From Tubulanus polymorphus (lineage: Eukaryota; Nemertea; Palaeonemertea; Tubulaniformes; Tubulanidae), in NCBI RefSeq assembly GCF_964204645.1, contig NC_134027.1, positions 7,738,485 to 7,802,484 of the forward strand: DNA of 64,000 bases, read 5' to 3'. The notes beneath the pieces were generated by a model. It saw nothing but the letters and a program-made list of their open reading frames with translations, ran no database searches and was not told where the DNA came from. The position numbers and the translations under genes are program-made. How positions within the stretch are numbered: the first letter of the stretch is position 1; the number at the start of each line of letters is the position of its first letter. Of this stretch, positions 1-64,000 are shown piece by piece.

Positions 1-3000
1 TTGTGACGTAATTTGCGGAGTAGGTTTCTGGTCAGTACCGTCGTTCGGCGTTCAATACGAGATTCCCTTTCGATAATTTCACCCCGGGGATCATTAGCTA
101 TTAGATTGACCGACTGAGGTCCGTAATACTGCAATACGGCGGCTTAATGTCGATATATATCTTGTACCGTATTCCACCAGACCCTGAAATGCTGAAATGG
201 GAATGAAGTATCCACGGTCATTCATAAACTTTATCCAAATGTTATTCCGATATCTGATGTGGTATAGATAGCTTTCTAGTTTGGGGTTGGCTATTTTGGA
301 ATTTATTTATCAGGCCAAAAACCCTGTACAACTTCTATTTACTGCTTGAAATATCTTAGACCTATGACTCGCTCGAACCTACGAGCAATTGTTGCTCGTA
401 GCTCTAACATACTATTGTATTTTTTTTCATATCTTGACCTGGAATTGTCTGTCTTATCTATTTGATCGACTGATTTTGATTTGATTTGGTGTATCCCCGA
501 AAAACCCACACCACTACATCTATCAGGAACGAAATGGGGGGTTTGATTTTGAAATTGAAGTACAGATATAGTTGGAAGGTCGAGCGAATTTACAGAACTG
601 CTCTATTCAAATCAAAATACATAATTCAAATGGGAAATTTCCAGTTTGTAGGAACAATCTTTCAACCAGCCTGAACCGGCAAACGACTGATTTTAGCATC
701 TTTGGGTGCCTGATTTAATGGCAGGGAGGTTCAGACGCAATCAGATACTATTGTATGATATAACTGCTGCTGGTTGGTGGTAATTTTTCCGTCTGTTAGT
801 GTGGATGTGTGCGATCTGCTAACAAATTACTTATGATTGCTTATAGCCGGTATTAACTATGATTGGTAAGGGGGATGCTGTAGTTAGTTTGTCATCATCA
901 AAGATGACGTCTTTTCATTCATGCAAACGTGCTTCACAGTCTGCCATACTAATACCTTCTTTGATGAGTTTAGAAATAGAACCGTTACCAGGTTGATAGA
1001 ATGTGATCGTGAGCAGAGCATAAAGATGGACTATCCTGGAAAAATTGATTCATAGTTAACATTGGTTTTCCTAGGTAAGTTGGTGGTCTTTGAACAGCTA
1101 TCAAGTCATCCTGGTGTTTAGGGCGTGGTGCTGGTTTTAAGGGTCAAAAACCCTAAAATCATTCAGCCTAAAATCATGCATACTTTAACCATGATTCCCT
1201 TGAATGAAGCCTTCCATTGGGAATCATTGTAATTAAGGGTTCCACTTGGCAATTGTCCGCCAGGTTCACTAATTCTGTAACTTGGTCTTCTGCATTCAAG
1301 TTCTTCTGAATTTCATTGAAATCGAATCAAGGGGCCAAATACCCTGTTGGGGCAGTTGGCGTGGCTTAATTTTCCCCTTCAGATTGGGATTGGTAGGCCC
1401 AGGATTTATCATCAAACTTGAACATTTTGTGCATTGTATCATCTTAAAAATTCAAGCTTCGAGTTTGTTGGTCGGTTTTGTATGAACTCGTGTGCATCTC
1501 CACAACCACCGGTTGCAGTGGGTCGGTTTCCTACTCGTCGGCTGAATTAAGCATCGCTCTGTTTATGATCGCGCAAATTGAGTTGTGATATACACATTCG
1601 ATGTGATCGATGATTGATGCGGCAATTCGTTAAGATCTTCAGTCGTACGGTCGTCTAAAATTGAACTGAAAATGACATCCATATAATCAGAATAAGCAGT
1701 GATTACGAGCTGTTGTACCCGAGCCGTATCACTGTTAAGATGATGCCGACGCGAGAGCGTATATCATTCACTATCCGTCTCATTCGCTAGTTCGCGTATC
1801 GGCGTATCGGCATAATGATACGCTTGAGAAAGCTTCGTTTTCACTCGAAATTATCGTTTAAGTAATACGATTGTCCGAATTTACGCAAACTAATCTACAC
1901 GTCGATTGATTCGGGTATTTCAGCCGCAGTGGACTGTAGTTAGTCAGTAACACCGTTGTGACGCGCGCCGTACTGATGACTACGACCGAATGAATCTCGC
2001 TAAACTTCCATCGCGCCCTCCGTCGTCGTAGTACCGGCCGGCGTACTGCTCCGGAACCGTCGTCTGAAAACGGGAGAGTTTTGAAAGGAGATACATATAT
2101 ATATAATATATATCTATATACGTACCAATATTATAGATCACGGATATATCTGTCCAATCAGTTTTTATATCGTTCAGTCGGAAGAGAGATGTTTCCATAA
2201 CAACTTTGTTCCAAGATCAACAACAGAGGAATTATTGATAATATTGTTTGTGTGTAGCCGAATATGGCAATGAATAGGACAAATTCCCTAAGTCGGAGAG
2301 GGGCGATCGGTGCTGGATCAGGTAGGCAGCCTTCATTGTTTAAAACTTCATTTGTTCTTTCGTCATCGTGTTGTGCGATTGATTTTTCGTTTTTTCTCAA
2401 AACCTGGCTTTCAGAACATGTTATTTGAGTCGAATGCGAAGAAGATTCTATATACATCTTTACCGAGAGAACGTGATGTCATTAGATATTAAATAAATGA
2501 GTTATAGAGCACCTGTCGGCTGTTTTATTAGGTAGAAAAATGATTAATGAATGGATTACTATCAGAGAGGTCGGTGGGGGGGATTTTGTAGTCGAACTGC
2601 TGGTAGCTTTATTCGTACGGATTAGATTTCTTAAGCGTAGTAACGCTCATATTGTTCTTGTCTCGCCTGAAGGAGTGTAGTTCTTCTGCCAGTCAGTAAC
2701 AATTCTAGTGGCTATTCGTAAGAATTGCCTGATTTTCACTGCGAGTGATTTTCTGCCCTTATTTTTAGATCAGCGCGCGTCTTTCTAGGGCGATGTGTCG
2801 GTCTGTTTTCGCTCTATCTCGTGACTAGTCGTCTTCGAAAAATGATTTCATATAGTTGGTGAATGCATTTGATACGACGTATTTGCCCGTGCCCCTCGGG
2901 TGTCGTTGATTATGTCAAACAGCGTTTAATTCTCGATGGATTATGTTTAAATCATTCGTTCCGTGGCTGATGTTATATTAGATAAACGTTGGAAATACAG

Positions 3001-6000
3001 AAAATATCATAAGTCTACATGAAATATATTCCGTGTATAAATGAGGCTTTGTACCACGTAGTTGTAAGCGGCATGAATAGCGGTGGTGTCCGTTTTGAAA
3101 CGGGCACCAGTTTTTTGCGAGAGCTGGCTATGAATTTATAATTGATGTTGCCCGGGGTTAGATGTTAAAACTTGAGGTGGCCGTAATCGACCTAGTAGTC
3201 ATAATATTAGGTCCAGATCAATAATGAGTTTTTAATAGTCGTCTTTTCATTTTGAAATCAATGGCAATTCAAAGCTATTTAAAAGGTTTGATACTTTTGA
3301 CTATGTGCTAGAAACATAATAGAGTATGCAGCACCCCCTGTCTGCTTTCATGCTCATTTAGCCTATGGTTTTTTGTATGACTGGCAGTTAGTTATGCAAG
3401 AAACTCACTTTCACCAGGCAGTTTTTGTGGTTTTCATTCATCGCCACGCTATACAACATTCACCCTGGGGGATACTGTCAGATCATACTGTCCTCGTAAT
3501 CCACCAAGTTACCGTTGCTGCCGTCGTCATCGTCGGGTTGTGCGCAATTTTCGGATAATCGAGGACGGTGGTTAATTGACTGCTAAATGAGAACGGCCAT
3601 AGTAGAAAATAAGGTGCGGACGAAGAACAGCATGTCGTCAATCTTCCAGGGTTATAGTAATTAGTCGGCTATTATTCATGACTATAGTCCAACTATAGCG
3701 AACTTTAGTTCGCTGTAGTTTGCACCTAATTTCAAGATGTCCGTGGTCTGCGTTTTTAGCTGATTTGATATAGGTTACACCAAATACAGTCTTGGCATTG
3801 AGTTTTATTTCATTGACTTATTTAAAGGCTTAGATAGAAATACATTCTCTAAGTGAAGAAAGCCTGCGGTCTTTTCTATTCGTGTTCACCTGTTGCTTTT
3901 TTGAAAAAAAATCGAATTCAACATGGCCTACTGCCAAATTTATAAATAAAACAAGTTTGTAGCTAAATATAACCTGTCCGGTTTATTTTAGAGAATTAAT
4001 TTCGTTGATCAGGATTATGCAATGTCTTTTTTTCTCGGCTTAATATTACATTAATGTTGCTATGAGTACAGTATTATCAGGTAGGTCATTTAGTCACTAA
4101 TTTGTCTTGACCTTGCATAGGCCTGGACATTATCAAGATACTTCCCTTGCACGAAGACGAGATAGCAATGTTTAGGGTTCATAGCATGAAGAATGCCTTG
4201 GAGTGAATTTTACCAAGAGAGTATAGAGTCTAACATGTGTCTCGGCTGGTGTGCCACGAAATGCTTCAGATCACACCTGAAATGATGATATAATGACACA
4301 GAAATTGTCGATCCTCATCGAAGAACAAGAAATCATTTTTCAGGGTGCGAAAGTGTTCGAAATATGTGTTTAGTCTGTCACAGACAGCTATCATTAATCA
4401 ATTTTTAATGTCTTGAGGAGCTTGTAAACAACTTGCGCATTAATACAATATCCCCTCTCTGAAGACTGGTAACTTCTCCTTGGGCTGGCCTGATTAGGAA
4501 TTGATTTGTTGCCTAGTGTATTCTCAAAGGGTCTCTGGTATTCTCAATATTTCCTCGCTGTGACTGAATAGTGATAATATGATCTGTATGAATGTCAATC
4601 CGAAAGAATCAATATTTAATTCTCAGACTGATCAATCTAAATTATATTAAACCCGCACGAAGCAGACTCATCTTCGTGTTATCTATTTTGACAAATTGCT
4701 TAACCGCTAACAACACCAAATGGCAACTTGTGTTTGAAACAAAACATCTCTAATTTGTCCGTGAACATTTCTATCTTTGCTCAAAAAGGGTCGTTGACAT
4801 ATTCCTAATTATGAAAAAAACGAAGGCTAAAGAATTATATCTTGTTTCTCATAATCGGCGGGTCACTTTTGTAAACTGCAATTTGTAATCAGTTCATTTC
4901 TCTAACGGCTGGGTATGTTATGGTTAGCCTGATCATGATTTTTGAAAAAAAGTTATGTACATGGTAAATAGGCGGCTGGCCAGGTCAGAAAAAAGAAACG
5001 ATTTATTTTAGCCAAAATGGTTGCAAACACTGAAGCCAGAGCTGCTGCACATTTTAGCCCACCTGGTGGATCCTGTTTTGCCAGAGATGGAATCTGCCAG
5101 ATAACATCATTAGGCCTCCCTTTTTTATCAATGATCAACAATCGGTCGCTGATGCTGGAGGCTCGTTGTCACTTGATAGTTCTAGTCGTTCAAAACGTTC
5201 ACGGGTTGTTTACGGCGTGGAAGGGAAAAAACGATCCATGTTGCAATCAGTCAAGATATCTGAAACGTATCGATATCAAACACTTTTCATCCGTTCATTA
5301 AATCTCTCTCCTCTCTGTTAAACTAGTATCAAGACCCACAGAATGTAGGAGATTTGGAACGAATTTTATTTATCGAGAATTGAAATCGAAATACTCTCAC
5401 TAGAGATAGCCCCTTGAATTCTGTATGTAGTGGGTTTTAAACTTATTCTCCGCATCGAGAGTGTGGACTAATCTGCCATTGTATCATTGACATTTCGTTC
5501 ACCTTTATGACGTGAAGTACTCCCACTCCTGATATGAAGAACGATTTGAGTTTTTGAAAACAATTGCCGCTGTTTGCGCGCAGTATTTTGTATATGATAT
5601 TCGCTACACATTAACCGCGGTATATATAGAGAAAGAAATATGGATCAATGATCATACACAACATTTATAATTCCGCTCAGACAACGGCGCGCTGTTGTTA
5701 TTATTTTTCACTGTTTCGTGAAGACGAAACTTTTCACCCGGTGCGACAGCTTGGCGTATACAGTACTATAGGTGGCTATAGTCCCGTGCGCGTATTGTGG
5801 TATTTATTAGTTGTTAACGCTGGTCTAATCAGAGTTGTTCGGTGTTAATTGCTACATTTGCTACTCGCTACCTCTGACTTAATACCTATAGCATATATCT
5901 GAGGAATCATGATACGTGTTTCAGTGCTGTGAATTATATACGGATTCTGTTCTTTTCGATTTGAATTGATCGAATCCGATCGTATTGTGATAGATACCGG

Positions 6001-6222
6001 GTAATTCGCGTTCATCGGATTACTGCCAATTTCAGCATGAATTTAAACTGTTGAAATTGATACTGATTTGACTTTTGGATCTGTCTCTGGAGTTATTTAT
6101 CTGTGCAGTCTAGATATGAGTTTTGGGAGTACACGCCCATTTCGTCGGGTTTCCCATGTGAGGTAACCGAACGCTTTATCGCATTTTATCGTATCGCATA
6201 TCTTTTTTTTTTACGTTGAAAG
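1..6222. other. Upstream region without recognised coding exons
   Basis: I see no exon that I can assign. Short open frames occur, but none resembles a known family or has a convincing splice context. I looked in particular for an exon coding the dimerisation/docking helix of a type II PKA regulatory subunit and did not find one. CpG-rich stretches near 1690-2060 and 5450-6220 could hold untranslated first exons or promoters. A short imperfect hairpin lies at 3693-3718 and an AT microsatellite near 2095-2120. Confidence 0.5.
5621..5629 (+). promoter_or_regulatory. Possible TATA box upstream of PKA first exon 1a
   Basis: The run TATATATAG lies about 600 bases upstream of the ATG at 6223, after a CpG-containing stretch. 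It could position a start site for the transcript beginning with exon 1a. The distance is long and there is no other support, so this is a weak call. Confidence 0.2.
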
Positions 6223-6490
6223 ATGGGGGGATTGTGTTCTCGTTGCGGTGGGTACGACCTGTATCGCGTAGATGACACCCGCAGCAGCGGTGAACGTTAC
6301 GGACACGCTTCGACTGGAAATAATGGCGTAATAAAGAAATCGAATCGCAAAGACGACTACGATTATGACGATGACAAAGGCGTTATACAAGACCGTGACA
6401 AAGATTCGATATCGGTATTGTCGTGGGAAGAACGCGAACGTCAAAAACAAAAAAAGTCCGGCAATACGGATATTGAAATCGAGGATATAG
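6223..6490 (+). CDS. PRKAR2: PKA regulatory subunit, alternative first coding exon 1a
   Basis: It encodes 89 residues beginning [10 protein letters not shown] and ends in phase 1 at G|GTATGT. That phase joins the shared exon at 13248 to give a glutamate followed by [11 protein letters not shown]. Gly2 with a small residue near position 6 fits N-myristoylation, and Cys5 and Cys8 could be palmitoylated. The rest is polar and rich in Asp, Lys, Arg and Ser, with an Asp/Tyr-rich run and a basic tail, and looks disordered. No docking helix is visible. The start is supported by the splice phase and by the matching start of exon 1b. Lipidation is inferred from the motif. Confidence 0.8.
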
Positions 6491-9400
6491 GTATGTATAC
6501 GGACTGAGATATTCTTTGTCCCGTCATATTCACGTCGTCGATATCAATTCACACAGCTGAGACATTGTCGGAATTGTGACTTCTCAGTATCGATCTAAAG
6601 TTGTTTATTTACCAAAGTAAGCCTTAGGTTCCTTGCTTACAGTGATATTTTTAGTACGATCTTTGAAACATCAAGTGGCACGTATCCTACCTTGAGGGGA
6701 CAACAGAGATCATGTAAAAGAGATCCTCTAGTTTTACCTATTACTGGCCAACTTCATCATGTTGAAGATTTTTGCCAGGTACAGACTTTTGTTGTTAAAT
6801 CAGTGAGTCGATGAGTACTGATATGTGTCCTACCTGTATAACATGGTTTCACGAAGATTCGAACCCACAACCTCTCGGTTGTGAGTCAAACGCCTTATGA
6901 TAAGGTGTTTGACTCAAAGGCCTTGTCCTGTCCTGTGGCATGGTGGATAAGTTATCCAAATGGTGGATAAGTTATCCACCACACCACAGGACAGGACAAG
7001 GCCTTTTGGGCCTTCCTCGACACTTTTTATAACGAGGCAATCTATAGAGATGACATTATGTGGGCATAAATTTCAATGACTGACATGAATATTTCAGCGA
7101 GTGTAAAAACCTTAAGTCCCTTATAAACGTATACAATATGGCCCAGTAGGGCTATATTACTTCTGGATCAACTGTCACTGAAGGATAATTATGTTAGTGT
7201 TTGGAGTCTCCAAGGCTAATGTTAAGCCATTTGTCTCTTAATGATGATGAATATTGTAGCCCGAAACAGTAAGATAAGTTACACTAACTCGTATTAATCC
7301 CGCCCCGTGAGTGTTACCATCAAAACCAATCCATGTTATTCCGCGGTTTTCTGCTCAGCGACTCTTGAGGGAATCATGACCCTAAGTTTATACCCGCAGG
7401 TAACGTTCATATACTGCGTTTAGTAAATGCTATCGATGTCCTCTGTGGCTGTTTATGTCAAATAAAAAATTCTTCGTTTGTGATGAGACGCATGTATCGC
7501 ATATATCGGCTGTTTGGCTCTTTCAGGTTGTACTTATTCACCACACGTATATCTAAGCCATTCTAGATCAATCGACCATAAAAAGTCTACCACATGGTCG
7601 TTTACGGAATCTTATATTCTTTCGATTTTCGGCTGGTTGAACTTATTTTCCGAAGGGATGTGAATATTTAGCTCCTGATTCAGCTATTTCGGCAAATTTT
7701 CGACGAAATTTACCCAAACACAAAATAATACAGTTTCAGCCGATGTTCAGGTAATTTTTGAATGAACTTTTTCAAAGCTCAATTTTTATAGGCCTAGGCC
7801 TATCAAATGTATGGGTTAGTTATATGTCATGAAGGTCAGCCGCATGAAATGATTTTCACTTTCACTAGCATCTTACAGTCATGAACTTACTGCTGAAAAG
7901 ATTAGTCAGTGAACCTTGCATTGCAGCATGGGATTGATCGGAAGTTTGAAAATCGTCGTGGGAATTTCCTGATTTAGATTGCCTGTCAGACATTCACTGA
8001 CAACTCGTCAGTGGTTCGAATTAAATTTGTATGAGAGTTACGTTTTAACCTTTTGTGGCAGCAAAGTTCAATGTATAAATCTCAAGACAATGTTGTTAGC
8101 GTAAAAGAATCGAATAATTTGCAGACCATCTTGACCTATGGCTTCTGCATTTGCAAAGTGATCTAATGTAAAAAATGAGTTTTGTCTGTTTTTATCCACC
8201 ACCAGCGAAAAAAAACCCCATGGAAATCTCAGGGTTTTTTTTCAACCCAGAGTCAAATCTTAATTCACAAATGTGTAACTGGGTCTAGAACTTCAAGCCT
8301 TCAGATTTTTAGCATTTTATTTTGTGTGAATATCATGCAGTATTTGACCTCCCATGCATGTCGAGACATGAACTTGGATAACCTGCACCTGTGGAGACTG
8401 GGTCCGTTGACTACTGGGTATGTTCTTTTGTCCATGGAGGCCTCAGGTAACAACAGAATCTGTAGTTAAAGGAGAAAAACGTATTCCATAAGCAGGAGTC
8501 GATCCTCTCTGATCTACTGTTTATTAATCAACGGGTAGAAATTAATTCATTTTGGGTAGAAATTCATTCATTTTGAATTATGATCAACATTTATGCTTCC
8601 AAAACTTTGACATGATGGAATTTTATTTTCCGCGAAATGAGTACTCTATGTCAAGAAAAATTGAAACAGCAAAATAGCGTGATCTCTGTTCGAATGCTAT
8701 AGCTCTCCGTAAACTGAAATCGAATGAAATAATTGATCGGGATAGATGCTCGTTGTGGGTTGCGCGTATGATTTAACTAGTCATTACGCTAATTTTGTCG
8801 TCGTAGTCGTTGTATCGCCTGCTATTCATCTAATTATGTGATCTTGCGTATTGTGGCTTCGGGATCTGATAATTTCCTGCCGCGATTTCGCAATGTCATC
8901 GAGTATTACCTTATTTCCGACTGCAAAATCTATTTCCACAACTCTCTCTCTCCAACACTCTCTCTTGATTCAACTAATGCAGTTGATAATCATTCAATTA
9001 GAATTTCACCCATGAAGTTGAATCAAATAAATGAATGAACTTATGAATGATGACGATATCTTGCGAGCCTCGAGGTTCATGAGACTGCTGCCACTGCTGT
9101 TGCTGCTGTTGCTGCTGCTGAGGAAGACATCGCTCATTCATTACGCGTGAGCTTTTTTTTGCGTCTGTCTCCTGCAGAGTATTAATCTTGTGATCAGCGT
9201 TTAATCAAGTTAGGCTTGTAAGTTTCTGGATCCCTGAAGAAATGAAAAAACCAACTTCAATTTAATCATTCAACTTCACTTTGTCTCGTGCCCCTTTCAT
9301 CATTCCTTCCCTTTTTTTCATTGCTCATCTTTTCTTGTACTCCACGGAAGGTCCAACTGCAGGGTGGCCACTGACCTAGAAAACCAGGAAAACCCCGAAA

Positions 9401-12400
9401 GCCCAGGGAATCAGAAAATCTAGAAAAAAAATGGGGAACTCTGGGAAGTTTTACAAATAAACCTGGAAATCTTAGGGTAATTGGATATGTAACAGAAATG
9501 GGTTCCTATATGAATACGTGATTCATGAAAAATGAATGAATTCAACATCATTAGATTCACTGAGGGAATTTATAATGGGCGCAAAGTGGGGTCAGCCTGG
9601 ACCCATTTCTACCCCTGTCAACTCTAAACCCTAAACCTATTCTCAAGACAGTACACATGCTGTCTCTGTAAGGCCCTATTGAACGTTCGTTCTTCAGCTC
9701 GTCTCTCTTCAGTGTCACAACCACCCCTACTAAAAACAATAAACAGTTTCGCTCTGATAATAGACATGAACATCACTCAATAATGAGCTGATGCGATTTG
9801 TTGTCTATTATCTATTGTCATGGTAACCGATCTGTCTGTATTAAACAGTTGATGTTTGCGTTATCAGTAGCTGACGCCACCTATCAGCTATCAATTGAAC
9901 CGACATTTAAACAGCGGTGATGACAGAAATCCTCTATGTATCGATTTGATCTTATAGATGGATAATAGATGTTTATTCAAACACTGTAGGAACACTTCTT
10001 TCTATATGTGAGATAGTGCGGGCCAATGATCTGTGAAGTCAAAATTAAACATCTTTTCACCTTTTGTCTCGCAATCTTTAACTAGATTTGAGACTGACAT
10101 TTTTCTAAGGTCAATATAGTTGGGACCTAAATGTCTCGTTGTGTTGGTATTAAGGTCATCTAATCAATTCTAAAGAAAACTTACCTTCGGAAGTTTTATT
10201 TGGGTCAAAATAAGAGTTTATTAGTTGACGGGAAAAAATTCACTGCTAGACATACGCCAAGCATTCTGTGTATCGGAGTTCTTATTCTTTAAAACATCAA
10301 AGCATGTCTGGTTCTTCTAGTGATTCTGATTTTGGTATGTACTGATTATCATGAGTTATAAGGGCTGGAGGATGGAATATATATTGTAGTTTTTTTCTCT
10401 TACAATCAGTGTACAAGTTAAAACATGTCTTCTATTGATTTGTTTCTGGCTATGGCTCCATCCATCCTGAAATGAATCAAGAGATTTAACATTGAATAGT
10501 TTGTTTATTCGCTTCATTGATTTAGGAAACGTATTTAGTTAAAGAATTAGCCGACTTGAGATTTGTCGAAGAACTTATAGTGATCTATAATTTGAAGATC
10601 CAACCTTTTTACCCATGTTTATTGGATGATCAGAAGTCTCCAATAAACCTCCCAGTTGTAAATAATTGAATTGTAAAATTCTGTTAGCTCTTATCAAGTG
10701 GAAAACAATCATTAGCAAATATTTCCTCTGATTAAACTCTGTCTGCTGCTGCCATCTTGTGGAGTTGATTGAAACCAACTGTCATGCTAGTGTTGGTATC
10801 TGCAGCAAATATTCTTATTGTCAGAGACCATTAGGGCAGAGAGATCGTCGGAACAACCAAAAAAAAATCCTCGAAAAAGATATATTAAGTATAACATCCT
10901 ATTTGACACAGATCTCTTGACTCTATCTGAGTCTCTACTGGGGTCAATCTTTTTTTTAAATCACTGAGTTTTATGAATAATTTTTAGGAAACACTCTATA
11001 AAGATTCTCAACTCTGTATGATGGTCAACTTTTGTGAAATTGTTAGCCTAATGTGGCCCCACCAATACTGAGTAAGGTGGAATTCAATATGCTTCCATTA
11101 GTGGTCACGAAAAATAGGGTAGAATAATTTACAATCCATTATTGAATTATTAATTCAGATTTAGGTGTGGATGTTTCAGTTTGAGTAATATTCAGTTGTC
11201 TTGTGCTGCAGTACATAGCATAAGTCCAGAGAGCCTGTTGTGTCATTATACCCACTGAGCTATTATTACTCCTTTGATCAATTATTGTATCGCATGCCAC
11301 ATTATTGCACTTCAGCTAGTGTGCTGATGTGGTAATGGACATATAAGGGTTAAACTTTGATGACTGTGCGACTGACTGTCGTGTGAGTGTGTGTGTGTTG
11401 TAGTAGAGCAGGGACACTGAAGATCGTACAGACTGTAGTAGTGGCATCAGAGATCCGCGGTCGTCGCTTGTCGGATTTCTAATCCAGCTAGTCAACGATG
11501 TAGGAAGGATTTAGTTTTTTTCTTTTTTCGAAAACTGTTTTTGACGCGCACGCACGCGTGTATTGCACTAACGACGCGACGGTATTCAAAAAAAAGTTGA
11601 CAACAAGGAATATTTATAATATGTTATGGGAGGATTATGTTCAGTTTGTCAACATCAAAGTTCACAGCGTGGTGTAAGTGCAGATAACTCTGATGATAAT
11701 AACGCCATGGGTGCTAAGTTGACCAAGTTGCGATTCAGTAAAGACTCGACGAATTCAGCCGGCAATAATTCCGATAGTAATACTAATAGTACGGATGAGG
11801 CTATTCATGCGAAAGAAGGTTGGTCGATCTTTTGGAGTTTTTGTCGTTCGTGCTACCCCCGGTATATCATTCTCCTGTCACTTGCTTGATTTAGTCACAT
11901 TCCTGAATAGAAAATGGGCACAAAGTATGCGGATTAGATTGTGCCGCTCATTTTTTGTAGTAGAATATTCGTAAATTCTGCGGATTCCATTTATAAATCA
12001 TTGATCGTCGGTCTTCCGGCAACAGCGACCCTGGAGCTGGTTTTCGGGTTTTGGTACGCGATGCTTCGATAGCGTGTTCAATAAATCATACTATTCCCCC
12101 CCCCCCCCTGGGTCATGACAGAATCTGAGAACTTATATGGGCTTCATGAACTGATAAGCAAATCAGGCAGTGATCCATGCTACCATTACATTACATGCCG
12201 TAGGATTCTTCATTGACGGCAAAAAGTTTGCATCAATTATGTATTTTTGAAGATTAGAGATATGATAGTTATTAGTTGCTTTTTTGATACATCAAATCAG
12301 AAAGTTGCCAGACACAGAATTTTGTACAAAGGGAACCAAGTTAGTAAAATCAAAGCTACGTAAGGCTGATTATATTCGAGGATTTTTCAAATAACACTCA

Positions 12401-15400
12401 ATACCAGGATCTACTTGACATAAGCCGCGATCACACAAGCATTTTTGGCTAGGTTAGGCCATAGCTAACCGTTTAACGGGTGTGCCCGTGACTGTTCGAT
12501 CCGGGCCGAATTTGGCCCAACCAAAAGCGGGGCCGAACCTGATTTTGGCGCGCATCAATCGAATCATTACGTTTGTATGCCTAGCTTTAGCATTTGATAG
12601 CATCGAGTGAGTGGTTTATGTGTGAACCCGCTCTCTCTAATCAATTTGCAAAAAATTTGACTAGGGTCTGATCCAGGCCAAATAGTTTCCGTGTATGATC
12701 GTGGCTATAAGCTGGTATACAACTAGTTGTTGAAAGTGCCAACTCGCAATTCGTTTTACGTCGTGGAATACATATTTATGTATTTTCTAGTTTCAAACAT
12801 ATGCCGACGAATAAATATTCTTGACATATCAATGCTGACAAGTGTGCTAATACGATATCCCGCTAATATCGATTGAGCGATGCCTTCAGTCGGTTTCGAG
12901 GGCGCTTCACGCGCGCAAACTCGTCGCCTGAAACGCTATATAGCCAATTCATAAATGATTTATCAAAATGGATTTCAATTAATAACTCTCTCGTCGATAT
13001 GCCGTAATAATATTGAATTTCGAGTAATGCATCACATGTAAATTTCACAGCTTTCAATCCGCGGTTAATAGCCATTTTGTGCACGCACACTTCAGATACC
13101 GATGCATGTCGCGGCGAATAGGTTCAACCCTTGAAATGCCTCGTATTGGAATATATATATTCAATACTGCTTTTTGATATTACTATTTTTCTGCTTTTTC
13201 GATATTATCATTGACGTTAATTTTGATTTTTCTTTGCTTCTTTTCAGAACCACCGAAAAACAGATTTCAAAGGCGAAAATCAGGTAAATGAAAAACTTTC
13301 ACTGTTTTAACCGGATGATATCTTTTGATTACAGCCAAATATATAACAAATTCCCTCTTCGAAAAGAAAAGTTACGGCAAAGCCATTTCCTTTTATGGGC
13401 TTTGAATAAGACTTCACCCAGATCCTAACAGAATCGTGAGATAGATGTGATGATACTGTTTGAATTTAACTGCTAGAATCGGGTACACGTCACATCGAAT
13501 AGCCGCGTATAGATCGAGAATTATCGTCATTAAACGAACTCGAATTAGAATAAAATTCACATCACCATGAATTCAGCGGCCGGTCGTCGGTCGATCGGTC
13601 GCGAAACGCATCATTCAAACTCGTGTCGGAACGGAAAATCGGCCATGTTTTTAATTAACGATTGAAAATATTCTCCGCCAACCCGATAGAAATCAATTCA
13701 TCGATGACAGCTGCGACGCATCCACCGCACGCGTTATATATAGGCTAACAAATAGGTTTTGAAAATATCAGTCGAGTCGTATTTTGTTCCTTTTATCAAC
13801 AGTCGAGCTGTCGAATATGATCCATCATGATTTTGACTTCTCGAATATAAGCATGGAATCCGAGTTCATGATGTAAACTATTAAGTCTGAAGTTCCTGGC
13901 ATGGGAATTTTATTACATACTACGGACAGCTGTGATTGGTATCAATACGAACACCTTAGGGGTAATCTATTTGTCGCCGGCATTCCTGAAAGTCATATCT
14001 CCTCCTCCTCCGTAAACTTGTTATTATTATTGAACATTTCGCCTCTATATCGACCGCAAATTCGTCGATATCTGCATATAACGTTTTTAATCAGTGAATA
14101 GCCATTAATCACTTAACGGGGCTTTCATATTCAAGACCACAATTCATTGAGAAAAAGTGCTCCAAAGCCCGTTCCATAGTCGTTGATACAATTCTGGAAT
14201 TAGATGATTAGAAATTTTACTATTCAATTTGAGAAATATTCAATTTGAGAAATATTCAATTTGAGAAATATTCAATTTGATTTTTGTTGAATAGGCGCGC
14301 TCACACTGATACGGGCCAAAGTTGGAACTGACCAAATCAGAATATGTGTTCACACGCGTCTTCCTGAATTGGCTCCAGATCGACGGCCCTGTATGATGTT
14401 GCCATGAGTATTCTACCCCAAAATTTATATCTAAATGATAGATTTATGAGTTCCTGGCTGTTGTTTATTAAACTAATTTTGATGCAGTTTATCATAGATA
14501 AATCTAGACACATCAATCAATGGTAAGTGTTCGGGCATTTTCAAAATGATTAAAACAGATAACTCCCCGAGCAACACACGCAATAGACAAAATTTAAAAT
14601 CCATTGGCCTATATACATTAACTTTAGGCAATATAGAAATTATATGAAATCTGAAAACTATATTAATCATCTTGATGATGAATTAGTGACCAGTTTATTT
14701 CCATAAAGACTAAATAAGGCCTAACAATCGATTTTCCAGTCAAATAACCATCTGGTCCAATCATCCATAGTTACAAGTAAGCCCAATTGACTGTTTGTAG
14801 ACCTTCATTTTATGAAACCATGTTGACCGTTGAACAGGATTCTAAATTCCCTTCACTTTCATAGCCTGGTGGGGCCGCGTCAGCATACACGCATTCGTGT
14901 TCGACGCGAACAAGGCTGCGCAGAAAACCCGTTATCGCTGCATTGCAGCTATATTTGCAATTGAATTCATACTGCAGAACGGACCTGGATCCGTCTTTTA
15001 GGTCAGTCCTAATTGGAACGGTCTGAAATGGAACGGACAAGGTCTATTTGGAACAGACTTTTCGCTAGTGTGAACGCCTAGTCTGTTCCAAATTGGAACG
15101 GGCCAAATTTAGACCGTTCGAAATAACATAGGGTGTACGCGGCTAACGTGTATAGAAATGATTACACCAATTTATTTGACACGAAATCCTGAAAAAATAC
15201 GACCCGTTGTTTGGCAGTCAGTATTCTCTAGCGTGAGATGTATTTATTAGTCGCTACTGAAAGGTCTCTTCCGTGAAATAACCTTATGGATCTTCTGTTC
15301 ATTTCCTGAATGCAAATACCGCGTGCGACGGAAGTATTTGGCAGTCATCCCTGCCCGCATCAATGTTTATCCATTAATTGAATACGTCGTTCCTTTAATT

Positions 15401-18400
15401 GGCTCCTGTGAGGAATCTGAATTCAAACCATATAGCGTAAAAATGGAATTTCATCAGGAAACCGGCGATGAAGTCTTAAGGCGGATATGTTATAAGCCCC
15501 AAATTGTAGACTTACTGAATTGAGTGATTTGTATAAAGAATAGATTAGTAATGTAATACGAGTCCAGTGTACACATCGACAAGTAGGCTCATAACAGGGA
15601 AACTTGAGTAGATTGTAGATTTATATGGTGTACCACGCTGTACCACGAACCTTCTAGTTACAAGCGAGACAGAACCGCGGTAATCAGAATACGTTCTCTT
15701 TATTCTACATGGAAAATGAGTTTTTCATAGAATGAATAATTGTAGTTTTCGTTCAATCTATACATTTTTTCCTGGCGATAACTTTCAATTTGTAATTTAG
15801 GCCTATTTTTTATTCTAATTGTACAATGAATTTATGCTCGATTGGTATTCTTATGCAATATCGTCACCATAAAATATGAATAAATTGAATATATCAATAT
15901 GAATAAATCAACCTTAAAATTGTATCTAAAAAAAGACAATTCAAAAGATGGGGGGATTTTTACCTACTTTTTTTGGGAATTTTTTACCCATGGGATTTTT
16001 ACCAGATTGGATTTTCCGCTAACCCTAACTTTTCATTGGTTTCCCATGGATTGAAATGTAACTTCAAAATTAACTAGGTCAATATTACAACGAGCAACGA
16101 AGACACTCGCATTCGAGTTCGTAGTCTTTTGTGCGTCATTTGCTAATAATTACATTACACATTCTAATTAACGTCTGCGCAAAATTTGATTTAAAAGGAA
16201 TAATAAACATCACACGATAGGTAAATTGAATTTTGTAGACGCACACACAACAATGTAGGACACTCACGGGGATAAATGAATCACGGGTGTCAACAAAAAG
16301 CTGAAATTTGTCTGATATACAGTGTAAATAATATTCTACTGTTGCAATTAGTCCGTTTTCATTTCCTGCACTGAATCGCATGTACAAACAACTGGATACA
16401 ATTTCTGCTAAGGCTGGTAGTTATGTCGTCCCTCCCTCGGCGGGGATTCGAACTTGATGATAAGATTTAACCACAGCATGAAACGCAGCCTGGTGAGCCC
16501 AAGCACATATGCCTGCGCAGTGGGGCTTATCAGGCAGGGTTTCATGTCGGTTCATGGTGCCATCTGGATCAAATCAAGAAATTCTAGTTTATGAAAGAGA
16601 ATAGTTTCATGACATTATTTCAAGATTTGCAAAATCAAATTAGGAACTATCAAAAATGGTACTGGAGTGTCCTGAACTAAACCTACAATAACACTCTTGT
16701 GTTTGAAAGCTTCCCCTAGTGGCTAAAAATGCTGAGCACTGTAAGCGGTGATCACACGAGCATGTTTGGCCCGGAACAACTGTTCACACGGGTGCCAAAT
16801 GGGCCCAGGCTAAATTTGGCATGACCAAAAACGTTGGACCAGGCCCAAACCAGAATTTAGCACGGGTCAAATTATTTCATCTGAATTGCAACTGGTTCGG
16901 GAAGTCTCTCACTTTGCTTTGTATTAAGTATTGCTTAGTATCGAGTCACTGATTTACATGTGAACGCGATCTCTCTTATTTGACTCGAGTCTGATCCGAG
17001 CCCATGAGCCAAATTCTCTATGTGTAATCACGGCTATAGACACTGTATCACCTTGGTCAGTCAACACACACCAGCATTTACATGTGTCTTAAACAGTATT
17101 TTCATTCCATGGTATTTTCAGTGTCAGCCGAACGTTATGATCCCGAAGCGGATGAAGACGAAGGCGATGAACAGGTAAGTGTGGAGACCTCCCCTGTTAG
17201 TATACACCCTCCTCGACGCCGTCGCCGATGACATCATCTCTTTAGACGTCTTACTAACGACGTCGTAGCAGTTAGATTTTCGCATTAACTTTGATCTAAC
17301 GTAGGCACCCCGTGGAAACAATCTAACCAATCATGATATTTCACGTTCTGATTAGCTAAGACCGTCTACTCGGGTGCATTCGGTGGAAATAGTAATTTTC
17401 TTTCGTCGACGTCGTCGTGCCCCGCAGAGCTAACGAACAATCCCTTTAACCCATCGTCAATATCCTGGCTGTAAACGCTGTAACATCGCTAGCATCGGTT
17501 TACAAATTCAACCTTCGTTTATAATTGATGATCATATTTTGCCTAGAATGGGCTACGCTCACCGGGAAAATGGCCTTCATTTATATTGATACCCTATAGC
17601 TGAAGCTCGAGTCTGCTATCTACCATGGTGTTTTGGCCGCATGGTGCTTGGCCCTGATATGACTGTCGAACGATGGTATAAAACTGGGGCCAAGTTAGAG
17701 CATGGATTCTAAGTCCATGGTTAGAGTTAACCAGTGGTTAGTTGACATAGAGACAATTAATAGTTCGTTGTTACTACGGTATTTATTTCCCCCCACCGCC
17801 CCCCCCCCCGGTTATCTTAAACCAACTCTTGAGCAACTGGTCCCTGGACCATTGGGTTCCGCAATCGGTTCGCATTCAAATGTTAGTTGAATGAATGAAA
17901 AATAACGATGAAATTGATTTAATGAAACAAGTCTAATTTCTCAAATTGATGAACGCGGCGAAACTGCAGCCTGAATATTGTCATAAGAAGAAGCCGATTC
18001 TATGTGGATGATATAACTATCGTTTAACTACAACCACTGATTGATGATTTACCTACGTATCACCCCCTGTTTAATGATCATAAAACCTGTGTGATATTCG
18101 ACAGATTGAAAACCCGTTCGAAATGATGATGGATCGCGCTAGACATTAATCAGACAATGAGATATCTGTCTCTATCTCTCTCTCTGTACAGCCCTCCTGC
18201 CCGCCCACAGTTATTCATAACCTTAAATAGACGTCGGATTTTTATATAAACTGCACAATTTCATCACAAACAAAGCCGGGTGTATGTTTCTGATGAGATA
18301 CACGAGGGATCGCAACTGAACTGAATGATTAGATTTTTGATCTGTCAACGTCGCGATATTTTCATTAATTCTCGACGAGTTTTCCTCATTTCAATTAAGC

Positions 18401-18601
18401 CGATGCACGTTTTTCTTCTACTTCAATGTTTTTCTTCTTTCTTTTTTTCGATACAGAAAGTTTATCCGAAGACGGACGAACAGCGAAAACGATTGAGCGA
18501 AGCGACGAAGAACATCCTCTTATTCAGGAGTTTAGACAATGTGAGTGTACAATGCGATTACCCGGGAATTTCTTTGTCCGTCTCTTCCTCCTCAAACATT
18601 G

Positions 18602-18664
<63 letters not shown>

Positions 18665-21600
18665 CTTATATATGTTAGAAACTCGTCGGCATTTCATTAA
18701 ACTTTTTAAAAAAGCGTGTCAACTCTTCACATTGATCTTCTATTGTTCCTACGCGTAATAATTGTCAAAAACCAATTGACACCTTTTTTACTTAAAGAAA
18801 TGATCTCCTTACACTTACTCCGCCCAAAACGAAATGAACTTCTCTCCCTGCTGTTCCCATTGTTCGTTCTCATTTACCTATTGACATTAAAGCCGATGTC
18901 GGAGACATTTTCTACCATTTTAGTCGCTACGACTCTCCGTAATTCTTGAAAACTGTCTCGGGCAGATTCTTTATTAGTGTAGAGACGCGAAAGATCCGAT
19001 GATAGATTGCGCAGTGTTAGCTAATTTAAATTGATTACTTTCTCGTTGATTCGCTTTCCTAATTTCTTGTTTGTCGATTGCATCGGAAGTGAAAAATTGC
19101 CCTGAACACGTTTGAATGGCGGTTCGGTTGCCTCAGTCACATTTCTCCTAGTATCAGGCAGAGAATGTTTTCATTGTCAGATACGTATCTAGTTTACGGA
19201 TAAACTTGAAGAGTATGAGATTTTGAAAGGCAATCGAAATGTAATAGGAGCCTCCAGTCAGCGTATGTTTACCGGGTTTTGCCTCGTGTTTCTGCAGAAT
19301 GATAATTAAAAAATTGTTGTTGATGGTATTTATCTAAGCTTTGGGGCCCTAGAGCTTAGATTTCGAGAACATACAAAAACAGCACAGAACATGTTTAAAA
19401 ATCAGTCTTTTCGATTTTCTTTTTCAGCAACAAATGCACCAAGTAATCGATGCAATGTTTGAGAGGAAGGTAACTATATCTTTTTTATCTTATTCTATTT
19501 TCTGTGTTCGTAATCATCGCACTGCCGTGTGGCGGTCACTACTGATTTGTCGATGTAGCTAGTAATGTAATTTATTCGTTCATCACATTGACGCCTAACT
19601 AGATTTTTCCTGTTATATATATACATAACGGCAGTTTCTGCTCTCTGCCATCTACTACAGCCAAAATTGATGACTGCTGCCAAGATATGACAATAATAAT
19701 TTCCTCTCTGAATAGCTCATTATCTGAATGGATCTGATCGTACACTTGTGAAGTATTTTGAAAATTAGATCGCTCTGACATTTCTCGGTAGATAGTGCCA
19801 CAATCATGGCTGGTATTCTGGTATAACCATGCCATTACTGATAATAGAATGCGTATTTTCTTCATTGTCTTGAAATCAATTTGAGAATTTTTCCGAGCGA
19901 CCATTTGGCGAATAAATAACAAACATACTACGTCAATGTTGCGCTCTGGATAGTACATCTTGCGGTACTTGTAGCATAAAAAAGATTAGTTAGCAGTGGC
20001 ATTGTAGGGCAGTCGTGTTGATCTTAGTAATGCGCTTATCAAGTGGTCTGGATCGATTTTGGCTGGCTAAGAGCGGGCTGACACAACCTCGACGATATAT
20101 ACATTATGTTTAACCAGCAATTTAATAATGTACATGAGGGAAATCATGGCGTTCTCAGGATTTGAATTATTCTCGACATGAAATGTGCGGAATTCAAATA
20201 TGGCTAGGTGTTCGCAGCGGCTACCTCTGCTTAACTAAAGCGTAATGTAATTCCTGTGAACTACGACAGTTACAGCAGTGTGTCAACAGTTGCTGACTAT
20301 CTTTGAATGTTAGCAGGGTACGGCTGTCCCTGATGATCGTTTTCCTTCCCCCTTGTGGTATGAATAGATATCCTTAAACTTGGGTCTAGTCTCCAATAAT
20401 GAGAATAGATTTGATAACAAAAATAGGGTCGCCACTCACCTGGAAATCAGGAAATGGTTAGGGAATTTTGTAAAAAGCTAACAATCGAGGAAAAATCTGG
20501 GAAATTTGTTGAGTTTGCTAGATGGTGCCTTTAATCAAACAGTTTCCGTCCAAGTTTTACGTATTTTACTTCGTTAATTGATTGGATTCTTAGCAGATCA
20601 AGTCAGGGAAAACAAAGTGCACATGTCAGGGAATAGTCAGGGAAAAAGCAAGTCGAATAAAAGTGGCAACATGTATGAATCAGTTTGTTAAATAACGCAG
20701 TTATCAGGTTTTTCAAATAGGGTTTCTCGAGTAAAGGGTTAACGCGGATAATTTTCTGCGCATATGGCGTTTCTCGTGGCGGTGTCTTATTTTAATAGTC
20801 AGACTTTAATTCGATGAACTAAGATTCAGTTTACAGCGATAGAAGATCCCGGTAATGGAGCTCATCAGGTGATCATATTAGATATAACGTCGACGGTCTA
20901 TGAATCATTTGTCGGCGGCGTGTGCCATATTTATAAAGACTGGTATTATGAATGGCCCTCGTGTTAATTGTATTTATCAAATTGTCTTCCACTTTAAGTA
21001 ATAAAAAAGCTTTTAAAAAGAAAATACTGCAAATATAAGTCATTTTTAGGATCAACCGTGTTGATGGTCCTGAAAATAACAGTCTGTTTGCTCTTGGTGG
21101 CACAAATTGTAACCGCTGGATATACACAGCTGGTATTTTGTCATTAGGCGAGAAATAGGGGTTCATTAGTCCGTCCACTCTGCCGTTTAGAAGTACTGGG
21201 AGAAAATGTTCAAAAATTTCAATGAATTTATCCCCATTCTACTTATCGGTGCTTGGCCTTAATTCTAGATAATGACGTCATTGGGAAAGTCCTTCGGTAT
21301 TCAAGTCGCAAATCCCAGAACAAATCGTTTTTTTGTGGTCAAAAGTAAAACTGTACTCAGTTGATCCTACTGGACCCATGGTCCTTTATTCATGCATAGA
21401 TATGATAGAGCTTATTCGTTTCAAAAAAAATAGGAGCGTAGAATTTTGTCCGAACATTAGTAGAAGTTCGATGGAAAATCTTAGTCATTGTGCGGGGGGG
21501 AAAATAATTATGCTAATTTTTCTCTAGTTAGGCTAATTACTCGATACGAAAAACATCTAAACTTAGTTAGCATTTTGATGTCGAATGAACCGACGGGATC

Positions 21601-24600
21601 TGTCGGATTCGCCACCGATTGATCGGTTGGGTATCGGTAGGCGTTGTTGTTTATCTCGGATTGTTCCGGCATTTATCGACTTCTATTCTCGCGGAGACTT
21701 TCGACATGACTTTTTTTTATTCGTCGTTCGATGCGATCGACGCGCGGCGGTCGGTCTGTATTCGCCGTGCATCTAATGCGCCCCGAACGAGCCCGGATAA
21801 TTGGATCTTGCTGACGTCCATACATCTGTCTGTTGGTTGTCATCTCGCGCTGATATGAAAAGCCCGGATGGCCGGTAATGCCGTCAAATCATCACCGCTG
21901 ATGATAATACAGCTGTTTAGTGGCTTGTGTACATGAGGTGATCAGAAAGAATACTTCATTTGTCGCCGAATCGAACGGAGCCCTTGATCAATTCCATTGT
22001 CTCGAGACCACAAAATTCGGTTTGTGTTTAGGGACGTCTGTTGGTGGCATGTAAGAGGCTGAACTTACTGAAGTCATCAGTCTTTTACCGGTCGTATCAA
22101 TCCAGGATTCGTCGGTCGTCGAAATCTTCTTGAAGTATCAAAGACACTTTCTTTGACTTTGATTGCGCATACGCAGATCGCTCTAGTCTGCAAGAACCGT
22201 TTGAAATACCGCAGTGTGCCACTCACTACCGTATATTGGTTGCTGTGGGGATGATGTTGATCATGGACTATGTAACTAGTTTTCAAATCCAAGCAGTAAT
22301 GAAATGATAAATTATCAGTTGGGAACTGAGAGGCATGTCATTTGCCCTTTGTTTAAAGAGCAGAAAGACATTAGCGACTACGTTTAACAGCGAGTCTGCT
22401 GGTCCGCCGTGAACTTTGGTATTTTGTCATTCAACAGTTGGAAATGCAGTCGCAGTCGTTTTTATCTCCCCGATGACAAACATTTGCTTAAGGAGAGATA
22501 AAGCTTTTTTAAGTCTTCCAATATTTAAGAATATGAAATATTCCGTTGGGAAATACGTTTTAAATATTCTGATCTATTCAGCAGATTGAGGGATGAGATC
22601 TCCGTCTTTTGTTTTCGATTTATTTTTTCTATTTTCGCTTACCGGGGGTACGATGAAAAAAGTAAGCAGCGGGGAATCGAAAATTGAATTACAGGGGACG
22701 CTTTGATTTATATATTTTTCATGCCGCGACCACATTCGTGGTTTATTAACGTGCATTACGCTTTCGTGAAAGCGATGACGACTGCGCGAAATATGGTTTG
22801 CTCTAGGATGCATTACGCCGGTGAGGCTATTTCAGGTCTTACCGTTCATTCGTTCGTCTGTCTCGCGGTATGGTAATTCATATTTTACACACTTAATAAA
22901 CCACGAGCGTCTCCAGCGTCATTAGTGAAACAAATCAAACGGAAACTCTCTCAAAGTGTGAACTCAACTCAACTCAACTGAAAGCGTAGAATATCGGTAT
23001 GATTCCGGCTGATATTAGATATTCTAACACTAAGGGGTTGTAGATCTACACCTTGCAACTATACATAATCCCTTTTTTCATCAAATGTTTTACCGAATCA
23101 TAGGAAGGAATATTTTTAGGTTTTCTTTAGATGAGTGTTGCATCCTTGGATGTATTTCAACTATTGCTAAACAACATCCTTATTCAGTTGGTATTTGTAA
23201 TTATTGTCATGAATATGAATAGTAAACAAGGGTGAATCAGTGCCCTTATTCATTTTGTCAATAACGATATTTGGTGCATTTCTCAGTAGGGAGTGCAGGC
23301 TATATTGCCTTTTTAGACATCAAAATGCCCGTTTGGGATGCGACTTTGAAATTGGCCTCCGGATCTGCCCTGTATATCTACATTTTTGGGGCCTTTAAGC
23401 TCATTTTTAAAATAAAGATATTTTCATTTCTTTTGATTTCAGGTAACGCCTGACGAACATGTAATTGACCAAGGAGATGATGGAGATAATTTCTATGTTA
23501 TTGACACGTAAGTTTACATTTAGTCACATCCTGTGGCCAGCGTTTGCTTGCTCTGAATAATTATTAATAACTCAAACCGGTTTACCGTGCTCTTATTTGA
23601 AACCTGCTGATAATCATTTCGACCAATTATTCATTCATTGAGTGCTCTTTATACAGGTCTCTCTCCCCTCTCGCCTCTCCCCCTCTCTCGCTGTTTCTGC
23701 TCCCCTCCAGGGGACTGTTATCCCTCTTTCTTAACTGTAGCCCTCTTGTCATATTTCCAACTGCATTGAGATTACAAGCCTCTCATTGTTTCTCAGCAAA
23801 GAAAACTGCCTCATTTTTACCTGCCCTCCCCTTTTGATCTAACAGAGAAGAAGCATTTGAATGTAAACTTTTTTAGGTATCAATTTTATGTTTTTCATTT
23901 TTCCGTAAAATTTCAGGGCAAGTTGATATTTTCAGGAGGGGTGCACACGCTCGTATCTACCTGTGATGTATGTCGGCTACCACGCATAAAATGCATCCTC
24001 ACTGAAATGAACGTCGTGTGTCCCTTATGTCCTTGCTTGCCTTTGAAAGACTCGCGCTCACGTGGTCCCCCTATTCAATCAGTCCCTCACATCCCACACT
24101 CGCGCCTTTTAATCGAACCCACGTTTAATCAGCCTATACTACAAACTAAACTATAATTTCATAGGGTCGGTAAGGTTGATTATGAGCTGTATATTGTGCT
24201 GGCTTTTTCCACTGCGTTGAACATAATTGTTATCGTTCTCCTCACGTAGTCGTCGTCGTCAGCTACTCCGTCGACGTCGAGAACTGGAAAGCTTCACGGA
24301 GAGGATTTAGCTTTGATCTTGAAAAATGATGTTTCAGCTACAGCGTTGTTACCCGGGAAACCCTGGTCAATTCAAAGTGCTAATCGAAATTGGATTGCTC
24401 CATATTAATGTGGAATTAAAAAGTAACGACTGCGACGAGCTAATCTTTCGTCATCCCGGCGCGAGATCGGCGATGAACGTGAAAGCCTCCATCGGTGCTT
24501 CAGATCCACGTATTACCGTCAGATTTTACTGAATGTTCAATGTTCGTTTTATCCAAGTTCCAGGATACTCGAATCTTGGGTATAGTCGACTGTATACTGG

Positions 24601-27600
24601 ATATTTTCAACATGTTTCTGCTAACTTGTAGCTGTAACAAGCCAATATATTAGATTAAAAAGATTCTGTAAATTAGCTATCACAAGATCAGCGAGGCCTG
24701 GCTCAGACCAGAGTTAAATTTGGCCAGTGCCTAATTATAGAGCGTGTCAATCGCTAAATAATGCTGTGACAAAGTGAAGTGAGTCACTTCCAGCACCAGT
24801 AAGCATTCACACGCAATAATTTGAGCTGAAAATTTGGTATGGCTCAGGTCTGACGTTTTTGGTATGGCCATAGGCATGGGTCCATTTGGCACCCATAGCA
24901 ACGGTTGGCCTTGGCTCATTTGGCACATAGGCCAAAACCACTTGCGTGATCATAGCTGTTTCGTTCCCTGTGGTTTTGTGAGTCAAACAATAGATAAACA
25001 GAGAATGAAAAAAACTGGTTATATCGTTATCGAATCTCAAATGATGAAACCCGCAAAGAGAAACCTTTCATTCTTATTTTCATCCTATTAAGCGCAAAAA
25101 GTGATATTCTCAGGTACGGGATTTTTTGGCCAATTCTTGGTGCCAGCAAATCAACAGGCGAGATTCTTGTAATCTCCGAAAGTTATGCGCGTAGATCCGT
25201 CGATCCTCGACGGATTGAGAAATAAATGAACGGGATCGCGATATCCAGTGCGCTGCCATGGCAACAAAGGTATTTCCTGCTCGGAGATTTTGCCGCTTTT
25301 CCACAAGTCAAAGTCGGTTCATATGACGATGTCATCGGCGGCGGAGGTATACAACCAACGGTCTGTGTGTCGACAACGCGTATCGTATCCCTCAGGTGAC
25401 TGGGGAATACTGACGTTATCTCTGCGTCTCTTTCTCCTTGTTCAGAAAACAATCAGTTTTTGGTACGAAGCACCTAATCATCGTGAGAATTCCGCCCGTG
25501 AGGCAGCGCGCGCGCCCGCGCCAACACGAAACGACAAGAACGAATCAATCTAGAAAAAAAGACCAGGACCCGAGCGCTATTAAGTATTCTATTTCCGGCG
25601 TTGAAGAGGAAATAACGGGTTTCTCATGTTTTTTTACGACGATTCCCATTAGTTACGGTAATAATAGTTTTCCATCGAGGCGTACCCTCGGACGCGATGT
25701 ATTCTGTAAACTGTAATATTGCCCCGAAGCCCTGGTTTGCTTAGCGATGCTATTCATTGCAATTGCGATATTGTCGTTTTTGCACCAGGTGTGAAGCAAC
25801 TTTACTCCAATCACTGTCACGGTAAATCATTTCTATCGTCGCCCGCTCACAAAAAAATCTTTAGCTCATTGCGACCAAGCAGATCATTGCATTTTTTAGA
25901 GTATGTTTTTCAGTTTGAAAACTTATGATCCCTCGAAGCTTTACTTCAATTTTCAATCATAACGTTATATTTTATCATGTACTTTTAGGGGCACTTATGA
26001 TATTTATGTAGAAGTTGATGGTAAGCCTAAATGCGTAGGACAGTACGATAGTCAAGGCAGCTTCGGTGAATTGGCTTTAATGTATAATATGCCTCGTGCT
26101 GCAACTATCATTGCAACATCGGAAGGAACTCTTTGGGCTATGGTAAGTGAAATCAAAAATATTTGTGCTCTGGGTGTTTTTGTTGGTGGGAGAGTAAGGA
26201 ATGGCTCTGATTCTGGGGTTTTATATGGAATCAGAAGCAAAAGTTCCTTTCATAGCTCGCTTGCTCGTTTTAAATTAACCGAATCAAATTGACGAAAATA
26301 ATCACGGATTAGAAATTGAGAAATGCTGCAAAGTTGACTTTTCTCACACGCATCGATAAGATTTCAGCTACAATTCGAATTTAACGGCTTCATTTGCCTG
26401 CGCAGAATTCTCAGAACAATCACCGCTTCGAAAACAAATCTGTTTGAAATATACCTGAAACTTAAGTCTTTTAGATAATTTGCTTGACGAATTGATAATT
26501 GCTTGACCTTAAACACTTGATAGAAACAAAAAATATTTATTCGATTTCTGCGATCGATTATTGAAGGATATTTTCGTCATCAATTCTACGCTCTATTTAC
26601 TAAGACATTTCGAACTACCCTGCAATTTCATCGCGGTAATTAATTTATGTAGCTTGTTTTCGAAGAAGCGCCATTTTCAGTCGTAACTACCCAATATTTG
26701 TAGCGTTGCGTTTTTCAAAGGGCGCATGTGCCCCGCGGCAAAACTGATGAACTTTGATGATCAAATAATATAAGCGGATGTTACGCAGAAATTTGCAATA
26801 CGACTGTGTAGTTCTTATAGACAGCGTCATCTTCTCTTGAGCATAGTGTTCGCTTACACTTCTATGTCTTGAGATATACATTTATTTTTCATCCCTTGAC
26901 AGCTGTCTTCCATTAATGAATGGCGTTATGTTGTAACGGTAATCAAAGTGTCGTGGAAACTGAAACGTATTCGTAGAGTTCAGTACTTTCAAGGTTTTTC
27001 CAATAGATTCTAATGGATGCTATTCGTTCGAATATTCTGTAGATTCACGGGGTGAAATCTTTATGGCCTCCTCCATAAAAGATGGCAGGCTCCTATTTTT
27101 CGTATCACCTCATTTCAGAGCAATTATCAGCATTGATAGAGTATTGACATCCCTGGTAGGGGCAGCAGATATTTTATTTGGGGTGGCTGGTTCTCAGAGG
27201 GGTGGATATAAAAATGAAAGGGATGGCCCCCCTTCCAAACCTGTTGTGGAGAACACTGCTATGATATCATCTTATTGCTTACTAGAATTTGATGTTTGAA
27301 TCTTGCCTGAATATGATGTCATAGGGAGATAAAGGAGTCAGCTATGTTTTAATTGTAGGGAATCTTTGCCACACTTAAGAATCGTCGCTAGTTTTGCGTT
27401 TTGAATCAATGATTAAAATGATGATTACAAATGGTAGTCTAATTAGACCGACGCCCGCTGGATACGTTTTAATCAATCGTTGCTTTAATTTACAGGATCG
27501 AGCCACGTTCAGACGCATCGTATTAAAGAACGCTTTCAATAAACGCAAAATGTACGAAAATCTCCTCGAAAATGTACCAATGCTCAAAACATTAGATGTA

Positions 27601-30600
27601 AGTATCGTTAATTTCAATCTAGTCGTTTGTCGTCCCCCCATTCCTTACCTCCTGCCGAGGGATAAATTCAATTTCGTTTACATCCGCTTTTATGGTTCCT
27701 TATATCATTATTCATAGTGAAGTGGGCTAAGCTTTAGAGATGGTAGTAGTAAAGACATGTGATTTTTGCTACTATCGTATTAGGAAACGTTGGCCCTATC
27801 TTAGCAATAACGACTGTACAGTTAGTTCACAGATACTAACTACGGTCCGTTATTCGCTACTCAATATGGAAATGCGCATGACACTTATCAATAGGCATAC
27901 TTCTTATCAGCGTTGTGGATATACATGGAAACTAATCATTCTGGTCAAGTTGAACGTTGTTACTGGGATCCTGCGCTACCGAGAGGAGGTTCCTCCATTG
28001 ATTTCTCGCATCGGTTTCGCAATATATACATGCAATGCGACATAATTAACTGTATCTTGATGACCGAGCTATGGGATATATATGTTCACCACTGGTCATC
28101 AATTTGGTACCAGAATTGCATTGAATATTTTGCCGCGAAGGCTGCGTCTCAGTTATCAGTCAGACCCTCTGTCACTTCTCTGCTTTCTCAATGTCAACTG
28201 AAGGCTTTGTCCTGTATCAGTTTTCTCTCTCTCTCTATGCCAGAGAATTGAGGCACTCGGTGACAAGCGTGCGTAGAACTGAAGATGAATTTCAGAATGT
28301 AGTTTCCGTCATTGAAAACGAAGTGTATAGCGAGGTCTCTGACAACAAGTGATTACTACTAGTTAAACATACAGTTGGATATGAGATTGACGGTGTAAAA
28401 TGGAAATGTATTTAAAGTTTATCGATTAAAAATATGATTCAGGATGAAAATCAATTCAGTCAAAACAACTCCCAAGACAAGGATTAGTGTCACTTTCAAG
28501 GTTTCAACTAAACCGTCACCAGTCAGCTGGCCTAGTTTAAGGTCACCAGTTTCGTCAAAGAACCTACATTAGATAATGTGCACCCTAGTGAATGAACTAC
28601 GGTAATCATAGTTGCCATCCTAACATACAATACAATTAGTATTAATGAAAACAATTGAAGACAGAATTTTCAGTTTTATTAAAGGATGTTTAAGTACAAT
28701 AGAATTTATAGCCACCATCCTAATTTTATTCATTCACTCCGTTCATCGTCGAATTTTGTTGTTTGATTTGATTTTTTAACTGTTCGATTTCGAGAGTCAG
28801 TTTGTCTCGTTCTAACGCCTTTTTCTCCTTTTCGATCAGTTGTTTGTCCCTCTCGATTTCCAGTATGTGTTTCTGTAGCGCGAATAATTCTCTCTGTTGC
28901 TGCCGTCTCTCCTCAGTATTCTCCTCGAATTCGCTCGACCTCGGCGGAGACAGCGCCGTCATCGAATTTTTCAGATTAACCAGCGGGTTTAAAGCTCTGT
29001 TTCGCGAAGACTTGTCGCCGAATGTCGACAACATCGTACCGACACGCGATTCTTCGGTGACCTTGACATCGGGTTCGCTAGCGGCCTTGAACTTTTTATT
29101 GGGCGGCCATAAGTCGTCGTCGTTAACTTGTATTTCGACGTCGGCTTTTTCGTACGGGGTCATTTCGTTGTCCGTCTCGGATCTCATATTCAGGAATTGT
29201 TGTTGATTGTAGATTAAATCTTTCAATACGGGGAACTTCTGCGAAATCTTCGTCGTCGGGTAAGACGAAGGCGTATCCGGCGCCATGTCGTCGAACGAGC
29301 CGTCGTTGATGCTTTCGACGTCGGAAAATTCAGCCGTCGAGTATGCGGCTGCGGCCGCGGTGGCGGCGCCGGACTGTGCCGACCCGATCATTGGTTGTTT
29401 CGACTGCGGTGGTGTCGAACTCGGCTGCATGCTCATCGGCGCGAACACGTTCTGATCGGATTCCATTTCGGTCGTGTCGATGTCTTCGTTGATCGCTTCA
29501 TTTTCGATCATTTCGGCGGTATCGTCGTCGTCGTCTTCGTCGTCCTCGTCGTCGTCCATCGGTTCGCGTTTGATTCGCGCGTCGTCGCGGTTGATCATTT
29601 TCATGTAGCGTTTTCCGACCATGCCGGCGTTGATGATTTTCAGCGAGGTCGCCGACAGCTGCCGGGTCGGGTATTCGCCGGTCGTCAGCGCTTTTTGATA
29701 CGAGACGAGTTCTCGTCGAGCCGTGTGCAGCAGGTTCTTCCATTTTCTGCGTACGTCGCCGATGCAACGTTTCACGCCCGGATTATGTTTATTCAACACG
29801 ACGCTGATTCCGTACCAAACGGCGTGCTTGCGACTGTTCACTTGTCCGTTAACCTGCTTGTTCAATATGATACCTTTCTGTTTGATCACCTGGTCGACGA
29901 CGTACATGTTTTCGCGATCGGTGAAATTCGGCTTGCGTTTAATCCACTCCATCGTGCCCTGATCGACGACGGCGGGCGGCATGTAACCGTAATTCGTTAA
30001 CGACTCGGCTTCCATTACACCTCGATTATCCATAGTTAATTGAGAGTTAATTGCCTAGCGTTGATTAATCCGGTTCAATCTAAATCCGACTGAAGAACTA
30101 TTTACGCGTTTCAGTTTATATCTAAATAATTCATTTTAATCCGTCGAAATCCGAGCACGAATTCGTCGCTAAGTTATTCGGTACTATAATGAAACAAGTT
30201 TTCATGCCAGAGTCTTCACACACTATTATAAGTCTTATTTATGGACGATATCGCGATATCCTCTCTCCTAATTCTCATCAAATATATAATTTGTCATCAT
30301 TCGGTAATTCTCCGATCCGTAATATTATATCCTTCACACATCTGTCATAATTCGGTGTAGATTTATAACGATGAATAATTTTTCTACGACTCGGTTTCTT
30401 ATATCTGATGTCTGCGTGTGAAAAGCATTACAGCATAGGAGTGAACACTCTAGCTAGCTGAATGTGGTCTGAGCTATGTCTAGTGTAGTTAAACCTCGGA
30501 TAAAGCTTAGTTTGTATCTCAGCCAATAGAATTGTGCGTGCGCTGAGTCGATCAATAAAGTAATGCTACAAGCAAAATATAGCCTAGGTTTATAGGTCAG

Positions 30601-33600
30601 CGCAGTTGTTATTAACACAGGCTTAGTTCTGACTACGCACAATACACCTCGACAATAGAACTAAAACTGGTTTATTTTTAATTTCTCAACTACACAAATC
30701 ACTACGAAAACACGGCAATTTGTTTCCTAGACAATGCTCTACTACGCTCAATGCTCAATAATTATTAAAGATTTTTCGAAGATGCGTAATTAATTCTGTG
30801 TAATTCGCAGAAATATTGACTTTATATGAGATTATGATGAGAATCCGTTTATGGAATGATTACTTCTGAATTTTGGTTATAGCTTCGTGGTAATAACTAT
30901 AAGAGACTATTCATACCTCAAATAGTAATGAACATTTAGGCTTTGAATATTTTTTTAATAAGCGGAATAAAATGTTTCAATATTTATTTCCTGATTTTAA
31001 AGGTCTATTACAATTAAAATCCACTGTTGATTTTCACTTTATTCATGTGTATTTTTGCAGAGTTATGAAAGAATGAACGTCGCGGATGCTTTAGCACCGA
31101 AAACATTCGAAGATGGAGATCTCATCATTAAACAGGTAATCGTGAGATTGAATACGTATGTCTTTCGAGACTTATACTTTCTCTGATTCAGTGTCAGGTC
31201 GTCGAAATATTTATGGTCCTGAAACACCAGTTAGGCTGAGTAGCCTGCGACCCAATCTACTTCATTATTATACAGTTGTATCATACGTATGATATTTTGT
31301 GAAGTACATTTCTGCCCTTTTTGTTGAACTTTGGTTCATTTATTCCTATACGATTTTTTTGTGCCAATAACGCTGATCTCTGTGTTATTAGGCGGCTAAA
31401 ACTCCTTCTGTTGTGTCAATTTTGTGTTGATATGAATGCTATTTTATTAGTTGACATTTAATACTCTTGTAGAGCTATGGTTATTTGTCTGGAACAATCT
31501 GCAGCCCTGTTGACCATTGTCAAACATGCTACTTCTCATAAACTTGATTCCGTTCTCTATTTACCGAAGATTTTTTTATCTCAATCTCTTGCACTGTAGT
31601 CAGATTAGTTTTTTCGTAGAGTGTAAAAATGAATATTTTTAAGATGAACTTTGGTATATTGGTATTTTATGCGCTCTGGCTTATAATATAAGAATTAAAT
31701 TTTTTTTGTGGCGCAAACTACTTGCCATGTACAAGTTAAACTTAAACCCTTAAAAGTGGAAGGATAAATCTATCATAGACTGCATCATTCGAGATACTGA
31801 CAGAGCCATTCGCATTAGATTTGCTTCCAAGATTTTCACAATATGGGTTGAATAATATATGAACTAAATTCAGCCGTAGGAGGTATATGTTCATCACAGG
31901 GCAGCTGCAGCAACTGGTCTTGACAATCCTGACAGTTCAATTGTGAGGTCCTTAGAAAAAATATCGAGAAAATGTCCATGTGCGCAAATGGTTTTTGTCT
32001 GATTCGTAATTCCACCATGAGTAAAAGTGATTGAGTAGAAGGAATGAGGGGAGCCCATCATGTGGTCTAATTTTTCCTAGTCGCACTACCACGCAACACC
32101 GCAATCTACTGTGTAATTATATTATCAAAGAAACAGCGCACAAATTGCTTCTATTGTGTTGGTTATATATGTATATATCACTCATCTTCCGGTGAGATTT
32201 GAATAATGACATCTTTTAGGAATAGACCTTGCTCTATTCAGTCACAAAAAAATATTTAGTATATAACGCTATCATATGCGGTTATCATAGTGTAGTTTTA
32301 CAGTAAACTCTGCCCATCTTGGACACTAAATCTTCCGCCATCTTTTGCAGACCACTAATTGAAATTTGAAAACATCAAGGTTAAGTCGAAGCATGTGGCC
32401 AAATTATTTTTGAAGCTTATAGATGGTGAATACTGAGGCATGAGGACGTTGTCTCTGAGATTGATCGATCAAAGCACCATCCGCGTGTGTATTTTTATCG
32501 CAACAGGTTCATTACGCGATTAATCAATAGGGACTGATTCATTAATATAAGCGAGGTTATATCTATCAATTGTCAGAGGTTTCACCCGACAAGGTGAAAG
32601 TTGTCGTTTTTATTTGCCGATTAATCATTTTTGTGTTTTTATTCCAGGGTGACGATGCTGATTGCATGTATTTCGTCGAGGAAGGTGAAGTAAGAATAAC
32701 CATGACTAACATGGTACGTATGAACGTGCTGAGGGGATCAGAGGTTTCGTTTCGACATCTTCTATCAAATACTTATTAATTCGGAATCAATAGGTTCTCG
32801 TGATTAACCAATGATTGATTTTATTGCACTTATCAGCTTGGATAGGTCTTTATCCTGCTGTTGAATTAAGAGAACCGTGTGGTCCAGGGCCCCACAATCC
32901 AACACTCCATCCTTATCGATATTGATTAATCAATTATGAATTGTGTCAAGACTATTCGATTTTCCAATTTTGCCAATTCTAATTCGCGGTTCTCTGCTGC
33001 ATAGGTGGCCTTCTCTACTGCATAGGTGGCAGCACCATCTGGTTTGAAGTATTATTTCTGGTATTTGCCGTTATGTTTTTCAGAATGATCCGAATACCGA
33101 AGTTGAATTAACCCGATGTAAAAAAGGCGATTATTTTGGAGGTGTGTTTGACTTCACTATTGCTGATATCAATGATATAAATGCAGTATGTTCGATGACG
33201 TGGAATCTGATGATTTACTCATAATTCGGATATTTTTCTCATTTTCAGAATTAGCACTTGTCACTCATAAACCGAGAGCAGCTTCTGCTTATTCCGTAGG
33301 AACAACGCGTTGTGCAGGTAAACGCATAATATTTCTCGCATATGGATAGTTATTGATTCGCGTGTATTTTCACTTTCTATAGAATGACTGTCCGGTCCAC
33401 GTGTTACCTAGACAACATACTATAATACCTGCAATCATTGGTGTCTACATGATGCGTTGCTTGAATGAAAAAATGTCAGGCATTATCAATCACGGCAGTG
33501 TTCTCCGATACAGGTTTTAGAGGAATGGCGACCCCTATCATTTTCACATCCACCCATCTGAAAATCAGTCACCCCCTTATGATATATCTGCTAAGGATCT

Positions 33601-33786
33601 AAAGGATTGTTTTGTTTTTTTTTCAATATCACGTCTCTTTTGTTCTGTTTTTCAGTACTCGATGTGCATGCGTTTGAAAGACTATTAGGACCTTGTATGG
33701 ATCTTATGAAACGCAGTATAGAAGATTACGAAGGTCAACTTGTCCAGATATTTGGCTCAAAGAGCAACATCTCAGACCTACGATAG
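6223..33786 (+). CDS. PRKAR2: cAMP-dependent protein kinase type II regulatory subunit, acylated N-terminal isoforms
   Basis: This subunit binds cAMP and inhibits the PKA catalytic subunit. Coding exons: alternative first exon 6223-6490 or 11626-11818, then 13248-13283, 17122-17174, 18457-18540, 19428-19469, 23443-23507, 25989-26142, 27496-27597, 31061-31135, 32648-32713, 33084-33141, 33249-33317 and 33656-33786 (stop TAG). The isoforms are 400 and 375 residues. In the longer one, the inhibitor/autophosphorylation site RRKS is at 98-101 and is followed by an acidic stretch, as in RII. The motif YPKTDEQR is also RII-like. Two cAMP-binding domains follow, with cassettes [16 protein letters not shown] (from 208) and [16 protein letters not shown] (from 333); both cAMP-phosphate arginines are present. 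The C-terminus keeps [14 protein letters not shown]. The RII docking/dimerisation helix is absent from both first exons; a canonical first exon could lie upstream of the window. The gene spans 27.6 kb and hosts an antisense gene in the intron 27598-31060. The family call is very secure. The alternative starts are inferred. Confidence 0.95.
6843..6900 (-). repeat. tRNA-derived SINE fragment
   Basis: Read on the minus strand, this stretch contains GGTTCGAATC, a typical RNA polymerase III B box, preceded by an anticodon-arm-like segment. It lacks a full cloverleaf and a CCA-ready acceptor stem, so I call it a SINE head or decayed tRNA-like piece and not a tRNA gene. It abuts a long hairpin. Confidence 0.45.
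6917..7005. repeat. Long hairpin with ~40 bp arms
   Basis: The arms begin and end with AAGGCCTT and match over CTTGTCCTGTCCTGTGG and its reverse complement. The centre contains two direct copies of TGGATAAGTTATCCA, itself a palindrome around one base. It lies in the large intron downstream of exon 1a. It may be a foldback element or the inverted junction of two element copies. Confidence 0.7.
9088..9120 (+). repeat. CTG/TTG trinucleotide microsatellite
   Basis: A short run of CTG units interrupted by TTG lies in a PKA intron. No open frame with other coding signals surrounds it. Confidence 0.7.
9360..9480. repeat. Fragment of a GGGAA-rich dispersed element
   Basis: GGTGGCCACTGACCT followed by repeated GGAAAA and CAGGGAA words resembles the better-defined element at 20426-20671. 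One end is visible and the other is not clear. Confidence 0.35.
11621..11677 (+). promoter_or_regulatory. Upstream open frame overlapping the exon 1b start
   Basis: ATGTTATGG places an out-of-frame ATG five bases before the MGGLCS start codon. The frame codes 18 residues and stops with TAA at 11675-11677. That is 29 bases before the in-frame internal ATG at 11707. Initiation here would reduce use of the first MGGLCS start and could allow reinitiation at the internal start. This holds only if the transcript start lies upstream, which is not shown. Confidence 0.4.
11626..11818 (+). CDS. PRKAR2: PKA regulatory subunit, alternative first coding exon 1b
   Basis: It encodes 64 residues beginning [10 protein letters not shown] and ends in phase 1 (AAAGAAG|GTTGGT), the same phase as exon 1a, so it also splices to 13248. 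It shares only the MGGLCSxC start with exon 1a; the rest is Ser/Asn/Asp-rich. The donor is GT but not a strong consensus. A second in-frame ATG at 11707, in a good context (GCCATGG), would start [10 protein letters not shown], again a myristoylation-like end. An out-of-frame ATG at 11621 opens an 18-codon upstream frame that ends at 11677. The preceding 250 bases are GT- and CpG-rich and look like a promoter/5' UTR. Confidence 0.75.
12422..12708. mobile_element. Short TIR element (MITE-like), family A copy 1
   Basis: The left end AGCCGCGATCACAC and the right end GTATGATCGTGGCT are near-perfect inverted repeats flanked by TA. The inside contains several TTTGGCC/GGGCC words. A second copy with the same ends lies at 16742-17037. 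No coding capacity is seen. The size and TA flanks fit a non-autonomous DNA transposon. Confidence 0.6.
14219..14281 (+). repeat. 16 bp tandem repeat, about four copies
   Basis: TATTCAATTTGAGAAA is repeated nearly perfectly about four times inside a PKA intron. It is a minisatellite without an evident function. Confidence 0.8.
16431..16555 (-). repeat. tRNA-derived SINE-like sequence
   Basis: On the minus strand a B-box-like AGTTCGAATCC is followed by CCGCCGAGGGAGG, as at the 3' side of a tRNA. An A-box-like TGGGCTCACCAGG lies upstream of it. No closed acceptor stem was found, so a SINE head is more likely than a functional tRNA gene. Confidence 0.4.
16742..17037. mobile_element. Short TIR element (MITE-like), family A copy 2
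   Basis: The left end AGCGGTGATCACAC pairs with the right end TGTAATCACGGCT, both flanked by TA. Ends and internal words (GGCCCAGGC, TTTGGC) match the element at 12422-12708. It ends about 85 bases before PKA exon 17122-17174 and so lies close to a splice acceptor. Confidence 0.6.
18604..18660. repeat. TA dinucleotide microsatellite
   Basis: An almost pure TA run of about 55 bases begins 63 bases after the donor of PKA exon 18457-18540. Confidence 0.9.
20426..20671. mobile_element. Short TIR element with GGGAA-rich body
   Basis: The left end GGTCGCCACT pairs with the right end AGTGGCAAC. The body is rich in CAGGGAA and TGGGAAAT words. It has no coding capacity. A related fragment lies at 9360-9480 and a different GGGAA-rich element at 38450-38783. 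Confidence 0.45.
24690..24960. mobile_element. Diverged relative of TIR family A
   Basis: It contains TTTGGC, GGCTCA and GTGATCATAGCTG words like those of the elements at 12422 and 16742, apparently in the opposite orientation. Only the right end is reasonably clear. Confidence 0.3.
28675..28730 (-). terminator. Polyadenylation signals of the nested MSANTD4-like gene
   Basis: On the minus strand AATAAA occurs at 28730-28725, overlapping the stop codon, and again at 28680-28675, about 50 bases downstream. The second is the more usual placement. Confidence 0.5.
28726..30033 (-). CDS. MSANTD4-like Myb/SANT DNA-binding protein, intronless and nested antisense
   Basis: This is an intact single-exon frame of 435 residues. 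Residues about 32-110 form a Myb/SANT-like DNA-binding domain: it opens [10 protein letters not shown], has the AVWYGI helix, and ends [16 protein letters not shown]. The same opening and spacing occur in MSANTD4 and NAIF1-type proteins. An IKREP sequence that fits a SUMO site follows, then an acidic run of Asp/Glu, a Ser/Pro/Gln/Ala-rich middle, and a C-terminal coiled coil of [12 protein letters not shown] type. That order is the MSANTD4 architecture. The protein is probably a nuclear transcriptional regulator; its targets cannot be told. It lies wholly inside the PKA intron 27598-31060 on the opposite strand. Exon-like CpG content and codon use support a functional gene. Lack of introns could mean retroposition, but no poly(A) tract or target duplication was seen. 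Confidence 0.88.
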   Translation of the reverse strand: MDNRGVMEAESLTNYGYMPPAVVDQGTMEWIKRKPNFTDRENMYVVDQVIKQKGIILNKQVNGQVNSRKHAVWYGISVVLNKHNPGVKRCIGDVRRKWKNLLHTARRELVSYQKALTTGEYPTRQLSATSLKIINAGMVGKRYMKMINRDDARIKREPMDDDEDDEDDDDDTAEMIENEAINEDIDTTEMESDQNVFAPMSMQPSSTPPQSKQPMIGSAQSGAATAAAAAYSTAEFSDVESINDGSFDDMAPDTPSSYPTTKISQKFPVLKDLIYNQQQFLNMRSETDNEMTPYEKADVEIQVNDDDLWPPNKKFKAASEPDVKVTEESRVGTMLSTFGDKSSRNRALNPLVNLKNSMTALSPPRSSEFEENTEERRQQQRELFALQKHILEIERDKQLIEKEKKALERDKLTLEIEQLKNQIKQQNSTMNGVNE

Positions 33787-34153
33787 CTTCTCGTATAGAT
33801 AGAAAATCATTATGAAATGAAAGAAAAAATTTTCAGTATGCGCAAAACATCAGGGGGAGCCTAGTACAGGCACAGGCTCTCAACATTTTAGTATTTTGTA
33901 CTCTGATGTTTCTTTAAAAATTATAATTTATGGTTATCATTCACGATCAATTAAAAAAAAAGTGAATGATCGATCGGTCAAATTAAATGCGTTTAAATAG
34001 TATAGTATGTTATGTTTCTGTTAAATTCTAATTATTAGCCTTGTAAGGAAGGGTTATGCATATTTCTGGCAAAAACAGTTACCGGTACACAAAATTAAAA
34101 GAAAATAGTTTATGATTTAAGAGGTCATCTCTGATAGATTGTTTTTTTAACGT

Positions 34154-34181
34154 ATGTATATATATATATATATATATATAC
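34154..34181. repeat. TA microsatellite in the PKA 3' region
   Basis: A run of about 14 TA units lies about 370 bases after the PKA stop codon. Confidence 0.8.
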
Positions 34182-36071
34182 TGGAACATGTACCGATGTT
34201 AAATGATTCATCTAGACTTGAACAATGCAAGCTATACAAACTTACCTCTTCGAGGTCAATTAATGAGCATGAAGCTATATTAGTGAGCATTAGCTATATC
34301 GAATACTTCAAAGCGTTCTGATTGATTTAACAACAGGAGCCGCGTTTATAAACTTGGTACCAATAACTTGCGAGGTGTGTTCATAGTATCTAGAGGCGTA
34401 ACGTGAATGCCTACAAAACCAGGCCCTGGACTTCAATTTAAGACTGGCCGTAGAAAATTTTGTGCTGCAAATTGGACCTAAGCAACAAATGGTCTTCCAG
34501 TTAATACGTACGTGCAGAAGATGAGTATTGATTTCTGAACTGGAAATTTAAAAAAAAGAAGATTATGTCCTTCCACCATATGATCATTAAGACCTGTCTG
34601 CCTTGATATTTGAATGGACGTGTGTTGTTACGTGTAAAACATGAAACCTGTGCTATGCTTTTATTTTCTTCATATTGATAATCGCTGCCACAAAAACAGC
34701 GTCGTTACTTTCGAATCTTGCCTCAATTTACTCAATCTGTCGGGTGTTAACTTATAAAACAGACGAAAAACTCAATTCTGACCTCAATTCGGATGAGAAA
34801 TATGATGTGCCGAAGACTTAGTAGTAATTAAGCAACATTCCATCTTGTGCTGTGTTACAAAGCCTATACTAAGGAGATTTTGTGTTCGATTTCAACATCA
34901 ATGAATCATTATATGAATATCGGTATAGTACTAGATTTTACAAAAAAGGAATGTTCCAGCAGTAATATATTAATTATATCATCACTGAATGTATCTAATA
35001 TATGTATATAGACCTATATATGATGTGTACGTGGTGTTCCGACCCTTTGTACAGCATTTGTGTTCAAAAAAATATTCACCACAATCCGTGGGAAAAAATA
35101 TATGCTACTATTTTTGTAAATTTCGATGGATGACGATCACGCGGACATCTATCCGTCTGAGGGTATCAAATAAGATAGATATATTCATCACATATCATTC
35201 GATAATTTCGATATTCATGTATACGCATGCATGGATACATTATATATGTATATATGTTTGCTGTCGTGTGTCGTCACCTTTCATGAATCGTTTCGACTCA
35301 TTCGTCCTCATCGTTGAAAACCAAAGCACTGATAGCAATTCGTCGATGAACGAAGTCACCGCATTTTTATGTAAGTGCTTTATAAACCAGATGTTTTTCA
35401 TACTGCGTGCAAAACACTATGTAGCTTAATGAACAAATCATCATAATTCACTGATTCTCAGCCACCCTAAACGACCGCGGCTCAATAGTGCCGCCACTGA
35501 TTGAGAAGGCGCCGATCCAATGTGTTGGTGTTTTGAAAACAAACTCTTGTTATCCTGTCATACATTAATTAATTCTATCTATTTATTTATTTATTTACTT
35601 AAATTGCCATTTTTTGTGTACTGGTGAAAAATTTATCTTAAGCGACATCATTGATGACCTATAGAGGAAGAGTTGCGAGTAATTATATATAGGATGACTG
35701 TTCCTCTGCCATTTACTTTTCTTTCTATGTGGTACCTGTGTATGGTGAGAATATGACAAATGCCTATTTATGTAATTCATGAGGGTCCTGATTTCAGAAA
35801 TAAGTTTAACAAAGAATTATTCAATTTCATCACAATCTCAAGGCTCAAGGGGTAATTATAGATTTTGTTTTCTTGAAATGTGTACTGTACCTGAAAAAAC
35901 CAGCGTGCAGTTGTATAAAACATACCTGGCTTTTCTATACGTGTGAATATATATAAAGTAGGATTTTATTTTGTTTGATCAACTAGTCAATATTCTCACC
36001 TCTCACCTAGCGAAATTTTGTAAGATAAAACAAATTCCTCATTATCTGAACATAATTAGAGTATAGTAGCA

Positions 36072-36180
36072 CAGCTGGACCCAGATCCAAAGATCTGTGT
36101 TAAGATTTTAAGCAGAGTTAACTCATGGAAAATGAACTAATTTTAACTCTAACTCATTATTGTGGAACTGGGTCCAGGTC
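36072..36180. mobile_element. Short TIR element with CTGGACCCAG ends
   Basis: AGCTGGACCCAGATCC at the left pairs with GGAACTGGGTCCAGGT at the right, around a core with TTAACTC/GAGTTAA words that could fold. The size is only about 110 bp. It has no coding capacity. Confidence 0.5.
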
Positions 36181-38449
36181 AAAAGCTAACTTAATATTTT
36201 GCTAACCAGGGCAGATTTGGATGTCGTGCTAAAATCTAGTATTCCAACAAAATATCTATGAATTCAGTCTTGGAAGTGAATTCACGTGCATAGTGCGTGG
36301 GTTAACTGTCAATTGTTCACATTATGGGAGAAAATTTCCATTTATGTATAAATACATGTGTAAAATTCATTCATACCCGAAAAATGCTGTATGAAATTAC
36401 GCAAAATAGGCAAGGATCGATAAGTGATATAGTACGTTAGTAGTTTATAGTATTAGAATTAACCAGAACTGTTGTAAGTTCACCGATGCCCGCAAAAACT
36501 ATATAAACTTATATCATTAAAACTGTATTTCATTTAACTAACTTGTAGGCATACATACGTAGCAGGTTACTCCTGTATTGTTCTGATTTTCAAGATGTAT
36601 GAAAAAGAGTTCTGCCTGTATGGCTTTATCAAAACAAAAATATTGCTGTGGATTTTGTGTGTGCCTTCTCGTTTTGCATTCAACGTTTAAACAAAAGTTT
36701 CCTTCCTTCGTTTCCCAATCATTTATTGATTAATACAATTATATTACTAATAATAATACTGATGTAATAATAATAATCATTCCCGAAAACTGAAAGGAAT
36801 TCATCGTGAAGATCCGTTGTTGTAATACTGTTACAAGATGTATGTATATATTATATAAAATTACCTGGATTTTATTTTGACTGATTGATTATATTTTTTG
36901 TAATGAATTCACGCCATTGATTAATTAAAGTTATTGATTATAAATATAATTGGAGAGATGGACGTGTAAAATCGTTAATTAATTAAAAGTCATATTGTAT
37001 GAATTGATTTGTGTTGGCAAAGCTTAATTTTTGATCCATGGAATTTAGTCTCAGGAACAATGTTAACTGTTTTTCATAACACTAGGGGTCTCTGTATGTA
37101 GGGTAATGACATGTGATGCCTTTATCATCAGATAACTCTTTTGAAAGCTTACAAATTTAAGAGACTTTTGGGCCTCTAGTGGGTCACCTGTCAAGTGGAT
37201 TAAAGTTATTATACATGAAATGTTTGAATCATTATAAAGCAGTAAAGATCTTTATAAGAAATCACATACCAAAGAACTGATGAGATGAAATATGAATCAT
37301 TAATTGTAAGTGGATTGTACTTCCATTCATGATGTTCCGGTTTTTTTTCATTTACTGGTTGCTACTGTATTATTGAATTATTGTGTTGAGAATGTCATTT
37401 GAAAAATATCCTTTATCGTCAAAGTTCTAAACGGTATAGTTTGTTTGTTCTTTCAACTTCTGAGGATGTAGTTACTCCAATTGAGGATTATTCAAGTGGT
37501 CTTGAGGTTCCCACCGAGGGATCATTGTGATTTTGACAATGTTTTGATGGCATTTCAACTGACAGCTCCGTTAATGAAAATGTGTTTCGACTGGCTGACT
37601 AAACTGGCTTTCCTCAATACAAAATACTTGGTTCCTTAGAACACTTTGTGAAAACGTAGCACCATTACTAACTGCTCATCATTTGAAACGGGTCTAGTGC
37701 TGCTGCGATAACAGGAAACATGAACTAACATAATACTCGGAGTCTGAACGGCTGTAGTGTACAAACTATCTACCAATATGTGGGCTGGATTGAGAAAAAT
37801 CTTAGACTCTAAACACAGCACTAATTACACTTGCTACATACCATGTCAAGGGTACTTCAACCGGAATAAGAAGGCTACCATTCTATTTCCTCCAATCGTT
37901 CAAATGTGAATGAAAAAAACAACAAAAAGCTTTTTGATTCAAATTTTATTCAATGCAACAATATTTCATATTGTAAAAATATTTACAATATATATCAGGA
38001 AAAGAATTAACAAGTATGGAATATCCACATATATTCATCAATGATTACACCATTCAACAATCATTAAATCTACACTTTATCAGGTTTTTTCTACAGTTTT
38101 ACCATTATATACATAGATACGTATTTCTACTTTTCGTTCATTAAACCATATTTTGTCAAAGTTGTTTTGAACCATTCCAGCAATTAACGCATTATATTCA
38201 TGTAATTAATCAACATGATCTCATGATCTGGTTGGTAACATGAAGATAACTTTACTTTTAACTAGAACGTATAATCATGTTTCTTTTTTGTTTAGCTTAT
38301 AGTTAGAGATCGAAAAGCTGACTAACTCAGTTATAAATTACATAAAATATGAAAGACTTTTTCTACCATGCCTTAGTGCTAAATTCGTCTAAGCACAGAA
38401 TACATGTAGGTATTGAGTAAATAAATCAAGGTAATAACTGTCATATATT

Positions 38450-38783
38450 TACATGGTTCCCACAGAACAGGGAAATTGGGAAAAACTTGGGAATTTGGAA
38501 ATAATAATTCCCGGTTTGAAAATATTTGGGAATTTGAACATTTTTTGCTCAAATCAGGGAAATATTTGGGAAATTCATTACATTTCACATATTGCATTTG
38601 CCAAGGGCAACTTTCTTCAGCAATTTCCCTTGAAAATCACCTTTATCAACCAGTCACCACTAAAATGTTGGCTGTAGCATGATGACATGTGTTCATTTCA
38701 TTTGGGAAAATTGAAAAATCACCCATGAAATACTTGGGGAAAACTTGGGAATTTTGAATTCAAATAACTGTGGGAACCATGTA
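38450..38783. mobile_element. MITE with perfect 16 bp inverted ends
   Basis: TACATGGTTCCCACAG at the left is matched exactly by CTGTGGGAACCATGTA at the right. The body repeats GGGAAATT/TTGGGAA words. It is about 334 bp long and non-coding. It lies in the presumed 3' region of DSTYK. Confidence 0.7.
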
Positions 38784-40190
38784 TTCAGCCATGAAGCCAT
38801 CTAGCCAAGTCAAAACTAGGCTACACTAAACTTGACACAATGTCACACCAAATGGTTTATTATACTAAGTCTCGTTTCAACTTGAGTTTATCTAACTAGA
38901 AGGAAAATGACACCACCAGAAACTAAAAGCTTCTGAAGACATTGCTTTTAAGCCCAATTAGTGACACATTTAAAATCATTGGAACAGTAGACTCACAGTA
39001 GCGACATTGGGACCATTTGACAAGAGTTCAGTCTTGGCTAATCTTCGAGAAGAACCTTTGTGAACTCACCAAATTGAGCGGTTTTATAAGTTGACAGGTA
39101 TCGAGTATAGATGCGTCGGGTTTCAAGAGACTTTGGAAGCTGTCTTCAAATATTCTATGAGCTATGTGTAAGTCTTTAAATATCACTACATCTAAGCACA
39201 AACACACTATAATTGTGATAAGATAAGAGCCATAATGGCTTAGGATGGAAGAAGTGAGCCTAGTACAGATTAGGCTGGAAGACTGGAAATTCTATTTACA
39301 TTTACCCTAAAAATCACAGCGCTGCGGATTTTAATATATAAAGGTTTACAAATTTATATATATACATATACAGAAGTTGATTATTAAACAATAATGACTA
39401 GCTGATTGCTGTGCTCCAATTATTAGTGGATATACATACTGTCCAAGATAATTTCCTTAAATTATGCTATTCAGTATTCAGTTGGAATCACCTCAGCGAC
39501 AATTAAGTCAGCCAACCAACTCCACTGCGATTCTCAGCCACCCTCTGCCTTACACAGACCAGCGCCTAACATTCAATTACAACGTATCTCTCTCCAGTAG
39601 CATATTTGCCACATTTGGATGCAGCAACGTCTCATTCAGAAACAATATTTTTTCTAAAATTTTCATATAATGAATGGATCATTGTTATGTTGCAGGTTTT
39701 CATGGATCAGCTAATCAGTTTGAGGTAAAAAGCATTGATTTATCAGTCTACCAATGCCCGCTCAGAAATGTGTATTCATGACATGTTGGAAATGTAGACC
39801 TGCCAGACCCTGGTTACATATATCCATTACTACACACAATCTCCACTAATAATTAGAGCATTACGCGAATAGTGTATATGAATAGAGCAATATACAATAT
39901 CGATAAAAAATAAACTTTCGTGGCAAATGGTAAAGCAATTACAAAATTGAAACAAGAGGCAATTCATGCATATTTGTTTGTATGTTATATTAACCTGTTC
40001 TATTTCACACCTGATCAGAATATATTGCTATAGACTGTTTTAACAACCATACATGCACATGTATTTGTAGCCATGATATTTCCCTCATGAATGAATGATG
40101 GCTTTTTCTGGATCAGATATCAATGGGTTCTGATTATTAATAAACGGTTGATGGAACACCATAGGTCAGTATAGATTCGAACTTCTGGTA

Positions 40191-43100
40191 TCAATGAAAT
40201 TCGGTATGGTCGACCGGGATCAGCGCCGACATTGAATTACTTCGACGCGTTCTAGTTCTACTGCTGTTTATACTCTGAGTCCGCGCGAATATAGATCGTA
40301 ATTGAGGTTCCACATCGCCTAATAGAGGGCGCTTTATCGGATCACCATGCCAACATGCTGACATCATTTCCCAACATTCATCATCGAATTGTTTTAATTT
40401 TTCTGGACGAACTCCTGAAAAGCACAGATAAAACACTTTCATTTTTTTGGAACTGTTCTCCTTCAAAGGCTCACTACTCAAGAAAAGTCTGAGGTCACAC
40501 TAAGATCTCATGTCACACTGTGAGGTTGAATCCCCATTTCAGTCAGGTCCCACTCAGGTGACCTAAGTAAGATCTCATGTCCCACTGTGAGGTTGAGTCA
40601 CCATTTCAGTCAGGTCCCACTCAGGTGACCTGAGACGGTCTCAGGTATACTCAGGTCACCTAAGATCCACCTGCTCTGAGAAATGCTTGGTCTTGTGACA
40701 GCACAAAATGGTGCTGTCTATGTCGCTAATTGCAAAAAATCTGATGATCGGGCCGAATCCTATGTGAGTAAGGCATAAAGGATGTATATTTAGTTGCACA
40801 GAGGCATAGAATGTTTGTTCACCTTTTTTAACCGATGTCCACAGCATATCTTTACTTGTGCATTGTTCGTAGGCGTATGGCAACCTGACATGTCCAGCGC
40901 AGACGTACCAGAATAGTATACCGAACGCGTACACATCGACGCTACTGTCGTATTTACCAGTGAATAATTCTGGAGCCATGTGAATCGGTGTTCCTACTAT
41001 ACTACCGCTCATCATTGCTTCTGGTTTACAAAATCCTAAATCGGTGATTTTTCCGCGATTTCGTTTATCCAGCTGCAATGACAAAGAATACATATACCGA
41101 CCTCGTATAGTTAGAATTCATTCGCATTTTCAGCTTCTGATTGCTAAGACTTACCAGCACATTCTTTAGTTTGATATCTCTGTGAACAAGGCCTTGACTA
41201 TGCAGGAATCGAATACCTTCCACAACATCTATAGCAACTTGTAACCTGTTCAAATCAAAATAATGCATATTCAAATTTAAATGAAGAGTACAGACTCAGT
41301 TACCATTAAGCTAAGTACAAAGATCATGAACTAAAATTGTTTGTTTAGCTAAGCGTGCTTCATTCAGATCACTGTAATTATGATTTTTACATTATCATCA
41401 TGATAATCAACAAAACTATTCTCATAAACCATATATGATTTGGATCAATTGGTACCACATGCTCTTTTAAGGCACATTAGTGAAAAACTTATCTTTATAC
41501 GAGTCTTTTAAAAACATAACAACAGATGAATACTTCTTGTCGAGTTAAATTAATGATAATGTTCAGCAAATTTTCTTAAAGCGCTAAATTGATAATTAAC
41601 ATACATGTATGACAAATAAATCTGATAACAACTGATGATTCAGCTTTTTTCAAATTCTGGCACCACCACCTGACGTGAACACTAGACCACCGTCTCTAAA
41701 TACCAGGACACCATCAAACAGGGGTAGAGAGGATATTTTTACTAAGACATGTGAATAATTGGTTGAGTAAACTAATGCTTTTAATGGAAATCCTTAACTA
41801 TGAGAAACCCCATCCGATAGATCAATAATTTTGTGAATCCAATCATCTTTTTTTGGAAAAACTTTGAAACAAGAAACAAAACGAAAAAAGAGACAGGAGA
41901 GTACACTATATTCTTTCATCTGGCTCGACACAAACAATATTACCTTCCAGGCCAGTGTAGCCCCCGGATAATGGCTTGTTGTAAATCACCTTGCATCAGG
42001 TCAGTTATAAGAAGAACTTCAGGGCTGTAGCCATCACCGTAGTCGTAATTGATGGCCGCACCGTGAATAGGGACAACCCGTTCGTGGGGAGGAAGATTCC
42101 TGTAAAATTGGCGCAAATCTGATCAGTGATTGATGCTTGTTATGAACACGAGGGGGCGCTGGTGTAGGTGAGTGTCCGATAGAGTTCATGTAACTTACAT
42201 TGTATAAGCTTGTCAAAGCCACGTGTCAAAAATTGCGTTAAAAAAAACACTGGGTTTAATGAACTCATCAAAAACAACAAATGTTGAAGTGAGCCTGATG
42301 CAAATTCAATAATTTTCAACCAGTGGCACTTGGGAATCCAAGCTTACCCATATTGTGTTACATGAACTCAAAGCAGGTACATGATAGTAGTCATATATAG
42401 GGCTGTGAATAATCAACACGCTGATCGTGAGTGGTGCAGGCGGGTGGTGTCCTATAATGCATGTGCCTGAAATAGAAAATTAACACCGACCAGCCAGCCA
42501 GGTCATCCCGTCGCTTACAGGTCGACATTCACGCTTACCTACTCGGCCAATCAAGTCCAGTCTTGATGGCCGTATATAAATCTCGTTGGGCTCGCGGCAT
42601 GATGAGCAATACAGCAGGTGACGAGCCTCCGCCGTACGAATAATCAATCACCGAACCGAATATCGTAACTAATCTCTCATGTTCTGGAACATTCCTGGGT
42701 ACAATATAACAATGAGGTTCAATAGTGGAACATCCATAAAGTGTATATGTATCAACTGAATTCTACCCCATTAGGAGTAGTTTTCAGCCATGCCTTAGCA
42801 ATGGTACATATTTTCCAGACCCATAGTGTACCTATTTTATGGATGGTCCCTAGGGCATCAAAATACAAGGTAAAACAGAGCCAAAGAAATTATTACATAA
42901 TGCATTGCTCAACTTTGAATAATAGCAGTCTCAGTCCTTTTTTGTTGGTAAACTAAAATCTATAATTTCGATAGAAATGCCTAAAATTTACGTTTACAAG
43001 TATGTCCACCAAGTACTCAAAATCTAAGCATCACAACTGCAATAAAATATAAACATATGAAATACATCTGAAAAGATTTAGTATTACATGTGGGTTCCAG

Positions 43101-46100
43101 ATAAGCTCTTCAATAGCATAGATCGTGAAAATACAGTGTAGATCTCAAAATGATCAGCACCATGCAGGAAACAATAGATAAACTGGCAATAATAACTGTC
43201 TGACTGTTTGAACTTGATTTACATGACAGTTCTCAATTGAATCCAACGTCCATTCATCAGTTCTGTGACAGCTGCACACTCACTAACCCACTCAATAAAT
43301 ATCTATCCAGATGATTTACTGTTTTCTTTCATTTATATGAAGTACAGGTGAAACAGTACGGATCATTCCATTTCCATTAGACAACCGTGATTACAGCTTT
43401 TTAATGGGCTATGGAAATGAAACGACCATCAAGAACTACAGTCTACTTTTCTCCCAATATCGGTCAATTGATGAGTAAATAGTTAACCGAGATATGTATT
43501 TCATATCCAAGCTGAACAGAGACCCGAGTTAGGCTAGGTTTACTTTTTGGTGAATTGTTACAGGTAAAATATTTGTCCCAGACAAACTGAATTAATTATC
43601 AGAAATGGTGACTGTGTTTTGAAAGTGACTTGAATAGATAATGGCTAGTGATATGATGATATCAGGGAAAAAATTCAAGTTTGAATTATCAGTATAAGCT
43701 AGTAAACAAACTACATGCTACAGAAGGGGTATTAGCCGCGTTCCCACTAGATTCGGCACTTATGAAGTACCATACTTCGCTAGTGCCTAATTCAACAAAA
43801 TACAGCGCTTCCACAGCTAGTTACGTTGACATGTAGAGTCGGCAATTCGACACTTAGTAAGCCCAGTATACTAGTCACCCGGTGTGCCGAGGGGAGTGAA
43901 ATCAGTGTTGAGTGTATTGTACTACAAAGATGTAAATACACAGCTAGCTAAGCACCGAATCTGCATTCACAATACAGAAAATACGCGGCCAGCTCAGTTC
44001 CGTACTGAGATTGCGTTTAATAAGCCTCGTATTTCAATACGGAACTGAATAAGCCGCGAATAGGCCTCGAATAATTTTTCAAGTGTGAATGCGTAATACC
44101 GTCCTGAAATCCTAGTGCGAACGCAGCTATTGACGTACACAAAGCTTCTTGAATAATTGATAAAGAAAAATGCTCTATCAACAGGCAGGCTGTAAGCCTA
44201 TAGAACTGAAAATCTAGAAAAGAGATGCTTTTTCAGAAGGATGCAGCAATTTCTGAAATTCAAATTAATTTCATTAGTTCAGCATTAACTCCATACACAT
44301 GGCAGGCCATAAGTTAACTTTTTTTGTTAAATGAAACAACTAACCCTTTCAGTGTGTCTACACCGTAGAGCAGTGTGTAAATCGGTGATGGACTTAGCTA
44401 ATACACCACGGTCAATTGACCATTAGCTGCATCGCAGTTTAGATGCACTATAGCGGTATGCCCATTATACAACGCACTGGGACAGAATCCTCCAAAATTT
44501 TCAAATCATCTCCAGCACTTAAGGGTAAGAATCAGTCAGCACTGAAAGGGTTGGTTGAACTGCTGGAATAACTTTACAAGAACAGGTTAACAAACACAAT
44601 ACAAACCAATTTGTTTATCCAGAGTTCTCAATACTGTTATACATAAGAATAAGATATCAGATTGAATGATTTATGATGTCGCCAGGTTAACCTTAAGTTT
44701 TAAAACAAGCAACATAAATGAAGCCGCAAGTTATTTAATACAGTTCATAGATAGGCAATATATGTTTGCAGCATTAAGAACTTGATAAACTTGTAATTGT
44801 ACTTCTCTAAAGTCAATAAAAATGTGAACAAGTGAACTAGAAAAGTTGAGCTCAGCACTTAGGTTCATGGCGTTGTTCAAAAATGACATGTGGCAATTTT
44901 CTAGTTTGGTTTCTTTAAGAACAAGACTTACTTTGTATAATAGAATTCTAATGCGAGATCGTTCCAGTGTTTGTCGTCGGGTGGTACAACCGATTTGATG
45001 GCGCACGGAGAATGTCCTGCCCAGTTTTCGCATGAATACACCACGCCATACTGTCCTCGACCGATTTCCCGCCCCATCTGTGGCATACCTATAAGAGACA
45101 AAAAAAATGAATTAAGTACGACATTTGATTGAATCTAACTAAATGTCATGCAGGATTTATGAATATTTCCATCATGAAAAGGTAACAGACAGGTTCTGAA
45201 ATCAAAAGAACTACTTACCAAACATGATCATATCTTTAAGCGAAACACTTTCCAGAGCCATCCTAGCTACGAGTGGTGCGTGTACTTTCCGCACACGTAG
45301 TCGTTGTTCTTCAGTTTTTTCGAGACGACCGGAATGACGCGCTTCAAGTTGACGCAGAGCGGTGGCGAACGCTTCATGCGAATTCTTCAATCGCTCTTTG
45401 ATCTGAACACATATACTCTTTGCTAATCTGTAATGAATATGTGATGATATAATAGACATAAGGGTTAAAATAATAATCCAGGTCCCAGTTTGAGTATGAT
45501 TGAGCTGCAAAGAAACCTGTTGGTCTTACTTTGTTTCACTGAGACTGCTGATCATATCACAAGCCACTGTTTTCTTCCATTCTCGGTCAATTTTTGGCGG
45601 CGTATTCCAAGGCATTGATTGAACGAGCTGAAAAAGAAGTTACATCATGTCAGCACTATCAGGCAGAAACGATTCAGTCTTCCAAGGTAGTATACATTAG
45701 GAATTCCCTTGCTCTCCCTGATTATATTGATACTTAGGGGTGAAGCTTTTAACGTCATTCGATTTAAAATGCAACCACTTATTGAAAACTGTTGTTGAGA
45801 AGACATAGATTGAAGTTCGAGAAGAGAGAAAAGTGGCAATTAACAAGACTGGGGAGCATAGAGCAGGGACTATGTATCATTTTTTACCTCTTTCATTTTT
45901 TCAAGAAGTAGCATCATTAGTGATGAACTAGTTCGCACTGTTATTTCCACTTGATAAGCTGCATTGAGAATCTATGTAAAATAAATATATCGTATGAAAG
46001 TATTCAAAAATGAAGCCTCAAAGTGGTTCAATCTTAGCATCTGTACGGCCCCTTATCTAAAGGTAAATATATATATCTAGGAAGTCTGCAGATGTTGTCC

Positions 46101-49100
46101 CCCATTTCCAAGTTATTACTTGCTTCAAATTAACTAGTATATCTAGAGGGTTCATTCAATGGAAACATGTCCAAAAGGCTTCATTTCCTCACAAGATTAC
46201 AGGTCAACATTCTTTTTAATTTGATACACCTCGTGTCAAGAGTCAATTTAACTGTCGTCATAATGTATTTCAACAAAATGAAAGGTCAGACTACCACTGA
46301 TGAATCACAAGTGTCAATTCAACTGTCATCCAAATTTATTTCAAAATAAAAGGTCAGACTACTACTGGTCTCATATCAAAATGTTTCGTTATCTCCTCCA
46401 ATTGAAATGGCCTGGAAAATTCTGTCTAGCGTCACATTTCAAATCTCTTATCACAATCAATGAGTTGACTAAAATTCTCTCTTTTTCATTTATTCTTATT
46501 AAACAGTTAGATAATGCTAGGGAATAATTCTGAAATTTTCAACACGATCTATCGGGCTTGTCATTTATGTATACTAAGCTCAGGAACTGTACGGTATAGG
46601 CCTGTGCCAATGAGGTATAAAATCAATAGGCCTATATTTATATAGGTTAACAGCCTGTAGACTATGGGTATGACAAATATAAAACTAACTACATTGCAAC
46701 AAGCCACTTTTTCTATGATACATCATGAAATTCATGAAAACATTCGAACAGATGATCTAGTGCAAATGAAGCGCAAGAGTCATCATACGTACCAAAAACA
46801 AAATTTATGGAAAAACAACATTTTCCAAATCTATATGATAACAGTATATAATAGAAACCACATACGATAAGATATTCATCTATGTCATGGCTATTGTTTA
46901 ATAGTTGTAGATTTAGATAAATGGCAGCGGTCTCAAGAAACACATAAATAAGAAACATGTACGTCATGAACTAGGACAATTTCTGGAAAATACAGTAATC
47001 AACGACCTGGAAATTCACCGCAGTCATCTGAGAACGTATCATGAGCTTTTAATGTTGCAATCGATTGTGGTCATAAAATATGCATCAGTAACAATATAAA
47101 TGGAAATACCACGTTAAATGACTGAAGTCTCAATTGAGCTAAAAATTAGCATATTTTCACACTCCATAAAATGCATTGATTTATGAAATTCTTTGCTCAT
47201 TCAACCTAACGGTATTTCTCAAACTATATAGAACCTTTTAAGGTGAATGGTTACTGAGTTTGACCTCGGGTTCTATTCATGTCAATTATGACCACTATAA
47301 ACAGTAAACACTCACAAAGGATTATTCTAAGTAGTAGAAGGAATGCCTTTCTTTATACCTGTTTCAGTGCCTCCGATGTATTCATTGATTCACCATTTTC
47401 TCGGTCATTTCGTTCTAAGCTTTCCAAACATCTCGTCAGCGTTCCTGGTTAATAAATCACCAATATCAATATACATATTTAACATAACTTGACTGTCACA
47501 TTAACCTTTTAAGTCTCACAAAAAAAGAGTTCAGAAAAATTAGATAGTCTACAACTCTACATTTCGTCACAAAATGGAATATACAAAGTTCACAAAACAA
47601 CAGGAAATAGATGAACTTTGCTTGTTGATTGAACTTGTTGCAGGTATTCAATAATCACTGATTGTTTTTGTCAAATTTTGATCAGATTCAAAGAATAAAA
47701 ATTGATTACTTGAAAAGGTTGTTTTTAATTCAAATCGGTAGGAAATTGATTGAAAAGTTCATATTTTGAACGAAATTCTATACAAAATGAGGAAGGGATC
47801 AATAGATACTGTTTGACTAGTAAGTAGGTCTGTGTCAAAGTTATTTCAGCAATTTGAGGTCAATTTTTAGATTAATTACCTGTATAGCTATCTCGTAGTA
47901 CATCCACTGAGCCGACCAATTTAACCGCAATCGCATTATTCAATTTACCCAGTATCAACTCTTTAATTTGTCCTGTACAGGTTTTGATATCTTTGGCTGA
48001 AGTTATTTGACCGTCCTCTGTACTGTCTATACCTGAATAAATGTAACAACATTCAATATTCAACATTCAATGAAATGCATCGCAAAATTTATCTATTATT
48101 TCAGGAGAATTGAAGTATTAATGTATAAGAATAGGTAATGAACAATCTAGATAGGAATTTGAAATTCCATTTGATGAAACTTAATCAGTTAAATCATGGA
48201 CGTAAAACGATATCATCTATTATACATTCATGGTTTAATGCAAAATGCAGTGATGAGCTGTTACACGTTAAATCAGTCAGTCACACTTCGTTGAAATCAG
48301 TTCATATGCAATTAATAATGACAAAGATATTCACGCTTTACAGCTGCGAGATATTGCATAGATACACACAGTTCTGACAGTCTTTCATTGGCATTATTTC
48401 TTATTCATTATTGATTTGTCTGTGAGGATGTCGGACAGATTCTAATTACATTTAGGCCTACTGAGAAAAAAATTGTTGCTAGCAAACCAGACAGATCTTC
48501 ATTCGCCAGAGTACCGTAACCAGACTCAATGACTTTGATAAACAGGTCAAAAAGCAGCTCTGAAATACGGATGACAGAATAAAGGTTCAACGTACCGTTA
48601 AAATCATATTCAGCGGCCATCGTTAACAAAGTATCCTTCATGTTTGAGATAGTATCGATGATCAACGTACGTATTTCATCCTGTTTTTTCACGGCTATGT
48701 CCATTAACGACAGATAGAGTTCATTTTCTTTTTCGCGGGCGAATTCCAACTTTCGCGGCGTGACCATCATGTCGCGCGCCATGTCGAACGCGGTCATTAT
48801 GAAATTACGCAGGCAACGTGTGTGCGCGATGTTCAATAATGTCGCCGCGCGAATCAAGTGAGTTTGTAAGACCTGACGCACAAATAATAATAAATAAGTA
48901 GTGAAGTTTTCGAATTTCTCCACATACTCGCTGTCCATTTCCGCAGTTGTCGTGTCGCCAGAACTTATTCGCATACGAGTGTTGTCTTTTGGCACCAGAC
49001 TCAGGTATCCGATATCGCATAGTTGGTGGAAGATGTTCACCGACGCGTGGTCACGTGACGTCGACGACGGAGCCGTTTGTTGGTATTCCGTCGCAAAATG

Positions 49101-52100
49101 ACGCGACGATACTGGTACAGATTTACCATGACGTGCCGATTCGGTGAGTTCTACTGAGTCCGCATAAGACGGAACTTGCACAAAAAACACAGGGGTTTTC
49201 GGAGCCATAGTTTTCAGTTCTTTTAATTCTTCAATGTCCTGAACAGAAGAAAACAAAAACACAATGAAAATAAACAATATGAAAAACATTTAGAGCAAAC
49301 ATCATCAGAAAAGCACCAGTCTCCAAAATCTAATTTTGAATTGAAGGTGCCATGAATGGAATCAAAATCAACAACAAATATATCACATACCTTTTGATAT
49401 AATTGGTCAGCACCAATCGCATATATAAGTATTGGCAGTACATCCTCCGTACATTTCTGATAAACTTGTTCGATTGTTCCCTCGTAATCCATTCGACACG
49501 GCGACATGACGACCTGCGTGCCGTCCTTCAACAGCGGATGATTCAGCGTCACCTCCAGCGTCGCTCTACCGTGCGCAACGTCCTTCGTATCATCGTCGGA
49601 GATTTTAAGGTCGGCGATGGGTACTGTACGCCATGACTGATTGTACGCGGCGAGGTTATCGACGAGTTCGTAACTACCCGGCAAACTCAAACTCAAATTG
49701 TTCTGATTGCCGTATTTAAAACGTACCATGCGCCACGTCACTTCCTCGTGGTCTTCGACCAACGGTAAAATAGTCTGCGAGAATAGATCGTTAATGATGT
49801 TCGCTTTCGCGTTCGAAGTTTGACCCAAAACGACTATGCACTGTGGCTGGTTGATGATGTTCTCAATTTCTTCTTCTTCTTCCGGATAGAGATCGGCGGA
49901 CAAAATCTGATCTGAAAAAACCCGATTCAATACACTATGAGAATTCAATACACTATGAGAATGAAGAAACGCTGTCTACACTGGCATTATTATTAATCCT
50001 CGCTTGGTATAAACCCATTTTGGTTCTATAGCCAATTCAACCACTTAAGACTTATGAACAGGTGGGATATTGAACCACAGATTGAAGAGGTCTCGATTAT
50101 TAGTTACCACAGGACCTTACGAAACGATGAAAGTTGGGACCTGAGCCTGCCCAATAGATTCACCAAGGTTTTGCCATAAATCTATTGGATATGTTACTGT
50201 TTTATGCATAGGTCTTCTGTCTAGCAAACAAACCACACTATGTATAGGCAACAATATGAACCCTAACAAGTCTTCATAAGTAGGATAACATATATGCAAT
50301 AGTACTGCCCTTCTTTGGGTTCCTCTGCCAAAATTCAAATGCTAGGTACGATCCTAATATTGTGTATTTTTCTCAATATAATCAAATCAATTGGCAGCAA
50401 AATGGCTTCGATACGCAATGTATATACTAATCTCTCAGCTACAGCCACGCCCCATGCTGCATTACGTCCATTCATTTATGAATGAAAATCATTTTTCACT
50501 GGCATCTGTTCTGTACACGACATCAACATCGAGTTAACACGTGAATGAACGAGTACTATACTACAGTGTTAGACAGCTGATTGCATAGGGTGCAAATTGA
50601 AAATCGATAAACAGTTTTTCAAACATTAAAGCATTCCTTTGTGTCGACTATCATTCACCTTTTCTTGTCATTTTCGACCAAGGAAATACAAATATGTCAT
50701 AGGCTCCCATACAGAAATTTTTAAAAGAGAGATGGCGAAATCATCAGAACATGCTGTCGATACAAATGTCCACCTATCATGATAAAGCCTAACCAAAGGA
50801 TTAAGGACATTTCGAAATGTCAGAATTTCATCATCGGAAGTTTTTCAGTTTATGTATGGCTTAAACAGATGTTTCATCATATTGTCCACCGACATGAACC
50901 GTGTTAAAACACATGTGGGGAGGATTTATTTAAAATACGGAATATAAATAATAACAAAATGTCGAAATCAGCAAGAATTTCAACATTCCTTGCATAATCA
51001 CAAGGCCTAACGCTCGTCACAATTCACAAAAGGCCTAGTGTGTACATTGTACGTACCTAATAACAGAAAACACAAACATGATTTCTATGGAATTTTAGCT
51101 ATTGCTGACAGAAGATTTTAACATCTACTATGCCAAGGTCTCCATGAAAGAAAGGAGTTTCGATTTTCATTTCAATGATAAAGCTACGCTATTCGGGAAG
51201 ATACAAACAGCTCGGATGTAATATGATCATTCTATTAATATTGCAACGAAGAATATTTCAAGGAATTTTCTAGGAATCGCATTTAATTGACGTCAGGAGG
51301 AAAAAACCTCATAAACAAAGAACATCTGGCAGAAAATATGTTACATTTTATGAATTCAGAGTGCCACTCCGGCCTTGCGTTCGGCTATTATCATGATTAT
51401 AAATGAGCTTGAAATGAGATTCTAGGAATTCAGATTTGTTCACTTAAAAAAACAACCACGGAACAATCATTAGCCCAAATGATGATGACAATGATGATGA
51501 TGTCTAGATTTTCTCGAGCAATTGAGAATTGAAGAAGCGGCTAGGCTACCAAGATAATCGCTAAAGATCATATCACAGTAGTTTGTTATATCGTCTTTTT
51601 TGGTTTTCTGATAGAAACTGGGTAAATGAACCACGTAAAAAGAATAAACCCACGTGCAATGGAATGGATAGAAGAGGCCCAGTAAATGGTTTGGGATCTC
51701 TAGGCCTATGCCAGGATTCTGGCACCCTTACCACAGGTCTGAAGCATCACCGCCACCACATGAGAATTTAAGCTAGTAGAGCTACCACCAACACCTGGTC
51801 CAGATTTTCTTTTCCTGAAATCTAAATCATTGAAATATGTAACGCACAGGCATATATAGATATCAATTTTCAATGTCATATTTTAGGACGTAATCATGAC
51901 CTTGAGCGGTAACGTCATATCATAAACTGTGATATCCTAAAACAGTCACAAATACAGCTCCATAGAGCTAAAAATGTCCCGAAAATAATTTTGTCACACT
52001 GATTGAAGCAATTGAAATGCTAATCTTATTTTTGTATAGGCCTATCTAGATTTCATACAATGTCATGTCTACACAAACTATGGTACGGTATTGTGGGATT

Positions 52101-52757
52101 AGGATTTGACCCATGACTGACCGAATGACCTGTCTCTATCTGTGGTTTAGTTTCATTACACATTAGGTAGGCTAACTAATTAAAATTTGTCTAGACTGAG
52201 TGAAGACCTCTACACAGTTCCGAGGGAGTGCTTTAGTGTAAGCAGGCATATGTGAGGAAAGTGTTTGGCAGAAATAAAAGGGATCAAACTAAAACACCAA
52301 ACACTGTCAGACTGAGATTCAGTCAGTTCAGGCTTGTCACAAGCTTGGCTAGTGTAAGTGTTGACGTACTAATTTTACCTTACCTACCCGATGGGCATTA
52401 TGATTGTGGGCTTTAAAATGGGGATTTGCCAGGACATTCAGGCCAGCGACTTCCTTGACAGGGCCGAAGTCATAGGCATGAACCTGGAAGGCTTCGTGAC
52501 AATACCTTTAAATCCTTTTTGACAGGTCGAGTTATGAGTACCTGGCCAACACATCTCTACGTTATTCTTTCAGCCATACCATTTTTTATTTCTCTGTCAT
52601 GCAAATACGTACCCTTCCACCAACGGTACCTACCTCCATCTTGATAACCGCATTGGTTTATGTCTTGAAACGTGCATTTCGTGTCCCTTAAAATGTGTCG
52701 TAGTTGCCTGGTATGTCTGCAAAATTTGCTAAGCTCGTACGGCAAATTCGTAGCCAT
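40191..52757 (-). CDS. DSTYK: Dual serine/threonine and tyrosine protein kinase
   Basis: This is a complete gene. Coding exons in order: 52634-52757, 49391-49911, 48596-49238, 47880-48032, 47359-47444, 45888-45971, 45530-45627, 45219-45427, 44932-45088, then 42539-42694 or 41944-42099, 41155-41245, 40823-41072 and 40191-40414 (stop TGA). Phases agree at each junction and the product is 931 residues, the usual family size. The start [12 protein letters not shown] is chosen because its helix-rich opening matches the family N-terminus. Residues 66-78 ([13 protein letters not shown]) are a degenerate P-loop-like segment. A long helical region follows. The kinase domain has GRGQYG at 649-654, AIK with Lys671, HRDIKLKN at 765-772, DLG at 785-787 (in place of DFG) and GTPIHMAPE at 801-809. 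All catalytic residues are present. The family is a cytoplasmic kinase linked to FGF/ERK signalling and cell death. The gene is divergent from the GT13-like gene, with a repeat element between them. Confidence 0.96.
40501..40634 (+). repeat. 67 bp tandem duplication in a DSTYK intron
   Basis: Two adjacent copies begin TAAGATCTCATGTC at 40501 and 40568. Inverted AGGTGACCT/GGTCTCAGGT words follow to about 40675. The repeat sits 87 bases from the exon acceptor at 40414 and might affect splicing, but nothing shows this. Confidence 0.75.
41944..42099 (-). CDS. DSTYK: DSTYK exon 10b, second alternative hinge exon
   Basis: It has the same length (156), the same phases and an intact frame, with acceptor TTTACAG and donor AG|GTAATA. 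The product opens NLPPHERVV and includes [16 protein letters not shown]. It is identical to exon 10a at about 29 of 52 positions. The gatekeeper Ile is kept, but the hinge changes from MPR to TDL and helix D is largely replaced. It lies 439 bases downstream of exon 10a in the gene. The intact frame despite divergence argues that it is used. Mutually exclusive splicing is inferred. Confidence 0.85.
42539..42694 (-). CDS. DSTYK: DSTYK exon 10a, first of two alternative hinge exons
   Basis: This 156 base exon starts and ends in phase 2 and codes residues 693-743 plus part of an Arg. The product opens NVPEHERLV and includes the segment [16 protein letters not shown]. It runs from the alpha-C/beta-4 loop through the gatekeeper (Ile), the hinge (MPR) and helix D. 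It is closer to the family consensus than exon 10b. The acceptor is ACCCAG and the donor is AG|GTAAGC, both good. Confidence 0.9.
43733..44129. mobile_element. MITE-like TIR element, about 400 bp
   Basis: The left end TAGCCGCGTTCCCACTAG is matched by the right end CTAGTGCGAACGCAGCTA, an inverted repeat of 18 bases with two mismatches. Both ends carry TA. The inside has paired TAGTGCC/GGCAC and CGGAACTGA words. It is non-coding and lies in the DSTYK intron next to the alternative exons. The end sequence resembles family A (AGCCGCGATCACAC). Confidence 0.6.
44337..44557. mobile_element. MITE-like element with AACCCTTTCAGTG ends
   Basis: CAACTAACCCTTTCAGTG at 44337-44354 is matched by CACTGAAAGGGTTGGTTG at 44540-44557, with two mismatches in 18. 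It is about 220 bp long and non-coding. It lies in the same DSTYK intron as the element at 43733. The CCC/GGG ends recall piggyBac-type elements, but no TTAA target duplication is seen. Confidence 0.6.
46280..46385. repeat. Imperfect tandem duplication
   Basis: AAAAGGTCAGACTAC is repeated at an interval of about 65 bases, with related sequence around it, in a DSTYK intron. No coding or splice signal is associated with it. Confidence 0.4.
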
Positions 52758-53154
52758 TTTCTTCTCCTTCCTACTAGCGCCAGCTGTTTTGGAGTGGTTA
52801 CTGCGAAGTTGCGGCCTTCCCGAAAACGGTGAACGTCGCATAACTCGAGATATCAAAAATACCGGTTGAATGTTCAATTTTGTCACTGATTATGCTTTCA
52901 TAAATCCATTTTATGAGAATATCGCATCGAATTGAATAAATCTTCGATAATGACCGACCGAATGGCAGAAACGTGGACTTTGCACTTCGACCTAAAAGCT
53001 TCAATTTAGCTTCGCCTGAATGACGACAGCATCGGTTCAACCAATTAAAACCACGCGCACAATGACCCGCCCACCTGAATTACAAAAGACGCCATTTGAT
53101 TGGCCAGTTCCCTGCTAGCAGACAAATGCGGAAGTACATGGAGTAAAGTTACTT
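52758..53154. other. DSTYK 5' flank and probable promoter
   Basis: The open frame continues upstream of the chosen DSTYK ATG to 52886, but its composition and lack of family resemblance suggest 5' UTR. The stretch is CpG-containing and has no TATA box that I can see. It ends at the left edge of the TIR element. Confidence 0.4.
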
Positions 53155-56100
53155 GATTGATGTCTGTCTGCAGAGTTTCCGGAACCTGTCATGTCAGGTC
53201 TTAAGACCTGACATGACAGGTCTGACCTGTCATGTCAGGTCCCGAAAAAACCCAAACTCATGACAATATTTGACGAAACGGCGAAATATCTAGACATGTG
53301 CTAGACGAATGGAAGAACATTTTGAGTTGAATGAATATTCTGACCCGTCGTTAATATCGAAAATGATTCAACAATAACGATAAGGAAAATGTTCTGACAA
53401 ATAATTCATTTGAAAGGCTGATTTATAAGAAGAAAATATTAATGTGTAAACTATGACTTATTACTGTATTTAAGGGAAAAAAATAAGTTTTAATTTAGTA
53501 GATGAATTAATTAATGTAGAAGTAAGAGCACATTGTAAGAGAATATTTTCGCTAGATGAATCGAGGTCTTGATATTTCGTTTCCGCAATAAGACACTGAA
53601 AATTAACTGCTCACTATCACAGTTCGGCAACACTCCTCACTGTCATCAGTCATGAAGTCTCACTATTTATATTCATTGTCTTTATGATGTACATGTAAAA
53701 GAGCCGAATGCAATATAGAAACTGATTTTATTGAGACTGATCATCAATTTAAAGCATGAAGTTTTTTTTCAATTTATACCAGTTTTAATGCAGACCTGTC
53801 ACCTCAGGTCCCGAGAAGCTCTGCAAAATGGCGCGAGCTGCCGTGTGAGGTCTCACTTCATAATTATTGTTTTATAGTAACTTAAGATTAACTCTATCAA
53901 TGGTTAGCAATTTATATCATACTTATTACTATATAAAGGTTATAAAAAGTAAAGTTTTTTCCAATTCATCAGTTTTAGTGCAGACCTGTCACAACAGGTC
54001 CCGAGAAGCTCTGCAAAATGGCGCGCGTTGCCGTGTGAGGTCTCGCTTCAAAATTATTGTTTTATAGCAACTTAAGATTAATTCTATCCATGCTTAGCAA
54101 TTTATATTATACTATTTACTATAAAGAGACCATAAAAATTAAAGTTTTCCTTCATTTCATCAGTTTTAATGCAGACCTGTCACCACAGGTCCCGAGAAGC
54201 TCTGCAAAATGGCGCGCGTTGCCGTGTGAGGTCTCGCTTCAAAATTATTGTTTTATAGTAACTTAAGATTAACTCTATCTATGGTTAGCAATTTATATTA
54301 TACTTATTACTATATAAAGGTTATAAAAAGTAAAGTTTTTTCCATTTTATCGGTTTTAGTGCAGACCTGTCACCTCAGGTCCCGAGAAGCTCTGCAAAAT
54401 GGCGCGAGCTGCCGTGTGAGGTCTCGCTTCAAAATTATTGTTTTATAGCAACTTAAGATTAATTCTATCCATGCTTAGCAATTTATATTATACTATTTAC
54501 TATAAAGAGACCATAAAAATTAAAGTTTTCCTTCATTTCATCAGTTTTAATGCAGACCTGTCACCACAGGTCCCGAGAAGCTCTGCAAAATGGCGCGCGT
54601 TGCCGTGTGAGGTCTCGCTTCAAAATTATTGTTTTATAGTAACTTAAGATTAACTCTATCTATGGTTAGCAATTTATATTATACTTATTACTATATAAAG
54701 GTTATAAAAAGTAAAGTTTTTTCCATTTTATCGGTTTTAGTGCAGACCTGTCACCTCAGGTCCCGAGAAGCTCTGCAAAATGGCGCGAGCTGCCGTGTGA
54801 GGTCTCGCTTCAAAATTATTGTTTTATAGCAACTTAAGATTAATTCTATCCATGCTTAGCAATTTATATTATACTATTTACTATAAAGAGACCATAGAAA
54901 TTAAAGTTTTGCCTCATTTCATCAGTTTTAATGCAGACCTGTCACCTCAGGTCCCGAAGCTCTGCAAAATGGCGCGCGTTGCCGTATGAGGTCTCGCTTC
55001 AAAATTATTGTTTTATAGTAACTTAAGATTAACTCTATCTATGGTTAGCAATTTATATTATACTTATTACTATATAAAGGTTATAAAAAGTAAAGTTTTT
55101 TCCATTTTATCGGTTTTAGTGCAGACCTGTCACCTCAGGTCCCGAGAAGCTCTGCAAAATGGCGCGAGCTGCCGTGTGAGGTCTCGCTTCAAAATTATTG
55201 TTTTATAGCAACTTAATATTAATTCTATCCATGCTTAGCAATTTATATTATACTATTTACTATAAAGAGACCATAAAAATTAAAGTTTTCCTTCATTTCA
55301 TCAGTTTTAATGCAGACCTGTCACCACAGGTCCCGAGAAGCTCTGCAAAATGGCGCGCGTTGCCGTGTGAGGTCTCGCTTCAAAATTATTGTTTTATAGT
55401 AACTTAAGATTAACTCTATCTATGGTTAGCAATTTATATTATACTTATTACTATATAAAGGTTATAAAAAGTAAAGTTTTTTCCATTTTATCGGTTTTAG
55501 TGCAGACCTGTCACCTCAGGTCCCGAGAAGCTCTGCAAAATGGCGCGAGCTGCCGTGTGAGGTCTCGCTTCAAAATTATTGTTTTATAGCAACTTAAGAT
55601 TAATTCTATCCATGCTTAGCAATTTATATTATACTATTTACTATAAAGAGACCATAAAAATTAAAGTTTTCCTTCATTTCATCAGTTTTAATGCAGACCT
55701 GTCACCACAGGTCCCGAGAAGCTCTGCAAAATGGCGCGCGTTGCCGTGTGAGGTCTCGCTTCAAAATTATTGTTTTATAGTAACTTAAGATTAACTCTAT
55801 CTATGGTTAGCAATTTATATTATACTTATTACTATATAAAGGTTATAAAAAGTAAAGTTTTTTCCATTTTATCGGTTTTAGTGCAGACCTGTCACCTCAG
55901 GTCCCGAGAAGCTCTGCAAAATGGCGCGAGCTGCCGTGTGAGGTCTCGCTTCAAAATTATTGTTTTATAGTAACTTAAGATTAACTCTATCTATGGTTGG
56001 CATTTTATATTATACTCTTTACTTTAAAGAGACCATAAAAATTAAAGTTTTCCTTCATTTCATCAGTTTTAATGCAGACCTGTCACCTCAGGTCCCGAAG

Positions 56101-56765
56101 CTCATCAAAATGGCGCGCATTGCCGTGTGAGGCCTCACTAATTAATCAGTGTTATGTCTAATTTATCTATGTCAACTTATAAGCTTGGACTGAAATGTTT
56201 TTAAATTGTATGTACACTTGGTTAATTAATTATATTGCGAGTAATTAATAAAAATATATAATAATATAGGGCCTAATCTTAATGAGTATAATGATTGTTA
56301 TTAATACTGATTATGATTACATAAGGCACTACTGGTATCATTTTGCCTGATCTTGATATTTTTATGTTTCGTGTTACAAAAAAATAAATTAATTGTAAAC
56401 AATTCGTTCAATGTTCTCCAATAATTCACAATCATTCCATCTTTATTATCATAAGGCGATATAGTTCAACAACTTTTTATAAACGGACAAACATAAATTC
56501 TTAAATGAATTCATAACACATCCTAGTTTGTTTTTTGTTTTTGAATAATATATTCAGAAAGCACTACAATATGTTCTTTGTGTTCTTATCGGCTATCATT
56601 TGTTCTAAATCCGCGCCTATCATATCTTCTAATCGCCTATCATCGGTTCAGTCATAACGATTTTCATTTTAGCGAATCGACCTGTCACCTGAGGTCCCAC
56701 CTGTCATGTCAGGTCTTGGGCCCTGACATGACAGGTTCTGGAAACTCTGCAGACAGACCTAAATG
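53155..56765. mobile_element. 3.6 kb TIR element with satellite-like body
   Basis: The two ends form a terminal inverted repeat of about 70 bases with a shared core TCTGTCTGCAGAGTTTCC, then AACCTGTCATGTCAGG and ACCTGACATGACAGGT. The element is bounded by a direct copy of AGTTACTT on each side (53147-53154 and 56766-56773), a candidate 8 bp target duplication as in hAT-type transposons. Short non-repetitive AT-rich arms flank a central tandem array. No transposase frame is present, so it would be non-autonomous. It lies between two divergently transcribed genes. The TIR is clear; the superfamily is a guess. Confidence 0.7.
53732..56145 (+). repeat. Two-type ~190 bp tandem array (381 bp higher-order repeat)
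   Basis: The box CAGACCTGTCAC recurs at 53791, 53981, 54172, 54362, 54553, 54743, 54934, 55122, 55313, 55503, 55694, 55884 and 56075, at steps of 188-191 bases. Alternate monomers are of two types: one has GGTTATAAAAAGTAAAG and GCGCGAGCTGCC, the other GACCATAAAAATTAAAG and GCGCGCGTTGCC. A 381 bp dimer is therefore the amplified unit. Inner copies are nearly identical and edge copies are more diverged, as expected from unequal exchange. Each box has GACCTG and CAGGTC arms like the ends of the surrounding element. Open frames of 66-69 codons recur in register only because the DNA repeats; I do not take them as genes. Confidence 0.95.
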
Positions 56766-57425
56766 AGTTACTTCCTTGTTTTGGAATTGGAGATGTTTTG
56801 TTGATGTTGGTCTTTCTAAATTGTGTAATGTAGCCTAATCCTTGTTTCTCGGGACAAACTCATGATGCCGAATCTGAATGCAAAATGACCTAATGATCTT
56901 CTTAACTTAAGGTTAGGAAAGTTCCAGAAATTCCATGAAAATGTCCACTACACACTGACACCCCAGCCAGCTTCTTCTTAGAAACTAAAGACTAGAGCAA
57001 AATGCAGACTTTCTTTCTGGTTGGTAATTCATGCCACCTAAATGCTAGGCCTACTACAAAACTACCCACTTACTGGTTGTTGATCAGCGATTAAGAGTAC
57101 TATATATAGGTTTAGCCTTCAGACTCAGTATTTTAGCCTGCTGGTTGATGCAATCCAGAGGCCTACTTCCGTCTGGGCTGGGCGGAGGAGTCTGTACCGA
57201 CCATCCATCAGGTTCAGGATTCTGGTCATGGATGCAATAGCAGAGTATTCCTGAGTGGTGGAAAAATCAAAACCTGTTTAACTTGCCACAATTATCTGGG
57301 TGCAGATTTTATTTGTAATTTCAAAATCATCTTTGATTTCATAATTCATGCCCTGCACACAGAAAACCAAATTGATGCAGAAAATTTTCTCAAAGTGAAT
57401 AAAAAAACCATTTTGCCTGTTTCAG
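56766..57425. other. 5' flank of the GT13-like gene
   Basis: No coding exon is recognised. The first coding exon (57426) starts directly after a splice-acceptor-like TTTGCCTGTTTCAG, so an untranslated first exon should lie upstream, here or further away. I cannot place it. Confidence 0.4.
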
Positions 57426-60400
57426 ATGTTGCAGATTGAGGTGATGGTCCTAGGGCGTCTTCTACGAGCCCCGAAATTAATCATCAACAGATATTTTGGT
57501 GGTTTGTAATTGATCAAATTAGTTTTCCTCAGCCAATATTTTTGAACTCGAATTTAATGATTTGTTGAATTTTCATCAATTGCAGGAATTAAAGGCTTCC
57601 TCATTTGGCTTGTAATACTGGGTGTAGTTATTCTTGTATTTAAATCGTTTCTGTTGAGAGCGAGTAGGCTTTTGGATTCTAAGACTGTAGATTCAGGTAG
57701 GCATGAATGGCTAAGGTTTATAATTGAATCAGCACTTTTCTAATATTCTAATATTCTAGCACTTCATCTGCTTGTATTTTCTTCACGATTTTTGAATAAG
57801 AGAACTCGCTCTTTGATATGCTATCAATCAACTTATTGCTGTAAATCAATGTTATCCCACTTATTTGTTGGAGTTTGTCTCACTGATGAATATTTTCTGG
57901 AGTTGTGCTGCGTATGCAAAATCGAGATTTTCCTTCTTCTTTTCGAAGGAGAAAGTTTGGATGATTCCGCCGGTGGTGCATTTCCACACGGTCCACCAGG
58001 ATCCATGAAAGACAACTGGTTGTTTCCAGATCTCGAATCATCAGCTACGGAAAAAACAAACGCCAAAACGGGTACGGTAAACCATTCCTATTTTTGAACT
58101 GTTCTGTTCCCCTTGATGACATACTTTCAATTCATTCATTCAATAGGTTTTAAATGTGACCTTGAAAAACCATGCGAGGGTAATGAGTATGCTTACTATG
58201 TGCGTTCGGCTATTGGTAAAAATATCGGACCTTCGATCTGTTGGAACGGAGATTAGTAAGTACTTGGCAGCTGTTGGCTGAATATTAATCTTCTTTTGAT
58301 GATCATTACAGTGGATGTAATATTTGTCTAAGTTGCAAATAAACATGAAATGAACTGTTCTCAGAGTTTAGCCATAATCTTCATGGGATTTCTTAAGCTA
58401 TGTGAAATTTACAAAATCCCTTGTATAAACCTATAAATGTGTTGGTGAAATAATAATTGTTAATAAGGGCTCTGGAAAGTTGTTGAAATTGCTGTCCTGG
58501 ATAATGAATAACCTACATTCGATCAGATTTCTCACAATGTCTGTACAATAGTCTCTGCATATAATCTGCGTCTCTCATATAATCTTACGATGTGTTATGA
58601 TAATAACTTACTACACAATGTAGGAAATGGAAACTTGGTCAAATCAACAAACTTATTGTAATCTAAATGTTTCAACTGATTTTTTTCATCTAGTATTGTC
58701 AGTAATACACGCAGAAACTGGAGCCGTGGTCTTATGGTTGTCGTCATCAATGGTAAACATTTTTGGCAGTATAGTACATAGATTTCTGATGAAAATGTTG
58801 AAGAGTTGAATTTCTCAAATGAAAATTCATTATCTTAATAGATAAACCACAATATTCATTCAAGTTAGTTAGCTTTACATCTGATTGCAAAAAGTGATGC
58901 TATTTTTTCTTCAGACGAAACAAAAAGATTGGTTGAAATCAAACATTTTGATACGTATCTCGATGGTAAGATATCTAAATTTTGATATTTTCAGCTGCTG
59001 AATCTAACATGATACACATATTGTACATTTTATTTTTTACTTATGATCTTTTTGCTCTGTGATCCTAGATGCTGCCTTTGTTAGGTATTTGAAGTTAGTA
59101 GTAGCCGATAGTCATCTTATTTTAGCAGCAAGCGCTGATGAAATGTCTTACAAGTAAGGTTGATGATGCAAGCTCTCTAATTCGACAACTCTGTATATTA
59201 TATTTAAGATTGTTTATATTTGTTGACATTTTCTGCTTGTTCATAGTTTTCATGAAGATGCTCGTGCTTGGATGATGCGTTATGGAAGTAAAAGTATCAG
59301 TCAAGTTAAATTCAGGGACACATTTGTAATACTTGGACAGAGAGGTCTGGCATCTGGTTCAGCCATTGAAAAGGTACTTGGTAGCTAACATGTACATAAA
59401 AAATGCAAGAAGTACTTTTTCCGACAAAAAGCGGGCATAAAAAGTCCATGATTCAACAAGGTTAGAATCATTTCTACGGTAGATTGATGGAATTACTAAT
59501 CTAATTTTATAGTTGGTCCACAGAGGAAGTGAACAAGATTTTGCAGACCCAGCTGAGATAAAAGGCTGTATTTCAATTCCAGGTAGATCATGAAGTCTTT
59601 TAAATCAATTACAATATCTGTTGCCTGTTCCAAATAAATAAAAGAATGCGTTCTCTTTTTCCCGAAACTGCACATAACCATTTATACAATCTACCAGTGC
59701 ATAATATTACTGGTTATTATTTGCTGTATTGTTTTCATTAGTTATCTTCAATACCAGATATTTTTATCCTCATTTTCAAGCATGTAATTACATATTTGTG
59801 TTCTGTTTGCCATTGTTAGCGAAACTTGTTTATATTAATTTGCATGCTTTCAGAAGCTGATTTACGGTAACATCAGAAATCCTAGGCTATAGTCGTTTCT
59901 TTATGTTCTTGGCTGCTTAGTTTCTTATAACATAATTGGGTCTTCATTTTATTTCTTAAAGTTTGATGATATTTTATGAAAGGCATATATTTTGTGAATG
60001 ACGACTAGCATAGGTAAGATTTGGTTTAGCTTATGATAGAAAATATCCCACATATACTTTTGCAGCCTTTTCAAATGGAATTGGTTTTTTTAGCCAACTC
60101 AGGACTTATCCTTCTAAGACTTTTGGAATTTTTCTATTGATTTGCATTTTTGTGGCGTCCTTTTAGCTTGAGGTATTTCATTGAAATTGCAATTACCAAA
60201 CTTGTTTGTTCAGTTGAAGCTTAACAATTTTTCTTCTCATTTATATCAGTATGTAAAAGTTATTTAAGAGTGATTAAATTCTGTTCGTTGCATGATCATT
60301 TTATTCAGGACAAAGATGTTCATACATAAAATACTCTGTAACACATAAAGTTCTAGTTGGGAAATCATTTCCAAAACTTTTTTTGTTTGTTTTACAGTTG

Positions 60401-63227
60401 GGCCTTTGAAGAAGATCCAAGTGACAAAGCCTCAGATTGGTGATAGGTCAAGTATGATGACTGGCAAGGAGCTGGCTAATTGTGGACTACGCCATGCTTG
60501 CGGCCCAAACACGTTTCCCGTCCATATGTTTACAGGAAAACAGAAAAGATCTGACGCAGGCCCAAAAATCTGTGTCAACGGAAAATAGTAAGTTGTAGGA
60601 ATCTTTGTATTCATACGTAACTCAAAAATGGGCACATGCTTGGAAAAATTTACTGACTTACTGGAGTAATTTGTTTGTTGCTGATTATCAGTGTACTAGC
60701 TGAAGGTATTAATGATGCTGGACGAGGTTTCAATATAGCTGTTATTGATCCTGTGGAAATTGAAGTCATTAGAGTTGGACATTTTGATACTTATGCAGAA
60801 GGTAAGAAAGACGACTGTATGACAAATGCCATTTAATCTACCATTATCCTTAATGCTTATGAAATTTGTGTCTTGTAGACAGCAGTCATTTGGAAATATT
60901 TTTAGAGATGATCACAGAAGGTGAAATTATACTAGCTATAACTTATGATGATGCAGCTAGAAAGTGAGTCAAACAGATTAGTGCAATACTGGACATTTCA
61001 ATCAGAATATAACGGGCGTATTGCACCAAGTATCGATATTGAGATTTGATAGTTTAGTTTATCTATTTCAGGTTGTCTGATCACGCTAAACACCTACTGA
61101 ATGAATTGGGTAGTGCACAAGTACAGAATATGCGATTCCGTGATAACTGGTATTTCATCGGTCAGAAAGGAGTTGATGGATTTGTCGATCGTGAACAGGT
61201 AAATAAAAACAACAAGAGGTTTAGAGAGTCTCGTGTTCTACTATTACTACCAACTTCCCATTACTAGGATGAGGAGCCCTTTAGTGAATGAAATATGTAA
61301 CTGATAATGTTAACTGTTGTTGTGATTTACAGTTAGAATATTCGGGAATCCGACATGAGTGGCCCAATGTAATTGATAAGAGAATGTGCGTTCCCACAAA
61401 ATGTAAGTAGAAATTGATGCTCTCAAAATTTGCAGGCTATCATGATCACTTTTCATCCATTCATCCATCTGTCTGAAGACCGTATCTAGTATTGTTGGCA
61501 AATTCTCAACACATTTTTGTGTGGTCTTGATGTCTAGTTTTATGTATGCATCTACCATTTAGACACATCTGGAGCCCTAAAATTGGACCTATTGGGAGCA
61601 AGATTGCCGGCTTATAGCCATTGTTCCATAAAAAGGTCATCCTATGCCTCTAGCTTCGTGGTTTGTCTTATTACATTGAAATTTGAGTTCACTATATCTG
61701 ACAGGGTTTTGGATCAGTCGACTTTTATGCAGCCATTGGCCATCTAAGTTTTATCAGTTCTCATTCATATCTGGAAAATGGTATTTTGAGTAAAATATCG
61801 ACAGGTTTTAACTTGTAGTCATGGTATTCAATAAGTGTTAGCACTGTGATAGGATACTACTCCTCACATGAAATAACCCAGTGTATTGTTCTCACCACCA
61901 GGGGAGTTGAATATTGAAATATATTAAATGTTTCTATTCACATTTGTGCCCATGCATATTTTGTAATTTCCAGGAATATTGAAATCAGATTGAAGTCAGA
62001 TTGTCAATCATTTCAGACCACTTCCCAAGTGTGCATGGTGTTCCTGGACCCCTAGTCGAATCAGAACCCGGTTCCATGATTGATCACAAACTATGGCACT
62101 CACTGACTACGAATACTTGAACCCAATTGAAATATTTTCAGTGCAAGGTTTCAAGATAAAACCAGATCCATTGACTAGTAAAAATCCAAAAAGGCGAGAA
62201 TTTTGTACAAAATATGAAGGCTATGATGATTTCTGTGATGGTGAGTGATGGTATTGAAATGCGTCATAAGTTTTATTTAAGAAGTCTTGTAAACGGTTAA
62301 TAATGGTTAGTTTCATATAATATCTAGTGAATCACATGGATGAGTTATTGGCGCCAGCCCCTTTAACTGATCGTGCACTTCAAGGACATGTTGTATTTTT
62401 GACGCCCATTGCTGTAGTCATCAAAGGTAGAAATATGATTCCTTTTACTAGTACGTCGTTATAACTATTTTTTTTTTTGGGAAATGTTTTGTCTAAAGTT
62501 TAAAGATCTGACACTTGATTTCAATTCATTTAGTGAGTACATTTTTCACTCAAAACTGAGTCGTGTTGTTTTGGAGTGTAATTCGAGGGGAATTTCTTTC
62601 AGATATGACTGGCAAAGCTTTACAGATGTTGTTAGATACTATACTGATGCAACCAGGAGTAGATCCAAAGATTGTGTATGTAAGTATAACTATGGAATAA
62701 AGTCTTATTTCGTAATTATCGAAAGTCTCTATAATATCTTTCCTATTTTTCCAGGTGATGCATGACAAGGAACACCCTGATGCTGGCGATATGGCTTCAG
62801 TTTATGGCTTTCATAGCGTATTACTTGATAGTTTAGAAACATTCCCTGGTATGCATCCTGAATGAAATCTAGTGCCGTGTTATTCGATTTTTGCCAAGAG
62901 TTCTGATCTTTCTCTACACGGTAGAACATTTTTGGTCTATCGAGTAAGAAATCTACTGTCAGTATAAAGTAAAGTGCATGACTTATTAAGTAAACCCAAC
63001 AAAATTCAATCGCTTCCGAATTTAGCTTTATGCCTAAAATCTTTCTCCAGATTACATGAATCAAGGGATGGATAAAATCTGGTCTTTATTTCCGAAGAAA
63101 TCGTATGTGATGATGATTGAAGAAGCAGTCGTACTTTCCCCTGACTATCTATATTTCATGGCTCAGATTTTGCCGATGCTTAAACAGGACGAAACGCTCA
63201 TTGGAATATCTGCTTGGAATCCAAATG
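57426..63227 (+). CDS. POMGNT1-like GT13 protein with two FAM3/ILEI domains (3' end not in view)
   Basis: Coding exons: 57426-57501, 57586-57696, 57949-58071, 58147-58255, 58694-58752, 58915-58965, 59069-59153, 59247-59373, 59513-59582, 60398-60587, 60692-60801, 60879-60963, 61072-61198, 61333-61402, 62142-62240, 62328-62426, 62603-62679, 62755-62848 and 63051-63227. All phases agree, giving 646 residues so far. A membrane segment at about 29-44 (FLIWLVILGVVILVF) with short basic N-side makes it a type II Golgi/ER protein. FAM3/ILEI domains lie at about 104-270 and 271-464, each with paired Cys and a FRD[TN]W/F motif. The GT13 region from 465 matches POMGNT1, ending in GISAWNPNG. POMGNT1 adds GlcNAc to O-mannose, and its stem also has a FAM3-like fold. 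Here the metal-binding acidic triplet reads EEA at 611-613, so activity is doubtful. About 200 further C-terminal residues are expected but are not found before 64000. Confidence 0.88.
58147..59582 (+). other. First FAM3/ILEI domain cassette (exons 4-9)
   Basis: Exons of 109, 59, 51, 85, 127 and 70 bases code the first FAM3-like domain: it opens FKCDLEKPCEG, has NIGPSICWNGDY, HFDTYLD and KFRDTFVILGQRG, and ends KGCISIP. The 59 and 51 base exons together equal the single 110 base exon of the second cassette, split by an intron at 58753-58914. Confidence 0.85.
60398..61402 (+). other. Second FAM3/ILEI domain cassette (exons 10-14)
   Basis: Exons of 190, 110, 85, 127 and 70 bases code a second FAM3-like domain: ANCGLRHACGPNTFPVHMF, DAGPKICVNGKY, GINDAGRGFNIAV, HFDTYAE, ITYDDAARKL, RFRDNWYFIGQKG and RMCVPTK. 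It is closer to the FAM3C consensus than the first copy. Confidence 0.88.
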
Positions 63228-63770
63228 GTAAATTATCTTTGGAAAACTTACATCTGCTACAAACAGTTCACTGATATTTGATATTTTTTCCAATGAATTC
63301 TGATGTAATAATGTTATGAATGATTGATGGATTTAACATATTGTCTTTTGAATGACGATAACAATGAATTGTGAATTTAATTGAAAGATTTCTATTTGAT
63401 GATATCGCTCATCTGATGGACATGGTGGATATCTATACTCATGTCAGTTTAGAAATTGATTATCAAGACGTTGATTAACAATTACCAGTAGCACACATTT
63501 TGAATATTAGGAACACTTTCCCTGCATAAGTAATAGTTTGGAATAGGCCTAACGAGGAGTCATGTGATCAATTGAATATTAATTCTAGTGCTCAAAACAG
63601 TTGGAAAAGGCTTAAGTATCTCAAAAAATGAGTCGAGATAAACTTTTTCTATTTGATATCTATCTTGAGCTTTCTTTCATTTGATAGATGATTTTCATTA
63701 ACATCGTAATCTGCAGTCACTGCAGATATCATAACTCAGATAAAAGATAATTAAATCCCGACCAGCTGGT
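63228..63770. other. Intron or intergenic sequence after the last visible GT13-like exon
   Basis: The exon ending at 63227 has a GTAAAT donor. I scanned for an exon matching the next POMGNT1 segment and found none. If the donor is not used, the frame ends with TGA at 63272-63274, adding about 15 unrelated residues. Confidence 0.5.
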
Positions 63771-63778
63771 TATATAAA
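63771..63778 (+). promoter_or_regulatory. TATA box of the secreted-protein gene
   Basis: TATATAAA lies 85 bases upstream of the ATG at 63856. A start site about 30 bases downstream of it would give a short 5' UTR of about 55 bases. This spacing is typical of a strong, tissue-restricted promoter. Confidence 0.6.
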
Positions 63779-63855
63779 CGGTTTTAGTTCGTCTCTAGTT
63801 GTGTTCGGCATTTACGCTCAACTTAAATAGACGCGCTTCTTTTCTTGAATCGGAG

Positions 63856-64000
63856 ATGAATATGAAGGCTGTTGTAGTGGTTTTGATTGTTCTTGTGGCT
63901 ATTGGTGGTGTGGCCGGAAGATCTGATATTCCGTCTTGTGATCAAGATCCATCCGGTGAAGGTTGCCCGCCGATACGTCAGTGGCTTCCGCCTCCTCGAC
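63856..64000 (+). CDS. Small secreted protein, truncated by window edge
   Basis: The frame begins MNMKAVVVVLIVLVAIGGVA and runs open to the end of the window. The first 20 or so residues are a clear signal peptide with a likely cut after VAG. The mature part starts RSDIPSCDQDPSGEGCPP and continues with a Pro-rich WLPPPR stretch; it has two Cys so far. I do not recognise the family. It could be a secreted matrix, mucus or defence peptide, but nothing here decides. Same strand as the GT13-like gene, whose C-terminal exons are missing upstream, so this gene may be nested in one of its introns. Confidence 0.65.
   Translation, partial: MNMKAVVVVLIVLVAIGGVAGRSDIPSCDQDPSGEGCPPIRQWLPPPR

What the first reader, a model, noticed from the sequence alone, without database searches (positions are those of the whole stretch)
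6223..11818. PKA type II regulatory subunit with acylation-motif N-termini and no docking domain
Two separate first exons both start MGGLCSxC and both splice in phase to the exon with the RRKS inhibitor site. Type II regulatory subunits normally begin with a helix pair that dimerises and binds A-kinase anchoring proteins. Here the predicted proteins lack it and carry a myristoylation/palmitoylation-like end, suggesting a membrane-attached, possibly monomeric regulatory subunit that does not need anchoring proteins. Motif and phase are seen; lipidation and monomer state are inferred.
Basis: partly seen in the sequence, partly recalled or inferred. Interest (0 to 1): 0.85.

Follow-up and report, generated by a model that had tools for sequence, protein, structure and literature searches.

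The report
Lipid-tail first exons in PKA gene
One animal gene for a regulatory subunit of protein kinase A appears to have three alternative beginnings, one with the usual anchoring-protein docking domain and two with a likely lipid-attachment signal instead, which would let the same kinase be held on membranes in two different ways.

Summary
Window 6223-6490 and 11626-11818 are open exons starting MGGLCSxC. Each ATG has an in-frame stop just upstream, and each exon ends at a phase-1 GT donor that joins in frame to the RRKS exon (13248-13283) of a complete type II PKA regulatory-subunit gene. A DNA pattern for the eight-codon start occurs twice in the 267.8-Mb genome, both times here.

"No docking domain" is wrong for the gene. 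A canonical docking exon (RIIa, 57.7 bits) starts 7,181 bp upstream of the window, same strand and phase, and fits the same RRKS exon. An intronless RII copy elsewhere also carries docking domain plus RRxS.

Best reading: one lophotrochozoan-type RII gene with three alternative first exons. One gives ordinary AKAP-docking RII. Two replace docking with a putative myristoyl/palmitoyl end, so R could tether the kinase to membrane directly. Transcripts, lipidation and monomer state are inferred; exon 1b is less secure than 1a. Acylated, docking-less R is known in Toxoplasma, and docking-less R sequences in decapods. My open-access searches showed no acylated animal R. New variant of a known kind.

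The parts
6223..6490 (+). Alternative first coding exon 1a, MGGLCSRC..., 268 nt, phase-1 end (GTATGT); a shorter in-phase end at 6247 is possible
11626..11818 (+). Alternative first coding exon 1b, MGGLCSVC..., 193 nt, phase-1 end (GTTGGT, weak); holds a second in-frame start MGAKLTK at 11707
13248..13283 (+). Common exon 2, [12 protein letters not shown], autoinhibitor site; fits the docking exon (outside the window, C3:7731304-7731547) and exons 1a and 1b
17122..17174 (+). RII exon, [18 protein letters not shown]
18457..18540 (+). RII exon, [28 protein letters not shown]
19428..19469 (+). RII exon, [14 protein letters not shown]
23443..23507 (+). RII exon, start of cAMP-binding domain A ([21 protein letters not shown])
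25989..26142 (+). RII exon, cAMP-binding domain [16 protein letters not shown]
27496..27597 (+). RII exon, [34 protein letters not shown]
31061..31135 (+). RII exon, [25 protein letters not shown]
32648..32713 (+). RII exon, cAMP-binding domain [23 protein letters not shown]
33084..33141 (+). RII exon, [19 protein letters not shown]
33249..33317 (+). RII exon, cAMP-binding domain [24 protein letters not shown]
33656..33786 (+). Last RII coding exon with stop codon, [43 protein letters not shown]

Best explanation
This is the one spliced RII gene found in a lophotrochozoan-type animal genome, with three alternative first coding exons, probably each with its own promoter. All end in phase 1 and all fit the RRKS exon. 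The upstream exon (outside the window) makes ordinary RII: docking/dimerisation domain, dimer, AKAP-bound. Exons 1a and 1b replace that domain with MGGLCSxC plus a polar linker. After Met removal, Gly2 would be N-myristoylated and Cys5/Cys8 palmitoylated, so the R subunit itself, without an AKAP and probably as one R with one C, would hold inhibited kinase on a membrane until cAMP releases C. SHOWN: sequences, frames, phases, rarity of the motif, intact cAMP-binding domains and inhibitor site, no RIIa match in the two isoforms, presence of the docking exon upstream. INFERRED: expression, separate promoters, lipidation, membrane location, monomer state.
For: Frames, phase-1 ends and upstream stops. 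Pattern 2 times in 267.8 Mb, both here. In the shared residues MGGLCS-C, 4 of 7 codons differ and the 4 differences are synonymous; BLASTP finds no other meaningful similarity between the exons. In 22.7 kb, MG-consensus frames with 60 or more codons before a GT are these two; controls give 0 on its minus strand, 0 and 1 on the strands of the other 50.7 kb of the window, 0 and 0 on the strands of 79 kb of the RI gene. Codon score: 1a beats 141 of 141 control frames, the docking exon 140 of 141, 1b 129 of 141. Docking exon in the same phase and a docking + RRxS retrocopy. RIIa in the docking isoform only, cNMP_binding in all three. Precedent: Toxoplasma PKAr1 (passages).
Against: No transcript, proteomic or cross-species evidence. 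Exon 1b: weak donor matched by a stronger-consensus out-of-frame GTAAGT, an out-of-frame ATG at -5, its first 16 codons beat only 1 of 141 control frames, and the synonymous-only codon score does not separate 1b (or the docking exon) from controls. A poly-T/AG stands directly before the 1a ATG, so a 5' untranslated exon could precede it. No tool here tests lipidation. The linkers could hold another dimerisation element; the exon-1a model was too poor to say (mean pLDDT 53.4).
Confidence: 0.7

Rival explanations
1. The gene lost its docking domain and makes only acylated RII.
For: The window holds no docking exon: the best RIIa match of the genome lies upstream of it.
Against: Docking exon C3:7731304-7731547, same strand and phase, 20.2 kb before exon 2. 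The core search finds only one spliced RII gene and one intronless copy, so no second spliced RII gene was found to own that exon.
Confidence: 0.03
2. The two MGGLCS frames are internal cassette exons or parts of 5' leaders of docking-type transcripts, not translation starts.
For: 6 of 22 AGs (1a) and 5 of 42 AGs (1b) would allow an in-frame cassette. A poly-T/AG lies directly before the 1a ATG.
Against: The frame-keeping acceptors have 6-10 pyrimidines in 20 nt against 13-18 for the 12 acceptors of the common exons; the docking exon joined at 6223 runs into a stop. It would leave the twice-kept MGGLCSxC right after a stop codon unexplained.
Confidence: 0.08
3. Exon 1a is a real acylated first exon, but 1b is a decayed or non-functional duplicate.
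For: 1b has the weaker donor, an overlapping ATG at -5 and the weaker codon signal.
Against: 1b keeps the motif with synonymous differences and an open frame to a phase-1 donor; codons after the 16th beat 140 of 141 control frames.
Confidence: 0.14
4. The frames are chance ORFs, or first exons of another gene.
For: No RNA data. Phase alone agrees by chance one time in three for each exon.
Against: Motif frequency and controls. Of nine other ORFs scanned, the matches over the Pfam cut-off are on the minus strand and the three plus-strand ORFs have none; not every ORF was scanned.
Confidence: 0.05

Closest known systems
Metazoan PKA type II regulatory subunit (RIIalpha/RIIbeta)
   Same: RRxS inhibitor site, two cAMP-binding domains, docking exon; near full-length match to PDB RIIalpha, E 1.9e-139
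   Different: Two extra first exons that replace the docking domain with MGGLCSxC
Toxoplasma gondii PKAr1
   Same: No docking domain, Gly2 and two early Cys; first 15 residues send GFP to the periphery, lost with G2A or C5A/C7A (passages of PMC6152992)
   Different: Separate lineage; there the acylated form is the R subunit described, here it is an alternative to a docking form. Cys at 5 and 7 there, 5 and 8 here
Decapod PKA-RI and -RII sequences lacking the docking domain
   Same: Animal R subunits without an identifiable docking domain (PMC12608923: abstract, section 2.2, Discussion part 1 of 2, passages)
   Different: No acylation-type end on R in the parts I read ('palmitoyl' 0 occurrences; 'myristoyl' 2, the one shown about the catalytic subunit)
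Alternative 5' exons of PKA catalytic genes (Calpha1/Calpha2, Cbeta1-4)
   Same: First-exon choice decides whether a PKA subunit can be myristoylated (passages of PMC6143667 and PMC3625193)
   Different: Catalytic, not regulatory, subunit
smAKAP
   Same: N-terminal myristoylation and palmitoylation put PKA at the plasma membrane (passage of PMC13025221)
   Different: A separate anchoring protein, for RI; here the lipid end would be on R itself

Membership tests
PKA type II regulatory subunit | Two cyclic-nucleotide-binding domains | tested here: met
   PF00027, 2 stretches in each of three isoforms
PKA type II regulatory subunit | RRxS (not RRxG/A) autoinhibitor site | tested here: met
   RRKS in exon 13248-13283
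PKA type II regulatory subunit | Closer to RII than to RI | tested here: met
   Best RII 1.9e-139, best RI 8.4e-72
PKA type II regulatory subunit | Docking/dimerisation domain (RIIa), docking isoform | tested here: met
   PF02197, 53.6 bits, residues 8-43
PKA type II regulatory subunit | Docking/dimerisation domain (RIIa), 1a and 1b isoforms | tested here: not met
   No RIIa match at E 0.001 in the whole proteins or at E 10 in the exons alone
Dual-acylated, docking-less R subunit (works like Toxoplasma PKAr1) | Gly2 with Ser/Thr-type residue 6 and early Cys | tested here: met
   MGGLCSxC after an upstream stop; consensus recalled
Dual-acylated, docking-less R subunit (works like Toxoplasma PKAr1) | Lipidation, membrane location, one R with one C | not testable with these tools
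   Needs labelling, imaging, biophysics
Dual-acylated, docking-less R subunit (works like Toxoplasma PKAr1) | Common descent with apicomplexan PKAr N-terminus | not tested
   No apicomplexan PKAr was compared; the core is animal RII, so convergence is assumed
Alternative first exons of one gene | Common donor phase and common acceptor exon | tested here: met
   Docking exon 244 nt, 1a 268 nt, 1b 193 nt, each 1 mod 3
Alternative first exons of one gene | Transcripts joining each first exon to the common exon | not testable with these tools
   No RNA data reached

The most novel reading that the evidence does not exclude
An animal lineage evolved a promoter-level switch that exchanges AKAP docking for direct lipid anchoring in the same RII gene. 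A duplicated, separately kept MGGLCSxC cassette makes membrane-bound, one-R-one-C PKA that is blind to AKAP networks, convergent with apicomplexan PKAr and probably conserved beyond this species.
Probability: 0.5. Interest if true: 0.78.

Novelty: new variant of a known kind. Interest (0 to 1): 0.62.

Why it matters
Animal PKA is understood to be located mainly by AKAPs through the docking domain of R. A gene that can swap that domain for a lipid end by choice of first exon would give an animal an AKAP-independent membrane pool of PKA, a natural experiment on whether the R dimer is needed for compartmentalised cAMP signalling. AKAP-disruptor peptides and docking-domain baits would miss part of PKA in such animals. 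It would also be a convergent partner to the acylated regulatory subunit of Toxoplasma.

Tried and rejected
Docking domain absent from the gene: rejected. Remote docking homology of exons 1a/1b: no RIIa in Pfam at E 10 (one hit below cut-off, a zinc ribbon at E 0.27, in 1b) and no PDB match at E 10. Fold of exon 1a: mean pLDDT 53.4, single sequence, one 8-residue helix, uninformative. Acylated first exon in the RI gene: in 79 kb (5 kb of it N) no MG-consensus frame with 60 or more codons before a GT; two with 30 or more (47 and 50 codons long) on the plus strand, of unrelated sequence. Internal-cassette reading: poor acceptors. Mitochondrial COX1 to place the organism: none found; Hox genes used instead. 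Rfam on the window at gathering thresholds: 0 matches.

Literature, all ten searches: the letters MGGLCS in 0 papers; the listings showed no acylated animal R subunit. They cover only open-licence PMC text and my terms, so absence from print is not shown, and predicted isoforms may sit in sequence databases I could not reach. Donor weights, the myristoylation consensus, and the Hox and DSTYK recognitions are recalled, not from a call.
Full report
WHAT IS THERE. The window lies at G000:C3:7738485-7802484 of a 267.8-Mb, 77-contig genome. Twelve exons from 13248 to 33786 on the + strand, with AG acceptors and GT donors, encode the RRKS site and both cAMP-binding domains of a type II PKA regulatory subunit. 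With the docking exon the model is 392 aa and matches PDB RIIalpha over residues 3-390 (E 1.9e-139; best RI chain 8.4e-72).

THE TWO MGGLCS EXONS. 6223-6490 (exon 1a) and 11626-11818 (exon 1b) start MGGLCSRC and MGGLCSVC. An in-frame stop lies 6 and 9 nt upstream, so these are the first Met of their frames. Both lengths are 1 mod 3 and both join to 13248 as G|AA (Glu), giving 400 and 375 aa. A DNA pattern covering MGGLC[S/T]xC is found 2 times in the whole genome, both here, with 0 reverse-strand and 0 control matches. BLASTP aligns the exons over residues 1-8 (7 of 8 identical, E 4e-4 for this one comparison); the only other alignment is 9 residues at E 14. Of the 7 codons for the shared residues, 4 (G2, L4, S6, C8) differ, all synonymously. 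This fits a kept peptide on old duplicates, or convergence on one signal, and not a recent DNA copy.

HOW SPECIAL IS IT. In 22.7 kb from upstream of the docking exon to exon 2, the ATG frames of 60 or more codons with an acceptable phase-1 donor are four: the docking exon, one frame overlapping it, 1a and 1b; three further long frames have no such donor. MG-consensus frames with 60 or more codons before a GT: 2 in this 22.7 kb; 0 on its minus strand; 0 and 1 on the two strands of the remaining 50.7 kb of the window; 0 and 0 on the two strands of 79 kb of the RI gene, 5 kb of which is N. With 30 or more codons the counts are 3 (one being the internal Met of 1b), 0, 0, 2, 2, 0. In window plus L010, both strands, 5 of 526 ATG frames of 30 or more codons fit the consensus and 2 of those have an early Cys: these two. 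Codon score (trained on 1108 codons): 1a beats 141 of 141 control frames; the docking exon 140 of 141; 1b whole 129 of 141; 1b after codon 16, 140 of 141; 1b first 16 codons, 1 of 141. The synonymous-only score separates 1a (139 of 141) but neither 1b nor the docking exon.

WEAK POINTS OF THE GENE MODEL. Exon 1a has two good donors, after 6247 (4.7) and 6490 (3.4), both phase 1; the short one would give MGGLCSRC directly before [12 protein letters not shown]. The donor of 1b is weak (1.9; the 11 internal donors of the common exons score 3.4-8.8) and a GTAAGT after 11673 (2.0) would shift the frame. An ATG at -5 of 1b opens an overlapping out-of-frame ORF of 18 codons with its stop at 11675. 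1b also holds an in-frame [12 protein letters not shown] start at 11707. As internal cassettes behind the docking exon, 6 of 22 AGs (1a) and 5 of 42 AGs (1b) would keep the frame, but with 6-10 pyrimidines in 20 against 13-18 for the 12 acceptors of the common exons; joining at 6223 gives a stop. First-exon use is the better reading.

THE DOCKING EXON. A genome search with Pfam RIIa gives its best hit (57.7 bits, E 3.4e-13) at C3:7731325-7731432. The exon C3:7731304-7731547 begins [39 protein letters not shown], ends CAG|GTCAGT in phase 1, and lies 20.2 kb before exon 2 on the same strand. A search with the RII core gives 14 matches: 10 exons of this gene, one intronless copy at C5:5067901-5068767 (64% identity), two exons on C4 next to RI-type sequence, and one weak further C4 hit (E 1.1e-4). 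The intronless copy reads [25 protein letters not shown]...[19 protein letters not shown], a spliced fossil of the docking-RRxS join. The gene therefore keeps docking RII, and 'no docking domain' holds only for two isoforms.

MECHANISM. Pfam finds RIIa in the docking isoform only and two cAMP-binding stretches in all three. Inference: myristate on G2 and palmitate on C5/C8 hold R, and through RRKS the catalytic subunit, on a membrane; cAMP then frees C; without the docking helices R is probably monomeric. The closest working precedent is Toxoplasma PKAr1 (passages of PMC6152992): no docking domain, G2/C5/C7, 15 residues target GFP to the periphery, and G2A or C5A/C7A abrogate it. Plasmodium PKAr lacks the docking domain and its inactive enzyme is thought to be a heterodimer (passages of PMC5746546). 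In PKA catalytic genes alternative 5' exons likewise decide myristoylation (passages of PMC6143667 and PMC3625193). A 2025 survey of 1122 PKA-R sequences reports decapod RI and RII lacking the docking domain, without an acylation reading of R in the parts I read (abstract, section 2.2, Discussion part 1 of 2, passages of PMC12608923). The trypanosome R has a long N-terminus in place of the dimerisation domain (passage of PMC6027212).

ORGANISM. Ten Hox-type homeodomain exons lie on one strand of C6:5318228-5634756, two of them with Lox2/Lox4-like tails. By recalled signatures this is a lophotrochozoan. No mitochondrial COX1 was found, so I give no narrower name.

VERDICT. A real, gene-specific feature, overstated in one main respect. 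New variant of a known kind: an animal RII gene with acylation-type alternative first exons. My ten searches did not show this in print, but they cover open-licence papers only, and conservation in relatives, the key test, was out of reach.

Noticed in passing
L013 (G000:C5:5067901-5068767, minus strand): Intronless RII copy with an open frame of 374 aa, docking domain and RRHS site kept, 64% identical to the RII core: a retrogene that looks intact.
   Followed up: partly
window 11707: Second in-frame start in exon 1b, gccATGG, reading [12 protein letters not shown]: a myristoylation-plus-basic-type end that leaky scanning could use; the out-of-frame ORF from the ATG at 11621 ends shortly before it, at 11675.
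   Followed up: partly
window 6223-6247: The best-scoring donor inside exon 1a would make a 25-nt first exon and put the acylation motif directly against the RRKS exon.
   Followed up: partly
window 28726-30054, minus strand: A 442-codon frame with a Myb/SANT-like domain (E 9.1e-14), antisense inside an RII intron.
   Followed up: no
window 40191-49975, minus strand: Exons with a protein kinase domain (E 1.6e-8) and upstream ORFs with a sub-cut-off Dynamin_N match; I recall DSTYK as looking like this.
   Followed up: no
window about 6915-7007: A long inverted repeat (aaggccttgtcctgtcctgtgg ... ccacaggacaggacaaggcctt) in the intron after exon 1a, MITE-like by eye.
   Followed up: no
G000:C6:5318228-5634756 (L027-L035, L037): Ten Hox-type homeodomain exons on one strand within about 316 kb, lophotrochozoan-like by recalled signatures.
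   Followed up: partly
G000:C5:5588356-5608796 (L038, L036): Two homeodomain exons about 20 kb apart that I recall as Gsx-like and Cdx-like, a possible ParaHox pair.
   Followed up: no
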